Translations under genes and position numbers: made by a program
Notes under the pieces: generated by a model
Databases searched by the model: none
What the model was told of the DNA's origin: nothing
The model's input: only the letters and a program-made list of their open reading frames with translations
Shown: positions 1 to 64,000 of the stretch, piece by piece
Position numbering within the stretch: position 1 is the stretch's first letter
How the letters are laid out: every line of letters begins with the position of its first letter
DNA from: an uncultured Bacteroidales bacterium
Lineage (GTDB): Bacteria > Bacteroidota > Bacteroidia > Bacteroidales > FEN-979
Length of the DNA stretch: 64,000 nt
Direction: 5' to 3'
Assembly: GCA_903877385.1 (NCBI GenBank)
Contig: CAIRDP010000063.1
Span: 186,001-250,000, forward strand

Positions 1-1151
1 TAAATAATCTGGCCGCCTTTGGCAACAGCCTGTGTGTTTGACGTGAAGTTTGCAACTGCTGCTACTACAGGAACATGGCATACGAAGATGCCGTCGGTAG
101 TACCGGTGCTGAATGAGCCTGCATACATAACGGAATCGTTAAAACTGGTCTCGCAGGTAACCTGGGTTCCTTGGAGGTCAGGATCAACAGCGTTGAAGTT
201 TGCGCCGTCATCGAATGAATAGGCAAGGCCAACCCTGTTTGGCTGGTTTGTTGCATCAACGCCTGAAGAAACCCAGGTACTTGCTGTGCCGGCAACGAAG
301 GTCAGCTGGTTGTTGTACAATGAACCGCCATAGGTTGCGGCTGTATAAGTAACACCACCGTCGGTCGATCCTGCAAGAAGGCCAAGGGTATCGGTTGTGC
401 TGTAGAATTTCATGCAGAAACCGTTGTTTGCATCTTTAAATGCAGGCCATGTATTTTTGCCGGTCATGTTAGGAATGGCAGCTGCAGTCCAGGTCAACCC
501 CTTATCCGCTGAACGGTAGACATGTCCTTTGTTTGTTCCGAACCAGATGTTGCTTCCCGATGCTCCGCAGTCAACTGTCCATCCGGCTTCGCCTGTTGTA
601 ATAGCAGGCAGAGTGGTCGGGTCAACCACGGTCCATGTGGTACCGCCGTCGCCTGTGGTATAAATTTCGAATTTACCGCTGATTGGGTCTCCGATAGCAC
701 AACCATTGTTGGCATCAAAGAAATAAAGGCAATCGGGGAATGATGCACTTGCTGTGTACATACTTGAAGTGCCCTGCCTTGCCCAGGTTGCTCCGCCATC
801 GGTAGTTTTGTAAACACCCTGGAGGTTGCTCCCCGATACTTTGTACATTGCAGCCCATGCAGTATTTTCGTCAATTGCAGTGATCATTGAAACACTGAGT
901 CCCGATGCACCTGAAATTACGTGAGGTGTCCATGTTGTGCCACCGTCGGTGGTAACAGCAACATCCTGACAGGCTGCACTGCCGCCCGAACCGTCATAAC
1001 CCCCGGCCCATGCAACAGTGGAACTGGTTGCGAAAACATTCATAACACCTCTAGAGGTTGTTGACCATCCAAGACCCTGGGTTATCCAATGCTGGCCAAA
1101 GGTCAGTCCGCTGAAAGCAATAATTGCTAAAACTAGTAATGTTCTTTTCAT
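1..1151 (-). CDS. Secreted BNR/YCF48-like repeat protein with PKD start (partial, 3' end missing)
   Basis: Reading the minus strand from ATG at 1151 gives 383 codons open to the window edge. The N-terminus is a signal peptide (MKRTLLVLAIIAFSGLTFGQ). The body carries repeated TTDGGxTW motifs (for example VAVTTDGGTTWTP and VYKTTDGGATW), the signature of BNR/sialidase-like or YCF48-like beta-propeller blades. The last visible residues (VANFTSNTQAVAKGGQ) look like the beginning of a PKD domain. In this phylum such proteins usually end in a T9SS sorting domain, but that part lies outside the window. It is likely an exported or cell-surface protein; substrate and role unknown. It is transcribed divergently from ffh. 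Confidence 0.85.
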   Translation of the reverse strand, partial: MKRTLLVLAIIAFSGLTFGQHWITQGLGWSTTSRGVMNVFATSSTVAWAGGYDGSGGSAACQDVAVTTDGGTTWTPHVISGASGLSVSMITAIDENTAWAAMYKVSGSNLQGVYKTTDGGATWARQGTSSMYTASASFPDCLYFFDANNGCAIGDPISGKFEIYTTGDGGTTWTVVDPTTLPAITTGEAGWTVDCGASGSNIWFGTNKGHVYRSADKGLTWTAAAIPNMTGKNTWPAFKDANNGFCMKFYSTTDTLGLLAGSTDGGVTYTAATYGGSLYNNQLTFVAGTASTWVSSGVDATNQPNRVGLAYSFDDGANFNAVDPDLQGTQVTCETSFNDSVMYAGSFSTGTTDGIFVCHVPVVAAVANFTSNTQAVAKGGQII

Positions 1152-1188
1152 AATTTGAAATTTAAAGGTTAATCAATATTTATTGATA

Positions 1189-1222
1189 CAAACATACAAA
1201 GAAATTCAACATTGTTGACAAA
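1189..1222 (-). promoter_or_regulatory. Bacteroidetes-type promoter for the BNR/PKD protein
   Basis: On the minus strand a TTTG (1222-1219) lies 22 nt before TATGTTTG (1196-1189), matching the -33 TTG / -7 TAnnTTTG pattern of Bacteroidetes sigma factors. The spacing is slightly long. The start codon follows about 38 nt downstream. Confidence 0.5.
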
Positions 1223-1243
1223 ATTTAACATAAAAAGAATGCT

Positions 1244-1251
1244 TACCTTTG
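1244..1251 (+). promoter_or_regulatory. -7 box of the ffh promoter
   Basis: TACCTTTG matches the TAnnTTTG -7 consensus. No well-spaced -33 TTTG is present (the TTG at 1215-1217 is 26 nt away). Because the box covers the in-frame TTG at 1249, that codon cannot sensibly be the ffh start. This supports the ATG at 1270. Confidence 0.5.
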
Positions 1252-1269
1252 CAGCTCAAAAGTTTACAA

Positions 1270-2604
1270 ATGTTTGAAGGACTAAGTGATAAACTCGACA
1301 GAGCCTTTAAAGTCCTTAAGGGCCATGGGCATATAACCGAAATCAATGTTGCCGAGACTCTGAAGGATGTTCGTAAAGCCTTGCTTGATGCCGACGTCAG
1401 TTTTAAAATCGCCAAGCAATTTACCGACCATGTGAAAGATAAGGCGATAGGGGAGAACGTGCTTACAGCCGTATCGCCCGGACAGCTTATGGTCAAGATT
1501 GTTCATGATGAGCTCGTTGAGTTGATGGGTGGACAAAATGCCGGGATTAACCTTAAAGCAGATCCTGCCATCATCCTGATTGCAGGCCTCCAGGGTTCAG
1601 GAAAAACCACGTTTGCCGCAAAACTGGCCAATTATCTTAAAACCAAAAGAGGAAAAAATCCCATGCTCATCGCCGGTGACGTTTACCGCCCGGCAGCCAT
1701 CGACCAGCTCAAGGTCCTGGGCGCTCAGATAGAAGTCAAGGTATTTACCGGGGAAGACAGCAAAGAGCCTGTAAAGATCGTGAAACACGGTCTTGCCCAT
1801 GCTAAGGATTACGGTCATAATGTAGTCATCATAGATACTGCCGGCCGCCTTGCCATCGACGAGGAAATGATGGATGAGATATTCAACATCAAGCAGGCGG
1901 TGAATCCTCACGAGATCCTTTTCGTGGTTGATTCCATGACAGGCCAGGATGCTGTTAATACTGCAAAAGCTTTCAATGACAGACTCGATTTCGACGGGGT
2001 CGTGCTTACAAAGCTTGACGGGGACACCCGGGGCGGCGCTGCCCTGAGTATTAAGTCGGTGGTGAACAAACCAATCAAGTTCGTCGGTATAGGCGAGAAA
2101 ATGGAAGCCCTGGATGTTTTCTATCCCGAACGCATGGCCGACCGAATCCTGGGCATGGGCGATATTGTCTCCCTGGTCGAAAAAGCCCAGGAACAGTTCG
2201 ACGAGGAGGAAGCCAAAAAACTCCAGAAAAAAATTGCCAAAAACCAGTTCAATTTCGACGACTTTCTTGCCCAGATTAAACAGATCAAAAAGATGGGGAA
2301 TGTAAAGGATCTTCTTGGCATGCTGCCCGGGATGGGAAAAGCTTTACGCGACCTGGATATCGACGACAACGCCTTCAAGGGCATTGAAGCCATCATCACC
2401 TCGATGACACCTGCCGAAAGGGCCGATCCTGCCCTCCTGAACGGAAGCAGGCGCAAGCGTATTGCAGGCGGCTCCGGTACAACCATTCAGGACGTTAATA
2501 AACTTGTGAAGCAATTCGACGATACACGCAAAATGATGAAGATGGTTACCGCCAATAAAGGCCGTAACATGGCTAACGTGATGCGTAATATGCGCCAAAA
2601 CTAA
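1270..2604 (+). CDS. ffh: Signal recognition particle GTPase Ffh (SRP54)
   Basis: Ffh binds 4.5S RNA and signal sequences of nascent membrane proteins and, with FtsY, delivers ribosomes to SecYEG. The 444-residue product has the normal family length. An N-terminal four-helix N domain precedes the G domain, with the P-loop GLQGSGKTT (about residues 106-114), DTAGR (189-193) and TKLDGD (247-252). The methionine-rich M domain follows, with the RNA-binding SRRKRIAGGSGT stretch (393-404). The start was set at ATG 1270 because a further upstream TTG (1249) sits inside the promoter -7 box. folD begins 10 nt after the stop, so the two are probably co-transcribed. Confidence 0.97.
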   Translation: MFEGLSDKLDRAFKVLKGHGHITEINVAETLKDVRKALLDADVSFKIAKQFTDHVKDKAIGENVLTAVSPGQLMVKIVHDELVELMGGQNAGINLKADPAIILIAGLQGSGKTTFAAKLANYLKTKRGKNPMLIAGDVYRPAAIDQLKVLGAQIEVKVFTGEDSKEPVKIVKHGLAHAKDYGHNVVIIDTAGRLAIDEEMMDEIFNIKQAVNPHEILFVVDSMTGQDAVNTAKAFNDRLDFDGVVLTKLDGDTRGGAALSIKSVVNKPIKFVGIGEKMEALDVFYPERMADRILGMGDIVSLVEKAQEQFDEEEAKKLQKKIAKNQFNFDDFLAQIKQIKKMGNVKDLLGMLPGMGKALRDLDIDDNAFKGIEAIITSMTPAERADPALLNGSRRKRIAGGSGTTIQDVNKLVKQFDDTRKMMKMVTANKGRNMANVMRNMRQN

Positions 2605-2614
2605 ACTCTGATTT

Positions 2615-3496
2615 ATGATCCTTCTCGACGGCAAAACCTTATCGGCACAGATTAAATCGGAAATCGCCAGGGAAGTTAAAAAGGACTTCCTGGATGCTGG
2701 AAAACCAGCGCCTCACCTGGCCGCAGTGCTGGTAGGCGAGGATCCGGCCAGCCAGACCTATGTCACCAACAAGGAAAAATCATGCAAGGAGGTCGGCTTT
2801 ACCTCTTCCGTTTACAGGTATCCCGCAAACTTTAGCGAGAAAAACCTGCTCGAAGTTGTAGATTTTCTTAACAATGATCCGGATGTTGACGGTTTCATAG
2901 TCCAGCTTCCCCTGCCGAAGCACATCAGTGAACAAAAGATTATCGAAAGGATAAACCCCCTAAAGGACGTGGATGGTTTCCACCCTGTAAACGTTGGCCG
3001 CATGATGCTCAACCTTCCGTCATTTTTACCGGCAACCCCTTTCGGCATCATGACCATGCTCGAACGTTATAAAATAGAAACCGAAGGTAAACACGTGGTC
3101 GTTCTTGGCCGAAGCAATATTGTGGGAACTCCCATCAGCCTGATGCTTTCGCGCAAAGCGAAAAACGCCAATGCCACAGTAAGCCTTTGCCATAGTTTAA
3201 CACCCGATATTAAGAAATTCACCCTCGATGCCGACATTTTAATCGTGGCCATGGGTAAAATGGGATTCGTGTCCGCCGACATGGTTAAAAAGGGTGCTGT
3301 TATAATTGATGTGGGCATTCACCGGGTAACTGCGAAGGATACAAAGTCGGGTTACAGGCTTAAGGGCGACGTACTCTTTGATGAAGTCTCAAAAAAATGT
3401 TCTGCCATTACTCCCGTGCCCGGAGGAGTGGGGCTGATGACTATTGTTTCATTGCTCCTCAATACCCTGAAAGCTTCAAAGAAAGAAATCAAATAA
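2615..3496 (+). CDS. folD: Bifunctional methylene-THF dehydrogenase / methenyl-THF cyclohydrolase FolD
   Basis: FolD interconverts 5,10-methylene-THF, 5,10-methenyl-THF and 10-formyl-THF, supplying one-carbon units for purines and formyl-Met-tRNA. The 293-residue protein is full length. Visible motifs are the catalytic tyrosine/lysine pair in SQTYVTNK (Y49, K53), QLPLP (97-101), DVDGFHP, the NAD(P) loop GRSNIVGTP (165-173) and the C-terminal PVPGGVGLMT signature. It lies 10 nt after ffh and 6 nt before queE, so these form a tight run of cytoplasmic housekeeping genes. Confidence 0.97.
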   Translation: MILLDGKTLSAQIKSEIAREVKKDFLDAGKPAPHLAAVLVGEDPASQTYVTNKEKSCKEVGFTSSVYRYPANFSEKNLLEVVDFLNNDPDVDGFIVQLPLPKHISEQKIIERINPLKDVDGFHPVNVGRMMLNLPSFLPATPFGIMTMLERYKIETEGKHVVVLGRSNIVGTPISLMLSRKAKNANATVSLCHSLTPDIKKFTLDADILIVAMGKMGFVSADMVKKGAVIIDVGIHRVTAKDTKSGYRLKGDVLFDEVSKKCSAITPVPGGVGLMTIVSLLLNTLKASKKEIK

Positions 3497-3502
3497 GCCT
3501 TT

Positions 3503-4135
3503 TTGGATAAAACTACAGATATTTTATTGGCCCAGGGGAAACTTCTTCCCGTTATGGAAGAGTTTTACACCCTGCAGGGCGAAGGCTTCAACACCGGGCA
3601 GGCGGCCTATTTTATCCGGATCGGAGGCTGCGATGTCGGCTGCAGCTGGTGCGATGTCAAGGAAAGCTGGAATGCTTCCTTGTACCCGCCGGTTGAGACC
3701 GATGGCGTAACAGAGCGGGCCATCGCATTTCCTGCAAAAGCGGTAGTCATCACAGGAGGCGAACCCCTGAACTATAATCTTGATTATCTCTCGCATGGCC
3801 TCAGGCTTAACGGAGTGAAGATCTTTATTGAGACTTCAGGTTCCCGGCCTCTGAGCGGGGAGCCAGACTGGATCTGCCTTTCGCCCAAAAGAGGCAGCCC
3901 TCCCATAGATGAATTGCTTATGAAGGCCGATGAGCTCAAGGTAATCATCAGTGAAGAAACCGATTTTGCCTGGGCCGTCGAAAATATGAAGAAAGTCGGT
4001 AACAGATGCCTTTTGTACCTCCAGCCCGAATGGAGCCGCAGGAATAAAATAATGCCAAGTATCATAAGTTATGTGATGGAACACCCCCAATGGAGGATCT
4101 CGCTTCAGAGCCATAAATATATGAGAATCCCATGA
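3503..4135 (+). CDS. queE: 7-carboxy-7-deazaguanine synthase QueE (radical SAM)
   Basis: QueE converts 6-carboxy-tetrahydropterin to 7-carboxy-7-deazaguanine on the queuosine pathway, using a [4Fe-4S] cluster and S-adenosylmethionine. The cluster motif CDVGCSWC gives C43, C47 and C50 (CX3CX2C), preceded by the FYTLQGEGF substrate-loop motif, and GGEP (85-88) is the SAM-binding motif. The 210-residue length suits the family. The start used is TTG at 3503. The next ATG (3554) would begin at EEFYTLQGEG and trim residues that I recall as conserved in relatives, so the TTG is preferred but not certain. The stop overlaps the next gene's start by 4 nt. Confidence 0.93.
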   Translation: MDKTTDILLAQGKLLPVMEEFYTLQGEGFNTGQAAYFIRIGGCDVGCSWCDVKESWNASLYPPVETDGVTERAIAFPAKAVVITGGEPLNYNLDYLSHGLRLNGVKIFIETSGSRPLSGEPDWICLSPKRGSPPIDELLMKADELKVIISEETDFAWAVENMKKVGNRCLLYLQPEWSRRNKIMPSIISYVMEHPQWRISLQSHKYMRIP

Positions 4136-6105
4136 ACATCCTTCATCCCGCATCCCGTATCCTGCATCCTGTATCCTGCATCCTTTTATCCATCCTGCTT
4201 GCCACCGGTACCATGGCCCAGAATCCCGGGAACCAGCTATCCACCAGCAGTAAAAAGGCTGAAAAGGCTTTCGATGCCGCCATGCAGGCATACCAGGGAA
4301 GAGATTACCCAAGGGCCATAACCGAAGTGACCAGGGCGCTTGAGGCCGACAGCCTGTTCTGTGAAGCCCTGGTCCTTAAGGGTGACCTCTTCTCAGACCT
4401 GAAAAAGCCGGCCGAAGCTATCGCCTCGTATAAAAAAGTACTCAGGATAAATCCTTCCTTCTCAAACAATCTTTATTTTATTATTGGCGGGTTGGAATTG
4501 TATATTGGCCGTTACAGGGATTCGGAGGCCGATTTCGGGCGTTACCTTGAAGGCAAAAATGTGCCTGACATTAAGCGTAAAAAGGCTATGGCGCAGATTG
4601 CAAATGCCCGTTTCGGTACTGCAGCCATGGAACACCCTGTTCCGTTTAATCCCGTTAACCTCGGCGACAGCATCAACACCCGTTTTGATGAATACATTAA
4701 TGCAGTGACTGCGGATGAGGAGCTGCTTTATTTCACGCGTAAAATCCCAAGAAGCGAAAAAGACGCAGATCTGAAAGGATACGAGGAGGATTTTTTTGTT
4801 GCCGGTAGAGCCGACAGCCTGACATGGTACAAGGCAAAGAACCTGGGTTCTCCTATAAACACCTCGGGTAACGAGGGGGCACTTGACATTTCGCCCGACG
4901 GGAGGTATCTTTTCTTTGCGGGATGCGACCGTCCCGACGGCTACGGCAGCTGCGACATTTTCTGGTCGAAAAGGGAAGGCGGCCGATGGTCGGAACCCGA
5001 AAATCTTGGCCCGGTGGTGAATTCATCCAGCTGGGATTCCCAGCCCAGTTTCTCTTCCGATGGCAAAACCCTTTATTTTGCCAGTAAACGCCCGGGGGGC
5101 AAGGGAAGCTCGGATATCTGGAAAACAGAACTGAGACCCGATGGAAGCTGGACGGAACCTGTAAACCTGGGTGATTCCATTAACACGGCATACGAGGAAA
5201 TGACCCCGTTTATCCACGGCGACGGGCGTACCCTGTATTTTTCATCCAGGGGCCATCCAGGTATGGGCGGATTTGACCTTTTTTACTCGAGGATGAAACC
5301 CGACAGCACATGGGGGCATGCTGTGAACCTCGGTTACCCTATCAACACCAATTCCGACGAGATGGCCCTCATTGTGAATTCCAAAGGCGATAAAGCCTAT
5401 ATTTCGTCCGATAAATTCGGGGGCAAAGGGAGGCAGGATGTTTATGAATTTCCTTTGTATAAGGAGGCTCGGCCTGTTCCTTCTACTTACTTTAAAGGAG
5501 TCGTATTCGACAATGAAACCAAGCAAAGGCTGCAGGCCCGTTTTGAACTGACCAACCTCGGTGACGGAACTACGGTTGCCAGGTCCTTTTCTGATCTCGT
5601 AAACGGGGAATTCATGCTTGTGCTGCCATCCGATAAGGATTACGGGCTTAATGTTTCAAAAGACGGCTATCTTTTTTATTCCGAAAATTTCTCCCTCAAA
5701 GGTATGCATGGCATCGACAAACCCTTTATAAAAAATATAGCCCTGAAGCCTTTGAAAGTAGGGGAAGTGATAATTTTAAGGAATATTTTTTTCGATACCG
5801 ATAAATATATTCTGAAGCCCGAATCGGTGACTGAACTTCAGAAGTTGATCGAACTGATGAAGAAGAACCCATCGATCAAAGTGGAACTTGGAGGGCATAC
5901 CGACAATGCTGGTACCCCTGCACATAACCTGGAGCTGTCAAGAAACAGGGCAAAAGCCGTGTATGACTACCTGTTAATGAACGGGATACCCGAAGGGAGG
6001 CTCAGCTACCAGGGTTATGGCCTTACCAGGCCCATTGAAACAAACGATACCGAACAGGGCAGGGCAAGCAACCGAAGGACGGAGTTCAGGGTTGTGAGCC
6101 TGTGA
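4132..6105 (+). CDS. OmpA-family outer-membrane protein with TPR and PD40 repeats
   Basis: This 657-residue protein has a signal peptide (about 1-29, ending LLATGTMAQ) and a TPR region (about 38-150). Six-bladed PD40/WD40-like repeats follow (about 170-445; recurring ISPDGRYLFF, SSDGKTLYFAS and DGRTLYFSS). Next come a carboxypeptidase-regulatory-like beta sandwich (about 455-530) and a C-terminal OmpA peptidoglycan-binding domain with GGHTDNAG, LSRNRAKAV and a terminal NRR. This layout is common in Bacteroidetes and resembles the PorE/PG-associated proteins linked to T9SS. It probably tethers an outer-membrane complex to peptidoglycan. The start overlaps queE (ATGA). The signal-peptide coding region consists of a near-repetitive CATCC-type sequence, described separately. 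Confidence 0.9.
   Translation: MNILHPASRILHPVSCILLSILLATGTMAQNPGNQLSTSSKKAEKAFDAAMQAYQGRDYPRAITEVTRALEADSLFCEALVLKGDLFSDLKKPAEAIASYKKVLRINPSFSNNLYFIIGGLELYIGRYRDSEADFGRYLEGKNVPDIKRKKAMAQIANARFGTAAMEHPVPFNPVNLGDSINTRFDEYINAVTADEELLYFTRKIPRSEKDADLKGYEEDFFVAGRADSLTWYKAKNLGSPINTSGNEGALDISPDGRYLFFAGCDRPDGYGSCDIFWSKREGGRWSEPENLGPVVNSSSWDSQPSFSSDGKTLYFASKRPGGKGSSDIWKTELRPDGSWTEPVNLGDSINTAYEEMTPFIHGDGRTLYFSSRGHPGMGGFDLFYSRMKPDSTWGHAVNLGYPINTNSDEMALIVNSKGDKAYISSDKFGGKGRQDVYEFPLYKEARPVPSTYFKGVVFDNETKQRLQARFELTNLGDGTTVARSFSDLVNGEFMLVLPSDKDYGLNVSKDGYLFYSENFSLKGMHGIDKPFIKNIALKPLKVGEVIILRNIFFDTDKYILKPESVTELQKLIELMKKNPSIKVELGGHTDNAGTPAHNLELSRNRAKAVYDYLLMNGIPEGRLSYQGYGLTRPIETNDTEQGRASNRRTEFRVVSL
4137..4183. 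repeat. CATCC(T/C)G(C/T) short tandem repeat in a signal-peptide region
   Basis: About six imperfect copies of a 7-mer of the form GCATCCT/GTATCCT run through the first codons of the OmpA-family gene. They encode the HPASRILHPVSCIL segment before the hydrophobic core. The unit resembles short intergenic repeats seen in some Bacteroidetes genomes (from memory, not searched). Confidence 0.6.
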
Positions 6106-6198
6106 TGAGATCCACCTGTCTTTGCATTCATTTTCCCTGTTGAAATCAGGATATTGCCAGAAGCGTCATAGCTTTCTTTTGCAATATTGCACTAATAC

Positions 6199-6229
6199 TT
6201 TGTGGTTTACTTTATTATTTGTACTTTTG
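6199..6229 (+). promoter_or_regulatory. Bacteroidetes-type promoter of thrS-infC-rpmI-rplT
   Basis: TTTG (6199-6202), 19 nt, then TACTTTTG (6222-6229) is a full match to the Bacteroidetes -33/-7 promoter. The thrS ATG is 27 nt downstream of the -7 box, giving a leader of roughly 20 nt. No T-box-like structure fits in that leader. Confidence 0.75.
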
Positions 6230-6255
6230 CACCCCTAATTTGACAGAGGTATTCA

Positions 6256-8199
6256 ATGATCCGAATTACTTTGCCAGACGGTTCCGTAAAAGAACACCCA
6301 AAGGGTGTCACCGGGCTGGAAGTTGCGAAAAGTATTAGCGAAGGACTGGCGCGTAATGTGTTGGCGGCTAAAGTTAATGATGAGGTATGGGATGCCACCA
6401 GGCCCATTGCCTCCGATTGCACTCTCAAACTCCTTACCTGGAACGATACCGAAGGCAAAGCCACGATGTGGCATTCCTCGGCCCATCTTATGGCTGAAGC
6501 TATTGAACAGCTTTATCCCGAGGTGAAGTTCGGCATAGGTCCGGATATCGAAAATGGTTTCTACTACGATATCGACTTTGGCGAACGTACAATCTCATCC
6601 GAAGACTTTCCGAAAATAGAGGCCAGGATACTTGAACTTGCAAGGGCAAAGCAGGCATTCATAAGAAGAGAAGTTTCCAAGGCCGAGGCCATCGCCTACT
6701 TTACCAAAAAAGGCGATGAGTATAAGGTTGAATTGCTGAACGACCTAACCGACGGACAGATTACCTTTTACGAATCAGGTCAGTTCACCGACCTTTGCCG
6801 GGGGCCTCATCTTCCCGATACAGGTTTTATCAAGGCCGTGAAATTGCTGAATGTTGCAGGCGCTTACTGGCGCGGGGATGAAACCCGCAAACAGCTGACA
6901 CGTATTTACGGCATCACTTTCCCGAAACAGAAAGAACTTGAGGAGTACCTTGTTTTGCTTGAAGAAGCAAAGAAAAGGGACCACAGGAAACTGGGCAGGG
7001 AACTGGAGCTTTTTACATTCTCAGCGAAAGTCGGCCTTGGCCTTCCGCTCTGGCTGCCCCGGGGAGCCCAGCTTCGCGAACGTCTTGAAATGTTCCTGAA
7101 AAAGGTTCAGAAGAAAGCCGGTTACGAGCCTGTAATGTGCCCTCATATAGGAAACGTGGAACTCTACAAGACTTCGGGACATTACCAGAAATACGGTGAG
7201 AGCTCGTTCAGGCCTATTACCACACCGGTTCCCGGTGAAGAGTTCTTTTTAAAACCCATGAACTGCCCTCACCATTGTGAGATATATAAGTTTAAACCCC
7301 GTTCTTACCGCGATTTACCCGTAAGACTTGCTGAATTCGGCACGGTATACCGTTATGAACAAAGCGGGGAACTTCACGGGCTAACCCGCGTCCGCGGCTT
7401 TACCCAGGATGATGCGCATATTTTTTGCACTCCTGAACAGGTTAAGGATGAATTCAAAGGTGTGATGGACATCGTCATGCTTATTTTTAAAGCACTTGAT
7501 TTTAAGGATTTCATTGTTCAGATTTCGCTCAGGGATACAAAGAATAAGGAAAAATATATCGGTACGGATGAAAACTGGGAAAGAGCCGAAAGAGAGATAC
7601 TGGAAGTTGCCGCCGAATGCAATCTCAATACGGTAATAGTACCGGGGGAGGCTGCATTTTACGGACCCAAAATGGACTTTATGGTGAAGGATGCCCTTGG
7701 CCGTAAGTGGCAGCTGGGGACGATACAGGTTGATTATAACCTGCCCGAACGTTTTGAACTGGAGTATATCGGCGCCGACAACCAGAAACACCGCCCGGTG
7801 ATGATCCACCGTGCACCCTTTGGATCCATGGAGCGTTTCGTGGCTGTACTGCTTGAACATACAGCGGGTATTTTCCCCTTATGGCTTACACCCGACCAGG
7901 TTGTAGTACTGCCGATCAGTGAAAAATACACTGAGTATGCAAAAAAAGTTTTGAGTCTGCTGAATAATTCCGAAATTCGCGGCCGTATTGACGACCGTAA
8001 CGAAAAGGCCGGCAAGAAGATACGTGATGCTGAACTCTCAAAGGTTCCGTTTATGCTGGTAGTTGGTGAAAGGGAAGAGGCCGAAGGCAGCGTATCTGTG
8101 AGGAAGCACAGCCAGGGTGACCTTGGCCCTAAGAAAATCGACGAATTTATTTCGTATATAAAAAGTGAAGTAAACAGGGAATTAGGAGAAATCAATTAA
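6256..8199 (+). CDS. thrS: Threonine-tRNA ligase
   Basis: ThrRS charges tRNA-Thr and edits mis-acylated Ser-tRNA-Thr. The 647-residue product contains an N-terminal TGS domain (about 1-62) and an editing domain with HSSAH (H73, H77) and CRGPH (181-185). The class II catalytic core follows, with zinc ligands predicted as C337 (MNCPHH), H388 (DDAHIF) and H518 (MIHRAPFG), and then an anticodon-binding domain. The start ATG follows a full promoter. It leads an operon with infC, rpmI and rplT, the classical translation gene order. Confidence 0.98.
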
Positions 8200-8221
8200 T
8201 CAATCAATCAATCAATCAATC
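8198..8221. repeat. (AATC)6 microsatellite between thrS and infC
   Basis: Six perfect AATC units start at the thrS stop codon and end just before the infC Shine-Dalgarno sequence. Such tetranucleotide runs can change copy number by slippage. Here a change would alter only spacer length, since no reading frame crosses it. Confidence 0.85.
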
Positions 8222-8227
8222 CCTAAC

Positions 8228-8235
8228 AAAGGAGG
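8228..8235 (+). promoter_or_regulatory. Strong Shine-Dalgarno sequence of infC
   Basis: AAAGGAGG is a perfect anti-16S match, ending 4 nt before the ATA proposed as the infC start. Most genes in this window have no such element, which is normal for Bacteroidetes, so this site stands out and helps to fix the start. Confidence 0.75.
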
Positions 8236-8239
8236 ACAT

Positions 8240-8794
8240 ATAGCAACACCTTATCAACATCCGAGGAGATACATCAGACCCCAGAAAAAGGAAGATCTCC
8301 ATGCCATCAACCAGAATATCAAATCGCCCGTTGTGCGTGTGGTTGGGGAGAATATTACGCCGGGTATCTATAACCTGAGGGAAGCACTCAGTATTGCTGA
8401 AAATATTGGCCTTGACCTGGTTGAGATTTCACCTACTGCAAATCCTCCCGTATGCAAGGTTGTGGATTATAAAAAATTCCTTTATGAGCTGAAGAAGAAA
8501 CAAAAGGAGATGAAAGCCAAAACGGCTAAGATCATTATAAAAGAGATTCGCCTTGGTCCGAACACCGACGAACATGACTTCAACTTTAAACTGAATCATG
8601 CAATCAAATTTCTCAAGGAAGGAGCCAAAGTCAAGGTGGATGTCTTTTTCAAGGGCCGTTCTATAATTTATAAGGAACAGGGCGAACTCATCCTTCTAAA
8701 ATTTGCCCAATCGGTGGTTGATTTTGGTAAAATTGAGCAAATGCCAAGACTGGAAGGTAAAAGAATGATCATGATCATTGCGCCAAAGAAATAA
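8240..8794 (+). CDS. infC: Translation initiation factor IF-3, AUA start
   Basis: IF-3 binds the 30S subunit, prevents premature 50S joining and rejects non-canonical start codons. From ATA at 8240 the product is 184 residues, the normal size: a basic N-terminal tail (ATPYQHPRRY), the IF3-N domain (VVRVVGENITPG, LDLVEISPTANPPVCK, DYKKFLYE) and IF3-C (KEIRLGPNTDEHDFNFK, EGAKVKVDVFFKGR, KIEQMPRLEGKRM). The first ATG/GTG/TTG in frame (GTG 8333) would remove 31 residues, including conserved N-terminal ones. Between the Shine-Dalgarno and 8333 there is no ordinary start codon. A non-AUG start fits the known autoregulation of infC in other bacteria (AUU in E. coli). The ATA choice is inference from spacing and homology length. 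Confidence 0.93.
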   Translation: MATPYQHPRRYIRPQKKEDLHAINQNIKSPVVRVVGENITPGIYNLREALSIAENIGLDLVEISPTANPPVCKVVDYKKFLYELKKKQKEMKAKTAKIIIKEIRLGPNTDEHDFNFKLNHAIKFLKEGAKVKVDVFFKGRSIIYKEQGELILLKFAQSVVDFGKIEQMPRLEGKRMIMIIAPKK

Positions 8795-8802
8795 TTTGTA
8801 AA

Positions 8803-8837
8803 TTGTACATGGTACATTGTACATTTTACTTTGTACC
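8803..8837. repeat. TGTACA-rich inverted repeat between infC and rpmI
   Basis: Three to four TGTACA-like units follow one another. GGTACA (8811-8816) and TGTACC (8832-8837) can pair around a 15-nt loop. It may be a scattered repeat element or an RNA structure in the operon transcript; nothing in the sequence decides this. Confidence 0.5.
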
Positions 8838-8876
8838 TCGTTGAAAAGAAAACCCTAATAAGTAAATTGTTATAAG

Positions 8877-9071
8877 ATGCCAAAAATGAAGTCGAAATCC
8901 GGTGCTAAAAAAAGGTTCGCTCTGACCGGTACCGGGAAAATCAAGAGGAAGCATGCTTTCAAAAGCCACATCCTGACCAAAAAGTCGAAAAAACGGAAGC
9001 GTAATCTTACCTACTCAACCATTGTTGACAAGGCCGATGCAGCTAATGTAAAGGAAATGCTTCAGAACTAA
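8877..9071 (+). CDS. rpmI: 50S ribosomal protein L35
   Basis: The 64-residue, highly basic protein begins [14 protein letters not shown] and contains the L35 signature ([22 protein letters not shown]). It is a structural protein of the large ribosomal subunit. Position between infC and rplT is the standard arrangement. Confidence 0.97.
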
Positions 9072-9090
9072 ATTATGTCGAACTTGTATT

Positions 9091-9121
9091 CAGCTTTAAG
9101 ATCCCAAAAAACGGGGCGCTG
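9091..9121 (+). promoter_or_regulatory. Possible hairpin upstream of rplT
   Basis: CAGC (9091-9094) can pair with GCTG (9118-9121), and CCC (9103-9105) with GGG (9113-9115), forming an irregular stem-loop 20 nt before the rplT start. In E. coli and Bacillus L20 represses its own operon by binding a leader that mimics 23S rRNA. Whether this structure does so is unknown, and the pairing is weak. Confidence 0.25.
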
Positions 9122-9141
9122 ATGCAAAAAAAATTAAAAAG

Positions 9142-9489
9142 ATGCCAAGATCAGTAAATGCAGTTGCCTCCAGGGCCAGAAGGAAAAAGGTCCTGAAACA
9201 AGCAAAGGGGCAGTTTGGAAGAAGGAAAAACATCCTGACCGTAGCTAAAAACTCGGTTGAAAAAGGATTGGGGTACGCTTATCGTGACAGGCGTACCAAG
9301 AAAAGAAACTTCCGCGGCTTGTGGATCACCCGTATTAATGCAGGTGTAAGACAGTTCGGAATGTCATATTCAGTGTTTATGGGAAAACTTGCCGAACACA
9401 ATATCAGCCTGAACCGTAAAACCCTGGCCGACCTTGCAATGAACCATCCCGAGGCTTTCAAAGCTGTCGTTGATGAAATAAACAAATAG
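9142..9489 (+). CDS. rplT: 50S ribosomal protein L20
   Basis: The 115-residue basic protein starts [16 protein letters not shown] and has the L20 body ([39 protein letters not shown]). L20 binds 23S rRNA early in 50S assembly. It is the last gene of the thrS operon and is followed 18 nt later by a clear intrinsic terminator. Confidence 0.98.
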
Positions 9490-9507
9490 GGAATATTAAA
9501 AAATGGG

Positions 9508-9536
9508 AAAGCGCTCTTAACGGGCGCTTTTTTTTT
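9508..9536 (+). terminator. Intrinsic terminator after rplT
   Basis: AAAGCGCTC (9508-9516) pairs with GGGCGCTTT (9522-9530) around a 5-nt loop, followed by an unbroken T run to 9536. One G-U pair is present. The minus-strand gene ending at 9535 lies against it, so it may also work in that direction, with a weaker tail. Confidence 0.9.
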
Positions 9537-10956
9537 ACTTCTTATCCTTTTTCCTGTAATAATTTTCGAGGAATTTCTCTATCTGGTCCACAGTGAGCCG
9601 CTTGGCGATGATCTCCTTTCGCTCGTTCAGGATATAGATCACCGGGGTGGTGGTAATATCATATTGCCCGTGGTATTCACCTGTAAGCGTTCGCGGACCG
9701 TCAACATTGATCCAGTGCATGTTCTTCTTTTTAATGTAGCTCTTCATCTTGACCATGGTAGTGTCGGAACATACGGCAAATATCTCCAGGCCGTATTTTC
9801 CCTTTACCGAATCGTATAAGGTCTTCAGTTTTGGGATTTCCTGCTCGCAATGCCCGCATTCTGGATCCCAGAATAGTATAAGCAGGGTACTGGCATCAAC
9901 ATTGTACATCGATACCAGCTGAAGACTGGTATCCTGCATTATCATATTCGGCGGACGTTTCCCAATGAGAAGGGCTTCCATTTTTGCAGCTTTTTTAATG
10001 ATTTCCTTCTTTACTGTCGGATCAACCCAGGGTGTTTGATCCGTTACATAATACTTATTTACTACATGGACGAATATCTTGTCAAAACCCATGATCTCCG
10101 AATTCTCGTACTGACGGGTAAAAAACCACACCATGTATTTGAACATTTCGGGGTTGATGCGTGATTTCTCAATCATGAAATCCGCTTCGCTGATAATAGT
10201 ATCGGGAGACTGCGGAAGTACCTTGTCGAAATATTTCACAAGTTTGGAATGAAATACAGGAGTTCTCAGCGCCCGGTCATCTGCAAAACTGACGTCATCC
10301 CAGAAATGAGCCCTGTAATACCTGTAAGAAAATGTCGAATCTTTGCGTCCATTGGGCAAAACAGGAGCTTCGGGAACCTCGGGTTCTTTCATTATGTTGA
10401 TCATAAAAGCGAGGAAGGAGGAGGGATACTTCTTTACAATATTCAGCTTGTATTGAATGATGATGTTGTTGATTTTACCTGTACTGTCGCTTAGCAGCCT
10501 GGCCGAGTCGGCATTTTTTGAATGCTTGTCCAGGTCTTTCTGGAATATTATCACCCTGTCGTATTCCAGCTTGTTGAATCTCAGGTATTCGTAAAACAGG
10601 CTGTTTTCAAGGGACCCGCTGATTTTCATTGTTTTAAGTGTATTTGATTTGTCGGCCTCCAGGCTGAACTGCTTATCATTATTGATAATGAAGTCAAAGT
10701 AATTCTTGTCGGTGATAATAAATATATAAATGCCTTTCGGGAGATCATCAGGCGCTGAAAACGTACACCTTCCCGATTTATCGAGCTTAACGGTGTCCTT
10801 AACATAGGTGCCATTGCCGTAATAATTTGCAATAAGGCAAGTCGTATCCTTTAATCCCTTGATGTGAAATTGGATTTTATATCCCTTCTGGGCGGCCGCC
10901 ATCATGGTCCAGCTGCAGATAAGCGCGAGTAAAACCAGGTTTTTTAAGAGTTTCAT
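9535..10956 (-). CDS. TlpA-like thiol-disulfide protein (DUF4369/DUF5106 type)
   Basis: The 473-residue secreted protein has a signal peptide (about 1-22, ending MMAAAQ), a DUF4369-like beta domain (about 25-120) and a middle DUF5106-like helical region (YRAHFWDDVSFADDRAL). The C-terminal thioredoxin fold carries the redox motif WDPECGHC (C367, C370) and the cis-proline motif TTTPVIYI. Proteins of this build are very common in Bacteroidetes and are thought to act as periplasmic or surface thiol oxidoreductases; the partner is unknown. It is the last gene of a three-gene minus-strand run with the YdcF-like and DUF4301 genes (7-nt gap to the former). Confidence 0.88.
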   Translation of the reverse strand: MKLLKNLVLLALICSWTMMAAAQKGYKIQFHIKGLKDTTCLIANYYGNGTYVKDTVKLDKSGRCTFSAPDDLPKGIYIFIITDKNYFDFIINNDKQFSLEADKSNTLKTMKISGSLENSLFYEYLRFNKLEYDRVIIFQKDLDKHSKNADSARLLSDSTGKINNIIIQYKLNIVKKYPSSFLAFMINIMKEPEVPEAPVLPNGRKDSTFSYRYYRAHFWDDVSFADDRALRTPVFHSKLVKYFDKVLPQSPDTIISEADFMIEKSRINPEMFKYMVWFFTRQYENSEIMGFDKIFVHVVNKYYVTDQTPWVDPTVKKEIIKKAAKMEALLIGKRPPNMIMQDTSLQLVSMYNVDASTLLILFWDPECGHCEQEIPKLKTLYDSVKGKYGLEIFAVCSDTTMVKMKSYIKKKNMHWINVDGPRTLTGEYHGQYDITTTPVIYILNERKEIIAKRLTVDQIEKFLENYYRKKDKK

Positions 10957-10963
10957 ATGTATT

Positions 10964-11671
10964 CTATGATTTAGTTTGTTTTATCCCGGCCTTTAACTCT
11001 TTTTCATACGGCCTGAAGAACAGTTTTACATAATAGTATCCAAGAGCTTCATTCATGACTTCCCTGAACCCTTTACTGGAATGCCACCAGTTAAAGGGCC
11101 CGTAAAACATATTGGGAAGAGAGATGATACCGACCCTGACCGAATCGCCCAGGGCCGATTGAAACAAAACCTTTGAACGTGCGCCATGAACACTCATCGT
11201 CATCAGGTTTACCGCCCTTATGTCGGGTCTGTGAGCGCGAAGCCAGTATTTGAATGCAAGTCCCGAATTGTAGGTCCGGTCGTTCATGATCTCATCAGTT
11301 TCTATAACTATCAGCCTGGTGGAATCGAATCCCATCTTTTTGAGTGATTCTGCAGCAACTCTTGCCGTGCTTTTATATTCGGATAACAGCCCGCCTGATT
11401 CAATGGGCGTTCCTGTGGTTACAAGCAGAGAATAATGACCCTGCCTGAATTCGCGGATGGCATCTGCCAGGACATAATCACTCACAAATCCTTCCAGGGC
11501 AAGGATGTCGGTTTTCTCGCGTTCAACGGGGGCCAGGATTGAATAAAGGTTTCTGAAGAAGAGAAAGGAGGGTAGGATGATCAGCAGTAGCAGTAAGGTA
11601 ATTCCCCAGGCAGTAAGCCCCCATCGTTCCTTACGGCTTACTAAAAAAAATGCTTTGCGTTTCTTTTCCAT
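10964..11671 (-). CDS. YdcF/SanA-like DUF218 membrane protein
   Basis: The 235-residue product has one N-terminal transmembrane helix (about 19-40, WGITLLLLLIILPSFLFF). A DUF218 domain follows, with EGFVSDYVLADAI, TTGTP, ETDEIMNDRTYNSG and a SVHGARS segment. The family includes SanA, YdcF and ElyC, envelope proteins tied to peptidoglycan or lipid-carrier metabolism, though the reaction is unclear. It sits 6 nt downstream of the DUF4301 gene and 7 nt upstream of the TlpA-like gene, so one transcript is likely. Confidence 0.82.
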   Translation of the reverse strand: MEKKRKAFFLVSRKERWGLTAWGITLLLLLIILPSFLFFRNLYSILAPVEREKTDILALEGFVSDYVLADAIREFRQGHYSLLVTTGTPIESGGLLSEYKSTARVAAESLKKMGFDSTRLIVIETDEIMNDRTYNSGLAFKYWLRAHRPDIRAVNLMTMSVHGARSKVLFQSALGDSVRVGIISLPNMFYGPFNWWHSSKGFREVMNEALGYYYVKLFFRPYEKELKAGIKQTKS

Positions 11672-11677
11672 ATTTGC

Positions 11678-13231
11678 CTATTCTCTGAGGTGCTCCTTCC
11701 TGAGAAGGTCGTTCACTGTCTTTACGGGGTTAAAAGTGATGACGGGAACTTCGACAAATACCGTGATCCAGTCCGCCATGGCCCCGTTCCACAAACCTGG
11801 ACGTTCCAGTGCTTTCAGGCTTTTACCTCCGCTTGATTTAATTGAAATAAACCCGGTTTCCTCATCAACATAACGGGAAAGGTCGAATTTATTGCCCATG
11901 TAGTCACAGGTGGAGCATACAAGGTCAACCGGGTTGAAATGGGTGGCTGAGCGGAAAATTTCCATCTGCCCGGGATTCTTCATGTCGACCTGGGAGGATT
12001 CGACGATCTGCAGCGAAAGCCCGCCCTTCCTGCCTTTAACCCAGTATGGTCCCCCTCCGGGTTCACCTTCATTCTTAACCATCCCGCAAACCCGAATCGG
12101 CCGGTTCAGTTTTTCAAACAGGTACCCGGCCTGGGCTTCGGTGGTCATGCTGTAAAATGCCCCCGGAAGAATAACCGACAGCTGCCTTCTAATGAATTCA
12201 ACCGTATTGGAGATGTCGCTGACCGTGCATTTGTTTGTCCTCACTTTCTCCAAAAATCCGAAAATATGCTTCCTTATCCAGAGGAGGTAACCGCCTGTCA
12301 GCTTTTTATGCAAAACCGTGGAGTCCTTAAGGCGGTCGGGAACAATGTTGTCGATATTCTTCACAAAAATAAGGTCGGCGTCGATATCATCCAGATTTGG
12401 AAGCAGGGACCCATGGCCGCCCGGTCTGAAAAGAAGGCTCCCGTCGGGATTCCTGAAAGGATTATTCTCCGCATCAACGGCAATTGTATCCGTTGACGGT
12501 TTTTGAATGGAATAACTTATTTCAAACGTAACTTTAAACCTGGTTTCATAAATATCCCTGACCATGCTCACAAGTTTCTCAAACCTGGTCCTGTGCTCGG
12601 GAGAGATCGTGAAATGAAGCCTGGCCACCCCGCTGCCGTTGCTGGCATACAAGGCAGCTTCAACCATATGTTCCTCTGCAGAGGTCCTCGAACCTTCGCG
12701 ATAATCATGAAACCTGATCAGCCCCTTTGGAAGATTCGAGTAATCAAGCCCTTTTTCGGTAAGGATATGATCAATGATTGTATTGTAATCAGTACGGTCG
12801 ATCAGATCCCTGATATTTAAGCCATTGCGTTCAAGCCTTAAGGATAATTCACTGTAAAAAGCGATATCTTCAATATGGTTTATTAAATACGAGACCGAAT
12901 TAAAATCCTGCTCTCCCTTAAACAAAGCTTCCCCTGAAGGGCCGGCTGTATATTTCTCCCTGAATTCGAATAAGTGCTTGAACATCCTGCTGGCAGCACC
13001 TGAGGCAGGCACAAACTTGACCACTTTAATCCTTTCTATGCCCTGTTCAAAAAAAGAAATAAACTTAGTTTTCTCTTCCTCGCCAAAGGAAACGAGCCCG
13101 TCGGATGATGTTGCAGGCCTGTCAAGACTGATGAATGGAGAACCCTTTATGAAATGATCAATCTGTCGTTCAATGTCTTCAACAGTCATTCCCTTCTCCC
13201 TGATCTGCTTAAAGTCCTTTTCTGAGAACAT
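11678..13231 (-). CDS. DUF4301 family protein
   Basis: The protein is 517 residues from ATG 13231 (MFSEKDFKQI). A GTG five codons earlier is possible but less likely. The sequence matches what I recall of the Bacteroidetes-restricted DUF4301 family: KFVPASGAASRMFKHL near residue 90, RFHDY, EHMVEAALYA, HFTISPEH and LFRPGGHGSLLPNL. The PASGAASRMFK and RPGGHGSL segments look like nucleotide-sugar or phosphate-binding loops, suggesting a nucleotidyltransferase-like fold. No function is established. It is cytoplasmic, without signal or membrane segments, and heads the three-gene operon. Confidence 0.85.
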   Translation of the reverse strand: MFSEKDFKQIREKGMTVEDIERQIDHFIKGSPFISLDRPATSSDGLVSFGEEEKTKFISFFEQGIERIKVVKFVPASGAASRMFKHLFEFREKYTAGPSGEALFKGEQDFNSVSYLINHIEDIAFYSELSLRLERNGLNIRDLIDRTDYNTIIDHILTEKGLDYSNLPKGLIRFHDYREGSRTSAEEHMVEAALYASNGSGVARLHFTISPEHRTRFEKLVSMVRDIYETRFKVTFEISYSIQKPSTDTIAVDAENNPFRNPDGSLLFRPGGHGSLLPNLDDIDADLIFVKNIDNIVPDRLKDSTVLHKKLTGGYLLWIRKHIFGFLEKVRTNKCTVSDISNTVEFIRRQLSVILPGAFYSMTTEAQAGYLFEKLNRPIRVCGMVKNEGEPGGGPYWVKGRKGGLSLQIVESSQVDMKNPGQMEIFRSATHFNPVDLVCSTCDYMGNKFDLSRYVDEETGFISIKSSGGKSLKALERPGLWNGAMADWITVFVEVPVITFNPVKTVNDLLRKEHLRE

Positions 13232-13608
13232 AGAAAAAATTTTCACGAAGATACAAAACAGCTTGTATTTCTCCCGCTAAATTCCCTGCCCCGGAATGGA
13301 ATCAGGGTCCACAACGCTATACAGGGCTTAATCCCGGTTTTACCTGTACTGTGGCACCCCGCTCCCTCATGGGAATCCTGATACGGGCTAAATATGGGTT
13401 AAATCAGGCTCAAACGTTCACAAGTCCTGAAAGTTTAATGGATTTTTTATAAGATTTGTAAAATATCATGAGTAATTTTAATGTTGATATGAATTTAAAA
13501 CTCTTGTATCGCGGTAATTTCCCTTCGCACTGCCCGGAACCCCGGGAATGAGACTTGCCTGGTTTTCATAACATTGATAAATATATATAAACTGAAAAAT
13601 GCCTTAAA
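13232..13608. other. Intergenic region without a recognisable gene
   Basis: This 377-nt gap between the divergent DUF4301 and subtilase genes has no open frame of note. On the minus strand TATCTTCG, 25 nt before the DUF4301 ATG, differs by one base from the -7 consensus. The right half (13440-13510) is AT-rich. No hairpin-T-run terminator or conserved RNA was seen. Confidence 0.6.
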
Positions 13609-15282
13609 ATGAAAAAATTCTTTACAATCATACTGCTGTATACAGGATTTACAATCTCAGCCCAGGTTGCCCCGCATAAATATTTTATTGAATTCAAGGA
13701 TAAAAACCAGAATCCTTACTCCCTGGACCATCCTGAACTTTTTCTCACACAAAGGGCTATTCTGAGACGGCAAGCCATGGGAATAGGATATGACCAGACC
13801 GACCTTCCAGTGACACCTGCCTATATACAGGCTGTTCAAAATGTTGGAGCCCAGGTTCTTAATCCTACAAAATGGCTGAACGGAATAACCATTTACCTTG
13901 GTGATACTACCCTGATTAATACAATTAAACAGCTACCTTTTGTAAAATCTGTTGTTAATCATTCAGGTACCAAATCAAAAGCAAAGGAAGCGGTCAACAA
14001 ATTCAGTATTGAAGATCAGTTTATTCCAACGGCAAAATCATCTCTGCAGGTAAAAAACACAAGCGGATATGATTACGGTGAATCCTATGCACAGATCCAT
14101 ATGGTGAACGGGGATTTGATGCACCGGAATGGCTTTCGGGGCCAGGGAATGGTTATAGCTCAACTGGATGCGGGCTTTTACAATGTACCTGCATTGCCTG
14201 CATTTGACAGCTTAAGAGCTAATAACCAAATACTTGGCTATAAAGATTTTGTAAAAAACGGGCTTCCGATCTTTGGAGATCCCTCAGACCGGCATGGAAT
14301 GTGGGTGCTTTCGATCATGGGAGGACTTCTTCCGGGCCATCTTATTGGCTCTGCACCTAAAGCAAGCTTCTGGTTGCTGAAAACTGAAGAACTGCCACAT
14401 GAATATGAGACTGAGGAATATAACTGGGTCTCGGGGGCAGAATTTGCCGATAGTGTCGGGGCTGATATCATTACTTCATCGCTGGGGTATTCCGTTTTCG
14501 ACTCAACTTTTCTTGATCATACATGCGCCGATATGAACGGGCATACAACAGTCTGCAGTCGGGGGGCTAACATGGCCTTCAGCAAAGGGATTGTTGTAAT
14601 CGTAAGTGCCGGGAACTCAGGGCTGAATCCAAACTGGCGTTGTGTAAGCACACCTGCTGATGCAGATTTTTCCATCGCTTGTGCTGCTGTTGATTCAAAC
14701 GGGGTCAGGGCCGGTTTCAGTTCGATAGGGGTGTCGACTGAACGAATAAAACCAAATGTGGCCGCCATGGGAGCACTCACCGTGATAGAAGATGTTAGTG
14801 GATCCGTTACCCGGGGGAATGGAACTTCGTTCTCGGCACCCATTATCGCAGGCATGACAGCTTGTCTGATGCAATCAAAACCTGGTTACGCCAATACCTT
14901 CATTAAAACAGCAATTCAACGCTCGGCGAGTCATGCTTCCACACCGGATAGTCTTACCGGGTTTGGAATTCCTGACTTTTATAAAGCAATGAACCTGATG
15001 GGTATAAATAATGTTAAAGAAAGTAACAGTTTAATTGTTTTTCCAAACCCCGTTTTTTCTGAGTTTACACTTAACTTTCGTTCAGCCGGTCCCGGAACTC
15101 AAACATTAAAGCTGGTTGATGCTATGGGGAGAATTATCAGGTTAAGCACAGTGCAGGCCATGGAAGGGGATAACAGTCTGGTTATTAATTATATGGCAGG
15201 ACTTAAGCCTGGAATATATTTCCTTATGCTGGATTCAGATTCCATTCATACGGGCACCCGCATCGTAAAATTACCGGATTAA
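13609..15282 (+). CDS. Secreted subtilisin-like serine protease with T9SS type A tail
   Basis: The 557-residue S8-family protease has a signal peptide (1-18) and a propeptide-like region to about 150. The catalytic domain shows Asp187 (IAQLDAGF), His229 (DRHGMWV), oxyanion Asn336 (VSAGNSG) and Ser407 (GNGTSFSAP). All four are intact, so it should be active. Residues about 480-557 (VFPNPVFSEFTLNF ... LKPGIYFLMLDS ... TRIVKL) form a type A T9SS sorting domain, so it is exported across the outer membrane and released or anchored there. It stands alone and is followed by its own terminator. Confidence 0.93.
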   Translation: MKKFFTIILLYTGFTISAQVAPHKYFIEFKDKNQNPYSLDHPELFLTQRAILRRQAMGIGYDQTDLPVTPAYIQAVQNVGAQVLNPTKWLNGITIYLGDTTLINTIKQLPFVKSVVNHSGTKSKAKEAVNKFSIEDQFIPTAKSSLQVKNTSGYDYGESYAQIHMVNGDLMHRNGFRGQGMVIAQLDAGFYNVPALPAFDSLRANNQILGYKDFVKNGLPIFGDPSDRHGMWVLSIMGGLLPGHLIGSAPKASFWLLKTEELPHEYETEEYNWVSGAEFADSVGADIITSSLGYSVFDSTFLDHTCADMNGHTTVCSRGANMAFSKGIVVIVSAGNSGLNPNWRCVSTPADADFSIACAAVDSNGVRAGFSSIGVSTERIKPNVAAMGALTVIEDVSGSVTRGNGTSFSAPIIAGMTACLMQSKPGYANTFIKTAIQRSASHASTPDSLTGFGIPDFYKAMNLMGINNVKESNSLIVFPNPVFSEFTLNFRSAGPGTQTLKLVDAMGRIIRLSTVQAMEGDNSLVINYMAGLKPGIYFLMLDSDSIHTGTRIVKLPD

Positions 15283-15317
15283 CCACCCTGATCCCTTAGA
15301 AAATCTCCAGTATTAGG

Positions 15318-15347
15318 CCCGGTTGGTATTATTCCAGCCGGGTTTTT
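15318..15347 (+). terminator. Intrinsic terminator after the subtilase gene
   Basis: CCCGGTTGG (15318-15326) pairs with CCAGCCGGG (15334-15342), with one G-U, around a 7-nt loop. Five T follow. It lies 35 nt after the stop codon. Confidence 0.88.
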
Positions 15348-15604
15348 AATTTGCAATATGTTTACGGATGTAATTACACTTGTAAACAAGTATAATCTAC
15401 AGATTGCAAGTTGGGCAATTAAAAATAGTATCTTTTCAAAGGTCCTATCGTGTTTGCTGAAAAACTTATTCCTGCTTTTATTTAATTTTAAGTTTACAAT
15501 GTTAAATTTACTACTTTCGCTAAACTTTTACGAAAGGGTACATGAGTAAACGATTATTTAAATCCGTACGTTACAAATGTAATATGCCGAAAATGTTTTG
15601 TTTT

Positions 15605-15620
15605 ATATTTTGTAAAATAT
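15605..15620. promoter_or_regulatory. Inverted repeat upstream of the XRE regulator (candidate operator)
   Basis: ATATTTT and AAAATAT form a 7-bp inverted repeat with a 2-nt centre, 51 nt before the regulator's start codon. This size and position suit an autoregulatory HTH-dimer site, but AT-rich palindromes also arise by chance. Confidence 0.3.
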
Positions 15621-15671
15621 TAAATATCAGATAATAAAGACAATTGAATTAAACTTAAAGATTATATTAAA

Positions 15672-16217
15672 ATGATACAAAGGTTGTTGGAACTTATGAA
15701 GATAAAAAACCTGACATCTTCGCAGTTGGCTGATGCCATTGGTGTGCAGCGTTCAGGAATTTCCCATTTTTTCTCTGGCCGTAATAAACCAAGTCTGGAA
15801 TTCATTTTAAAGATTTTAGCATTTTTTCCAGATGTTAATCCCGACTGGCTTCTTTTTGGCAAAGAGCCGGTTTTCAGAAAGGGTTACCCGGGATTGCAAT
15901 TGGAGCAGAATTCTATTACACCAGAAAATGCCGGCATACCTCTTAGTGAAGAACTTCCTGTTCCCCAATCTTCATTCATGGAAGATTTATTCGGTGAGTC
16001 TGCCAAAACGGGACCGGATAATGTGAAGGAGGAAGTTAAAGCTCCTGAAAAACGGTCGGAAAGGCCTAAACGAAGCCCGCTAATGGACAAGGATATGAAA
16101 AACGATGAATCATCTGTTTCAGGAGCACTCTGTCCTGAGGCGCTTGATCAGCAAACTCCCGAGAGAATCGTGATTTTTTATAAAAACAGGATTTTCAGGG
16201 AATATCTCCCGGGATGA
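15672..16217 (+). CDS. XRE-family helix-turn-helix regulator
   Basis: The N-terminal 60 residues form a Cro/C1-type HTH (LTSSQLADAIGVQRSGISHF, recognition helix around RSGISHFFSGRNKPSL), ending in NPDWLLFGKEPV as in other Bacteroidetes XRE proteins. Residues 70-150 are low-complexity and charged. The C-terminus is RIVIFYKNRIFREYLPG, which looks conserved and may be an oligomerisation element. Its targets are unknown. It is monocistronic, ends 19 nt from the convergent ndk gene, and has an AT-rich palindrome upstream. Confidence 0.85.
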   Translation: MIQRLLELMKIKNLTSSQLADAIGVQRSGISHFFSGRNKPSLEFILKILAFFPDVNPDWLLFGKEPVFRKGYPGLQLEQNSITPENAGIPLSEELPVPQSSFMEDLFGESAKTGPDNVKEEVKAPEKRSERPKRSPLMDKDMKNDESSVSGALCPEALDQQTPERIVIFYKNRIFREYLPG

Positions 16218-16236
16218 TCAGGTATGCTTATAATAA

Positions 16237-16656
16237 TCAGACTCTTTCAAGCTGGGAGAAAAAGAAATTCCCTTCTCTTTCGGCACTTGAGTCGGCGTCG
16301 GAACCATGCACTGCGTTTTCGGTAATGCTTTTTCCGTAAAGTTTCCTTACTGTGCCAGGATCGGCTTTGGAAGGGTCAGTTGCCCCAATAAGTTGTCGGA
16401 ATTCAGTAACCGCATTGTCTTTTTCAAGGATTGCCGCGATGATAGGCCCGGAAGACATAAAACTGGTTAAATCCCCATAAAAGCCCTTGCTGCTGTGTTC
16501 TGCATAAAAAAGCCCGGCCTGGTATTTGCTCAGCCTGACAAGTTTCATGGCAACCAGCCTGAAACCGGCTTTTTCAATCATTGCAAGTATCTCACCTGAA
16601 TGCCCTGCAGCCAATGCCGAAGGCTTAATCATTGTAAATGTGCGGTTTCCGTTCAT
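16237..16656 (-). CDS. ndk: Nucleoside diphosphate kinase
   Basis: Ndk transfers the gamma-phosphate of ATP to other NDPs through a phosphohistidine. The 139-residue protein is full length, with TMIKPSAL at the N-terminus and the active-site motif ENAVHGSDA placing the catalytic histidine at 117. The C-terminal FFFSQLERV is slightly diverged from the usual ending. It is transcribed divergently from the nrnA-like gene and convergently with the XRE gene. Confidence 0.96.
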   Translation of the reverse strand: MNGNRTFTMIKPSALAAGHSGEILAMIEKAGFRLVAMKLVRLSKYQAGLFYAEHSSKGFYGDLTSFMSSGPIIAAILEKDNAVTEFRQLIGATDPSKADPGTVRKLYGKSITENAVHGSDADSSAEREGNFFFSQLERV

Positions 16657-16684
16657 AATGACGTATTATAATTTAAGATGGCGG

Positions 16685-16692
16685 CAAAAGTA
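16685..16692 (-). promoter_or_regulatory. -7 box of the ndk promoter
   Basis: TACTTTTG on the minus strand, 28 nt before the ndk start, matches TAnnTTTG. No clean -33 TTTG is seen. It is back-to-back with the -7 box of the divergent gene, only 20 nt away, so the two promoters must overlap. Confidence 0.5.
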
Positions 16693-16712
16693 AGATAAAT
16701 TCCGAAAATACG

Positions 16713-16720
16713 TACTTTTG
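16713..16720 (+). promoter_or_regulatory. -7 box of the nrnA-like gene
   Basis: TACTTTTG matches TAnnTTTG. An in-frame GTG begins at 16720, the last base of this box, so the real start must be the ATG at 16732, with a very short leader. Confidence 0.5.
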
Positions 16721-16731
16721 TGCCCTTATTC

Positions 16732-17769
16732 ATGGAAAACTATTTGGAAAACACAGATGTTGCTGAAATCCGGGAGGTCCTGGATCATTCAAATAATATT
16801 ATCATAACCACGCATACCAATCCCGACGGTGACGCGATAGGAGCAAGTCTTGCAATGTTCCTGTATCTTAAGAAGAGAGGTTTCAATGTCAGGGTTATCA
16901 TTCCGGACACATTCCCCGAATTTCTTGCCTGGCTGCCAGGTGCCCGGGAAATTATGATATTCGAACAGTTTTCAGAACAGTGCATTGAGTTCATCAGGCA
17001 GTCGGACCTTATTATCTGCCTCGATTTCAACAACCTCAAAAGGCTTAATCAGCTTGGGGATGAGATCCGGCGTTCCGATTCAGTTAAAGTACTGATAGAC
17101 CATCATTTAAATCCTGCCGTTGAATTCAGGTACAAGATATCATTCAGCAAAATTTCATCAACCTCCGAACTGATTTATGATTTTATCTGCGAATCGGGGT
17201 ATAAGGATTTGCTTGACCGGGAGATTGCGGATTGCCTTTATACAGGAATTGTCACCGATACCGGCTCATTCAGTTATGCCTGTAATTATGTTAAAACATA
17301 CCTTATAACCGCTGAATTATTCCGCCTGGGGATTGATGGCGAGCATATACACAGGCTTGTGTACGATACGTATTCCGAAAGCCGCTTAAGGCTGCTGGGA
17401 TATGCCGTCAGCGAAGGCCTGCACGTTCTTCCTGAATTCCACGCTGCATATATTGTACTTACTTTGGATGACCTTAAGCGGTTTAATTACCAGGTGGGCG
17501 ATACTGAAGGGGTTGTGAATTATGCGTTATCTATAAAGGACATTAATCTTGCAGCCCTTTTTATGGAAAGGGAGGACAATGTCAAGGTTTCTTTCCGCTC
17601 CAAAGGCAATTTTTCGGTGGACAGGCTTGCACGGGAACATTTTGGAGGGGGAGGGCACAGCAATGCTTCAGGAGCCAACTGTGACACGAATGTCAACGAA
17701 ACGGTAAACAGGTTCCTTGCACTGTTGCCAGGGTTCTGGGACGAACTTAGACATGTTTATAACGACTGA
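16732..17769 (+). CDS. DHH/DHHA1 phosphoesterase, NrnA type (oligoribonuclease / pAp phosphatase)
   Basis: The 345-residue protein has the DHH catalytic motifs HTNPDGDAIG (28-37), LDFNN (about 97-101) and DHHLNP (123-128) with Mn ligands, a late DTGSF motif, and the DHHA1 substrate-binding motif FGGGGHSNASGA near the C-terminus. NrnA-type enzymes degrade nano-RNAs and linear dinucleotides, and dephosphorylate 3'-phosphoadenosine 5'-phosphate. It is cytoplasmic. The start was set by the upstream -7 box. The GldI-like gene begins 2 nt after its stop, indicating translational coupling. Confidence 0.92.
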   Translation: MENYLENTDVAEIREVLDHSNNIIITTHTNPDGDAIGASLAMFLYLKKRGFNVRVIIPDTFPEFLAWLPGAREIMIFEQFSEQCIEFIRQSDLIICLDFNNLKRLNQLGDEIRRSDSVKVLIDHHLNPAVEFRYKISFSKISSTSELIYDFICESGYKDLLDREIADCLYTGIVTDTGSFSYACNYVKTYLITAELFRLGIDGEHIHRLVYDTYSESRLRLLGYAVSEGLHVLPEFHAAYIVLTLDDLKRFNYQVGDTEGVVNYALSIKDINLAALFMEREDNVKVSFRSKGNFSVDRLAREHFGGGGHSNASGANCDTNVNETVNRFLALLPGFWDELRHVYND

Positions 17770-17771
17770 GG

Positions 17772-18350
17772 ATGCCTGGTTTTTATAATTCAGTAAATCC
17801 GCTCGCAGTGAGGTTGCTCATAAGAGCCATTTCAATTGCCGGATTCTCATTGCTGATCCTTTCCTGCGAGCAGGAAACGAGACAGGTGCGCACAACCGAC
17901 CATCTCCTGTTGATGGATACTAAAGAAATCAATTATAACCGGCAGCTTGTTCAGTTTGAGAATAATGAAATTGAAGATTATATCAGCCGGCATCATTGGA
18001 AAATGATACAGACACCTACCGGCCTCAGGTATATGATTTTTGAAAGGGGAAAAGGTAAAAAGATCCTTAAAGGTGACGAGATCCACCTGAAATACAATCT
18101 TTCACTTCTTAACGGCAATGATATTTATAAATCCGATTCCCTGGGGATCAAGGTCATTTATCCCGGGACCTCCGAAGAGGAAACCGGGCTGCAGGAAGCT
18201 CTGTTGTGTATGCAAATCGGAGACCATGCAAAACTTATCGTTCCTTCCCACCTTGCTTACGGACTGCTTGGAGATCTGAAGAAAATACCTGGCGGGGCAA
18301 GCCTGGTATATGATATTGAGATACTTAACCCGGCTCAGGGAAATCGTTAA
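17772..18350 (+). CDS. FKBP-type peptidyl-prolyl isomerase lipoprotein, GldI-like
   Basis: The 192-residue protein has a long N-terminal leader ending in a lipobox (LLILSC, Cys32) and so is probably a lipoprotein. An FKBP domain follows (TGLRYMIFERGKGK, KGDEIHLKYNLSLLNG, LQEALLCMQIGDHAKLIVPS, YDIEILNP). GldI of Flavobacterium is an FKBP lipoprotein needed for gliding and T9SS function; size and layout fit. It sits just upstream of T9SS cargo and a PorP/SprF-like gene, supporting a role in folding secreted or surface proteins. The exact GldI identity is inference. Confidence 0.82.
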   Translation: MPGFYNSVNPLAVRLLIRAISIAGFSLLILSCEQETRQVRTTDHLLLMDTKEINYNRQLVQFENNEIEDYISRHHWKMIQTPTGLRYMIFERGKGKKILKGDEIHLKYNLSLLNGNDIYKSDSLGIKVIYPGTSEEETGLQEALLCMQIGDHAKLIVPSHLAYGLLGDLKKIPGGASLVYDIEILNPAQGNR

Positions 18351-18417
18351 TAACCTTTGCCAAAGTGTTAATAAGTAAGCCTGGATTTATAGATCGGGCT
18401 GTAAGGGACTTTACTAT

Positions 18418-18449
18418 CTTGTTGAGGCCTTTGAAAACGTCTTAACAAG
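18418..18449. repeat. Inverted repeat between the two FKBP genes
   Basis: CTTGTTGAG (18418-18426) can pair with CTTAACAAG (18441-18449), with one G-U, around 14 nt. No T run follows, so it is not a standard terminator. It lies in the 200-nt gap before the triple-FKBP gene. Confidence 0.35.
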
Positions 18450-18550
18450 GAAATGCAGTTAATTATAATGCTGAAAATGAGTTGACTGTATATTGATGAG
18501 TAATTTTTATCTTCTAAGAATAACCAATAAAAACAATTAAAAACAAAAAC

Positions 18551-19879
18551 ATGAAAAACAATTTCGTTAAATCGTTAGGATTTTTATTTCTGCTGGCATT
18601 GACGACTTTTGCTTGTTCCTCAAAGTATGCTGGGTTTGACAAGACAGCAAATGGCCTGTATTATAAAATTATTAAAGGATCAAAGGATACGATTAAACCA
18701 AAGCTTGGTGACTGGGTTGCAGTCCAGATGAGCTGGAAGTATAAAGATTCTGTGATGTTCGACAGCCGTAAGAGCCAGGGCGGGATGCCTGTTAGGTTCC
18801 AGGTGCCTGCATCTGATTTCAAAGGTGATATTTATGAAGGAATTAAGCTTTTAGCAGCAGGCGACAGCGCCGTCTTTTTAATCAATTCAGATTCTTTGTT
18901 CATGAAGACTTTCCATCAGCCAAAACGGCCCAAGTTTATCGATACGAATTCAGTAATAACCTTCAATATAAAACTGATCACTGTTGACAGCCCCCAGGGT
19001 CTTATGAAGAAGGAGCAGGATGAGCTTGCCAAGTATCTGAAAGATAAAAATATTACGGTTCAGCCGACGGCCTCCGGCCTTTATTTTGTTGAAGCCTTAG
19101 CCGGTAAGGGCGTAAAAATCGATTCAGGCAGCTGGGTCACACTTCAGTTCAAAGTATCTCTTATCGACGGAAAACAGCTGTTTTCATCATATGACAGGCC
19201 TGAGCCAATCGGGTTCGAATACGGGAAGCGTTTTGACACTAAGGGCATAGAAGAAGCTATTGGAAACATGAAAAAAGGTGGAAAGGGCACAGCCATCGTT
19301 CCTTCAAAACTTGCTTACGGTGAAACAGGAAGAGCCGGTGTTGTACCTCCTTTCGCAACTATGATTTACGACCTGGAGATAGTAAATGTTCAAACCAAGG
19401 CTGAACATGACAAAACTGTCGCTGCAGAAAAAAAGAAATCAGAAGAAATGGTGCAGAAAAATAAAACCGAAGAATCTGCCAACCTTGCCAAATACCTGAA
19501 AGAGAAGAAAATTACAACCAAACCAAATCCCAGCGGCCTTTATTATATTGAGAAGGCAAAAGGTACGGGCGCAAGAGCTGCAGCCGGAAAAATCGTGAAA
19601 GTACATTATACCGGGACCTTGCTCAACGGTACTAAATTTGACTCAAGCCGTGACAAAAACACGCCTTATGAATTCACTCTTGGCCAGAACAGGGTGATCC
19701 AGGGATGGGAAGAAGGGATTGCCCTTATGAACGTTGGCGGAAAAGCCACCCTGATCGTACCTTCCAGTTTGGGCTATGCAGGGCAGGATAAGGGAATCAT
19801 TCCTCCTTATTCAACCCTGGTTTTTGATATCGAACTTATGGATGTACAAGATTCCAAGCCTGCATCTATCAAGAAGTAA
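18551..19879 (+). CDS. Triple-domain FKBP-type PPIase lipoprotein
   Basis: The 442-residue lipoprotein (lipobox TTFAC, Cys22) carries three FKBP-like domains in tandem. Their starts are ANGLYYKIIKG (about 35), ASGLYFVEALAGKG (about 175) and PSGLYYIEKAKGTG (about 322). Lysine/glutamate-rich linkers separate domains 2 and 3. Domain 3 is the most canonical (VKVHYTGTLLNGTKFDSS, GWEEGIALMNVGGKATLIVP, STLVFDIELMDV) and is probably catalytic; domain 1 is the most diverged. It likely folds proteins in the periplasm. It lies between the GldI-like gene and a T9SS cargo gene 8 nt downstream, so it may be a dedicated chaperone for the secreted products. Confidence 0.88.
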   Translation: MKNNFVKSLGFLFLLALTTFACSSKYAGFDKTANGLYYKIIKGSKDTIKPKLGDWVAVQMSWKYKDSVMFDSRKSQGGMPVRFQVPASDFKGDIYEGIKLLAAGDSAVFLINSDSLFMKTFHQPKRPKFIDTNSVITFNIKLITVDSPQGLMKKEQDELAKYLKDKNITVQPTASGLYFVEALAGKGVKIDSGSWVTLQFKVSLIDGKQLFSSYDRPEPIGFEYGKRFDTKGIEEAIGNMKKGGKGTAIVPSKLAYGETGRAGVVPPFATMIYDLEIVNVQTKAEHDKTVAAEKKKSEEMVQKNKTEESANLAKYLKEKKITTKPNPSGLYYIEKAKGTGARAAAGKIVKVHYTGTLLNGTKFDSSRDKNTPYEFTLGQNRVIQGWEEGIALMNVGGKATLIVPSSLGYAGQDKGIIPPYSTLVFDIELMDVQDSKPASIKK

Positions 19880-19887
19880 GATCAGCC

Positions 19888-20946
19888 ATGAGGAAGATTC
19901 TGCTGGCAATCATAGCATTGACCTGGTTCCTGCCCTCCCAGGGGCAGGAACTTGTGGTCAATTTCACTTACGATGAAGTTTGCCTGGGAGGGATCACTCA
20001 TTTTACCAGCCTCTGCTATATCTCAGATACTGCCACCCACCCAAGGGACAGTATCGTTTCACTGGCCTGGGATCTTAAAGGTGATGGCAAATTCAATGAC
20101 GGCAACGACACTGTAAATAATTACACCTATGCGAGTCCGGGATTTCATAATGTCGGATTAAAGGCTCTAACGAAGAACGGACAGGCAAAAGCCTTATATA
20201 AACTCGTCCCTGTTGATTACCTCACTCCGTTGTTCTCAGCAGTTTCCGGCTGCGTTCAGAACGCCGTGATATTTACAAACCAGACCCTGGTCAACGGAGA
20301 TACCGCAGTCACATATCTCTGGAAGTTCGGCGACGGTACAACATCCTCATTGAAAAACCCTCAGCACTATTACGCCGATTCCGGAATCTACAACGTTACC
20401 ATGCTGGCCAGTTTCCCGGTAGGCTGCCTGGATTCTGTCCCACATCCTGTTCATGTAACGGGTATTCCTGTTTTGACCCTTGCATTCTCCCGGGATACGG
20501 TTATGCGGCCGGGCGACACCCTGCTTGCCAGTGTCCAGGGCACATACGATAGCATCCGCTGGTCAACAAAAGATACCAATTACACTATCCTGATCACCAA
20601 AGCAGGGTATTACTCTGTGGAAGCATTCAAAAACTCATGCTTCGGCAAGGCTGGTTTCAATGTCGTTCTTAAAGAAAAGGGACCCGAGCCGGTCATCAGT
20701 AATTTTTTTACTCCAAATGGAGACGGGCATAACGACTACTGGGAAATTTTAAACCTGGCCGATTTTAAACCCTGCCAGGTTAATGTCTATAACCGTTATG
20801 GAATACAGGTATACTCAAGCAGTGATTACCAGAATACCTGGGACGGATCGTTTAATGGAAAACAACTGGCCAATGACACTTATTACTACTTCGTCCGCTG
20901 TTATAATCTGATTGAGTATAAAGGAAACGTGAGTATTTTAAAATGA
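19888..20946 (+). CDS. PKD-domain surface protein with T9SS type B sorting domain
   Basis: The 352-residue protein has a signal peptide (1-19), a PKD-like domain (about 22-108), a second clear PKD domain (AVTYLWKFGDGTTSSLKNP) and an Ig-like segment. The C-terminal gliding-motility-associated domain is recognised by FFTPNGDGHNDYWEI (about 273), VYNRYGIQVY, WDGSFNGK and YYYFVRC. This is the type B (CHU_C) sorting signal, which depends on a PorP/SprF-like protein for export. The next gene, 19 nt downstream, encodes exactly such a protein, so the two form a cargo-partner pair. Confidence 0.9.
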   Translation: MRKILLAIIALTWFLPSQGQELVVNFTYDEVCLGGITHFTSLCYISDTATHPRDSIVSLAWDLKGDGKFNDGNDTVNNYTYASPGFHNVGLKALTKNGQAKALYKLVPVDYLTPLFSAVSGCVQNAVIFTNQTLVNGDTAVTYLWKFGDGTTSSLKNPQHYYADSGIYNVTMLASFPVGCLDSVPHPVHVTGIPVLTLAFSRDTVMRPGDTLLASVQGTYDSIRWSTKDTNYTILITKAGYYSVEAFKNSCFGKAGFNVVLKEKGPEPVISNFFTPNGDGHNDYWEILNLADFKPCQVNVYNRYGIQVYSSSDYQNTWDGSFNGKQLANDTYYYFVRCYNLIEYKGNVSILK

Positions 20947-20965
20947 TCAGATGAATCCCTGACTT

Positions 20966-21898
20966 ATGCGCATATACCGGTTGTTCCTTCTTTTTTTATT
21001 GTTTTTTCCGGGTATAGCTAACGCTCAGCAATATCCGGTGTTGGATGAGTACCGTATCAACCCGGGGATACTTGCCCCTTCATTTACGGGGACTACTTCG
21101 CTTTTCCAGGTTTATTTAACCCAGAGGAATGACTGGACCGGCATCCCGGGATCCCCGGTCACAGGCGCTGTTAACATCGAAGGGATACCATATCAGAATA
21201 TGGGTATCGGTACAAATATCCTTGTTAATAAAGCAGGGATATACAGGTATTTATCGGTCAGCCTGAATTATGCCTACCATCTTAAAATTGCCGAAAATCA
21301 TTTTCTTCACTTCGGGATAAGCCCAAGCCTGTACCAGAATTCTATCGACCTTTCAAATATTATTAATTCCGATCCGAACGACCCGCTTCAAAATGGTTCA
21401 GGCAAGAATACCGAAACATTTCTTAACTGTGGCGCCAGCCTTATGTATTCGTTTAAAACACTGAATATCTGTTTCTCATTCCCATACCTTTTTAATAACA
21501 GGTCCTTATATCAGAATACCCAGTATTCCAACTATCTTTCAATGTCGACAAACTTTCAGTTTTACCTGAATTACATGCTTGATCTTGGGAAGGATTGGGG
21601 GCTGCAGTTTGATGTGCTCTATCGCAATATGCCATACACGCCCTGGCTTATCGATGCAGGCCTGATGGTGAAATATAAAGGAAGTGTATGGCTGGGACTT
21701 TTATACCGGAGAGGAAATACCATCGCGGTGAACGCAGGGTTCTCAGTTGCCAATTCCTTCGTCCTGGGATATAATTATGAATTTTCAGGTAGTGCAATGA
21801 TGGGCAAAAGCGGGGGAACACACGAAGTGACTTTGGGTTATACACTCCAGGGGAAGAACCAGAAAAAAGCCACTCCTTTAAAGATTAAAGACTACTGA
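20966..21898 (+). CDS. PorP/SprF-family outer-membrane protein
   Basis: The 310-residue protein has a signal peptide ending ANAQ, then the family N-terminus (DEYRINPGILAPSFTGT, LTQRNDWTGIPGSPVT). Alternating beta-strand segments typical of an outer-membrane barrel continue to the end. PorP and SprF are associated with T9SS export of type B cargo. It follows a type B cargo gene and precedes another T9SS cargo gene by 2 nt, so all three are probably co-transcribed. Confidence 0.9.
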   Translation: MRIYRLFLLFLLFFPGIANAQQYPVLDEYRINPGILAPSFTGTTSLFQVYLTQRNDWTGIPGSPVTGAVNIEGIPYQNMGIGTNILVNKAGIYRYLSVSLNYAYHLKIAENHFLHFGISPSLYQNSIDLSNIINSDPNDPLQNGSGKNTETFLNCGASLMYSFKTLNICFSFPYLFNNRSLYQNTQYSNYLSMSTNFQFYLNYMLDLGKDWGLQFDVLYRNMPYTPWLIDAGLMVKYKGSVWLGLLYRRGNTIAVNAGFSVANSFVLGYNYEFSGSAMMGKSGGTHEVTLGYTLQGKNQKKATPLKIKDY

Positions 21899-21900
21899 TC

Positions 21901-24900
21901 ATGACAATAAAGGAAATAAAACCGGGTCTGCTGCTGATCATTGCCCTGATGTTACTTATATCCTCCGGGGCAATCAGCCAGAACTCCACGAAAAGGGGAG
22001 GAGTAGGTTTCAGGGTTGATGAAAATCCACCTTTATCGAGAGTTCATTCTTATGATTCCCTGTTCTCAAAATATGGACTGAAATATACATTCGCAGTCAC
22101 TTCTTATATTCTTCCCCTGGTCCCAGACTATGTTGATACGCTGAGAGCCTTGTCACTGAGGGGAGTGGAACTGATGGACAATACCCCGACTCATTCCACC
22201 CAGTTTTTTAACATCATTAATAATGCAGACACGAACCTTTTCAGGAACAAAACAGGCGTAGATCATATATCGGGTCAGAAAATCTGCCTTAAATATGTAT
22301 CCTGCGATACTACGCATTCCCATGGCGAAGGAGGCATTAACCTGTTCGGAAATATGGTGGTGAGCTATAACCCGGGTGAATTTCATGATCTGCTTTCGCC
22401 CTCAGCCTATTTTGCTGTTTATCTGAGTGCTCCCGTGAACCATCTTTGTTTATTTTATAATGTCAAATCCACAAACGTCACGGATCCCGATACACTTTAT
22501 ATCAAATCATTCTGGGATGAGCCTCTTACTTTAGGTGATCATTGGTTTTTCAATTATCATAAACTCAGGAATGATAATGTTGTAATGCATGACTCAGCTG
22601 TTAAAATCCTTGCTAAAAGGTCGCTTGATATCTTCAGTTCAGTAAACCTCGACAGACCTTATACCTGGATTCATCCCGAAGGACAGTCCCCCTGGATCAG
22701 CCCGGCTCAGCTGCAAAATATAATGGCCTCAAAGCTGAATTACAAGCAAGCCAGTTCATTCAAGAATCCTTCTTTTTTCTGCTATAATGAATTTAACCCA
22801 CTTAACAGAAAACAATTTGGCATCCTGAGTGAATCAGAACACGCCTATGATTATTATGCATTTAAAACACAAATAGCCGATGCGGTTGCAAAACATTTTG
22901 TGCTGTTTGATGTGGGAAAACTTGCAAATTACGGTACAGGAAGTTCTTGGGGGGATTACCTCATGTTGAAAGGTTGGATTTTAGGCTGGTGCAACACCAA
23001 AGGCATCCCTGTTAGGACCTATTCTGAATGGAAATCCATCATTTACGACAGCGTCCCGAATAAAACCGTAAATATTTTTCCTAAACTGGATGTCGACCTT
23101 GATGAAAATCATTGGCCTGATGGCTTTGATAATGATACGGCCTTAATCAAAGGTGTATACGATACCACACAGGGTGTTTCTTTTAGTGGGAATAGAAGTT
23201 TCAGACTGAATGGGGGAGGGACGATCTGCAGAGTAACTGGTCTTGGCGGACTTGAAAAAAAGACAAACTATTTTTCCTTTTACCTGAAAAACACCGATAC
23301 CGCTGCATCATCCCTGGTTAAATTAACAGTGAACTTCCCTGAAACCGGAGATACTTTATTTATTGATTCATATGCAGGTGTGAACACTTATTTGAAGACT
23401 TCTATGATCCTGAATGTGCCGGATTCGGTGAGCATCGCCAATTTTACATTCAGCCGCGATACCGCTTATCATGATTCACTCTATCTGAGCGGGTTAGAAC
23501 TTCGTTCTACCGGCTTCCTCAATAAATCGGCATATCCATTGCAGGAAAAGACCGCCAACGTTTTATTCGACAATATTAACCTGAAAAACCTGGTTGCCGA
23601 TACTTCTCTTCCTAATTTGCTTACCTGGACATTCAAAGGAAACCATTTTATTAACTTCAAGGTAGTTTCAAATATCTGGATGAAGATGAACAGACCCAAT
23701 TCTTTCTGGATTGGCAAGGACAGTGTTTGGGCCATTGCCCACAGTCCTGAAGGATTTGCCGACAGCTGTTTTTTCAGGTTCAAGTCTGATTCAATTCCTG
23801 CTGCCTGTGCCGGTGCACCTATCAATATTTCAATCATGGATACCCTTACAAGCTCTGATTATATCAGGTGGACATCCTCTCCTTTTGACTCAACTTTCGG
23901 TGATACAACAATCTTTAATCCTACAGTCACTCCAAAACAAAGTACCTGGTACAAGGTAAAAGTATATAACCTAATGGGCAATATTTATAAGGATAGCGTG
24001 AGGATCATAAGGCATCCTTATCCTGTACCCGGCTTGTTCAAAGACTCATCGATCTGCAAAGGGAGATCTGTCGTTTTAACTGCCGCGGGAGGGACGCATT
24101 ATTTATGGAGCACAGGAGATACTGTCGCCTCAATAACGGTGAAGCCGGATACACTTACCCAGTACACTGTACATGTTGCAAACCAATGGAACTGCTCAAC
24201 GGATGACACAACCTTGATTCATGTTGCAAGTATTCCTGTAGTGACACTTACCGGGCTTATGCCTCAGTATTGTGTAAATGATGACTCTTGTTATTTGATG
24301 GCAGGGACTCCATGGTACGGAAAATTCGGAGGTAGCAGCGGGGTGTCGGGAAGCCTTTTCTGCCCCAAAAATGCCACGATAGGAAAAGATACAGTATGGT
24401 TTCAGGTAACCACGCCACAAGGTTGTTATAATGCAGATACTGTGTATGTTACTATTAACTCACCCCCATCTATCCCAAAACTGCCCGACACTAGCCTTTG
24501 TGGAAATAAAAGCATTGTGCTTGATGCAGGAGTGGGTGCTGATAATTATCTCTGGTCCAATGGATCTACTTATCAATCTACTACTGTCGACTCAGTTCAT
24601 CACGGCCTCGGCCTCTTAAAGGTATGGGTTTATGCTACTAAACAATCCTGCGTTTCAAAGGATACAGCCATGATAACTTTCATAAAATGCTCCACAGGGG
24701 TTAACGATCAGGCTTCCAATGGAGTGTTTGCAGTTTATCCCAATCCTTTCAGCGAGAGTATTTTTATTATGATGAATGAGCAGTTGGGATCAGCTGATAA
24801 TGCCAGCTTGCTTAACTTAAGGGGAGAAGTGATTGCTTCGGCACATCTTAAAGATAAAACAACCATACTACCGGCCAAAGATGTTGTTCCGGGCATATAT

Positions 24901-24957
24901 TTCCTTCTCCTGAAGCATAACGACAGGGAGTATTACGTAAAAATTGTGAAGAACTGA
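21901..24957 (+). CDS. Large T9SS-secreted protein with NodB-like (polysaccharide deacetylase-like) N-terminus
   Basis: The 1018-residue protein has a signal peptide (about 1-27). Residues 33-100 resemble a NodB homology domain: GVGFRVDENPP (Asp40), LFSKYGLKYTFAV, then LRGVELMDNTPTHST. Here the usual HxxxH becomes N94/H98, so one metal ligand is replaced. YTWIHPEGQ (about 260) could be a later active-site loop. A carbohydrate-binding-like or beta-sandwich region (about 390-540) and Ig/PKD-like repeats (about 620-900) follow. The C-terminus (VYPNPFSESIFI ... VVPGIYFLLLKHNDREYYVKIV) is a type A sorting domain. A surface polysaccharide-acting or -binding role is inferred; activity is doubtful. 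It ends 1 nt from a convergent kinase gene. Confidence 0.8.
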   Translation: MTIKEIKPGLLLIIALMLLISSGAISQNSTKRGGVGFRVDENPPLSRVHSYDSLFSKYGLKYTFAVTSYILPLVPDYVDTLRALSLRGVELMDNTPTHSTQFFNIINNADTNLFRNKTGVDHISGQKICLKYVSCDTTHSHGEGGINLFGNMVVSYNPGEFHDLLSPSAYFAVYLSAPVNHLCLFYNVKSTNVTDPDTLYIKSFWDEPLTLGDHWFFNYHKLRNDNVVMHDSAVKILAKRSLDIFSSVNLDRPYTWIHPEGQSPWISPAQLQNIMASKLNYKQASSFKNPSFFCYNEFNPLNRKQFGILSESEHAYDYYAFKTQIADAVAKHFVLFDVGKLANYGTGSSWGDYLMLKGWILGWCNTKGIPVRTYSEWKSIIYDSVPNKTVNIFPKLDVDLDENHWPDGFDNDTALIKGVYDTTQGVSFSGNRSFRLNGGGTICRVTGLGGLEKKTNYFSFYLKNTDTAASSLVKLTVNFPETGDTLFIDSYAGVNTYLKTSMILNVPDSVSIANFTFSRDTAYHDSLYLSGLELRSTGFLNKSAYPLQEKTANVLFDNINLKNLVADTSLPNLLTWTFKGNHFINFKVVSNIWMKMNRPNSFWIGKDSVWAIAHSPEGFADSCFFRFKSDSIPAACAGAPINISIMDTLTSSDYIRWTSSPFDSTFGDTTIFNPTVTPKQSTWYKVKVYNLMGNIYKDSVRIIRHPYPVPGLFKDSSICKGRSVVLTAAGGTHYLWSTGDTVASITVKPDTLTQYTVHVANQWNCSTDDTTLIHVASIPVVTLTGLMPQYCVNDDSCYLMAGTPWYGKFGGSSGVSGSLFCPKNATIGKDTVWFQVTTPQGCYNADTVYVTINSPPSIPKLPDTSLCGNKSIVLDAGVGADNYLWSNGSTYQSTTVDSVHHGLGLLKVWVYATKQSCVSKDTAMITFIKCSTGVNDQASNGVFAVYPNPFSESIFIMMNEQLGSADNASLLNLRGEVIASAHLKDKTTILPAKDVVPGIYFLLLKHNDREYYVKIVKN

Positions 24958-24958
24958 T

Positions 24959-26287
24959 TTATTCGATTTCAAGCAAATCGATGCAATCGGTGAGTTCTTT
25001 GGGCCTATATGGCTTTGCAAGATATTCATTCATTCCGGCTGAGAGGCATTTTTCACGGTCGGTCATGATCACATGTGCGGTGACGGCAATAATTTTTATT
25101 GGAGGCCTGTTGTATGCCGGATTCTTCTCCTTTTGTTCTTTTTCATAATTCCGGATCATGTAGGTTGCCTCGAGCCCATCCATGATCGGCATGGCAATAT
25201 CCATGATAATCAGGTCGAAATGCATTTCGCGAAACTTCTCAAAGGCAATCTTACCATTCTCGGCAATCTCAACTTTATGGCCGGCCCTGCTAAGAGTAGT
25301 AGCGGCAAATTTCTGGTTGAGGATATTATCTTCCACCAGTAATATATTCAGAGGCCTGCTCTTTTTTACTTTCTTTTGTCCCTGGCTGATGTTATTCCTG
25401 AATGCTTCTAAGTCGCCAACTTCATATAACAATGTGAACCAGAAAGTAGAACCACTGTCCTTTTTACTGATTACCCCGATCTTGCCTTTCATCAGGTCGA
25501 TGAGGTTCTTGGAGATGGACAATCCAAGGCCTGTACCTTCAAATTGCTTTATCAACGGGCTGTTCAGCTGAGCATATTCCTGGAAAAGGTTTGCCTGCTC
25601 TTCCTCAGGAATACCCACCCCGGTATCGCTTACTTCGAATTTAAGAAGGACATATCCGGAGGGGATGCTGTCCATTGCAAGAACCGTATCAGGCAGGTAT
25701 TCGGTAAGCCTCAGGTCATTAAACCTGCTTGCATCAAAAATCTCCACTGAGACTACAACAGACCCCTCAATAGTGAATTTTAATGCATTGTTGGTAAGAT
25801 TAACCAGAATCTGGTGTAAACGAACGGAATCACCGATTATGCATTCCGGTACAGCCGACTGTATCCTGTATGAGAGCTCGATTCCTTTTCCTTTAGCTCT
25901 CAGTGATAACATTTTAATTACCTGGTGGATCTCTTCGTGAAGCACGAAGGGCTTGTTCTCAAGTTTCAGCTGCCCGGCTTTTATCTTGGAAAAATCAAGG
26001 ATGTCGTTGATGATTGCCAGCAGGTTATGGCTTGAGATATTGATAACTTCAAGCAGCTCACGCTGTTCAGGGCTTAGATTGGACTGGTCGAGGATGTTAT
26101 ATATTCCAATGATACTGTTCATCGGAGTTCTTATCTCATGACTCATGTTGGCCAGGAAAATTGTCTTGGTACGGTCGGCATCATATGCTTTTATCCTGGC
26201 AATTTCCAGATCCTTTACTGACTGGGCATACTTAGACTCCAGTTCTTTGACTCTTGATTCAAGTTCTTTTATTGTCGATTCACTCAT
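24959..26287 (-). CDS. Soluble hybrid histidine kinase / response regulator
   Basis: The 442-residue protein begins with a coiled coil (1-40), then a HisKA domain with the intact H-box FLANMSHEIRTPMN (His50). A HATPase follows (NLTNNALKFT, DTGVGIPEEEQ, GTGLGLSISKNL), and then a C-terminal receiver (LVEDNILNQ, phospho-acceptor in LIIMDIAMPIMDG, Lys in LAKPYRP). There is no membrane or input domain, so it must get its signal from a partner through the coiled coil. Its start is 3 nt after the stop of the upstream hybrid kinase, whose own H-box lacks histidine, suggesting the two work together. It is the last gene of the minus-strand polysaccharide run. Confidence 0.92.
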   Translation of the reverse strand: MSESTIKELESRVKELESKYAQSVKDLEIARIKAYDADRTKTIFLANMSHEIRTPMNSIIGIYNILDQSNLSPEQRELLEVINISSHNLLAIINDILDFSKIKAGQLKLENKPFVLHEEIHQVIKMLSLRAKGKGIELSYRIQSAVPECIIGDSVRLHQILVNLTNNALKFTIEGSVVVSVEIFDASRFNDLRLTEYLPDTVLAMDSIPSGYVLLKFEVSDTGVGIPEEEQANLFQEYAQLNSPLIKQFEGTGLGLSISKNLIDLMKGKIGVISKKDSGSTFWFTLLYEVGDLEAFRNNISQGQKKVKKSRPLNILLVEDNILNQKFAATTLSRAGHKVEIAENGKIAFEKFREMHFDLIIMDIAMPIMDGLEATYMIRNYEKEQKEKNPAYNRPPIKIIAVTAHVIMTDREKCLSAGMNEYLAKPYRPKELTDCIDLLEIE

Positions 26288-26290
26288 ATA

Positions 26291-27706
26291 TCAATGCTTA
26301 TTCAGCTGGTTCTTCATTATTGAATATAGTTGCTGCTGGTTGATAGGTTTCGAAATGTAATCGTCAAACCCTGCTTCAAGGAGGTTCTCACGATCTCCTG
26401 CCATGGCATAAGCCGTTTGCGCAACGAAAGGAATATCCCTGTATTGCTTCCATGTTTTCCTGATCTCCTGCATCAGTTTTACTCCGTCCCAGGGAGGCGG
26501 AAGGTTGATGTCGAAGAGCATGATGTCGAAAAATTTGTTCTCGGCAGCCCGCTTTTTAATTATTGACAGGGTTTCATCCCCGTTAACAGCAGCAACCACC
26601 CGGCCCAAGGCTTTGGTCATCTCGGTGAGTACGAGTTTATTCATCATATCGTCTTCGACAATAAAGATGTCGAGGTCATGCAATCCCCTTGCTTTATTCT
26701 TATGCTCCTGGGCTGTAGCAGTGGCTCCATCAGGTCGCGCGGAATGGGCCCGTAAGAAAAGGGTTACAGTGGTTCCAACGCCTCTTTCCGACTGGATGTC
26801 AAGAATTCCCTGCATCATCTCAAGAAGGCTTTTTGCAAGAGGCAATCCCAGTCCTGTCCCTTTGCCTTCTTTTGAAAATCCTGTAGTCTCGCTTTTAAAA
26901 GGAGCTAAAAGTTCTGGCAGGAAGGCGGGGTCGATTCCGGTTCCTGTGTCTTTTATCCTGATGGAGATCAGGTTCCTTTCATGATGGTAATCGGTAGAAA
27001 TATTGATAAATCCCTGTTCAGTGAATTTTATCGAGTTATCGAGGATAATACTCAGGGCTTTCGACAATCCGTTTTCATCGGCAATTGCTTCAGGGATATC
27101 GCCAGGTTTAAAATTCAGTTTCAGCTTTTTCTTGTTAGCCTGAAAAAGATAGACCTGTATTGTGTTTGCAACTATTCCATTCAGGGCGCAAGGGATGGGT
27201 TTTAGGGTGAAATCATTTGATTCAACCCTGCTGATATCAATAATGTTGTTGAGCAAATGCAGCAAACGGTCTCCGCTTTCCGAAACAGCATGAGCATAAT
27301 CGAACAACTCCTTGTTCTCCAGTACCGAAAGTTCCGCTTCAAGAAGACTTGAAAAACCGATGATGTTATTCAAAGGTGTCCTTATTTCGGAACTCACATT
27401 GGAGAGAAACGAATTGAGAAGGAAATTTGCATCTTCTGCTTTTTTCAATGCTTTCTTTAAAATCAGGTCCCTCTCCCTTTTTTCATCATACTCTTCCTTG
27501 ATCGCCAGGGTTTTTTCGTTTACCCTTTGTTCCATTTCCACTTCATAATCCCTGACTTTGGCCAATGCATTCTGAAGCTCATCCTCCCTGGCTTTAACTT
27601 TATTTTCAAGTTCTACCGATTCTTTCCTGGCTGAAATGACAAGAAGTACCGTAATCGTAATCGACAGTATCAATAAAATTACCAGGATGACAGTCAGGAA
27701 GCTCAT
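26291..27706 (-). CDS. Membrane hybrid histidine kinase with His-to-Ser H-box
   Basis: This 471-residue protein has one N-terminal transmembrane helix (about 3-25), a long coiled coil (30-95) and a HisKA-like domain. The H-box reads FLSNVSSEIRTPLNNIIG, with serine 106 where the phospho-accepting histidine belongs (codon TCC). The ATPase domain looks complete (IILDNSIKFT, KDTGTGIDP, GKGTGLGLPLAKSL). The receiver keeps its acidic pocket and aspartate (IVEDD, MLFDINLP) with a small insertion. It can therefore bind ATP but should not autophosphorylate in the usual way. It may be an allosteric partner or phosphatase for the downstream intact kinase, 3 nt away. Confidence 0.92.
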   Translation of the reverse strand: MSFLTVILVILLILSITITVLLVISARKESVELENKVKAREDELQNALAKVRDYEVEMEQRVNEKTLAIKEEYDEKRERDLILKKALKKAEDANFLLNSFLSNVSSEIRTPLNNIIGFSSLLEAELSVLENKELFDYAHAVSESGDRLLHLLNNIIDISRVESNDFTLKPIPCALNGIVANTIQVYLFQANKKKLKLNFKPGDIPEAIADENGLSKALSIILDNSIKFTEQGFINISTDYHHERNLISIRIKDTGTGIDPAFLPELLAPFKSETTGFSKEGKGTGLGLPLAKSLLEMMQGILDIQSERGVGTTVTLFLRAHSARPDGATATAQEHKNKARGLHDLDIFIVEDDMMNKLVLTEMTKALGRVVAAVNGDETLSIIKKRAAENKFFDIMLFDINLPPPWDGVKLMQEIRKTWKQYRDIPFVAQTAYAMAGDRENLLEAGFDDYISKPINQQQLYSIMKNQLNKH

Positions 27707-27712
27707 GTTTAA

Positions 27713-28525
27713 TTATTTATAAGCGATATACAAATCTTCTTCAGGATTAATTGCATATTTATCAAGATCATCACTCCATTTATCAAGGTAGGGGTTATGA
27801 CGTTTAACAATAAATCCTTTTTTTTGCAGCTTGCTTTGATAATCCTGCCCGTAAATCCTTACGTGGTCATACTGCCCGAAGATCTTTTCTCTTTGTTCTG
27901 ATGTTTTTACCGTTGGGTCCTCAAATGTTTTCTCAAGAATTTTTGAAACAGGGACCTGTAAAATAGCCCAGCCCCCTGGTTTTAATACCCGGTACAGCTC
28001 ACCGATGGCTTTTTGGTCGTCTTCAATATGTTCAAGAACATGGTTACAGATGATGACATCAAAAGAATCTTCCTCAAATTTAAGGTCAGTGATATCCAGG
28101 ATGTTTGTTGTTCTTTCGTAATAAAAGCCTTCATGATATTTCATTCCTGCCTCGTAGGTGATATTGGGTAAGCCATTGAGCATGGCTTTGATGCAGCCTT
28201 CGGGGGCAACATGGAAGACCTTCAGGGGGGCAGAAAAAATATTAGTCTTCCGGCTCAGGAAAAGATAAATAAGGCGGTCCCTGTCAAGTGAATGACATCT
28301 TGGGCAAACATCGTTCAGGCGGTAACCGGCTCCGATGATCTGTTTTTCATAGATAACTGGCAGATCAATACCTCCCGGGCGGAACTTGCGGAATGAATTT
28401 TGGCAGTAAGGGCAGTAAACAGCATCACCATGAAGGATAAAAGCGAAGAACTTCTGGTAGGCTCCTCTGAGCTTTTTCGCAAGCCAGAACGGTACTAACT
28501 TCTTCAAACCTGTTTTCATATTCAT
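27713..28525 (-). CDS. Class I SAM-dependent methyltransferase with zinc-ribbon-like N-terminus
   Basis: The 270-residue protein has a CPYC...CPRC pair (about residues 38-41 and 75-78) that could bind zinc, followed by a Methyltransf_11-type fold (VFHVAPEG, ILDITDLKFEEDSFD, VIICNHVLEHIEDD, ELYRVLKPGGWAILQVP). Similar proteins are found in polysaccharide clusters, where they modify sugars or lipid-linked intermediates; the substrate here is unknown. It lies 12 nt after the beta-helix gene and 6 nt before the membrane hybrid kinase, in the same transcription unit. A second ATG at codon 3 is an equal start candidate. Confidence 0.85.
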   Translation of the reverse strand: MNMKTGLKKLVPFWLAKKLRGAYQKFFAFILHGDAVYCPYCQNSFRKFRPGGIDLPVIYEKQIIGAGYRLNDVCPRCHSLDRDRLIYLFLSRKTNIFSAPLKVFHVAPEGCIKAMLNGLPNITYEAGMKYHEGFYYERTTNILDITDLKFEEDSFDVIICNHVLEHIEDDQKAIGELYRVLKPGGWAILQVPVSKILEKTFEDPTVKTSEQREKIFGQYDHVRIYGQDYQSKLQKKGFIVKRHNPYLDKWSDDLDKYAINPEEDLYIAYK

Positions 28526-28537
28526 TCTTTATTGGTG

Positions 28538-30163
28538 TCAATTAAATGAACCGGCGTAGATTTTTCTGGATATCGAACTCCCTGCAAAGCGAAAGATGCA
28601 AATATAACAGGCCTCGTCGAGCCTTCCAACAAATTTCTCAAATTCAACTATCCCAGGGCCTTTCTCTGAATTGCACAGGGTGGAAATATGTACGCCCTGC
28701 ATGGAATAAACATCTGCAGTGAGAATCTCTTTCTTTTCAAAGCATAAACCAACATTCAGGATTCCCGATTTATAATAGCAATGAATGATATCGAATTCGG
28801 GGCTGATCACTTTCTCGTTGATTGAAAGCAGGGAAGAGTCGTGGCATTCGAAGGCCCCGATATCGTACTTCCAGGGCCAGGGTCGCAAGCGGCCGATATT
28901 ATCGAAGTTCAGGTTGAACCCGGAAATGGCAATGCCGGTATTGACCGCCGGAGAAGAGGGCAGCAAGTCGAAGTTATCCTGGGAGGAATTAATGAATTTG
29001 ACATCGCTTACGGCAGCTACAAGCAGGTTATTCTGGGTCGTAAGTGTCGTACCCGTGGCAGGTTTGATATACGAACCTCCCGGGTTGGCAACGATATTAT
29101 CGGAGGCGATACTGTTCACAGCGGCAGTGCTGCGGAAGTCAATCCCGTTGGTTTTCGGTGAAACAATGGTGTTAAACACAAGATTATACCCCCGGCCTGC
29201 AGCCGGAGCCTGGGTTCCCACAAATATCCCGTGTTTCTGCCCTGAACCTGTGAAACTCTGCCCTGGGTTAACAATAAGGTTATTATAAATATAATTTCCG
29301 CCCTGTCCCATTTCATCAATCCCGTCGCCTTTACCGTTTTTAATAAAGTTAGAAAAACAATTGCATGATGATCCCCCACCAAGCATAAAACCGCTCATCT
29401 GGTTATTGACTCCCGCCTGGCTATCATGAAAAATAAAATTATTGTTCACAAAGCAGGCTGAGTCAGCACAGGAAACCTGTATCCCATCCCAGCCAGTATT
29501 TTCAACTTTATTATTATAAATCCTGATGTTGCGAATCAGGTGAGGATACAGCACAGTGTCTTTGCCATTGCATTTAATAGGATACCCGCTGAAGAAGGAA
29601 TCCCCAATATACATTCCCTCGTTTGCTATCTGATGCAGATAATTATCATGTATACTGATATTTCGCATGATAAAATTATCTCTTGTCGATTTGAAAGTGC
29701 AATCGGGATCCGTTTTGCAAGTGATTCCGGTCCATGTTATGTTTGAAATTTCAATTCCTGCAACTTCAATACATGTACTTAGTCCTCCAATATCTATTCC
29801 TGCACTGGCTCCGCTGATGACAAACCCATAGGTAGTGTCGGCGCTTTTTCCTATAAGCTGGACCCATGAACAGGTATCGAACTTGATTCCGACAACATTG
29901 CTATTGAAAAATACCTGCCCCTGGTAATTTTGAATCAGAACAGGTTTTGCTGCCGTACCGTGAATATTTCGGAGTTCCACAGTAAGTCGGGAAGAAGCTG
30001 ACAGGTAAATCGTATCGCCCGGTTTTACCGCAGAAGCATTGCTGCGCCCGTTAATTATTGTAGAAGCAGGTCCGAAAATGAACCTGGTCGCAAAGCAGGA
30101 TGATGGTTGTACAACAAGAATAAAACCTGCCAGGAATATCACTAAAACAGTTATTCTCTTCAT
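28538..30163 (-). CDS. Secreted right-handed beta-helix protein with T9SS-like tail
   Basis: The 541-residue protein has a signal peptide (about 1-25). A parallel beta-helix with repeated N-rich turns follows (ISNITWTGIT, NFIMRNISIHDNYLHQ, IRIYNNKVENTGWDGI, NYIYNNLIVNPGQ), as in pectate-lyase-like enzymes and mannuronan epimerases. DIGAFECHD closes the helix. Residues about 455-541 (DIIHCYYKSGILNV ... LTADVYSMQGV ... ICIFRFAGSSISRKIY) look like a degenerate T9SS type A domain. In an exopolysaccharide cluster it probably cleaves, epimerises or binds the polymer outside the cell. Catalytic residues could not be assigned. Confidence 0.82.
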   Translation of the reverse strand: MKRITVLVIFLAGFILVVQPSSCFATRFIFGPASTIINGRSNASAVKPGDTIYLSASSRLTVELRNIHGTAAKPVLIQNYQGQVFFNSNVVGIKFDTCSWVQLIGKSADTTYGFVISGASAGIDIGGLSTCIEVAGIEISNITWTGITCKTDPDCTFKSTRDNFIMRNISIHDNYLHQIANEGMYIGDSFFSGYPIKCNGKDTVLYPHLIRNIRIYNNKVENTGWDGIQVSCADSACFVNNNFIFHDSQAGVNNQMSGFMLGGGSSCNCFSNFIKNGKGDGIDEMGQGGNYIYNNLIVNPGQSFTGSGQKHGIFVGTQAPAAGRGYNLVFNTIVSPKTNGIDFRSTAAVNSIASDNIVANPGGSYIKPATGTTLTTQNNLLVAAVSDVKFINSSQDNFDLLPSSPAVNTGIAISGFNLNFDNIGRLRPWPWKYDIGAFECHDSSLLSINEKVISPEFDIIHCYYKSGILNVGLCFEKKEILTADVYSMQGVHISTLCNSEKGPGIVEFEKFVGRLDEACYICIFRFAGSSISRKIYAGSFN

Positions 30164-30178
30164 TTTATTTGTTATTTT

Positions 30179-31357
30179 TCAACCCCTTTTGGCCCGTTCC
30201 CAGTTCACCGACTGGGTCTTCCTGATATACCTTGAAAATCCCAGGTATACTGCAAGATTTATAATAAAAAAGTAATAGGGTATATAAACAAGTTTGAAAT
30301 TGATCTTGCTTTCTTCTATGATCCATCCCAGCATGGCTAAAAGATAAAATGCAATCTGCCCCCAAAAAAGCCAGGTGTATACGCTGCCAAAATTAAACAG
30401 GCCCTCAACGGCTGCAACAATGCTTGTGCACACCAGCATCACAGGCAGCCCAAGAGGGGCAAGGGTCCATCTCAACACCCTGTGAGAGATGTATTGAAAT
30501 GAAAGAATGCCAAACCTGAAAGGGTTCAGCAGTTCCTTTAACCTGATTATCGATTGAACTCCTCCGGCTGTGATACGAATCTTCCTTTTAAGCTCTTCCC
30601 TTATGCTGGCCGAAGGGTTTTCAATGGCATAAGCATCAGGGTCATACTGAATTGTATACCCCTTCTCGGCTATCCTCAGTGAAATGATAAAATCATCCAG
30701 CAGGGTGTCAGGCTCCACCGGTTTGAACAATTCAGTCCTTAAGGCAAAAAGTTCCCCGGCCGCACCAACCACTGAATACAGTTCGGCATCCCATCTTTTA
30801 AGGGTGGATTCATATTTCCAGTAAATGCCTTCAGCCGCAGCAGCCGAATCCTGGTCGAATATCCTTTTTTCGCCCGAAACACAACCTACCCGGGGATTCC
30901 TGAACAGTTTAACGATCCTGCGGATTGATTCCCCGCCAAGCATGGTATTCCCGTCGGAAAAAATCACAATGGGTGTTTTAACAAATTCCATTCCCCGGTT
31001 CATCGCGTCAATTTTTCCGGCTCTTGCAGCCTGGTGATGTACCTCAACTTTGGGATATTTTTTAAGAAGATCGGGGGTTCCGTCATTCGAACCATCGGTA
31101 ATCCAAACGTGTTTTACTTTTTCCTTCGGGTAATCGAGTGAAAAAGAATTCCTGATCTTTTTATCAACAAATTCCTTTTCGTTATATGCTGCAACAAACA
31201 AGGTAACATCAGGCTCGAATATCCCGTCATCCTCGGGCTTTTTCTTTACAAATAAACGCTTGATGCATATCATGAAAAATATAAGGATTCCATAGCCCAG
31301 GTATGAATAGAAGATGACAGAGAGAAAAAACCAGATGATAATTTTCAGAGCAAGCAT
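30179..31357 (-). CDS. Membrane glycosyltransferase family 2 (copy A of a tandem pair)
   Basis: The 392-residue protein has an N-terminal transmembrane helix (5-30) and a GT2/BcsA-like catalytic domain (VTLFVAAYNEKEFV, WITDGSNDGTPD, IFSDGNTM as the metal-binding DxD-like motif, DTLLDDFIISLRI, then KRKIRITAGG in place of QxxRW). Three C-terminal helices (about 300-380) follow. It is an inverting transferase acting at the inner membrane, adding or polymerising a sugar of the exopolysaccharide. It has the same length as the upstream gene and roughly three quarters identical residues, so the two arose by tandem duplication. Confidence 0.9.
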   Translation of the reverse strand: MLALKIIIWFFLSVIFYSYLGYGILIFFMICIKRLFVKKKPEDDGIFEPDVTLFVAAYNEKEFVDKKIRNSFSLDYPKEKVKHVWITDGSNDGTPDLLKKYPKVEVHHQAARAGKIDAMNRGMEFVKTPIVIFSDGNTMLGGESIRRIVKLFRNPRVGCVSGEKRIFDQDSAAAAEGIYWKYESTLKRWDAELYSVVGAAGELFALRTELFKPVEPDTLLDDFIISLRIAEKGYTIQYDPDAYAIENPSASIREELKRKIRITAGGVQSIIRLKELLNPFRFGILSFQYISHRVLRWTLAPLGLPVMLVCTSIVAAVEGLFNFGSVYTWLFWGQIAFYLLAMLGWIIEESKINFKLVYIPYYFFIINLAVYLGFSRYIRKTQSVNWERAKRG

Positions 31358-31454
31358 AAATATCGGTTTCAGTTAAATTGAGTCTATGTTTCGCATCACT
31401 ATGTTTCCCGGTTTGTCACAAAAGCATTGTAATATAATGCTCAAGGGGATTTTA

Positions 31455-32633
31455 TCAGCCCCGTTTTGCCCTCTCCCAGTTTACAGATTGCTGTTTTTTC
31501 ATATACCTTGCAAACCCAAGATAAACAGCCAGGTTCATTATGAAAAAATAATAAGGAACAAACAGCAGCTTGAACTTGATTTTCCTCTCTTCGAGGTACC
31601 AACCTAATCCGGCAGAAAAATAGAATAGGACCTGCCCCCAGAAAAGCCAGGTATAAACACTGCTAAAATTAAAAACGCCTTCAATGCCTGTTACGATGCA
31701 TGAACAAACCAGCATGATAAGCAGCCCAAGAGGGGCAATGGTCCACCTCAGCACCCGGTGCGATATATATTGAAATGAAAGCATGCCATAGCGGAAGGGG
31801 TTTAGCAGTTCCTTTAACCGAACGATGGATTGAATGCCTCCCGCGCAGTTGCGTATCCTCCTTTTCAGCTCTTCTTTTACATTGGCCGAAGGATTTTCAA
31901 TTCCATATGCATCAGGATCATACTGTATGGTATAGCCCTGCTCCGCAATCCGCAGTGAAATAATAAAATCGTCAAGCAGGGTGTCGGGCTCAACAGGCCT
32001 GAACAATTCAGTCCTTAAGGCAAACAATTCTCCGGCGGCTCCAACCACCGAATAAAGTTCTGCATCCCACTTTTTAAGTGTGGATTCATACTTCCAGTAT
32101 ATCCCTTCGGTACCTGCAGCTGAGTCCTTGTTGAAAATTCTTTTCTCGCCCGAGACACAGCCCACTTTCGGGTCCCTGAATAAATTAACGATCCGCCTGA
32201 TGGATTCTTTCCCAAGCATTGTATTGCCGTCGGAAAAGATAGCAATGGGGGTTTTCACGAACTGCATTCCGCGGTTTATGGCTCCTATCTTTCCGGCTCT
32301 CTGCTGCTCATGGTAAACCTCAACTCCATCGTATTTTCTCAGGTGTTCCGGGGTACCGTCATCAGAACCATCGGTAATCCATACAAGCTTGACTTTCTCC
32401 TTCGGATACTCCAGGGAAAATGAATTCTTCACTTTCTCGTCAACGAAGTCTTTTTCATTATAGGCAGGTACAAATAAAGTGACTTCGGGTTCAAAGACAT
32501 CAACGGGAAGAGGTTTCTTCTTTACTATCAGCCGTTTTATCCGGATCAATACAAACAACAGGATTCCATACCCAAGGTAGGCATAAAAAACTATGAAAAG
32601 GAAAAACCAGATGATAATTTTCAGGATGAGCAT
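31455..32633 (-). CDS. Membrane glycosyltransferase family 2 (copy B of a tandem pair)
   Basis: This is the paralogue of the following gene, also 392 residues and with the same motif order: LFVPAYNEKDFV, WITDGSDDGTPE, IFSDGNTMLG, LLDDFIISLRI, RRIRNCAGG and C-terminal membrane helices. Differences cluster in the first helix, in residues 100-120 and at the C-terminus, which may alter acceptor choice. The 97-nt gap to copy A is long compared with other gaps in the cluster and may be the duplication junction. It starts 16 nt after the acyltransferase gene. Confidence 0.9.
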   Translation of the reverse strand: MLILKIIIWFFLFIVFYAYLGYGILLFVLIRIKRLIVKKKPLPVDVFEPEVTLFVPAYNEKDFVDEKVKNSFSLEYPKEKVKLVWITDGSDDGTPEHLRKYDGVEVYHEQQRAGKIGAINRGMQFVKTPIAIFSDGNTMLGKESIRRIVNLFRDPKVGCVSGEKRIFNKDSAAGTEGIYWKYESTLKKWDAELYSVVGAAGELFALRTELFRPVEPDTLLDDFIISLRIAEQGYTIQYDPDAYGIENPSANVKEELKRRIRNCAGGIQSIVRLKELLNPFRYGMLSFQYISHRVLRWTIAPLGLLIMLVCSCIVTGIEGVFNFSSVYTWLFWGQVLFYFSAGLGWYLEERKIKFKLLFVPYYFFIMNLAVYLGFARYMKKQQSVNWERAKRG

Positions 32634-32649
32634 AATCTAAAAATTTGTA

Positions 32650-33309
32650 TTAAATTTTTCTTTCCCATTGATTTGTACCCGGATTATAGGCCTTAAGTAT
32701 TTTCGCAGGGTTGCCCGCTACGACTGAAAAGGGTGGTACGTCTTTTGTGACTACGCTTCCGGCTGCGATTACAGAATGTTTCCCAACCGTAACCCCTGCA
32801 ACGATCACTACATTTGCCCCAATCCATACTTCGTCACCTATGGTGATCATCGAAGTGGACTGCTTCTGCAGACTGATTGGCTTGCTGATGTCCTCGTAAG
32901 AGTGGTTTAGCCCCGAAAGCACAATATTCTGGGCAAGCATGACATCATTCCCTATCGTAACCGGTCCGATCAATGTGCAGCTTATTCCAATCCTTGTATG
33001 TTCGCCTATGTAAAGGGGACCTGCTCCATTGTTAATCGTTGCAAAATCTTCAATTGTCGAGGCCTTCCCCAATACGAAATCATTCCAGGGGAACACATCC
33101 AGCCTGGTCCTCCTCCTGATGCAGGAATGCCGGCCGCGTTTGTGCCTGAACGGGTTCAGGAACAGTTTAACCCATAACCTCGGCCTGGCCTGGTTTTTGG
33201 GTGTCAGCAGATTGATGACAAACAATTTCAGCTTTGGATCTGCTTTGATTTTCCTGATCAGTGACCGTACTGCAGAAATGGGTTTGCCTGAATCAGATTC
33301 CTTCTTCAT
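32650..33309 (-). CDS. Left-handed beta-helix acyltransferase (WcaF/CatB-like), copy 1
   Basis: The 219-residue protein has hexapeptide repeats (about 85-205): IEDFATINNG, IGEHTRIGISC, IGPVTIGNDVML, TIGDEVWIGANVVIVAG, VTVGKHSVIAAGSVV. It ends with the family signature PPFSVVAGNPAKILK. Enzymes of this family O-acetylate sugars using acetyl-CoA, with a catalytic histidine in the LNHSYED segment. It is soluble and probably decorates the exopolysaccharide repeat unit. Its start overlaps the stop of the upstream glycosyltransferase gene by 4 nt. A second member lies at 40400-41041. Confidence 0.9.
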   Translation of the reverse strand: MKKESDSGKPISAVRSLIRKIKADPKLKLFVINLLTPKNQARPRLWVKLFLNPFRHKRGRHSCIRRRTRLDVFPWNDFVLGKASTIEDFATINNGAGPLYIGEHTRIGISCTLIGPVTIGNDVMLAQNIVLSGLNHSYEDISKPISLQKQSTSMITIGDEVWIGANVVIVAGVTVGKHSVIAAGSVVTKDVPPFSVVAGNPAKILKAYNPGTNQWERKI

Positions 33310-34499
33310 AGACCTGATGCTTTATATATTTCATTAGCATTTGCTTCCCATGTATGGCTTCTCGCGAAATTTTCACGGGCAATTTCCTTTTCTTTGGTAT
33401 TCTCTTTCAGCGCCAGCCCGACCAAGTCCAGGTATTCCTCTTTTGAATTGGCCAGGTATACAAAGTCTTTAAATACGCTCATGGCTTCGGTAAGAGTTGC
33501 TACCGTTGGTTTGCCCATGGCAAGGTATTCATCGATCTTGCGGGGGTAATTTCCTATGGTGACTTCATTTAATATCTGCGGATTAACGGCAACATCGAAG
33601 CTGGCGAGGTAGGAGGGCAGGGTGGAAGGAGGCTTGCTTCCAAGGAAATATACATTTGGAAGAAAATGAAGCTCCGAATTTTTAAAGGCATCATCTTCGG
33701 GGCCAATGAGCACCACACTCCAATCCGGCCTTTGCCTGGCAATGAATAACAGGACTTCGATGTCGAGCCTCAGTTTATAAAGAACGCCTATGTACCCGAT
33801 TATGGGTTTCCTGATATCGTGGATCTCAGCAGGAGGAGGATTTTTGATCAGCTTTGAATCAAATGCAGTTACATCGCAGCCCTGTCCCACATAATATGAA
33901 TCATGGTTGAATTTTTTACAATATTTTGCAAGGAAAACCGAATTCGCCACAGCAAGGTCCGCTTTTTTTATCAGTGCCGCTTCAATCCTCACACCCTGTT
34001 TTTTCCACCAGTCAACGGCAATCATATTATCCCTGGAGTAGTATATGAATTTTACGGGTTGCAGCAGATCCTTCAGGTAAAAACTCCTGAACATATCACT
34101 GTCGCAGAAAATAATAACATTGCTGAAGCCAAGGGTATGAACTGCCTTTCCGATCTCTGAAGCCAATCGGCGGCCGTTGATCTTATTCAGGAAATCAAAA
34201 ACCAGCTTACTCCCGATCTGGCTGATGGATTCGAGTGTGGTTTTCGGATAAAGGGTCCACAGGTTTTCCCTGACCTTAACCAGGGAATCTTCCTTCCCTC
34301 TGATGACATTGATTCTCTTCCTGATGCCGGGGTCCTTACGGTGGCGAAGGACCGTTAAGCGGTCGGCGGGATAATTGACGTAAAGCACCCTGTGTTTCCT
34401 TGCAAATTCATAGGCCAGGTTTACAGCATTGGAGCCGGCAGCATAATCAATTGCCTGCAGGCTGGTAATTACAAAATCAAATTTCACGCCTTCTTCCAT
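33306..34499 (-). CDS. Glycosyltransferase (GT1/GT4-like), trio member 1
   Basis: The 397-residue, two-domain GT-B enzyme has RVLYVNYPADRLTV in the N-terminal domain and a C-terminal nucleotide-sugar domain (KPIIGYIGVLYKLRLD, WSVVLIGPEDDAF, NVYFLGSKPP, LPSYLASFDVAVNPQ, KIDEYLAMGKPTVAT). The usual ExxxE-like acidic motif is the DEYLAMG segment. The donor is unknown. It is closely similar to the next upstream gene and more distantly to the one at 41085-42305, forming a family of three in the cluster. Confidence 0.88.
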   Translation of the reverse strand: MEEGVKFDFVITSLQAIDYAAGSNAVNLAYEFARKHRVLYVNYPADRLTVLRHRKDPGIRKRINVIRGKEDSLVKVRENLWTLYPKTTLESISQIGSKLVFDFLNKINGRRLASEIGKAVHTLGFSNVIIFCDSDMFRSFYLKDLLQPVKFIYYSRDNMIAVDWWKKQGVRIEAALIKKADLAVANSVFLAKYCKKFNHDSYYVGQGCDVTAFDSKLIKNPPPAEIHDIRKPIIGYIGVLYKLRLDIEVLLFIARQRPDWSVVLIGPEDDAFKNSELHFLPNVYFLGSKPPSTLPSYLASFDVAVNPQILNEVTIGNYPRKIDEYLAMGKPTVATLTEAMSVFKDFVYLANSKEEYLDLVGLALKENTKEKEIARENFARSHTWEANANEIYKASGL

Positions 34500-34510
34500 C
34501 TTAGCAGAGT

Positions 34511-35710
34511 TTATTTCAGAAGCCCGATCTGATCATATATCTTTTCTACAAAGTTTGCCCAGGAATGGCTCTGGCCAACCCGGATCCTTCCGGCATGCTT
34601 TGAAGGACTGTCTTCCGACAAGGCTTTCCCGATTTCGGTAATATATTCCTCCTCGGTCAGGGCCAGGTATGAGTCCTTTGAAAAATAGAACTCCATGAAC
34701 CAGGTCCTGGTAGCAACCACGGGTACTCCCATTGCCAGATATTCATCCAGTTTCAGGGGGTAATTGATATTGGTAATTTCATTCAGCAACTGGGGGTTAA
34801 TGGCAACATCAAAGCCCTTGACATAACCTGGTAATTCAGTCCCGGGTTTGCCCCCGAGAAAATAAACATTCTTCAGCTGGTGCAGTTTGCTGTCTTTAAA
34901 GGCCTGGTCTTCGGGCCCGACCAGCACGAAGTTCCAGTCGGGACGCTGTTCGGCGAGATGGATCAACAGCTCAAGGTTCAAACGGATGGTTGTAAGAGCC
35001 CCTGTATAACCTATACGGGGATGAGGAATTTTCTCAAGTTCATCAGGTATTCTATGGGTTCCGTCCTTATCACAATACAGGTTGATATCAACTCCCTGCC
35101 CGATAAACGTTGAATTGGGGTTGAATTTCAGGCAATAATCAGTGAATGCCGGCGAATTGGTAACAACGATATCAGATTTTTTAACCAGGAGCGGTTCCAT
35201 CCTGCTCCCATGCTTTGCATGATAAGCAACTTTTGTAACATGATCTCTCAGGAAATAAATCTGGATCGCAGGTTTCAGAAGTTCCTTAAAATAAAATCCC
35301 TGGAGCATCGAATTATCGTTCAGGATGATATAATCGTGAAATTTAAGGGTCTCAATGGCCGCTTTTGCCTTACGGGCATACCTCCTGTCGTTAATCCAGT
35401 TAAACCAGTCATGTATTCCCGGACTGGAGATCCAGTTTATGGATTCCATAACAGTTTCAGGAAACAGTACCCAGAGGTTTTCATTAATTTGCTGCAGGGC
35501 TGGTTCCTGCCCGCTGGTAACCCTTTTGTATTTTTTCGTCTCAGGCGCTTCAGGCCTGAAAAGCTTGTAATTCCGTTGAAGGGGAGTGTCAAGAAACAAT
35601 ACCCTGTGCGTTTTGCTTAGTTCCATGGTGATGTATTTTGCGACCGTAGTCCCGAAGAATGCATCCCATGGCTGCATACTGTGAACAATGATATCTCTTT
35701 GCTTTATCAT
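34511..35710 (-). CDS. Glycosyltransferase (GT1/GT4-like), trio member 2
   Basis: The 399-residue GT-B enzyme is parallel to its downstream neighbour in length and motif order: HRVLFLDTPLQRN, PRIGYTGALTTIRLNLELL, WNFVLVGPEDQAF, NVYFLGGKPGTELPGY, KLDEYLAMGVPVVAT. It is cytoplasmic or peripheral to the membrane. The pair probably came from duplication followed by divergence in acceptor binding. The gap to the downstream gene is 11 nt and to the upstream GT4 gene 10 nt, so all are in one transcript. Confidence 0.88.
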   Translation of the reverse strand: MIKQRDIIVHSMQPWDAFFGTTVAKYITMELSKTHRVLFLDTPLQRNYKLFRPEAPETKKYKRVTSGQEPALQQINENLWVLFPETVMESINWISSPGIHDWFNWINDRRYARKAKAAIETLKFHDYIILNDNSMLQGFYFKELLKPAIQIYFLRDHVTKVAYHAKHGSRMEPLLVKKSDIVVTNSPAFTDYCLKFNPNSTFIGQGVDINLYCDKDGTHRIPDELEKIPHPRIGYTGALTTIRLNLELLIHLAEQRPDWNFVLVGPEDQAFKDSKLHQLKNVYFLGGKPGTELPGYVKGFDVAINPQLLNEITNINYPLKLDEYLAMGVPVVATRTWFMEFYFSKDSYLALTEEEYITEIGKALSEDSPSKHAGRIRVGQSHSWANFVEKIYDQIGLLK

Positions 35711-35720
35711 AATATTATTA

Positions 35721-36860
35721 CTATTTGTTTAATATAATCTCACTATAAACCTCCAGCATCTGCATAGCCATGTTCTTCCAGGTGAATTTTCCGGATTGTA
35801 TATACCCCTCACTTACCAGGTTTGAGCGTAATTCCTGATCTGAAAGCAGTTTAAACATCGCATCCGTTATCTGTTCAGGTTTGAAAGGATCGATGAAAAT
35901 CGCTGCATTCCCGGCGACTTCAGGCATTGACGAAGTATTGGAAGTAATTACAGGTGTTCCGCAGGCCATTGCCTCCAGCATCGGGATTCCGAAACTCTCT
36001 CTCAGTGAAGGATAAAGAAATACCGAACTCATTGAGTATATCCCCGGCAACTCAGAATTCGGGATGTAGCCTGTGAGAGTGATGTAATTATTGAGGCTGC
36101 TGTCGCCAACTTCATCAATAAGTTTATTGAGGGCCTGCCTGTCAAAGTCCAGCATCACCAAGTGCAGTTTTTCTTCCGACCGTTTATTGAACAGTGAAAG
36201 AGCACGAAGGACGCCGATGGTATTTTTTTTGGGGTCGGTATTCCCGAAGAAAAATACAAACTTATCAGGAAGTTTATACCTGGCTCTTAAGCTTTCAAAT
36301 ACAGAAGGATCATTAACCGGCCGGAAATGAAAACTTACCCCGTTATAAATTGCTTTAATCCTTGAATCGTCAATTTTGAAAAATGAAGAAATGCGTTTTT
36401 TTTCAAACTCCGACACAGTAATGACTTTTCTGCATTTTTTTACTACCATCGGAACGATGAAACTCCTATACATATTACCAAACCTCTGGTAGCTGGAAGA
36501 CCCTTTCCTGAAAAGGCTGATACTCTCCATGTATATGATGTCGTGAATGGTAACTACCATTGGGATTGAGGTAAATATGGGAGCCGTGTTGCTTGTGCAG
36601 TGCAGTATCTCACAACCTGCTTTCCTGGCTGCAGCCGGCAGGATTTTTTGCTCCCACAAAGGGTAGGGCTTGCTTTCAAGTTCGACTATATGGAAATTTT
36701 CACTTGATTCGAGGCAGGGATCCTCATCTTTTTTAATAAAAATGAAATATTCATTGGTTTGATCAATCTCCTGGAGGTTCCTCACAAGTTCAAGGGCCAC
36801 CATATCCATCCCATGTTTTTTCTGTCGGAAAAGCCGCTGCCCTTCAATGCCGATACGCAT
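35721..36860 (-). CDS. Glycosyltransferase family 4
   Basis: The 379-residue enzyme is a textbook GT4: MRIGIEGQRLF start, CTSNTAPIF and VVTIHDIIY in the first domain, then FFFGNTDPKKNT, LTGYIPNSELPGIY and PSLRESFGIPMLEAMACG, which contains the ExxxxxxxE donor-binding motif, then GTPVITSNTSSMPEVAG. GT4 retaining enzymes commonly transfer mannose, glucose or N-acetyl sugars; the exact donor cannot be read. It lies 10 nt from both neighbours. Confidence 0.92.
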   Translation of the reverse strand: MRIGIEGQRLFRQKKHGMDMVALELVRNLQEIDQTNEYFIFIKKDEDPCLESSENFHIVELESKPYPLWEQKILPAAARKAGCEILHCTSNTAPIFTSIPMVVTIHDIIYMESISLFRKGSSSYQRFGNMYRSFIVPMVVKKCRKVITVSEFEKKRISSFFKIDDSRIKAIYNGVSFHFRPVNDPSVFESLRARYKLPDKFVFFFGNTDPKKNTIGVLRALSLFNKRSEEKLHLVMLDFDRQALNKLIDEVGDSSLNNYITLTGYIPNSELPGIYSMSSVFLYPSLRESFGIPMLEAMACGTPVITSNTSSMPEVAGNAAIFIDPFKPEQITDAMFKLLSDQELRSNLVSEGYIQSGKFTWKNMAMQMLEVYSEIILNK

Positions 36861-36869
36861 AAACTTACT

Positions 36870-38057
36870 TTAAAAATGTGATTGATAACTATGCTCTGTG
36901 TGGATGAATTTTTTGTTGGCCTTTTTTAGTCTGAATAATACAGATACCATAAGGAAGAAGGCTTTAGGCAAAGAAAACAGGGCTTTTACAGTTTCACGGG
37001 TATAAAAATGGCCCGGGATTGAAACCAGTATAGCAATTGAACATAAAACAAATGCGATCAGCCAGAGAATTGAAAACAGGTTGGGCGGAAAAAAGAGGTG
37101 TATAAGGTTCACGCTCAGCAGGGTCCCTAAAAGCATTGCTCTTGGAACCAGAGAAAATTGCAGGGTTTTATTAAACAGGTCATAATTCCCATGAAGGAAA
37201 ACTCCTGTAAAACTTGATATTAGTCCTTTGCCGAAATAATACAGCTGGGCCGAAATCCATCTCCGTCTTTGTTTGTAAAATGCCTGAGAGTTTTCAACTT
37301 TTTCATCATAAACATACGTATCGCTTAGATAATCGATAGTCACAGAAGAACTCAGAAGGGCAAGTTCAAGTTCCTTATCAAAGCCCCCGACGGCCGTCAG
37401 GCCGGGAATAAACTGCCGGTAAATGCCAGATTCAAATGCAATAGCCGAGCCTATCAATGCAGCGGATAATCCCATGGCACGGTGTCCTTCACGGAAGATA
37501 TTATTATTGACTTCCTCGCTGATGGCATCAAGGATTGCAAATGAACTGTTTGTATTCTTAGCTGCCCTGTGGCATTGAAAAACCTTGTACCCCGAATCAA
37601 ATGCACGGTTTAGCTTCCTAAGGCAGTTAATCTCCATAATATTGTCTGCATCAAGTATTACAACGAAATCAGTATCCGCAGAAATATGGTTCAGTGCCAG
37701 CTGCAGTGAATGTACCTTGGTGCTTTCATCTAACTCAGCAATCACCATCCTGATAGGGTATCTTGACAATGACTGTACAGTGGAGGGAGAGAATGAATCG
37801 GCAATTAAAATAATATCAATTTTGTCGGTAGGATAATCCTGCTGAAGCGCCGACTTTACAATGGCTTCAATTATCGAATCTTCTTTGTAGGCCGTGATCA
37901 GCAGGGTAATATGCCTGAACTTCGTAAAAGGCAGGCTGGGTTTCCTTATCCTGAGAACGCCGGCAATGGCAAAAACAAGGATATAAATAACGTTTCCGGC
38001 AAGAAAGACAAATAAAATGATCTCAACGAATTTTAAAATACCGCTTATCCACTGCAT
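36870..38057 (-). CDS. Membrane glycosyltransferase family 2, pair member 1
   Basis: The 395-residue protein has an N-terminal transmembrane helix (about 8-32) and a GT2 domain with LLITAYKEDSIIEA, IDIILIADSF, VVILDADN (DxD), FDKELELALL and QRRRW (the QxxRW motif of processive synthases). C-terminal helices (about 300-375) follow. It resembles hyaluronan/cellulose synthase-type enzymes. It is paired with a 401-residue paralogue encoded immediately upstream (5-nt gap). Either or both could make a sugar chain at the inner membrane. Confidence 0.88.
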   Translation of the reverse strand: MQWISGILKFVEIILFVFLAGNVIYILVFAIAGVLRIRKPSLPFTKFRHITLLITAYKEDSIIEAIVKSALQQDYPTDKIDIILIADSFSPSTVQSLSRYPIRMVIAELDESTKVHSLQLALNHISADTDFVVILDADNIMEINCLRKLNRAFDSGYKVFQCHRAAKNTNSSFAILDAISEEVNNNIFREGHRAMGLSAALIGSAIAFESGIYRQFIPGLTAVGGFDKELELALLSSSVTIDYLSDTYVYDEKVENSQAFYKQRRRWISAQLYYFGKGLISSFTGVFLHGNYDLFNKTLQFSLVPRAMLLGTLLSVNLIHLFFPPNLFSILWLIAFVLCSIAILVSIPGHFYTRETVKALFSLPKAFFLMVSVLFRLKKANKKFIHTEHSYQSHF

Positions 38058-38062
38058 GCCTG

Positions 38063-39268
38063 CTAATTTTTGTTTTGAGCATTCCCTTCGATTACACCAT
38101 GTGTTGTATGTCCCCAGCTTTTATTTGCCTTGTAAATTCTTATTAACGAAAAAAACATGAAAATGAAGCCCTTTGGCAGCAGAAAAACAGCCTTCAGTGT
38201 ACTGAAGGTGTAATACCTTCGTGGTGTTGAAATAACCAGGGTGATTATGCAGAGGATTGTGAGTGAAATCCAGGCCTGGGTATAAATGAGAGGATTCAGA
38301 AATATCGAAATACAAGATGCTATGACCAAAAAGCCCAGAAGGAAGATCCTGGGAGGGAAAAACTGCTGAATGACCTTGTCGAGCAGGTCGATATTTCCTT
38401 TTAAAATAAATTGTTTCAAGCTCCAGAAAAAATAGCGTTTTGCATATTTGAGCTGGTTGGCAAGCCAACGGGTCCTCTGGACCATGAAAACCTGTGACTT
38501 TTGTACCTTTTCATCAAAAATCAAGGCATCATTGAGGTATTCTATCTTTTTACCGTCGTTGATCAATTTAATCTCAAGTTCTTTATCCTCGGCAGTTGAA
38601 TCAATATTTGCCATATATTGTTTGAACATCTGGTAACGGAATGCCATTCCCGAGCCGATCAGGGCTGATGACAGTCCCATCACCCTGTGCCCCTTACGAA
38701 AAATATGGTTATTGATTTCTTCACTCACCGAGTCGAGGACAGCAAAATCCGTATTCCGGTTTTTTGCTGTTCGGTGACCCTGCACGGCTTCATAACCGCG
38801 GTTAATGGCTGAATTCATTTTTTGCAGGCAGTCGTTCGCCATCAGGTTATCGGCATCCAGGATCATTACAGCATCATAAACGTCGGGCAGCAGCGACATC
38901 GCTTTATTAAGAGCCTTGGATTTGGAACTCTTTTCAAAAACAACTTCTATAACTTTAACCGGCAATTGCTTTAAGCGGTCGATGGTTTCTTTCTGAAACG
39001 AATCCGCAATGATGGCAACATCGTAAAGTTCTTTGGGATAATCCTGTTGCAGCGCATGAGCGGCAACATCCACGATGACCATATCTTCCTTGTAACCGGG
39101 GATTAAAACAATAAACCTGTTCAGTCTATTTACAACAGGATCAGGGGGGCGATACCTGAACAAACCTGCAAAAGAGAAGATTAAAAAATAAAGGGTTGAA
39201 AAAGCGAGGTATGCAAAGACCAGGATTTGCAAAATAAAAGCAATGGAAAGCAGTATTTTAATAGCCAT
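38063..39268 (-). CDS. Membrane glycosyltransferase family 2, pair member 2
   Basis: The 401-residue protein starts at ATG 39268 (MAIKILLSIAFILQ). A longer in-frame start at 39304 lies inside the -7 promoter box and is rejected. The layout matches the downstream paralogue: N-terminal helix, FIVLIPGYKEDMVIV, VAIIADSF, VMILDADN, EDKELEIKLI, VQRTRW and C-terminal helices. It is the first gene after a full promoter, so it heads the second half of the exopolysaccharide cluster. The substrate is unknown. Confidence 0.9.
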   Translation of the reverse strand: MAIKILLSIAFILQILVFAYLAFSTLYFLIFSFAGLFRYRPPDPVVNRLNRFIVLIPGYKEDMVIVDVAAHALQQDYPKELYDVAIIADSFQKETIDRLKQLPVKVIEVVFEKSSKSKALNKAMSLLPDVYDAVMILDADNLMANDCLQKMNSAINRGYEAVQGHRTAKNRNTDFAVLDSVSEEINNHIFRKGHRVMGLSSALIGSGMAFRYQMFKQYMANIDSTAEDKELEIKLINDGKKIEYLNDALIFDEKVQKSQVFMVQRTRWLANQLKYAKRYFFWSLKQFILKGNIDLLDKVIQQFFPPRIFLLGFLVIASCISIFLNPLIYTQAWISLTILCIITLVISTPRRYYTFSTLKAVFLLPKGFIFMFFSLIRIYKANKSWGHTTHGVIEGNAQNKN

Positions 39269-39301
39269 ACCGGAGCAGTGTCTTGTTAAAAAGTATAGCT
39301 G

Positions 39302-39333
39302 CAAATATAGCCTAAAGATGCTGCAAATCCAAA
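39302..39333 (-). promoter_or_regulatory. Bacteroidetes-type promoter inside the polysaccharide cluster
   Basis: On the minus strand TTTG (39333-39330), 20 nt, TATATTTG (39309-39302) is a full consensus match. The GT2 start lies 33 nt beyond the -7 box. It gives the downstream half of the cluster (to about 25 kb) its own start of transcription. Confidence 0.75.
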
Positions 39334-39379
39334 ATGGCCCTGAGAAGAATCAACTGAAACTCATTTATGGCCAGGTATG

Positions 39380-40363
39380 TCAGAAGGAATATGCAGTTCG
39401 GTCCTGATTTTTCTCACCTTCAATCATCAGCCTTATTACATCATCAACTTTAAATTCGGCTTCCCAGCCTAAAACCTGTTTGGCCTTCTGAGGATTCGCC
39501 AATCCGATAGTAATATCCGTTGGCCTCAGCAGAAATTCGTTTTCAATAACATGATCCTTCCAGTTCAGCCCTAAGAGATTGAACGCTTTCTCGATGAATT
39601 CTTTTAAACTGATGGAGTGGCCGGTTGCAATAACAAAATCTTCAGGCTGATCCCTTTGCAACATCATCCACATGGCTTTAACATATTCAGGAGCCCATCC
39701 CCAGTCCCTTGTTATATTAATGTTACCGATTTCGAGTTTCACATCTTCACCCATAAATATTTTATAGGCGGTTTTAATGATTTTTTTTGTGACGAACCTT
39801 TCTTTTCTCAAGGGTGATTCATGGTTGAACAGTATCCCTGTACATGCAAAAATATCATAGGCCTCCCTGTAATTGGCAACTTCCCAATAGGCCGTAGCTT
39901 TTGCAACTCCGTAAGGGCTCCGCGGATTAAAGGCGTTGGTTTCATCAACAGGGAAGCGGGCATTACCATAACATTCGCTTGATCCTGCACTGTAAAGTTT
40001 TATAGAACTGCCAGTAAACCTGATCGCCTCCAGGATATTTAATGTCCCGATAGTAATGCTCTCCATGGTCTCAACCGGCTGGTCAAATGACAATTCTACT
40101 GAAGTCTGGCCGGCAAGGTTATATATTTCATCCGGTTGTATTTTATTGATGGTTTGCAGTACACTTCTGAAATCGATTATAGATACCGAGGTTAAATTAA
40201 CCTGATCAAAAATCTTTAAACGTTTTAAATTTTCGAATGAAGAATTCTGGGAATCCCTTGATCCTCCGAAAACTTCATAGCCTTTTTCGATCAGGAACCT
40301 CGACAGGTATGCTCCGTCCTGGCCTGAAGCCCCGATTATCAAAGCTCTTTTCTTTGTATCCAT
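39380..40363 (-). CDS. gmd: GDP-mannose 4,6-dehydratase
   Basis: The 327-residue short-chain dehydrogenase has the NADP loop GASGQDGAYLSRF (about 11-23), YNLAGQTSVELSF, the catalytic SAGSSECYGN segment, YGVAKATAYW (the YxxxK pair) and NHESPLRKERFV, which is characteristic of Gmd. It converts GDP-D-mannose to GDP-4-keto-6-deoxymannose. It is somewhat shorter than E. coli Gmd. No Fcl, Rmd or Per homologue is visible in the window to finish GDP-fucose, GDP-rhamnose or GDP-perosamine, so the next enzyme is elsewhere or unrecognised. Confidence 0.9.
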   Translation of the reverse strand: MDTKKRALIIGASGQDGAYLSRFLIEKGYEVFGGSRDSQNSSFENLKRLKIFDQVNLTSVSIIDFRSVLQTINKIQPDEIYNLAGQTSVELSFDQPVETMESITIGTLNILEAIRFTGSSIKLYSAGSSECYGNARFPVDETNAFNPRSPYGVAKATAYWEVANYREAYDIFACTGILFNHESPLRKERFVTKKIIKTAYKIFMGEDVKLEIGNINITRDWGWAPEYVKAMWMMLQRDQPEDFVIATGHSISLKEFIEKAFNLLGLNWKDHVIENEFLLRPTDITIGLANPQKAKQVLGWEAEFKVDDVIRLMIEGEKNQDRTAYSF

Positions 40364-40399
40364 CGTTTTCTTAATAAAGACAACAATAAACGAAATTAA

Positions 40400-41041
40400 T
40401 TACTGCAGACCCCTGGTGTTTTCCCAGCATTTGGTTTCAAAATTGTATCTTTTAACAACTTTTGCAGGATTCCCTACAGCCACTGAGTAGGGTGGAATAT
40501 CCCTGGTTACAACGCTTCCCGCCCCGATCTGTGTTTTTTTACCTATGGTAACCCCGGCAACCACCACTGAATTTGAGCCAATATGAACATCTTCACCCAT
40601 TACTACAGGATGCTTTTCGAGAGGCTGCTCCCTTGTCTCTTTTTCAGGGTCCTGAAAGCCGTGTGAAAATCCCGAAATGAATACATGCTGCCCGGTTCCG
40701 GATCCATCTCCCATAGTTACCGGTCCTATAATAACACTCCCTATGCCGATCAGGACCCTGTTCCCAAGTATTACATCACCTGCCCCGTTATTAAGAACTG
40801 TGAAGTTCTCAATGTCTGAATCATTCCCGATCTCAAATTTATTCCACGGAAACAGGTCATGCCTTGAGTGTTTGGATCGGATGATCGTATTTTTTCCAAT
40901 TTTATGGTAAAAGCGGTTCAGTATCTTCCTTACCCACCACCTTGGTTGTAAACGCCCATGACGCAGTATAAACCAATGACCGAGCGCCATGAGACGCTCG
41001 TTCTTTGTCAGGACCTCTTTTACAGACTTTTTATCAAACAT
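40400..41041 (-). CDS. Left-handed beta-helix acyltransferase, copy 2
   Basis: The 213-residue protein starts at ATG 41041; the TTG at 41077 is an alternative, but this start matches the paralogue at 32650-33309. Hexapeptide repeats run through IENFTVLNNGAGD, LGNRVLIGIGSVIIGPVTMG, MGEDVHIGSNSVVVAG and VTIGKKTQIGAGSVV, with the PPYSVAVGNPAKVVK ending. A histidine in SGFSHGFQDP is the likely catalytic base. It probably O-acetylates a sugar of the exopolysaccharide. Confidence 0.9.
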   Translation of the reverse strand: MFDKKSVKEVLTKNERLMALGHWFILRHGRLQPRWWVRKILNRFYHKIGKNTIIRSKHSRHDLFPWNKFEIGNDSDIENFTVLNNGAGDVILGNRVLIGIGSVIIGPVTMGDGSGTGQHVFISGFSHGFQDPEKETREQPLEKHPVVMGEDVHIGSNSVVVAGVTIGKKTQIGAGSVVTRDIPPYSVAVGNPAKVVKRYNFETKCWENTRGLQ

Positions 41042-41084
41042 TTCAAATCCATTTAGAGAAGTTTTCAATTCATGCAAAAATGAA

Positions 41085-42305
41085 TCAATTCTTTTTCGAT
41101 TTCACCAGTAAGGTATCCAAAAGTTCTGAAAAATCTTCTCCAATTCGATCCCAGGTATTATTACGGGCAATTTCAAGTCTTTTCTCAATGTTAAATTCAT
41201 TGTTTGAAGCCAATGCCTGTGAAATTGCATCTGTAAACAGCTCCGGCGTATCTGCAATGAATATGACTCCATCTTTTTGTTTCATTACATCAGGGTTAAA
41301 ACAGGTGCTAACAACCGGCCTCCCGGCTCCAAGGTATTCATTCAGTTTTAAAGGGATAATGGTTCTGCTGATCTCATCAATTTTAAACGGTATCATTGCC
41401 ACGTCAAATCCCTTTAAAAATTCAGGTACCCTCTGAAACGGCTGGAATTTAACAAAGTGAATGTTTGGTATTGAAAAAATTATATTGGGGATGAACCTCG
41501 GTTCAACAGGCCCTAAGAGAACGAATGACCATGAGGGTTGTTTTTTTGCAATTGCTTCCAGTATACTATAATCAATGCGCCTTTCGATATTTCCGATATA
41601 TCCGATTATTGGCCTGGGCAAACTCTCAAGCTCGGCTGCAACCGGGGTTTCAGGTGAAAGGGCTTTGCTGGAATGTTTAAAATCGGCAGCGTTTGGAATG
41701 CAAAAACTGTTCGGATTCACAAGTCCTTTTAATCTCTGAAGTTCGGGAGATGTGGAGATCACGGCATCAGCGGATTTCATTAGCCGGGTTTCCAGCCGTG
41801 GGCCATGCCTGAGCGTATATGTTTTGATCATTCCATCGATACAATGATAAATATACAAGGATGGGGATATGAATTTTTCAAGCCCGGGGTAATAGAAATT
41901 AAATGAGTTAATAAAAATAATGTTACTGAAGCCCAGTTTTTTTATCGCCCGTTCTATTCGTTTGCCGATGATGAATGTGTTTATCCCCTGTAAAAAAGTA
42001 TACAGCGGCCCAGCATTTAAGGAATTGATCGAGATGGTAGGAGGGACTGTTAAAGTCTTGAGGCTGACTTCATCATTCGCCCATTCGGAGATCCCTGGAG
42101 AAAACGGGAAATAATGTTTAAGCCTTTGCTTGATCTCTCTTCGTTTGATATTGGAGATGAAAGCTTTTTGGGTGTATGGATCATCAACATACAGTACCCT
42201 GTTTTTTTTTGCCAGTTCTTTTGCAATGAAAAAACTGGTTGATCCATTGTCAGGCCCGTCATGTCGAGGCAACCCAAAAAATATTATATCCCGATTCTTA
42301 AGCAT
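41085..42305 (-). CDS. Glycosyltransferase (GT1/GT4-like), trio member 3
   Basis: The 406-residue GT-B enzyme has DIIFFGLPRHDGPDNGSTS at the N-terminus and a C-terminal domain (RPIIGYIGNIERRIDYS, WSFVLLGPVEPRF, NIHFVKFQPFQRVPEFL, LKLNEYLGAGRPVVST). It shares the overall pattern of the two enzymes at 33306-35710 but is more diverged. The donor is unknown. It lies 26 nt after the 3,5-epimerase-like gene and 43 nt before the acyltransferase start. Confidence 0.87.
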   Translation of the reverse strand: MLKNRDIIFFGLPRHDGPDNGSTSFFIAKELAKKNRVLYVDDPYTQKAFISNIKRREIKQRLKHYFPFSPGISEWANDEVSLKTLTVPPTISINSLNAGPLYTFLQGINTFIIGKRIERAIKKLGFSNIIFINSFNFYYPGLEKFISPSLYIYHCIDGMIKTYTLRHGPRLETRLMKSADAVISTSPELQRLKGLVNPNSFCIPNAADFKHSSKALSPETPVAAELESLPRPIIGYIGNIERRIDYSILEAIAKKQPSWSFVLLGPVEPRFIPNIIFSIPNIHFVKFQPFQRVPEFLKGFDVAMIPFKIDEISRTIIPLKLNEYLGAGRPVVSTCFNPDVMKQKDGVIFIADTPELFTDAISQALASNNEFNIEKRLEIARNNTWDRIGEDFSELLDTLLVKSKKN

Positions 42306-42331
42306 GAGCTATAGTATCAGCCGGTAAAATC

Positions 42332-42883
42332 CTATCGGTTTAACGGGTTGTTCTCAAACTCACCAAACGAAGGTAATTCGATATCTCTTTGTGAAATCAC
42401 GGGTTTGTCTGTTTTCCAGTCATATCCGAACGAATCCCACCTGATCCCGACATCATATTGGGGTACATTTACATCAGTTGCCATATACAGTGTCAGGGTG
42501 TTTTCCCTGAGGACTTTATAGCCGTGTGCACAACCCCTGGGAATATACAGGGCCCTGGATTCATCTTCGGTTAATTCTGTTTCGAACCATTGTCCATATG
42601 TTTTCGATGTTTTCCTGATGTCAAGGACAACATCGAGTACTGCTCCCTGTATGACGGATACAAGCTTTTCACAGGCATTCGGGCCCATCTGAAGGTGCAT
42701 GGCCCTGATAACATCTTTATGGGATTGGGTGAACCAGACTTCTTTAAAATTCAGGTTAATGGTATGATTTTCAGGAAAGAATAATTGTGAAAAAGGCTTG
42801 ATAAGGCTCCCCCTGTTATCTTTAAATTTCAAACCCTCGATGATCAGTAAGGATTCTATTGCAGTTTCTTTAATTCTTATCAT
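42332..42883 (-). CDS. RfbC-like sugar 3,5-epimerase (cupin)
   Basis: The 183-residue cupin-fold protein has FKDNRGSLIKPF, FTQSHKDVIRAMHLQMGP (catalytic histidine in AMHLQ), VVLDIRKTS and YIPRGCAHGYKVL, as in RmlC. RmlC epimerises dTDP-4-keto-6-deoxyglucose. Here the neighbours make CDP-4-keto-6-deoxyglucose, so a CDP-linked substrate is inferred. The start overlaps the stop of the upstream SDR gene by 4 nt, indicating coupled translation. Confidence 0.88.
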   Translation of the reverse strand: MIRIKETAIESLLIIEGLKFKDNRGSLIKPFSQLFFPENHTINLNFKEVWFTQSHKDVIRAMHLQMGPNACEKLVSVIQGAVLDVVLDIRKTSKTYGQWFETELTEDESRALYIPRGCAHGYKVLRENTLTLYMATDVNVPQYDVGIRWDSFGYDWKTDKPVISQRDIELPSFGEFENNPLNR

Positions 42884-43797
42884 GCTTTGGCTGTAATTAG
42901 GTCCAATCCTTCTTTAAGTGTTATCTTGCTGTTCCAGTCGGGCAATTTGGGAAAACTTGGCTGAAAACTCATGATCTCCCTGTCCCGGTATGGATAAAAA
43001 CCGGCATTGGTTTCCAGGTGGGTATTCATATACTTCGCAACCAGGGCCACCAGGTTTTTTAACTTATAAACCTCATCGGCATACACCGAAAAATGATCAT
43101 TTGCAGAAATGGCATTCTCGGCCATCAAGCCAATGCAGGTAATGAATGCATTAACGGCATCGTCAATATATAAATAGCAAATCTCCTGTTCTCCCAACGA
43201 CATTTTGAAAACTTCCTTCTTCATTATTGCATCCAGGACCAGGTTGATAAACTTCGGTCTTGAATCGCCGGGCCCGTAAGTATCGGTCAGTTCCAGGGTA
43301 ATATAGCGAGTTTTTGTAACGCCTTCATAATATTTCAGGATGGCTTCGAAGCTATATTTAGTGGCTGCATATAAATTCTGAGGATTATACCCGTCATGCT
43401 GGTAATACTCGGCATAGGTTGATGTGTTTATGAAATACGGGATTTGTTTTTGGCGTGTTAATTCCAGCAGATGGGTTCCGAATTTAACATTTGCATCTAT
43501 AAGGGCTGAGATCTGCTCGGGTTTGTGATTTGTAAGGAATTGGGTTGCCAGGTGCACTACAAAGTCAATTTTGCGCTCAGCAACAGGGGCGAACAGGCTC
43601 TGGTAGCTGCCATCGTAGCATATCTTTTCAACGGGCAGGGATATTGAGTCATTGCTGTGGGTTACTGCAATAATAGAGGGCCCGTATTCCGAGAGTCTTT
43701 TCAGTAAATTCCTTCCTATAAATCCCGTTGCACCTGTAACGAGAATGGTTTTATTTTTCAGAATTCCGCTTAGCATATTACTATTTGTGGTTGTCAT
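42880..43797 (-). CDS. NAD-dependent epimerase/dehydratase (SDR), probable 4-ketoreductase
   Basis: The 305-residue extended SDR has ILVTGATGFIGRNLLKRL (Rossmann loop near residue 20), VVHLATQFL, INTSTYAEYY and LYAATKYSFEAI (the YxxxK pair). Its place after rfbG and before the 3,5-epimerase suggests it reduces the 4-keto group of a CDP-6-deoxyhexose; this is inference. The first ATG (43797) overlaps rfbG by 17 nt; ATG 43776 seven codons later would avoid the overlap. Confidence 0.87.
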   Translation of the reverse strand: MTTTNSNMLSGILKNKTILVTGATGFIGRNLLKRLSEYGPSIIAVTHSNDSISLPVEKICYDGSYQSLFAPVAERKIDFVVHLATQFLTNHKPEQISALIDANVKFGTHLLELTRQKQIPYFINTSTYAEYYQHDGYNPQNLYAATKYSFEAILKYYEGVTKTRYITLELTDTYGPGDSRPKFINLVLDAIMKKEVFKMSLGEQEICYLYIDDAVNAFITCIGLMAENAISANDHFSVYADEVYKLKNLVALVAKYMNTHLETNAGFYPYRDREIMSFQPSFPKLPDWNSKITLKEGLDLITAKA

Positions 43798-44866
43798 TGC
43801 TGTAATACCTGTTTATCTGCTCTTCAGTTATCTTGCGGATGTCATTGTTCCCAAGCCATGCCTTGTTCCATTCCACGATACTTTTAAGTGTGGTCAGGAG
43901 GTCCCACCTGGGGAACCAGTCCAATTCGGCCCTGGATTTGGAACAATCAAGTTTAAGGTAGTTGGCTTCGTGTGGCTGGGGGTGTGTGTCAATATGGTAA
44001 TATGCTCCACCTCCCCATATACTGCAAATGGTTTTTATTACCCATTCCACGTTTCTGACGTCATTGTCATCGGGACCGAAATTCCATCCTTCTGAGAATT
44101 TCGCACCTTCGGTGTATAGTTTTTCGGCCAGCACAAGATAACCGGTAAGAGGTTCCAAAACATGCTGCCAGGGCCTGATAGCGAACGGGCTGCGGATCAT
44201 GACCTCCTCACCTTTTGAGATGGCCCGGATAAAATCGGGGATCAGCCTGTCGCCGGCCCAGTCACCCCCGCCTATCACGTTCCCTGCACGGGCCGATGCC
44301 AGCGCCACTCCGTGTGACTTATATTCCTTTACATTAAAGTAGGAACTGCGGTAAGCAGCGGTAACAAGTTCAGAGCAGCCTTTGCTGTTTGAATAGGGAT
44401 CATATCCGCCCATAGGTTCGTTTTCACGGTAGCCCCAGTGCCATTCACGGTTTTCGTAACATTTGTCGGTGGTGACATTGACAATGGATTTAGCACTTCC
44501 TGTCTGGCGGCAGGCTTCAAGCAGATGCACTGTCCCCATTACATTGGTCGAATATGTATCAATTGGGTTTTTATAGGATTCACGGACCAGGGGCTGGGCC
44601 GCCATATGGATGACGATCTCGGGCTGTACCCGTTTAATCGTATCAAGCAGGCTGGCATAATCCCTGATATCCTTGATCGTGGAAGAAACCAGTTCATTGA
44701 TCTTTGCCTGTTCGAACAGGCTTGGAATTGTTGGCGGTTCCAATGCATAGCCATATATATCGGCTCCGAGGTGATGCAGCAGCAGGCACAGCCAGGATCC
44801 TTTAAATCCTGTATGCCCTGTAATAAGGACCCGTTTGCCCTTCCAAAATGATACTTCTGGGATCAT
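43781..44866 (-). CDS. rfbG: CDP-glucose 4,6-dehydratase
   Basis: The protein is 361 residues from ATG 44866 (MIPEVSFWKGKRVLITG), which follows the rfbF stop directly (TAATATG). Longer in-frame starts run into rfbF and are rejected. Motifs are GHTGFKGSWLC (NAD loop), AAQPLVRESYKNP, NVTTDKCYEN, YDPYSNSKGCSEL (YxxxK) and ARAGNVIGGGDWAGDRLIPD, all diagnostic of RfbG. It makes CDP-4-keto-6-deoxy-D-glucose from CDP-glucose supplied by RfbF. Confidence 0.95.
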   Translation of the reverse strand: MIPEVSFWKGKRVLITGHTGFKGSWLCLLLHHLGADIYGYALEPPTIPSLFEQAKINELVSSTIKDIRDYASLLDTIKRVQPEIVIHMAAQPLVRESYKNPIDTYSTNVMGTVHLLEACRQTGSAKSIVNVTTDKCYENREWHWGYRENEPMGGYDPYSNSKGCSELVTAAYRSSYFNVKEYKSHGVALASARAGNVIGGGDWAGDRLIPDFIRAISKGEEVMIRSPFAIRPWQHVLEPLTGYLVLAEKLYTEGAKFSEGWNFGPDDNDVRNVEWVIKTICSIWGGGAYYHIDTHPQPHEANYLKLDCSKSRAELDWFPRWDLLTTLKSIVEWNKAWLGNNDIRKITEEQINRYYSNDNHK

Positions 44867-44867
44867 A

Positions 44868-45641
44868 TTACCAAATTTTCCAATCACATTTTTTCGAATT
44901 CCACATTTCCTCAAGTTCAATTTTATCCCTCAGGGTATCCATGGGTCTCCAGAAGCCGGTATGCGGAAATGCCATCAGCTGCTTATCCCTGGCTATGCCT
45001 TCAAGTGGAGCCCTTTCCCATATCGATTCGTCGCCTTCAAGTATATAATCGAAAATTTTAGGTTCCAGGACAAAGAAACCACCGTTGATAAAAGCGCCAT
45101 CTCCTCTCGGCTTCTCCTGGAATTTGCTTACCAGGTTGGTTTCATTCAGTTCCACTGCACCGAAACGGCCTGATGGTTTTACTGCGAGCAGGGTGGCTAA
45201 TTTTGCATTTTTTATATGAAATTCAAGCAGTTTGGGGATGTTGACATCGCTGAGCCCGTCACCATAGGTGAGCATGAATCTTTCGTTGCCGATATATTTC
45301 TCGATACGTTTGATACGGCCTCCTGTCAATGTATTCAAACCTGTATCGGCCAGGGTGACTTTCCAGGGTTCGGTTTGAAGGTTGATAAGTTCCATCTTGT
45401 TTGAACTGAGGTCAATTGTGACATCCGACTGGTTGAGGAAGTAATCCGCGAAATATTTTTTTATAAGAAACCCCTTGTACCCGCAACAGATTATAAAATC
45501 ATTGAAGCCGTAATGGGAATATATTTTCATGATATGCCATAAAATCGGTTTCCCCCCGATTTCAACCATTGGTTTTGGCTTGAGATCAGTTTCTTCACTC
45601 AATCTCGTTCCAAGGCCTCCTGCAAGAATAACAACTTTCAT
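44868..45641 (-). CDS. rfbF: Glucose-1-phosphate cytidylyltransferase
   Basis: The 257-residue nucleotidyltransferase begins VVILAGGLGTRLSEET with the signature loop, then KPKPMVEIGGKPILWHIM, CCGYKGFLIKKYF, LTYGDGLSDVN (metal-binding Asp) and FINGGFFVLEPK. These fit RfbF, which makes CDP-D-glucose from CTP and glucose-1-phosphate. It opens a four-gene sugar nucleotide module. A terminator-like hairpin and a possible -7 box lie just upstream, so this module may be transcribed partly on its own. Confidence 0.95.
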   Translation of the reverse strand: MKVVILAGGLGTRLSEETDLKPKPMVEIGGKPILWHIMKIYSHYGFNDFIICCGYKGFLIKKYFADYFLNQSDVTIDLSSNKMELINLQTEPWKVTLADTGLNTLTGGRIKRIEKYIGNERFMLTYGDGLSDVNIPKLLEFHIKNAKLATLLAVKPSGRFGAVELNETNLVSKFQEKPRGDGAFINGGFFVLEPKIFDYILEGDESIWERAPLEGIARDKQLMAFPHTGFWRPMDTLRDKIELEEMWNSKKCDWKIW

Positions 45642-45646
45642 ACGCT

Positions 45647-45654
45647 CAAATTTA
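45647..45654 (-). promoter_or_regulatory. Possible -7 box before rfbF
   Basis: TAAATTTG matches TAnnTTTG but ends only 5 nt before the rfbF ATG and has no -33 partner at 19-22 nt. If used, the transcript would be nearly leaderless. Confidence 0.25.
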
Positions 45655-45673
45655 ACTTAATGAGTAAAAATAT

Positions 45674-45719
45674 AAAAAAAGCCCGGAAACTTATGCAATT
45701 TCGCAAATTAATTTTCGGG
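45674..45719 (-). terminator. Terminator-like hairpin between the GT2 genes and rfbF
   Basis: Read on the minus strand, CCCGAAA (45719-45713) can pair with TTTCCGGG (45689-45682, one bulged base) across a 23-nt loop. A run of seven T follows a single C. It may end or attenuate the upstream part of the cluster. Confidence 0.5.
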
Positions 45720-45727
45720 ACTGAAGT

Positions 45728-46651
45728 TTATAGAAATGGGTTGTCGTGAATAAGTGGGTTGACGACATTTCTGAGATGCCAGCCTATTGCCCTGACGTAG
45801 GCATAGAAATATGTAAACTTGCCTTTGGCAAGATACTTAAGTGCGTTTTTTGGAATGGCGACTGCAAGCTGATAAAGAATGCCTAGATAAAAATCCTTAC
45901 CCTCAACGTTACGGCGCATGAATACGATCCTGTTCCTGTTCTGGTAATAGACCTTCGAGGCGCTCAATTTGCCAACAGATATTGATTCCTTGTGGTACAC
46001 GAGGGAGTTGTGGATATACCATATAGTGTATCCGGCATTTTTAATCCTGTAGCTCCAGTCAGCTTCTTCGTAATAGAGGAAAAAAACATATGACATGATC
46101 CCTATTTCCCTGATCACTTTCATCGAAACCATCATAGCAGCCCCGTGTGCATAAGGAGTTTCTTTGTCGTTATCGTGCTGCCCCTTGTCTTTCTCACGGT
46201 ACCCGATTGCAAAACTGCGCATTGTACGGTGATCGATTGGCGTATAACCTGCAAATTGTATCACCGAACGGTCATAATAAAACCTCAATTTTGCGCTCAC
46301 GCAGCCTATACGCTGATCACTCTGCATTTTGGCAACCAGTGGTTCAAGGAAGCCTTTATCGACAATGGTGTCATTGTTCAATAGTAAGACATAGTCGCCT
46401 CTTGCCCGCATGATCCCCAGGTTGTTCCCCCCGGCAAATCCCATATTGACATTGCTTTCGTAAAGGACGATACTGGGGAATCTTTCTTTAATGATCCTTG
46501 GATTATCATTTTCGGAATGATTATCAACCACGATGATCTCTATATTCGCATAAGTGATCCTGGTAAGAGAATCAATCATCTCTATAGTATCTTCCGAACC
46601 ATTAAAATTAACGGTGACTATCGACACAAGAGGGCTGGCGACAGGGCTCAT
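45728..46651 (-). CDS. Glycosyltransferase family 2 (rhamnosyltransferase-like), pair member 2
   Basis: The 307-residue enzyme has VSIVTVNFNGSEDTIEMI, IEIIVVDNHSEND, VNMGFAGGNNLGIMRARG and LLLNNDTIVD (DxD-type metal site), then YYEEADWSYRIKNAGY. This is the pattern of WbbL/RfbN-type GT2 enzymes that often transfer rhamnose. The C-terminal region holds hydrophobic segments that could lie at the membrane. Its ATG abuts the stop of the upstream paralogue. Confidence 0.9.
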   Translation of the reverse strand: MSPVASPLVSIVTVNFNGSEDTIEMIDSLTRITYANIEIIVVDNHSENDNPRIIKERFPSIVLYESNVNMGFAGGNNLGIMRARGDYVLLLNNDTIVDKGFLEPLVAKMQSDQRIGCVSAKLRFYYDRSVIQFAGYTPIDHRTMRSFAIGYREKDKGQHDNDKETPYAHGAAMMVSMKVIREIGIMSYVFFLYYEEADWSYRIKNAGYTIWYIHNSLVYHKESISVGKLSASKVYYQNRNRIVFMRRNVEGKDFYLGILYQLAVAIPKNALKYLAKGKFTYFYAYVRAIGWHLRNVVNPLIHDNPFL

Positions 46652-47575
46652 TTAATCCAGGCTGATATTTTTATGGACTTCAGGATTAAAGGCATTTGTA
46701 AAATGCCAGCCAATGGCATTTTTATAAGCAATGAAAAGTTTGAACTGCCCTTTGAAAAGATAGGTAAGCATATTCTTTGGGACGGCGATAAACAACTGGT
46801 AGAATATTGCCAGGAAGAAATTCAATCCATGTACATTCCGTCTCAGGAATAAGATACGATTCCTGTTGACGAAGTAGGTTTTATACGGGCTCATTGCGCC
46901 TGTTGTGATGGAATCTTTGTGGAAAATAAGTGAATTGTGAACGTAAGCTATATTATAACCTGCAACTTTGATCCTGTGGATCCAGTCTATCTCCTCATAG
47001 TAAAGGAAAAAGATCTCGGCCATCAATCCGACTTTTTTAATGACCTCAATCGGCATCAGCATTGCAGTACCGCAGGCATACTCCGTGTAACTGTCCTTAT
47101 CATGCTGTCCAAGGTCTTTTTCTCCGAAGCCTATGCCTTTATTTCTTACTGTTATAGGATGGATGGCGGTATATCCGGCATATTGGATTATATCGGGATA
47201 GTAAAAATACCTGATTTTAGGGCTTACAACCCCCAGGGTAGGGTCATTCTGAAGTTTTGCCACCAATGGTTCAAGGAAGCCCGGGTCTACCGTAGTATCG
47301 TTATTTATGAGCAGCCAGTATTTTCCCTTGGCAGCTCTCATTGCAGCATTGCATCCCCCTGCAAATCCAAGGTTTACCTTGTTTTGTATAAAGACGATAT
47401 CGGGATGTTTTTCTACAATGATGTCAGGCTTTTTTACCTCGGAAGCATTATCATACACAATGATTTCGTATGAGGGGTAGGTGATTTTTTTTACAGAGTC
47501 CAGGAAATCAAGGGTAACCTCAGGCTGGTTATATGTCCCTGTAATTATCGATACTAATGGAAATTCTTCTGCCAT
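46652..47575 (-). CDS. Glycosyltransferase family 2 (rhamnosyltransferase-like), pair member 1
   Basis: The 307-residue enzyme starts at ATG 47575; an in-frame TTG two codons earlier was rejected because the ATG gives the same length as the paralogue. Motifs repeat those of the downstream gene: VSIITGTYNQPEVTLDFL, YEIIVYDNAS, VNLGFAGGCNAAMRAAKG, LLINNDTTVDPGFLEP, YYEEIDWIHRIKVAGY. The two genes are a tandem duplication, likely with different acceptors in the repeat unit. Confidence 0.9.
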   Translation of the reverse strand: MAEEFPLVSIITGTYNQPEVTLDFLDSVKKITYPSYEIIVYDNASEVKKPDIIVEKHPDIVFIQNKVNLGFAGGCNAAMRAAKGKYWLLINNDTTVDPGFLEPLVAKLQNDPTLGVVSPKIRYFYYPDIIQYAGYTAIHPITVRNKGIGFGEKDLGQHDKDSYTEYACGTAMLMPIEVIKKVGLMAEIFFLYYEEIDWIHRIKVAGYNIAYVHNSLIFHKDSITTGAMSPYKTYFVNRNRILFLRRNVHGLNFFLAIFYQLFIAVPKNMLTYLFKGQFKLFIAYKNAIGWHFTNAFNPEVHKNISLD

Positions 47576-47586
47576 AGCCAATAAAA

Positions 47587-47742
47587 TTAGTATTCATTTT
47601 TATCTTCCGTATCGGAACGGGGAGTCTCCATATTTTCTTTTTCGAGTGTCTTCTGCCTTTGATCCTGAATAAAACCGATCAGAAACCCCATTGGGATAAA
47701 AAGGACGAGACCTATGACCAAATATACTGCAACACCTGTCAT
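47587..47742 (-). CDS. 51-residue single-span membrane protein
   Basis: This small reading frame runs from ATG 47742 (MTGVAVYLVIGLVLFIPMGF) to the stop at 47589-47587. Residues 4-25 form a hydrophobic transmembrane helix, and the rest is charged (QDQRQKTLEKENMETP...). It exactly fills the gap between the polymerase gene (start of gap 14 nt away) and the GT2 gene (11 nt away), in the same direction, as expected for a real operon gene. Small membrane proteins next to Wzy may help it assemble, but no function is known. Confidence 0.7.
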   Translation of the reverse strand: MTGVAVYLVIGLVLFIPMGFLIGFIQDQRQKTLEKENMETPRSDTEDKNEY

Positions 47743-47756
47743 CAGGCTGATTTATT

Positions 47757-49226
47757 TTAAATTTTTATCTGAACATTTTTCGATTCGGCCGCCAGCATTT
47801 TATCTAATGAAGGCGCCATTGTAAAGTAAGCCATACTGGCATACACCAGCAAGCCTGTTGGAAACTGTCCAAGGACCGAGTTGCCGTAACTGGCAACAAA
47901 GATGCCGAATGTGCCGCACAGAAGTGCGGCCGTTTTCACCTCCAGATCCTTGTTTTTGATTTGAAACATTGTTATATACAGGCCTTTGCCCATAATCCAC
48001 CCAAGGATAAACATATGCAGGAACAGGCCGACTATCCCGCATTCGGCCCATATAAGCACAAACCAGCTATCGGTAGCAACGCTGGAAAGGAAGGTTTCAC
48101 CCGTATACAATATAGCACGGGCCCCGGCATGCCCGATACCCCCGCCGAAAGGCCTGGTCTTTAAGTAATTCTCAAATATAGCCTGGTTTTTTATCCTGAC
48201 CTGGAAAGAGGCATCATCTTCAGGTGTAAATGCCGACCGCATCCTGTAGATCTGGTAGCTTGTATTTCCGATGGTAGTGTATCGGAAGAAAGAATAAATC
48301 ATCACAATAAAAATACCGCCGATGAGAATTACTTTAAAATTTTTCTTGATGATAAGGTACATTGCACCGCCGGCCAGGGGGACGAAGATTGCTCCCCGGG
48401 TGCCTGAACTTGCCATCCCATAATAACCGGTGATTAATACAACCAGCCAGAAGATCCGTTGCTTCAGCCTTTTTTCATTCATTAACAATATCATTGCAAC
48501 AATAAGAATCTGCCCCTGGGCTGCCCCGAACTGGCCGGCATCGGAGAAGAATGAGAATGCCCTGAGGTTTCCCCACAGAATATGCGTTATACCCCCCACA
48601 TCATCCAGCCATTTTTGCTCCCAGGGGTCAACGCCTACGTTCAACTGCATCCAGGCTTTTACTGAGGCAAGGATGGAGATCACGCCCCAGATGTTCAAAA
48701 AGCGGTCCAGGTGTTTGGGTTCATTATAAAGTAACTGTATCAGGGGAATCACAGCCACCATGTAAAATCCGATACCGCGCATGGAGGCAAACCATGCAGT
48801 TTTGTTCACAGCCTCGGGGTTGAACATTTCAAGGAACACATATGCGAACCAGATCACTGAAAGATAGGTGAGATCATTATTTATAGGCTTCAGGTCCAGT
48901 TTCTTGTCAAAGTAATGAAAAAACACTGCGATATAAGTGGAAATCAGTACGATATCCATTAAATATCCCAGTTTGATAGGAATATACCTGGAAATCCCGA
49001 TAATAAAGAAATTGATAATCAGGGCAAATGTCAGTCCTATCTCGGGTTTCAGGACCAGCCGGTAAAATGAATAGAACAGTATAGGTAGTGCAATGACAAT
49101 GCCGGCAGTCATAAAGCCCCCGACAGCCATAGCATATCCAAGGACCACAGTAGCCACTAAAATGATTCCGGCAGCTACCGGATTTTTAAGAATTTCAGCT
49201 CCCGTCGGTATTTGGAATGGGTTCAT
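47757..49226 (-). CDS. O-antigen ligase/polymerase-like membrane protein (Wzy type)
   Basis: The 489-residue protein is almost wholly hydrophobic, with about 10-12 helices and a large periplasmic loop near residues 320-390 (MRSAFTPEDDASFQVRIKN, FGGGIGHAGARAI). This is typical of the Wzy_C / O-antigen ligase family. GTRGAIFVPLAGG, just before that loop, is the usual Arg-bearing segment. It would join undecaprenyl-linked repeat units in the periplasm. It lies 4 nt from the flippase gene. Confidence 0.87.
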   Translation of the reverse strand: MNPFQIPTGAEILKNPVAAGIILVATVVLGYAMAVGGFMTAGIVIALPILFYSFYRLVLKPEIGLTFALIINFFIIGISRYIPIKLGYLMDIVLISTYIAVFFHYFDKKLDLKPINNDLTYLSVIWFAYVFLEMFNPEAVNKTAWFASMRGIGFYMVAVIPLIQLLYNEPKHLDRFLNIWGVISILASVKAWMQLNVGVDPWEQKWLDDVGGITHILWGNLRAFSFFSDAGQFGAAQGQILIVAMILLMNEKRLKQRIFWLVVLITGYYGMASSGTRGAIFVPLAGGAMYLIIKKNFKVILIGGIFIVMIYSFFRYTTIGNTSYQIYRMRSAFTPEDDASFQVRIKNQAIFENYLKTRPFGGGIGHAGARAILYTGETFLSSVATDSWFVLIWAECGIVGLFLHMFILGWIMGKGLYITMFQIKNKDLEVKTAALLCGTFGIFVASYGNSVLGQFPTGLLVYASMAYFTMAPSLDKMLAAESKNVQIKI

Positions 49227-49230
49227 GGTT

Positions 49231-50631
49231 CTATTGAAATAGGGGTTCCTTGTTTTTCAGGCGTTTGTTAAGTTCTTTATAAAATCTAAATCCTTTCGAA
49301 AAAATTAAAGAAAAAGAGATATCAATCTCCTGTTTCAGGTAATAAAACCCAAGAAACAAGCCTATTACCGAGAATACAATTGAAGCTAATGCCACGAATA
49401 AGAGAATCGTTATTGGAGGCATGGAAGGAAACATATAGTGCAGGCCAAAAACGGCGAATACATCACCGAGGATATTGGAAAGTGTCATGACCAGGACTTT
49501 CCTGAAGTTTTTATCCGGCCTGTTAAGGCTGTCCAATGCAATACCGGTAAAACGGTCAAGGGGCATCAGCATACCATATAAAATAAATACCATCAGCACA
49601 TAGGTAATCTGGGGCGAGGTAGTAAGATATTTTACTCCGCCCAGAATGAGGATGAAATACTTATTCAGGACCAGGCTTAACAAAGCAATCACGAGGAAAA
49701 TATAAACGATGGGGCCGGTATAGTTATAATAGATCCGTTTAAACCCATCCATATTATTTTCCATGCTCATCTTTGACAGCTTGGGGAAAGCTGTTGTAGC
49801 AAAGCTCAAAAGCGGGATTTCAATGAATTCAATATATTTCAAAGGGATTGCATATAAGGCAACACTGGCGGGACCCATAAAGGCGCTGAAAGAAATAATA
49901 AAGCTGTCGGCCCCTTTCAGCAGGCTGCTCCCGATGCGGGTGGCCATGGAGTATCTTCCGTATTTCAGGATATCCATGACTTTATCTTTTTTAATACGTC
50001 TGAAAAACTGGATGCCTGTCCACTTTTTCAATAGGCAGAAAATTGATGTTGCCAGGTTTGTCGCAATGTATATGAACACCACCATGGCAACATCGATTTT
50101 TATATACAGGTAGGCAACAAAGATGATTACCAGGAAGGAGCAAAGGTTAAAGAAACGGATCCAGAAGATTTTACCAAAATCCACATCAGCCTGAAAAATG
50201 GACCAGGCATAATTCCAGGGCAGAGTGACCAGTCCGAGCAGGGGATACCAGATAAAGAACAGAGAATAACCGCTGTCTTTAAGTGCCTGGGGTATGAGCA
50301 TGGCAACAGTCCATAATATCACGGTAATGCCGGCAAGAATTAACAGGCCCACAACCCAGGCTGAACCAAGGTAGTATTTTTTATCATTTTCAGGGCTTCC
50401 CGAAAGATATCTCACAAGTGCTTCCCTGGTAACTCCAAACCTCAGCATATCTATCAGTGAGGTAGGAGCGGTAAACAGTATCCATATGCCAAAATCATGG
50501 ATCGTCAGCATGCGCAGAAGTATCATGTATGAGAAGAGGCCGGCAAGAGCGGTCGACAGGTTCCCGGCAAATGAAAGAAAATTCGCGTCCTTTCCTATCT
50601 TAAAAATTGTCTGTTTTAAGAATGCCCACAT
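49231..50631 (-). CDS. Polysaccharide flippase, Wzx/MATE-like
   Basis: The 466-residue protein has about 12-14 transmembrane helices and the pattern of the polysaccharide_synt family: FLSFAGNLSTALAGLFSYMI at the N-terminus, RYSMATRIGSSLLKGADSF in the middle and PLDRFTGIALDSLNRPDKN in the second half. It should move undecaprenyl-PP-linked repeat units to the outer face of the inner membrane. It lies next to the Wzy-like and Wzc-like genes, as in Wzx/Wzy loci. Confidence 0.9.
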   Translation of the reverse strand: MWAFLKQTIFKIGKDANFLSFAGNLSTALAGLFSYMILLRMLTIHDFGIWILFTAPTSLIDMLRFGVTREALVRYLSGSPENDKKYYLGSAWVVGLLILAGITVILWTVAMLIPQALKDSGYSLFFIWYPLLGLVTLPWNYAWSIFQADVDFGKIFWIRFFNLCSFLVIIFVAYLYIKIDVAMVVFIYIATNLATSIFCLLKKWTGIQFFRRIKKDKVMDILKYGRYSMATRIGSSLLKGADSFIISFSAFMGPASVALYAIPLKYIEFIEIPLLSFATTAFPKLSKMSMENNMDGFKRIYYNYTGPIVYIFLVIALLSLVLNKYFILILGGVKYLTTSPQITYVLMVFILYGMLMPLDRFTGIALDSLNRPDKNFRKVLVMTLSNILGDVFAVFGLHYMFPSMPPITILLFVALASIVFSVIGLFLGFYYLKQEIDISFSLIFSKGFRFYKELNKRLKNKEPLFQ

Positions 50632-50654
50632 GATGATTCAAATAAATGTAGTTG

Positions 50655-53345
50655 TCAGGAAATGACACTGTTTTCACGAAACCTGAATGTCAGAATCCTT
50701 TTAACCGTTTTGCGAAACTTTGATCTTTGTTTCGGGATTTCACCGAAAACAGAATCCAGGAACATAAGTTCAACTCCGTTGAGAACAATTTTTGTAGGTT
50801 GTTTTGTAACGGAAAGGAATCCATTCAGGGCATCCTTGTCTGCATCCGTCCAGGAGCGATTGGCCCGAACAACAAGGAGGGCAAGATCAAATTTCTGTAT
50901 CAGATCGATCGGATAGGCATTATTGATAAGGGATGGAACTTCAATAAAGATATAATCATAGGACTCCAGATCAAGATGCTCATATCCTTTTAAAAGCTCA
51001 CTGGTGTCTTTTACTTCGAAGAAATTATCCTGGATGATATACTGGATTTCATCCTCAGCCGGCGGGATCAGTTCAACATTCTCGAATCCTTCAGAAGGAC
51101 CCGGATTTTCCTTAATGTAATTCAGGAAAAGAACATTCTCTCCGAATGCCTTGAACTTCCGGCTCAGTTCACGACCTATCGTAGTTTTACCTTCTGAGTC
51201 CCGGGTACTGAAGAGCAGGATAATAACCGTCTTCTTAACATTATTATTTTGGGATTTATGCAGGCTGATCTTGATGTTCTGTGCCATGATCTCAACCAGT
51301 CTTGGTAAGATAAACCCGATATCTACATTGTAGATTTGTTTGATGATCTTCGGGTAGAGACCTGCAAGTTTAAGTTTGATGAACCGTTCAGCCCTTTCAC
51401 CAGTTTTAATCGTGGAGTCTAAGAACTCCATGGCCAGCAGTATGATTACAATAAATATAAAGCCGATGAGCGCTGCTGCAAGAACAAGCAGCATGGCCTT
51501 GGACCGTAATGCGTGCAAGGGGTAGAAGGGGGCGTCGACGACTTTAAGGTTGGTCGACAATTCATCGTCCTGCTGCCTGAGTTTAGCAAGGTTAAGGTCA
51601 TGCAAGAGTTCCAGGAACTCGCTCTCGGTGACCCCGATCAGCCTTTCAAACCTCTTTTGCTGGGCTCCGAGGGGAGCGAAAATTTCGTAAACTTTCTGGA
51701 AATACCGTTTACGTTCCGACAATACCCTGAGCGCGGCTTTGCTTTCTTCATACGTTACCACGTTGTTAAGCCAGGCATTCAGAAGGTCTTTCAGCGGCAA
51801 ACCTTCTACGGAGTTTGTGACCAGGTATAGCTGGTCGATGTTGTCTTTTAATTCCAGTTTCGTTGCTTCAACCTTATTCTTAAGAGCTGTAAGCTGTTTT
51901 ATTGTCGCAGAATCATTGCCAAGGTCAATCTCAATATTGGCGATCTGCATTGTTGTATTTGTCAATTCGTTACGCAGCCTTAAAATGGAGCTTGTATTTA
52001 ATGAAAGCTTGGCGTGCGTTTCAAGCTTCTTTTCGATAAGCTTTATGGCGGCATCAGAGGCAGCAAGTGCAATCTGTTTGTTTTGATAATCTTTGTCAAG
52101 CTCTTCTTTGGTGATCGCTATTTCCTTCGTTTGTTCATAGAAGTTTATAATGTTGTTCCTTGAATTGAACATCAACAGATCGGATTCGGCTCTCTGAAGT
52201 CTTCTCATGGCATCTTCAAGCTGACGCTTGAAATAGGCGATCACTGCGTCGGTCTGGTTTTGTTTCAGTAATTTGAAAGACCTGATAAAACTCTTTGTCA
52301 GGAAAACAAGCGTTTGCTGGGCAATCCCGGGATCGGTGGTTTTGTATGTGATCTTCAGCAGGTCGCTGCTCTGGATTCTTGTAATTTCTGCTGCCGATAA
52401 AGCATTCAGGCTGTAAAATGGATCGGATTGGGAATTCCACAGCTGGTAGATGAAATTATAATCATTCTGATGGCCGTAATTGATCAGTTGCTTGACCAGC
52501 CTGTCAAATGCTGTTGTATCTGTAATGTTGCGGTGTAATGTGATGGCCGTTGTGGAAGTGTCGAACTGGGAATAAAATTCTGATGGCAGTGAAGTTGTAT
52601 CTGCATTGCTTTCCTGGCCTCCTCTTCCGACCGGTGCCGGCTCAATTTTACCTGATTCAGTAGGATAGGATGCGGGTTCGGGCATCTGGCCCGGGATATC
52701 AAGCTTCAGCCTCTGACCGGTTGAAATTTCACTGGTCCTCAGCCTGTTATCGCTCATCAGTTTTCTCACACTCACTCCACTGCTACGCGCAATGGAAAAC
52801 ATGGTTTCCCCTGGTTTTACAACATGGTATGATTCCTTGCTCTGGGGAGGTTCATACGCTGTTTTTTCTGAGGTATTTACAACATCAGGAGAGGAAAAAG
52901 AAGTGTCGGCCTTAGAAGTCTTATTTGAGGGGGCTTTAAAGAATTTCGGATTTGAACGTTTGGCTTTCCTCACGATATCCATCACATCGGGAGGTACTTT
53001 TGAAATAAGTTCTTCAAAATGTTCTTTGGAAATATATCGTTCATCAAAATGATCCAGCAAAAGATGCTGTGCAAGGAGGGATGCTGAAACTTCTTCGAGG
53101 GTCTGCCGTGACTTGATAAGGTTAATAAGGTTGTCGTAAACCGTATTTTTTACAATAACATCGGTGTAAGCCTGCTGCTGCACCGAGTAACCTGAAGTCA
53201 CACCTGTGTATATTGTCGTTTCCGATGAATAACTCCATTGGTCCTTACGCGTCAGGAAAAAAACCACAGCTGCAAGCAGCAGAGGAACAAGTATCAGTAA
53301 CAATACATGCCTTGAAAGGATCTTGACAAAGTAGATAATTTTCAT
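50655..53345 (-). CDS. Wzc-like chain-length/kinase protein with internal LysM domain
   Basis: The 896-residue protein has an N-terminal helix (15-31), a Wzz-type periplasmic region with long coiled coils (about 360-600), a second helix (about 640-665) and a cytoplasmic P-loop domain. Unusually, residues 173-217 form a LysM domain (YHVVKPGETMFSIARSSG ... STGQRLKLDIPG), between Ser/Pro-rich linkers. The P-loop reads FSTRDSEGKTTIGREL, keeping GKTT, but the Walker A' aspartate segment is FIEVPSL and the C-terminus has no tyrosine cluster. It likely controls chain length and export; tyrosine kinase activity is doubtful. It starts where the TolC-like gene stops (1-nt overlap). Confidence 0.92.
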   Translation of the reverse strand: MKIIYFVKILSRHVLLLILVPLLLAAVVFFLTRKDQWSYSSETTIYTGVTSGYSVQQQAYTDVIVKNTVYDNLINLIKSRQTLEEVSASLLAQHLLLDHFDERYISKEHFEELISKVPPDVMDIVRKAKRSNPKFFKAPSNKTSKADTSFSSPDVVNTSEKTAYEPPQSKESYHVVKPGETMFSIARSSGVSVRKLMSDNRLRTSEISTGQRLKLDIPGQMPEPASYPTESGKIEPAPVGRGGQESNADTTSLPSEFYSQFDTSTTAITLHRNITDTTAFDRLVKQLINYGHQNDYNFIYQLWNSQSDPFYSLNALSAAEITRIQSSDLLKITYKTTDPGIAQQTLVFLTKSFIRSFKLLKQNQTDAVIAYFKRQLEDAMRRLQRAESDLLMFNSRNNIINFYEQTKEIAITKEELDKDYQNKQIALAASDAAIKLIEKKLETHAKLSLNTSSILRLRNELTNTTMQIANIEIDLGNDSATIKQLTALKNKVEATKLELKDNIDQLYLVTNSVEGLPLKDLLNAWLNNVVTYEESKAALRVLSERKRYFQKVYEIFAPLGAQQKRFERLIGVTESEFLELLHDLNLAKLRQQDDELSTNLKVVDAPFYPLHALRSKAMLLVLAAALIGFIFIVIILLAMEFLDSTIKTGERAERFIKLKLAGLYPKIIKQIYNVDIGFILPRLVEIMAQNIKISLHKSQNNNVKKTVIILLFSTRDSEGKTTIGRELSRKFKAFGENVLFLNYIKENPGPSEGFENVELIPPAEDEIQYIIQDNFFEVKDTSELLKGYEHLDLESYDYIFIEVPSLINNAYPIDLIQKFDLALLVVRANRSWTDADKDALNGFLSVTKQPTKIVLNGVELMFLDSVFGEIPKQRSKFRKTVKRILTFRFRENSVIS

Positions 53346-54103
53346 TATTCTATTTTGTTTATAACGTTGAATTTAAAGCCACACAACTCCTGTAATATCA
53401 TATACGAATTAAAAAATGCATTTCTGGAGGTTTCATAATTATAAACTGCCACCCTGTACATTTCCATAATATAAGCCAGGTCGTAAAGAGTGGACTGCCC
53501 GTTTAGAAACTCCTTGTCGCCCATCTCTTTATTCATCGAGCCGGCAATAACGCTTTCATTTGCATTTTTAAGAATTTTCTGGTTGACAATTAACTGGTTG
53601 TAGTTGGTAATTATCGTTTGTCGCAGCAAGAGAATAATATTATCTTTTGATGCCATTGATTTTTCAATTTCTTTAGTGGCAATTTTCATCTGGTTCTTGC
53701 GGTCCCATAGATCCAGCATAGGGAGTTTGATTTCAAGCGATCCCAATCCCCTGATATTGTTCTGGAGTGAATAAATACTGCTTGACGCTCCCAGGTTGTC
53801 AGAGTTCTGGGTAGTTGCATTCCAGAAGCTGGATTCAAGATACGTATCAAGATAAAAATTTCTCATCCAGATCCTGTTTGCCGATTTAACCCTGTATCTC
53901 CATGCCTGGATATCGGCTGTCCACATTTTCACTTCGGGACTATGAACTATGGCCGAGTCAATCAGGTCTTCAAGGGGAGGAATACGCTGGATGATGTCGT
54001 CGATAAGAGGATTGAAATATGTTGTGTCTTTTGCCTGGCTAAATCCCAGGAGCGGCATAACGAATAATGCCGTCATGAAAAAGTGCTTCAACACTTTTTT
54101 CAT
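53345..54103 (-). CDS. Half-length TolC-like outer-membrane protein
   Basis: From ATG 54103 (MKKVLKHFFMTALFVMPLLG) the product is 252 residues with a signal peptide ending GFSQ. An in-frame ATG at 54133 would put ten charged residues ahead of it. The mature part has LEDLIDSAIVHSPEVK, GLGSLEIKLPMLD and long helices (about 150-240), matching one repeat of the TolC/OEP family, where usual members have two (about 420-480 residues). It may form the outer-membrane exit for the polymer in place of Wza, which is absent. It lies between the sugar transferase and Wzc-like genes. Confidence 0.83.
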   Translation of the reverse strand: MKKVLKHFFMTALFVMPLLGFSQAKDTTYFNPLIDDIIQRIPPLEDLIDSAIVHSPEVKMWTADIQAWRYRVKSANRIWMRNFYLDTYLESSFWNATTQNSDNLGASSSIYSLQNNIRGLGSLEIKLPMLDLWDRKNQMKIATKEIEKSMASKDNIILLLRQTIITNYNQLIVNQKILKNANESVIAGSMNKEMGDKEFLNGQSTLYDLAYIMEMYRVAVYNYETSRNAFFNSYMILQELCGFKFNVINKIE

Positions 54104-54133
54104 ATAAGACCGTTCAAAATTCAGAATTCCCAT

Positions 54134-55357
54134 TTACATATTCTCCTTTTGAAATACAGCACCGAAAGTCCTGAATATAATGACAATATCTCCCCAGAAT
54201 GAGTTATTCTCGGCATAATAGTTATCCAGCGCAAATCTTTCTTCTTCAGACATAGGTCCGCTTCTGCCTCGTTTTTCAACCTGCCACAGCCCTGTAAGGC
54301 CGGCAGCTGCCCTGAACCTGCGGCTCCATTTCTTTTTTGTCAGTGCTTCAGCCTCATTCAGGGGGAGGGGGCGATTCCCTACGATCGACATATCGCCTTT
54401 AAGCACGTTGATCAGCTGCGGCAGTTCGTCTATACTGCTCATTCGGATCACTTTGCCGACTTTCGTTATCCTTGGGTCGTCTTTAATCTTTATAAATGCT
54501 TTTCGTGTGCTTCTGTGTTTGTTTGCTATTCTTTCACAAACCTGCTCTCCGTCATAATATACGAGAGGTGAACAATACTGCCCTTCGGGTAGTTTCGCAC
54601 ATTCGGAACATTCGGCTTCGACCGTTTCGCTGATATACTGGTTCAGGTGTTCAACTTCTTTCAGCCTCTTGTCCGCATCCGGATACATGGAGCGGAATTT
54701 ATAAAAATCAAAGATCTTGTAATTGGCTCCGACCCGTTTTGAAAAATAGTACACTTTACCTCTTGATTCAAGGCCGATCGCAACCATGGTCAGTATCATC
54801 AGAGGGGAAAGGATTAAAAGTGCGGTCCCTGCCATCAGTATGTCAAAAGTTCTCTTCAGCAGGGGAGTTGTATATGCATTAAAACCTACATTGGGATCAA
54901 CAACTATCGTTTTATTCTCAAATTCCGACTTGAATTTCTTAAGCAACAGTATCCTGCTGTAAATATTCCCTGTTTGAATGCCACGATGATAAAAATCATC
55001 AACTCCAAGGGTATAGGCATTCTTTTTTGCACTATAATCCTTGAACGATGAAATTACGATAAATGGTGTTTTCTGGTACAGTTTATTCAATTTTAGCCGC
55101 CTGAAAAATGAAAATGCATTGATCCCGGGAAGCAGGTACTCGCAGATGATCGCGTCTATTGATTGCCTCTCTTCATACTTAATATCAAATCTCGTGTCTT
55201 TATCGAGGTCGAAAATTTTAAATTGATTATCGGTAAGCCAGTATATTGCAGAAAGAGGGTTTCCCTTGACCGTCACGTTAAAATACTCTGAATTCATGAA
55301 CAAATCAACTATCGGTTGATTGTTGCCGATGTACAGGATATTTAAACTCGAACTCAC
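54134..55357 (-). CDS. Initiating sugar transferase fused to a pseudo-receiver domain
   Basis: The 407-residue protein begins at GTG 55357. Residues 5-145 look like a response-regulator receiver (LNILYIGNN, IICEYLLPGINAFSFF, FIVISSF, GVDDFYHRG), but Glu73 replaces the phospho-accepting aspartate. Residues 165-407 are a WbaP/WcaJ-type polyprenyl-phosphate sugar transferase, with one membrane helix (171-195), FDFYKFRSM, DELPQLINVLKGDMS and GLTGLWQV. A Cys-rich insert (C250, C253, C262, C274) interrupts the catalytic domain. It would load the first sugar-1-phosphate onto undecaprenyl phosphate. It lies 13 nt after a free response regulator gene. Confidence 0.92.
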   Translation of the reverse strand: MSSSLNILYIGNNQPIVDLFMNSEYFNVTVKGNPLSAIYWLTDNQFKIFDLDKDTRFDIKYEERQSIDAIICEYLLPGINAFSFFRRLKLNKLYQKTPFIVISSFKDYSAKKNAYTLGVDDFYHRGIQTGNIYSRILLLKKFKSEFENKTIVVDPNVGFNAYTTPLLKRTFDILMAGTALLILSPLMILTMVAIGLESRGKVYYFSKRVGANYKIFDFYKFRSMYPDADKRLKEVEHLNQYISETVEAECSECAKLPEGQYCSPLVYYDGEQVCERIANKHRSTRKAFIKIKDDPRITKVGKVIRMSSIDELPQLINVLKGDMSIVGNRPLPLNEAEALTKKKWSRRFRAAAGLTGLWQVEKRGRSGPMSEEERFALDNYYAENNSFWGDIVIIFRTFGAVFQKENM

Positions 55358-55370
55358 TTTCTATTTCGGG

Positions 55371-55772
55371 TTATTGGCTGCTTATATTACCTGAAAAGGC
55401 GATGGACCTGTCAATCCGTCGTTTCACCCTTACAATAAGCTCTCTTGGATTAAACGGTTTAACTACGTAATCATCAGCCCCCATTTCAAAACATTTAATC
55501 TTATCAGCGCTTTCTTCTTTTCCCGACAACATGATCAGGGGTATCTCATCAAAAAAACCACTTTCTCTGATTCGTTTGATAAACTCAAACCCGTTCATCA
55601 CAGGCATTTCCACGTCGCAGATAATAACATCAGGAAGGTTGCCCGATTGTATGTAGTACAAAGCATCCATCCCATTGCTAAGGGTTGTAACCTCAAACTC
55701 CTTGTTGAAAGTATTTTCAATGATAAACCGGATACTCTTTTCATCGTCTATTGCGAGAATCTTCCTTTTCAT
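55371..55772 (-). CDS. Single-domain response regulator
   Basis: The 133-residue receiver has an acidic pocket (ILAIDDEKS), phospho-accepting Asp in VIICDVEMPVMNG, Thr/Ser in LIMLSGKEE and Lys in VVKPFNPREL. No output domain follows. It is the first gene after a full promoter and heads the exopolysaccharide cluster. Such proteins relay phosphate or bind partners; likely partners here are the two hybrid kinases at the far end of the cluster or the adjacent pseudo-receiver. Confidence 0.93.
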   Translation of the reverse strand: MKRKILAIDDEKSIRFIIENTFNKEFEVTTLSNGMDALYYIQSGNLPDVIICDVEMPVMNGFEFIKRIRESGFFDEIPLIMLSGKEESADKIKCFEMGADDYVVKPFNPRELIVRVKRRIDRSIAFSGNISSQ

Positions 55773-55791
55773 TCAATACAAGTTTGAAAAG

Positions 55792-55824
55792 CAAATATAT
55801 TCGAATTTACTCCAAACCTCCAAA
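55792..55824 (-). promoter_or_regulatory. Bacteroidetes-type promoter of the exopolysaccharide cluster
   Basis: On the minus strand TTTG (55824-55821), 21 nt, TATATTTG (55799-55792) fits the consensus fully. The response-regulator ATG is 20 nt beyond the -7 box. Confidence 0.72.
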
Positions 55825-55875
55825 ATAGATATTAACAAAAAATCGAAAGTTATTAAGAGAAGCAATGACGGCTGT

Positions 55876-57906
55876 TTACTGATTTCCTGAGTCTGCAACT
55901 GCCTTTTTCAAAGCCATAACCTCATCCCTTAATCGCGCAGCTTCAAGAAAATCAAGTTGTTTTACCGCTTCTTCCATTGCATTCATTGTTTCCCTGAGTA
56001 ATTTTTGAATTTTATCTTTCGGAAGATAAGCGATTACGGGGTCTGCAGCATGATCCAGGTTTTCCTTCTCAATATACGGACGGCCTTTAACGGTACCTGT
56101 ATCTTCCCTAGGTCTGAGTTCAAATACTCTTCTCATATCCTTAGTAATCTGGACCGGGGTGATGTTGTTCAGCAGGTTATAAGCTGTTTGTTTTTCTCTT
56201 CTGCGGTTTGCTTCAGAGATCATCCTTTTCATTGATTCAGTTATTTTATCGGCATAAAGAATGACCCTGCTGTTGACATTTCTTGCAGCTCTTCCGGCAG
56301 TTTGTGTGAGGCTTCGTTCAGATCTCAGGAAGCCTTCCTTATCGGCATCAAGGATTGCAACAAGTGAGACCTCGGGAAGATCAAGCCCTTCCCTGAGAAG
56401 GTTAACGCCGATCAGTACATCGATGGTCCCTGACCTGAGGTCCTGCAGAATATCCACCCTGTCCATGGTTTCAACATCCGAATGTATATACCTGGATTTT
56501 ATATTTAGTTTGATGAAATATTTGGCCAGCTCCTCGGCCATCCTTTTGGTCAGTGTAGTTACCAGCACCCGCTCAGTTATAGTTACACGCTTGTCAATCT
56601 CATCCAGAAGGTCATCAATCTGGTTAAGGCTGGGTCTCACTTCAACCAGGGGGTCGAGCAGCCCGGTAGGACGTATAAGCTGTTCAACGACAACACCTTC
56701 GGCTTTCTGAAGTTCAAAATCAGCAGGGGTTGCACTTGCAAAAATGATCTGCCCGATAACCGCTTCAAACTCGTCAAACTTTAAAGGCCTGTTGTCCATA
56801 GCCGAAGGCAGCCTGAACCCGAATTCAACAAGGGTCTGTTTACGAGAACGGTCACCGCCATACATTGCCCTTATCTGGGGAATGGTTACATGGCTTTCAT
56901 CCACCACCATCAGGAAATCATCCGGGAAAAAATCCAGAAGGCAGAAAGGCCTGGATCCCGGAGCCCTGCCGTCGAAATACCTGGAATAATTTTCAATGCC
57001 CGAGCAATACCCCAGCTCACGCATCATTTCCATATCATACGTAACCCGGTCCTCAAGCCTTTTAGCCTCGAAATTTTTCCCCTCGCTCCTGAAATATTCG
57101 CACTGGCGGAACATATCGTCCTGTATCTCGGTCAGAGATTCCCTCATCTTATCCTGGGATGTCACAAAGATATTCGCCGGGTAAACCTGTATGAATTCAA
57201 GAGGTTCAATCGTCCTGCCGGATACAGGGTCAAAGGATTCGATTTTCTCTATTTCATCGCCCCAGAATATAATTCTGTAAGCAACATCAAGATATGCAGG
57301 GAAAATATCAACAGCATCGCCCCTGACACGGAACCTGCCCCTGGTAAAATCCGTTTCGGTCCTGGAGTAAAGACTGTTGACAAACCTGAGCAAAAGACTG
57401 TTCCTGCTCACCAGGTCACCGAGTTTCAGTTTTACAATATTTCCTGTAAAATCATCAGGATTACCAATCCCGTAAATACACGATACAGAGGAAACGACAA
57501 TAACATCCCGTCTGCCCGAGAGCAGAGCGGAAGACGCGCTCAGACGGAGCTTTTCAATCTCGGCATTGATCGAAAGATCTTTTTCAATGTATGTATTTGT
57601 AACGGGGATGTATGCTTCGGGTTGATAATAGTCGTAGTAAGAGACAAAAAATTCGACTGCATTTTCGGGGAAAAACTCGCGGAATTCACCGTAAAGCTGG
57701 GCAGCAAGGGTTTTGTTATGGCTGAGGATAAGTGTAGGCCTTTGCACCCTCTGAATCACATTTGCAATCGTAAACGTTTTCCCCGAACCTGTGACTCCTG
57801 CCAGTACCTGGGCCTGGTCCCCCCGGTTCAGCCCTTCCACAAGCTCCCTTATAGCTTCCGGCTGGTCACCGGTAGGAACGAATTCTGTGGTCAATCTGAA
57901 TTCCAT
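55876..57906 (-). CDS. uvrB: Excinuclease ABC subunit B
   Basis: UvrB is the helicase-like damage-verifying subunit of nucleotide excision repair. The 676-residue protein is full length, with P-loop GVTGSGKT (37-44), the beta-hairpin YYDYYQPEAYIP, VVDESH, the helicase motif TQTAGRAARN and the C-terminal UVR motif (AVKQLDFLEAARLRDEV) that contacts UvrC. It is last in the mutL-rhomboid-rhomboid-EEP-uvrB run and starts 2 nt after the EEP gene. A 340-codon antisense open frame here is only a shadow. Confidence 0.98.
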   Translation of the reverse strand: MEFRLTTEFVPTGDQPEAIRELVEGLNRGDQAQVLAGVTGSGKTFTIANVIQRVQRPTLILSHNKTLAAQLYGEFREFFPENAVEFFVSYYDYYQPEAYIPVTNTYIEKDLSINAEIEKLRLSASSALLSGRRDVIVVSSVSCIYGIGNPDDFTGNIVKLKLGDLVSRNSLLLRFVNSLYSRTETDFTRGRFRVRGDAVDIFPAYLDVAYRIIFWGDEIEKIESFDPVSGRTIEPLEFIQVYPANIFVTSQDKMRESLTEIQDDMFRQCEYFRSEGKNFEAKRLEDRVTYDMEMMRELGYCSGIENYSRYFDGRAPGSRPFCLLDFFPDDFLMVVDESHVTIPQIRAMYGGDRSRKQTLVEFGFRLPSAMDNRPLKFDEFEAVIGQIIFASATPADFELQKAEGVVVEQLIRPTGLLDPLVEVRPSLNQIDDLLDEIDKRVTITERVLVTTLTKRMAEELAKYFIKLNIKSRYIHSDVETMDRVDILQDLRSGTIDVLIGVNLLREGLDLPEVSLVAILDADKEGFLRSERSLTQTAGRAARNVNSRVILYADKITESMKRMISEANRRREKQTAYNLLNNITPVQITKDMRRVFELRPREDTGTVKGRPYIEKENLDHAADPVIAYLPKDKIQKLLRETMNAMEEAVKQLDFLEAARLRDEVMALKKAVADSGNQ

Positions 57907-57908
57907 GA

Positions 57909-59033
57909 CTAAGGTTTAAAGGTAAATTCAGAAATAACGGGATAATGGTCAGAGAGATCTACCTCCTTCTTCTGATATGAAGTCGCGGTGAAGAAATCAT
58001 CATACAGCATATAATCTATCCTGAAAGCCGGGAAACGGCCGGCATACGTACTCCCAATCCAATCATTTCCAGCTTTTACAAATGCATCATTGCGGCCTTT
58101 TGACAGGGTGTGGTAGGCGAAGGATGAAGGGGTGTCGTTAAAGTCCCCACAGATCAGGATCGGATAAGGGCAGGACTTCATATGCGAGCTGAGCATTTCA
58201 GCCTCCATCGCCCTGAGGATGAAAGCCCGTTTAAGTTTCCAGAGCATCCTCCTTGATCCCTTGGCCAGGTTCTTCTCATCAGCTCCCGGGTCGGTCAGCT
58301 GGGAATAAAAAGAGTAATCATCATTTCCCAGGCGTATCGATTCCAGGTGCAGGTTATAAACGCGTATAGTGTCGCCCCGAATGGCCAGATCAGTAAATAT
58401 TCCGAAGGTGCTTTTATCTTCCAGCCTGAAAAATCCCTGGTTCACCATGGGGTAGCGCGAAAAAGTCGCAATCGCGTTTATTTTTGTTTTTTGCCAGAAT
58501 TCCCTGTAGTTCTTGAAAAAGTAATTTTCAAGTCCGAGGGATCGGGAAAACTTATGCAGGGTCTTCAGGTATTCTTCCCCGATTGCGTAAAACTCCTGGA
58601 CGCATAAAATATCAGGATTTTCGGAAGCCAGGAAGTCAGTCACCTGGCTTCTTGCCTCCGGGATCTCGTTATTTGGCTGATTGCCGTAAAGACTGTGAAC
58701 GTTGAAGGTTATAACCCTCAGGGTATGCTGGGTCCGGCTTTTCTGAACGCCAAAACGCAATGGCATGATCGTCCTGATATTCCCGATCCCCAGCAGTATT
58801 GCGAGCATGGATATAAAGATGAACCTGTTCCAGAGGACCAGCCATAAACAAACAAACAGGAGGTTGATGATCAGGATGACAGGATATGCAATCCCAAAGA
58901 ATGCAAGAATCCAGATATTTACCGGGCTGATATAGGCAGCTGCACAGGAACATAATAAGGCTGCGGCCGAAAAACAATTCAGGATAAGAAAGGATGTCTT
59001 TACCCAATGTCGTTTCTTGCTTACTTTTACCAT
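57909..59033 (-). CDS. Membrane-anchored endonuclease/exonuclease/phosphatase family protein
   Basis: From ATG 59033 (MVKVSKKRHWVKTSF) the product is 374 residues. An earlier in-frame ATG overlaps the rhomboid gene by 41 nt and is less likely. Two or three N-terminal helices (about 10-90) precede an EEP domain: LRVITFNVHSLYG, ILCVQEFYA, YNLHLES, ILICGDFNDTPSS and DHYPVISEF, with all metal and catalytic residues in place. It faces the periplasm by topology. The substrate (nucleic acid, phospholipid or other phosphodiester) is not known. Confidence 0.9.
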   Translation of the reverse strand: MVKVSKKRHWVKTSFLILNCFSAAALLCSCAAAYISPVNIWILAFFGIAYPVILIINLLFVCLWLVLWNRFIFISMLAILLGIGNIRTIMPLRFGVQKSRTQHTLRVITFNVHSLYGNQPNNEIPEARSQVTDFLASENPDILCVQEFYAIGEEYLKTLHKFSRSLGLENYFFKNYREFWQKTKINAIATFSRYPMVNQGFFRLEDKSTFGIFTDLAIRGDTIRVYNLHLESIRLGNDDYSFYSQLTDPGADEKNLAKGSRRMLWKLKRAFILRAMEAEMLSSHMKSCPYPILICGDFNDTPSSFAYHTLSKGRNDAFVKAGNDWIGSTYAGRFPAFRIDYMLYDDFFTATSYQKKEVDLSDHYPVISEFTFKP

Positions 59034-59046
59034 GTTCTCTTTAGTT

Positions 59047-59961
59047 TCATCGTTTCCCTGAGGATTTGAACAGGTATTCCTTCTCATCCCGGGTCAGGCT
59101 GTCATACCCGCCTTTTGAAATCTTATCCAGTATGCCATCAATCCGTTTTTGTTTTGCAGCTTTCTCAATGTTGTATTGTTCGTCACTCGGGGGACGGCTG
59201 CTCGTTTCATACGAATCATACCTCTCCTTTTTCCTGCCGAAGAAACCGCTGCGTTGTTCGTGTGCCCGATATCCGGAAAAGATCCCTTTTGCAGTCAGCT
59301 GTATATACAGAAATCCAAACAAGGCCCCGCCTATATGAGCGATATGCCCCCCGGCATTGCCGGTGGGGATCATGAAGAAATCGAAAATAAACAATGCTAT
59401 GGCCAGGTATAGGATGCGAATCCTGCCGAAAAATAAAAGATAGATAGTATAGTTGGGCACCTTGAATGAAACAGCAGTAACAATTGCCATTACCGAGGCC
59501 GATGCCCCGAGAGCATAAGACTGGGGCAGGGCCGTCGAGAAAACAGGGAAGATATTGAATGCAAGTATGTATACAACGGCTCCCGAAAGTCCTCCCAGAA
59601 GGTAAACTGCAAGCAGCTTCCTGCCTCCCAGGTATTCCTGGAAGATTTTCCCGAACCAGTAAAGCCAGAGCATATTAAACAATATATGCAGGATGTCGAT
59701 ATGCAGGAACATATAGGTAAGAACGGTCCAGGGTTTATTGAATAGGGACGGGAGCGAGGCGGGTACCCCAAAGATCCTGATTATGGAGGTTGTAGCCAAG
59801 GTGACATCAGCCTGGCTGATGAAGAAGAAAATACTCCTGAATACCTGAACCAGCAACCAAACTGCAACATTGACAATAATCAGGTTGGCCAGGGTTGAGC
59901 CTTCCCTGAAAAACCTTTTCAGATTGTCGGTGAGATTCGGTTGAGTCGTATATTGGTTCAT
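59047..59961 (-). CDS. Rhomboid intramembrane serine protease 1
   Basis: The 304-residue protein has six or more helices with the rhomboid catalytic pair: Ser154 in ALGASASVMA and His209 in HIAHIGGALFGF. HILFNMLWLYWFG carries the family HxxxN loop. The C-terminal 80 residues are soluble and charged (GYRAHEQRSGFFGRKKER...). Substrates are unknown. It follows a second rhomboid gene by 6 nt, and both sit between mutL and uvrB. Confidence 0.93.
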   Translation of the reverse strand: MNQYTTQPNLTDNLKRFFREGSTLANLIIVNVAVWLLVQVFRSIFFFISQADVTLATTSIIRIFGVPASLPSLFNKPWTVLTYMFLHIDILHILFNMLWLYWFGKIFQEYLGGRKLLAVYLLGGLSGAVVYILAFNIFPVFSTALPQSYALGASASVMAIVTAVSFKVPNYTIYLLFFGRIRILYLAIALFIFDFFMIPTGNAGGHIAHIGGALFGFLYIQLTAKGIFSGYRAHEQRSGFFGRKKERYDSYETSSRPPSDEQYNIEKAAKQKRIDGILDKISKGGYDSLTRDEKEYLFKSSGKR

Positions 59962-59967
59962 TACGGT

Positions 59968-60798
59968 TTATAATCTTGCTGTGCGTTTCCAGTAAAGGAT
60001 CAGGAAAAATCCGAAGAACATGCCTCCCAGATGGGCAAAATGCGCGACATTGTCACTGCGGTTGTTTGAAATCCCCATAAACAGCTCAATTGCTCCGTAA
60101 GCGATAACCAGCCATTTGGCTTTGATGGGGAATAAAAAGTTGATAAATACTAGCATATTGGGAAACATCATGCCGAATGCAAGCAATATGCCGTAAACAG
60201 CTCCGGAAGCCCCAATGGTTGCAATGTCCATCTGCTGCCTGATGAGCTCATAAACATAGGTCACCGACTGGCGCTGAAAATGAACATCATTGAGCGAAGA
60301 CTGCCATTGTGAGAGAAGGGCATTCATCTGGTCCAGGATCTCCTGGCTCCTGGGCGGGCAGGTTTTCACAAACGCCACAAAAGCATCAGGGGAAGGAGCT
60401 GAAGAGTATGCAAGCGCAGCAGCTTCATAACCCGATATATGCCAGTAGGCTACTGCAGTCTGTACGATACCGGCCCCTATTCCCGTTATCATGTAATACG
60501 TCAGGAAGCGCTTGGGACCCCAAACATTTTCAAGGAGGTAACCGAACATCCATAAAGCAAACATATTGTAAATGATATGCTGAAAATCGGCATGGAAGAA
60601 CATATAGGTCACGAACTGGTAAGTCCTGAAAAGCTCGGATTTAAAGTAGTGGAGCCCGCAAAGCTCCGTCAGATCTATCCTGAATGTGCTCTGCAGCGAC
60701 ATGGTAGCCACAAAGCAAATCAGGTTAATGATCAGCAGGTTCTTTACAACCGGGGGCAGAAGTTTGAATCCGGCGGGACTGTATTGCTGGTCGCTCAT
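59968..60798 (-). CDS. Rhomboid intramembrane serine protease 2
   Basis: The 276-residue rhomboid has HIIYNMFALWMFGYLLE, Ser198 in TIGASGAVYG and His256 in VAHFAHLGGMFFGF. An insertion of about 60 residues (125-185), with a Cys-Pro-Pro turn and amphipathic stretch, separates two helices that are adjacent in the first rhomboid, so the copies have different luminal loops. It starts 9 nt after mutL. Confidence 0.93.
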   Translation of the reverse strand: MSDQQYSPAGFKLLPPVVKNLLIINLICFVATMSLQSTFRIDLTELCGLHYFKSELFRTYQFVTYMFFHADFQHIIYNMFALWMFGYLLENVWGPKRFLTYYMITGIGAGIVQTAVAYWHISGYEAAALAYSSAPSPDAFVAFVKTCPPRSQEILDQMNALLSQWQSSLNDVHFQRQSVTYVYELIRQQMDIATIGASGAVYGILLAFGMMFPNMLVFINFLFPIKAKWLVIAYGAIELFMGISNNRSDNVAHFAHLGGMFFGFFLILYWKRTARL

Positions 60799-60807
60799 AA
60801 TCGTGGT

Positions 60808-62667
60808 TTAAGTTTTAAATTTCTTAGAAAGTTCATCGAAAGACAGGATGAAAAAAGAAGGTTTGCCGAAGGGTGACAGTTCAGGTATTTTGCAAGTGAA
60901 CAATTTCTCGTAAATGGCTTCCATCTCTTCTTTTCTCAGGGACTTTCCCCGTTTGATGGCAGCGCTTCTGGCCATGCTCCTTGCAATTACCTGGGGTTTT
61001 CCTGCATCTTTTCCCGGCAGTTCATTTTTAATAGCTTCCAGGGCCTGTTCAACAGCTCCCATGAAATCGGTATGCCCGAGGTCAAGTGGAATGGATTGCA
61101 GGATGAAATCATTATTGCCGAACTCCGATAGTTCAAAACCCAGGGCCTGGAATTCATTTAAAAGATCTTTAAGCAGAATTGCGTCATCGGGAGAGAAAGA
61201 AAGGGTTTCAGGCATGATTTTAGACCTCAGGCCGGGCACCCCCGCCCCGGCTTCAAGCATTTCTTCAAATAAAATTCTTTCATGGGCTGACTGCTGGTCA
61301 ATAACAAGCAAGCCCTTGGGGGTTTCGGTAAGAATATATGAATTGGCGATCTGAAAAAGGGGAGAGGCAATATCCGAATGTGTAAAATCCAGTCCTAGTT
61401 CCTTCCCTTCCATGAGTTTATCGATATGACCGGTAAGAGGGGAGGTGGGAATGGTCCCAGTTTGCCTGGCAGGGATCGCTGTGTTCCATCCTTTGCCGGT
61501 AAGTGCGGAATTATTCCCCGGGTTTTCAAACCTGATGCTGGGCTGAAACTCCTTTTTTCTTTCAAAGGGGTTGTAATCAGGGTCAACCCTGATCTCGGGC
61601 TGTCTTACGGCTTCACCGGGTTTCAGTGGAGGGATCTCCATGCTTTGTTCCTGTTCGAAATCCAGGACCGTAGTCAGGTTGTATTTTCCAAGGGCCTGGC
61701 GGACCGCAGCTTGCAGTATGACATAAATACTTTTGCTGTCGGTGAAATTAATTTCAGTTTTTGTAGGATGTATGTTGATGTCGATATTCCCGGGATCCAG
61801 CTCAAGATAAAGGAAATATGAAGCAAATGAATCTTTTGCGATAAGTTCCTGGAAAGCTGCTTCAACAGCATGATTGAGGTAAGGGTTCCTGATGAACCTG
61901 CCATTGGCGAAGAAATACTGTTCACCCCTTGTTTTTTTGGCAAATTCAGGCTTGCCTACAAACCCGCTGATGTTAACCATACTGGTATGCTGCTCGACAG
62001 GTATGAGCCTCTGATTGAAATTCGGACCAAAGAGAGCGACGATTCTCTGCCTTAGGTTTGCAGAAGGAAGCTGAAACATCACTTTTTCCTGGTTATACAT
62101 TGTGAATGCAACATCGGGATGGACCAGGGCCACACGAAAAAATTCATCCAGTATATATTTTAATTCCGATGTGTTTGATTTCAGGAAATTCCTCCGGGCC
62201 GGCACATTAAAGAAAAGGTTCTTCACCTGTATGCTTGTTCCGTTCGGACTGCTTACAGGTTTGTGGGATTTCACTTCCGAACCTTCAATGATAAGCCGGG
62301 TCCCTATTTCATCTTCAAATTTCTTTGTTTTAAGCTCGACCTGGGAAACGGAAGCTATTGAAGCCAGGGCTTCTCCGCGGAAACCAAGGGTACGGATTGA
62401 GAGGAGGTCGTTTGCGGTTTGGATTTTTGAGGTGGCATGCCGTTCAAAACACATCCTGGCGTCCCTTTCCGACATCCCGCATCCATTGTCAATAACCTGG
62501 ATAAGAGTTTTACCGGCATCCTTGATAACCAGTTTGACTTCAGTTGCCCCGGCATCGATGGTGTTTTCGAGCAATTCCTTTACAGCCGAGGCAGGCCTTT
62601 GCACGACCTCCCCCGCAGCAATCTGGTTTGCAACTGATTCAGGAAGCATCCTGATTATATCCGGCAT
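60808..62667 (-). CDS. mutL: DNA mismatch repair protein MutL
   Basis: MutL links MutS mismatch recognition to strand removal. The 619-residue protein has the GHKL ATPase motifs (KELLENTIDAGA, DNGCGM, TLGFRGEALASI, NGTSIQVKNLF) and a C-terminal dimer/endonuclease domain. The metal motif usually written DQHAxxE reads DQQSAHE here, keeping the Asp and Glu with the third and fourth residues changed. It is the first gene of its run and lies behind a -7 box. Confidence 0.97.
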   Translation of the reverse strand: MPDIIRMLPESVANQIAAGEVVQRPASAVKELLENTIDAGATEVKLVIKDAGKTLIQVIDNGCGMSERDARMCFERHATSKIQTANDLLSIRTLGFRGEALASIASVSQVELKTKKFEDEIGTRLIIEGSEVKSHKPVSSPNGTSIQVKNLFFNVPARRNFLKSNTSELKYILDEFFRVALVHPDVAFTMYNQEKVMFQLPSANLRQRIVALFGPNFNQRLIPVEQHTSMVNISGFVGKPEFAKKTRGEQYFFANGRFIRNPYLNHAVEAAFQELIAKDSFASYFLYLELDPGNIDINIHPTKTEINFTDSKSIYVILQAAVRQALGKYNLTTVLDFEQEQSMEIPPLKPGEAVRQPEIRVDPDYNPFERKKEFQPSIRFENPGNNSALTGKGWNTAIPARQTGTIPTSPLTGHIDKLMEGKELGLDFTHSDIASPLFQIANSYILTETPKGLLVIDQQSAHERILFEEMLEAGAGVPGLRSKIMPETLSFSPDDAILLKDLLNEFQALGFELSEFGNNDFILQSIPLDLGHTDFMGAVEQALEAIKNELPGKDAGKPQVIARSMARSAAIKRGKSLRKEEMEAIYEKLFTCKIPELSPFGKPSFFILSFDELSKKFKT

Positions 62668-62704
62668 AGTATGATGGTGTAAAGACGATAGCTGATTACC
62701 CTTG

Positions 62705-62712
62705 CAAAATTA
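62705..62712 (-). promoter_or_regulatory. -7 box of the mutL promoter
   Basis: TAATTTTG on the minus strand, 37 nt before the mutL start, matches TAnnTTTG. No -33 TTTG is found at the usual distance. Confidence 0.45.
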
Positions 62713-62754
62713 CCATTTTTTCGATGCCTGAGCCCCGATTTCAGAGATTAAGAC

Positions 62755-62762
62755 TACCTTTG
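62755..62762 (+). promoter_or_regulatory. -7 box of the GroES-like gene
   Basis: TACCTTTG matches TAnnTTTG and lies 19 nt before the ATG. No clear -33 element is seen. Confidence 0.45.
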
Positions 62763-62781
62763 GAATAGAATATTTTCATCC

Positions 62782-63159
62782 ATGAATGACACTGATGCCA
62801 AGTTGAAAAAACTGATTGTGGTTGGCGACAGGGTTTTAATCAAACCCAAGAAGATGTCCAATAAGTCAAAGGCTGGTTTGTTCCTTCCACCGGGATACCA
62901 GGAAAAGGAAGAGATTCAAACAGGTTTTGTTGTTAAGACAGGCCCCGGGTATCCTGTTCCATTACCATCAGAGGAAAATGAAAGCTGGAAAAAGAATGAA
63001 GAAATAGTAAGATACATACCACTCCAAGCGAAGGAAGGGGATCTCGCAATTTTCCTGCAGAAAGGCGCCATTGAAATAATTTTCAATGACGAGAAATATT
63101 TTATTGTGTCTCAGAATTCCATCTTACTCCTCGAAAGAGATGAGGAAATCTTTGGCTAA
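62782..63159 (+). CDS. GroES-like co-chaperonin family protein
   Basis: The 125-residue protein starts with a Cpn10 pattern (VVGDRVLIKPKKMSNKSKAG) and continues LFLPPGYQEKEEIQTGFVV. It has an insertion (PVPLPSEENESWKKNEE) before GDLAIFLQKGAIEIIFNDEKYFIV. True GroES proteins are about 95 residues and sit next to groEL; no groEL is present here. It is probably a diverged Cpn10-fold relative seen in Bacteroidetes, with unknown partners. Its stop overlaps the convergent DUF6580 gene by 4 nt. Confidence 0.82.
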   Translation: MNDTDAKLKKLIVVGDRVLIKPKKMSNKSKAGLFLPPGYQEKEEIQTGFVVKTGPGYPVPLPSEENESWKKNEEIVRYIPLQAKEGDLAIFLQKGAIEIIFNDEKYFIVSQNSILLLERDEEIFG

Positions 63160-63716
63160 AACCTTGACTTGTCAAGTACAGGAAATCTCATCTGTACCAG
63201 ATAGAAGGCTCCATAGAAGACGGCGCTGAAAAACGTTGTTCCAAGCACATCATTCATAAAGAATGAGAACCCGTAAGTTGTATCCCTGAAAAACACCAAA
63301 CCTGCGATATAACACTCGATCAGGCCCGTGAAATTTTTAGGATACAGGCTCATAGCCAGCCAGGAAGAGAAGTTTGTGATCAGGAAAAATATAATGGCCG
63401 AAGAAATCGAAGCCATTAATACTGATCCAACTGTAACTTTCTTCCGGATAGCCATACCCAGAACAACCGTAATGGCAAAACTAAGATAGACGGCAGGCAT
63501 GTTTGCGTGCAGACCTATAATGAGATCGCTGATGAACATCGCGGCGACCGGAATGGCGAAAGCATATTGCTTTCTGTCGAAATAGGTACCTGCAAACAAA
63601 GCCATAGCCGCGATCGGTGTAAAGTTCGGCCAATGCGGCAGCAACCGTAACAAGGCTGCAGTAAGAATTACTGAAAAAACAACAATAAACCTAGGTGTAA
63701 TAGATTTATATAGCAT
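63156..63716 (-). CDS. DUF6580 family membrane protein
   Basis: The 186-residue protein has about five transmembrane helices. It matches what I recall of the DUF6580 family: LLPHWPNFTPIAAMALFAG, IPVAAMFISDLIIGLH, LITNFSSWL and SFFMNDVLGTTFFSAVFYG. Relatives are sometimes linked to small-molecule uptake, but the role is not established. It has its own promoter. Confidence 0.82.
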   Translation of the reverse strand: MLYKSITPRFIVVFSVILTAALLRLLPHWPNFTPIAAMALFAGTYFDRKQYAFAIPVAAMFISDLIIGLHANMPAVYLSFAITVVLGMAIRKKVTVGSVLMASISSAIIFFLITNFSSWLAMSLYPKNFTGLIECYIAGLVFFRDTTYGFSFFMNDVLGTTFFSAVFYGAFYLVQMRFPVLDKSRF

Positions 63717-63739
63717 TAATATATCGTGTTATTATCTTA

Positions 63740-63771
63740 CAAAAATATGAAATCATTTGTATTAAAGTCAA
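63740..63771 (-). promoter_or_regulatory. Bacteroidetes-type promoter of the DUF6580 gene
   Basis: On the minus strand TTG (63771-63769), 21 nt, TATTTTTG (63747-63740). The start codon is 24 nt beyond the -7 box. Confidence 0.6.
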
Positions 63772-63792
63772 GTTTTCCCAAAAATTGTTTTT

Positions 63793-63800
63793 TACATTTG
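63793..63800 (+). promoter_or_regulatory. -7 box of the amidohydrolase gene
   Basis: TACATTTG matches TAnnTTTG and lies 32 nt before the ATG at 63832. No well-spaced -33 element is visible. Confidence 0.4.
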
Positions 63801-63831
63801 AATACTGTTATCAGATTCAGACTATTGGCTT

Positions 63832-64000
63832 ATGAAAAAAAAGTTATTAACACTCAGTATACCTGTCTTTTTCCTGTTTAATTCCTGCAACCTGATGAAA
63901 ACCAATTGCGAATTAATTTTATATAATGCAAGGATTTATACCGTCGATTCGGTTTTCACCATTTCGGAGGCGATGGCTGTTAAAAACGGGAAGATACTTG
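63832..64000 (+). CDS. Amidohydrolase-family lipoprotein (partial, 5' end only)
   Basis: From ATG 63832, 56 codons are visible before the window ends. The N-terminus is a lipoprotein signal (LLTLSIPVFFLFNSC, Cys19). The rest (LILYNARIYTVDSVFTISE, AMAVKNGKIL) is the opening of a YtcJ-like metal-dependent amidohydrolase. Catalytic residues lie outside the window. Confidence 0.78.
   Translation, partial: MKKKLLTLSIPVFFLFNSCNLMKTNCELILYNARIYTVDSVFTISEAMAVKNGKIL

Follow-up and report, generated by a model that had tools for sequence, protein, structure and literature searches.

A dead receiver fused to an initiating PGT and its adjacent single-domain response regulator: a candidate phosphorylation-gated switch of exopolysaccharide synthesis in Bacteroidota

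Described systems and the locus

In Myxococcus xanthus, the phosphorylated single-domain response regulator EpsW is reported to stimulate the initiating phosphoglycosyl transferase (PGT) EpsZ (PMC12802240, mBio 2025). Proximity labelling suggests that the two proteins are in direct contact, and the proposed mechanism, a stabilized dimerization, was modelled in other myxobacteria and proposed to reach beyond them (PMC12802240). The Discussion of the same article credits O'Toole et al. 2021 with the observation of receiver domains in small monoPGTs. Because of these two precedents, neither a receiver fusion nor the control of a PGT by a response regulator is new by itself, and the Myxococcus system is the only direct control of an initiating enzyme by a response regulator that our literature search retrieved.

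We analyzed a stretch of 64,000 nucleotides from an uncultured Bacteroidales bacterium (hereafter, the window), which encodes a small monotopic PGT fused to a pseudo-receiver. The gene lies 13 nt after that of a single-domain response regulator (SD-RR) on the same strand (Table 1). As with EpsW and EpsZ, a stand-alone receiver whose phospho-Asp is intact accompanies the monotopic PGT that initiates a Wzx/Wzy-type exopolysaccharide pathway (PMC12802240). EpsZ, however, belongs to the large monoPGTs, with a membrane bundle of four helices and a cytoplasmic DUF, whereas the PGT of the window is a small one, carries a fused dead receiver and is encoded next to its regulator. Since the membrane bundle of EpsZ is absent, the pair of the window may by analogy work like EpsW-EpsZ without belonging to the same family. 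In architecture it resembles the receivers joined to small monoPGTs that are credited to O'Toole et al. 2021. In a literature search conducted largely on papers available without subscription, we found no description of the two-gene form in Bacteroidota, in which a live receiver accompanies a dead receiver-PGT with a kept interface.

The catalytic domain contains a re-entrant helix (residues 166-197) with L-S-P, the dyad D310-E311 and the sequence GLTGLWQ, and its model finds PglC as top Foldseek match (E 1.9e-5). We assign to D310-E311 and L-S-P the roles that these motifs have in monotopic PGTs. The profile, the Asp-Glu dyad, the re-entrant helix with Ser-Pro and the PglC fold identify the protein as a monotopic PGT (Bac_transf). 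This fold and these motifs are shared with the PglC-type small monoPGTs (8e37, 8g1n) and with WbaP (8t53), in contrast to which the PGT of the window presents an N-terminal receiver, no transmembrane bundle, and a lid about 40 residues longer with four cysteines. The predicted structure of its N-terminus has no four-helix membrane bundle and cytoplasmic DUF of the kind that defines large monoPGTs (WbaP/EpsZ type).

The two genes head an exopolysaccharide cluster, with uvrB upstream of the SD-RR gene on the same strand. After the PGT come an OEP-family protein, a Wzz-like protein with a LysM domain and a Polysacc_synt flippase (Pfam), and further along glycosyltransferase and sugar-nucleotide genes named by eye. 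Short OEP forms similar to that of the window also follow the PGT in the relatives L020, L051, L061, L067 and L083, and a Wzz-like protein with LysM was also seen at L012. It is possible that this LysM domain tethers the export machinery to peptidoglycan. We also observed by eye that several glycosyltransferase-like genes of the cluster occur as adjoining look-alike pairs (30179-32633, 33306-35710, 36870-39304 and 45728-47581, minus strand).

A promoter-like site precedes the SD-RR start, suggesting that the SD-RR gene is probably the first of the operon. The pattern TTTG-N21-TATATTTG, which we take to be a Bacteroidota-type promoter consensus, has five matches in the window against 1.0 expected, and 4 of 60 loci, counting the window, have the full pattern at this place. 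The shorter TAnnTTTG was found in 23 of the 60 upstream pieces, compared with 3 of 60 taken from within the regulator gene, an imperfect control since the latter are coding DNA.

Table 1. Features of the PGT gene, its regulator gene and their surroundings in the window
Feature	Position	Strand	Basis or remark
Promoter-like site TTTG-N21-TATATTTG, Bacteroidota-type	55792..55824	-	19 nt before SD-RR start
Single-domain response regulator (SD-RR), 133 aa, first gene of the pair	55371..55772	-	PF00072 E 9.1e-29
Pseudo-receiver + small monotopic PGT fusion, 407 aa, GTG start	54134..55357	-	real ORF
Pseudo-receiver domain, residues 3-147, predicted (beta-alpha)5 fold	54917..55351	-	model and alignments
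D121 codon, beta-5 Asp	54995..54997	-	PhoB 101 / KdpE Asp97 position
R135 codon, alpha-5 Arg	54953..54955	-	PhoB 115 / KdpE Arg111 position
PGT domain, residues 166-405	54143..54862	-	PF02397 Bac_transf residues 168-403, E 7.2e-58
Expanded active-site (mobile) loop, residues 236-287	54497..54652	-	alignment to WbaP 8t53
Cys4 site C250-x2-C253-x8-C262-x11-C274	54536..54610	-	sequence positions
Short OEP-family protein, 262 aa, single matched stretch	53345-54133	-	directly after PGT
Wzz-like protein, 896 aa, LysM at residues 174-215	50655-53345	-	PF01476 E 5e-11

The pseudo-receiver and the neighboring regulator

The original prediction read the N-terminus of the PGT as a degenerate receiver and named a CoA-binding-like domain as the finding that would count against this. 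AlphaFold2 predicted a complete (beta-alpha)5 receiver over residues 5-145 (block pLDDT mostly 72-93), with the elements beta5-10, alpha14-21, beta26-31, alpha34-41 and beta69-73 in the first half and alpha81-93, beta99-103, alpha108-116, beta121-124 and alpha129-145 in the second. Weaker blocks were limited to residues 41-60 (pLDDT 67 and 47) and 141-150 (66). Residues 59-135 match PF00072 Response_reg (E 3.3e-6; 27.7 bits, which falls short of the cut-off of 30.2 bits), and the closest receiver of known structure is 3t6k (E 5e-6). Among the 50 Foldseek matches listed from the PDB, 49 are titled receivers or response-regulator proteins (best E 1.2e-6), the exception being 3kcn, titled adenylate cyclase; VIA-align superposed the domain on ArcA with a Z of 17.3 and an rmsd of 2.0 over 118 residues. 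A CoA-binding-like N-terminus was ruled out, since the listed PDB fold matches other than 3kcn are receivers by title. So was a WbaP-type transmembrane bundle: residues 3-147 are modelled as a receiver and the first long helix is that of residues 166-197. Between alpha-2 and beta-3, some 20 residues are inserted (residues 42-67, poorly modelled); the window's close relatives share this insertion, and nearly all distant ones have a gap instead.

The phosphorylation pocket of this domain has decayed. Residues 66-137 pair with PhoB 46-117 in phmmer at a constant offset of 20, so that Glu73, at the end of beta-3, corresponds to PhoB position 53. The Mg-binding acidic pair is replaced by G11/N12, the phospho-Asp by E73 and the Lys by R125, leaving only the Ser (S103); residues 1-147 thus lack the acidic pair, phospho-Asp and Lys that, with the Thr/Ser, characterize a phosphorylatable receiver. 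Degeneracy of the receiver was therefore borne out.

The same prediction had proposed that Glu73 mimics phosphorylation, which would lock the fused receiver in an active and signal-independent state. Glu does occupy this site in the window and in the 14 relatives that stand nearest to it in the alignment, as well as in the distant L067 and L068. Of the 55 N-terminal domains of our main set (defined below), however, 27 have Glu at the site, 10 have Asp and 18 have another residue; of ten proteins fetched later, five have Glu, three have Asp and two have another residue. Glu at the phospho-site is therefore not generally required, and as a general rule the conserved phosphomimic was rejected. 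The loss of the acidic pair and of the Lys also speaks against the mimic: 45 of the 55 domains have Gly at the first acidic position, and only 12 have Lys in the Lys column. This makes locking by Glu73 a very improbable explanation, and the residues of the pocket indicate that the pseudo-receiver of the window is a dead receiver and not a conserved phosphomimic.

In divergent relatives, the corresponding domains are less readily recognized. Pfam returned a receiver match at E <= 0.03 in six of ten divergent relatives scanned and none in the other four (L060, L070, L076 and L088). The family's own receiver profile does find a receiver in L070, and Pfam matched nothing in 46 residues taken from the N-terminus of the L070 protein. 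The pseudo-receiver may have descended from the neighboring SD-RR, which is its best receiver match within its own genome (E 1.3e-5), with the next match barely behind (1.3e-4).

The original prediction also placed a real response regulator just upstream, and this is what we found: the SD-RR is a canonical receiver with an intact pocket (D9, D10, D53, S83 and K105), in which PF00072 was the only domain detected, with no output domain. By these residues, 55371-55772 would encode a phosphorylatable single-domain response regulator. Its best NCBIfam match is PhoB (TIGR02154, E 1.3e-29, receiver part only and under the cut-off). It resembles the receivers of the OmpR/PhoB family but, unlike that family, has no DNA-binding domain; the pseudo-receiver departs from the same family by its lost pocket.

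We searched for the same arrangement in other Bacteroidota, as had been suggested. The main set comprises 69 proteins, the window's and 68 relatives after removal of duplicates; L011 and L035, whose contigs start inside the gene, and L030, a distant Ruminococcaceae hit, were left out. The upstream gene was evaluable for 67 of these proteins, the others being L029 (a frameshift, with a receiver further upstream) and L045 (at a contig edge). Ten hits at first without a locus were fetched later and counted apart, and weaker hits were left out. Across the phylum, 33 of 296 sampled genomes, including that of the window, gave a match at E <= 1e-40.

A receiver gene was found upstream on the same strand within 200 nt for 61 of the 67 evaluable proteins, and for all 55 of those with the N-terminal domain. 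The 55 partners are 50 single receivers, four tandem receiver-receiver proteins and one hybrid kinase ending in a receiver (L051). In the four tandem regulators (L053, L055, L057 and L059), both halves look intact by eye, except for the missing S/T in L055. The pocket is strongly conserved in the 61 upstream receivers, with D/E9 in 61, D10 in 61, D53 in 60, S/T83 in 59 and K105 in 61, as scored over the last 140 residues only for tandem and hybrid proteins. D53 is absent only from L028, and S/T83 from L028 and L055. The L028 receiver (4735-5001) is a miniature of 89 aa with Glu at the phospho-site, and it precedes a PGT without N-terminal domain.

In all ten later-fetched proteins, the catalytic part is preceded by a domain that is 140-187 residues long. 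A receiver gene lies within 200 nt in eight of them and at 243 nt in L127, and none was found in the 1.66 kb upstream of L123. Overall, a receiver gene stands just upstream of 64 of the 65 domain-bearing proteins, where 65 denotes N-terminal domains of equivalent position and comparable length and not 65 proven receivers, since Pfam often misses divergent relatives. At L123, an SD-RR gene follows instead and is itself followed by a second PGT copy (L047) on the same contig, in a PGT / SD-RR / PGT tandem; L123 may be a decaying copy because the D-P-R motif of its catalytic domain appears lost by eye.

Other PGTs presented no such neighbor: an upstream receiver was found at 0 of 32 loci, namely 30 top-scoring PF02397 hits of the phylum, nearly all of large-PGT length and not a random sample, and the two other PGTs of the window's genome. 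Most of these loci offered about 440-670 nt before the open frame, which is sufficient for an adjacent gene. Receiver matches in the window's genome number 102, and just 10 lie in open frames no longer than 152 aa; from this, chance adjacency should be well under 1% (our estimate, made without a gene count). The gene after the PGT varies among the 12 loci scanned: it is OEP in L020, L051, L061, L067 and L083, GT2 in L019, L060, L070, L087 and L088, and GT4 in L069 and L082. The constant neighbor of the receiver gene is therefore the PGT. On a tree of the catalytic domains (built without L018, L029 and L045), the upstream receiver needs two changes by a quick method with several unresolved forks, which suggests long retention rather than many gains and an adjacency that is mostly inherited.

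The four-cysteine lid

The transferase domain was also predicted to carry an insert with four cysteines. C250, C253, C262 and C274 are all present and are conserved as a unit; the fifth cysteine of the protein, C72, lies outside this site. The alignment to WbaP 8t53 stops at residue 235 and resumes at 286-288, leaving 50-52 residues against 11-13 in WbaP, and the PglC match resumes at PglC residue 78, equivalent to residue 291. The insert thus takes the place of the PglC mobile loop (residues 61-81), which is reported to close over the active site on ligand binding (PMC12550135). The loop was modelled with low confidence (block pLDDT 35-58 in one model and 51-64 in another).

Among the 68 scorable loops of the main set (L018 has none), 40 contain four cysteines, two contain five and 26 contain none, and the Cys4 site requires seven changes on the tree of catalytic domains. 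In the later-fetched proteins, it is present in five (L122, L123, L125, L126 and L127), absent in four and cut off in L124. One protein without Cys4, L128, has two stray cysteines in a short loop, and in L125 the segment appears by eye to be duplicated in tandem, with nine cysteines in a 128-residue loop. We considered that Cys4 could be part of the receiver switch and rejected it: L071 and L079-L081 possess the site with neither a pseudo-receiver nor a regulator, and Cys4 is therefore a separate feature.

We read the loop, on its residues, as a candidate metal-binding stiffener, probably for zinc, that would order the active-site lid independently of the receiver switch. A redox switch through disulfides or an iron-sulfur site instead of structural zinc is an unlikely alternative, although one that draws on the position of the four cysteines in a loop corresponding to that which closes over the nucleotide-sugar site in PglC (PMC12550135). 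Against it stand the joint gain or loss of the cysteines (four or five in 42 loops, none in 26) and the apparent duplication of the unit in L125, as for a metal-binding module. Stable disulfides are moreover unlikely in a cytoplasmic loop, and to our knowledge the spacing C-x2-C-x8-C-x11-C fits no common iron-sulfur motif. We found no description of zinc or cysteine sites in PGTs of Bacteroidota in the literature, as searched largely among papers open without subscription.

Receiver pairing as a proposed control of the PGT

Although the pocket of the pseudo-receiver has been lost, two positions associated with receiver dimers have been kept. When the clade of Parabacteroides, L027 and L060 is set aside, no column of the domain is as conserved as D121 and R135 (44 of 46 each), a choice of positions made after viewing the alignment. 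Of all 55 domains, 45 retain D/E121 together with R/K135, eight have lost both and two have lost one; the eight that lost both yet kept the regulator are seven Parabacteroides and L060. Parabacteroides goldsteinii and P. gordonii (L020 and L024) are members of this clade that possess the two-gene pair. An independent look at the ten later-fetched proteins found D/E121 and R/K135 in all ten. The two residues are spaced by 14, as are Asp97 and Arg111 of KdpE, whose salt bridge links the two molecules of the alpha4-beta5-alpha5 dimer (PMC4773095). Dimers of the OmpR/PhoB subfamily are described as sharing this face as their interface, and a limited number of hetero-pairs have been reported (PMC2586830). 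In the SD-RR family, D101 is present in 54 and R115 in 38 of the 61 receivers, and the SD-RR of the window carries D101/E111/R115. Judged from these residues, a dead receiver that lost its phosphorylation pocket and kept its interface positions fits retention for binding; D121 and R135 could also be retained for folding or for homodimers.

Based on the conserved adjacency, the intact pocket of the SD-RR as against the lost pocket of the fused domain, the kept D121/R135 and the EpsW-EpsZ precedent, we consider it rather probable that the SD-RR, once phosphorylated, docks on the dead receiver and so exerts post-translational control over the PGT, the enzyme of the first committed step in exopolysaccharide production. 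A kinase encoded away from the pair would phosphorylate the SD-RR, which would then pair with the dead receiver, probably through the alpha4-beta5-alpha5 face. This pairing would alter the oligomeric state of the PGT or the access to its active site, and the enzyme would start (more likely) or stop loading sugar-1-phosphate onto undecaprenyl phosphate. We infer the physical contact, its dependence on phosphorylation and the direction of control. The non-transcriptional control by receiver pairing that was originally proposed thus stays likely on the evidence of adjacency, pockets, interface positions and precedent (PMC12802240). The later-fetched proteins, with nine agreements and one exception (L123), left our assessment of docking unchanged.

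Alternatively, the pseudo-receiver might be a constitutive dimerization or scaffold domain that stands in for the cytoplasmic domain of WbaP, with the SD-RR acting elsewhere, on the Wzz/kinase-like protein or a distant regulator, and the two genes merely co-transcribed. Large monoPGTs are reported to be dimers (PMC12802240), and conservation of D121 and R135 would fit homodimers of the pseudo-receiver equally. This explanation would also accommodate PGTs that lack the N-terminal domain: six of the 12 in the main set have a receiver upstream (L019, L028, L069, L072, L074 and L075), which indicates that the domain is not needed for pairing everywhere, and the other six have neither (L071 and L077-L081). 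We regard it as rather unlikely, because the receiver and the PGT remain paired while the gene after the PGT changes and because none of the 32 other PGT loci has an upstream receiver.

The kinase genes near some of the pairs bear on another alternative, in which the SD-RR serves a kinase as phosphorelay intermediate or phosphate sink and is no direct effector of the PGT. SD-RRs can act as relay shuttles, and a HATPase-REC-Hpt gene lies just before the SD-RR gene in L069, L072 and L075. Since the PGTs of these three loci have no pseudo-receiver, a regulator acting on them would have to touch the catalytic domain itself. A HATPase-REC gene precedes the SD-RR gene in L052, and in L051 a HisKA-HATPase-REC protein takes the place of the regulator directly before the PGT. 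Such kinase-type neighbors are, from their domains, what a phosphorelay would need. Nevertheless, the constant partner of the SD-RR is the PGT, and among the upstream genes scanned, kinase genes were found at these five loci and four others (L019, L060, L065 and L066) are not kinases; no kinase gene adjoins the pair of the window, which is flanked by UvrB upstream and OEP after the PGT. We therefore hold the relay or sink role to be improbable, and docking of the SD-RR on the dead receiver remains our preferred reading.

How bacteria ration undecaprenyl phosphate between the cell wall and surface polysaccharides is an open question. More tentatively, and with somewhat less than even confidence, we propose that across Bacteroidota phosphorelays directly gate the initiating PGT by a handshake between a live and a dead receiver, with the Cys4 lid as a possible second input, metal or redox; this would constitute a phosphorylation-gated counterpart to the c-di-GMP control of synthase-dependent exopolysaccharides. 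The pseudo-receiver is also a clear-cut example of a receiver that apparently persists only for binding. If docking is true, many Bacteroidota, including five named Parabacteroides species, would use the EpsW-EpsZ principle in a compact two-gene form.
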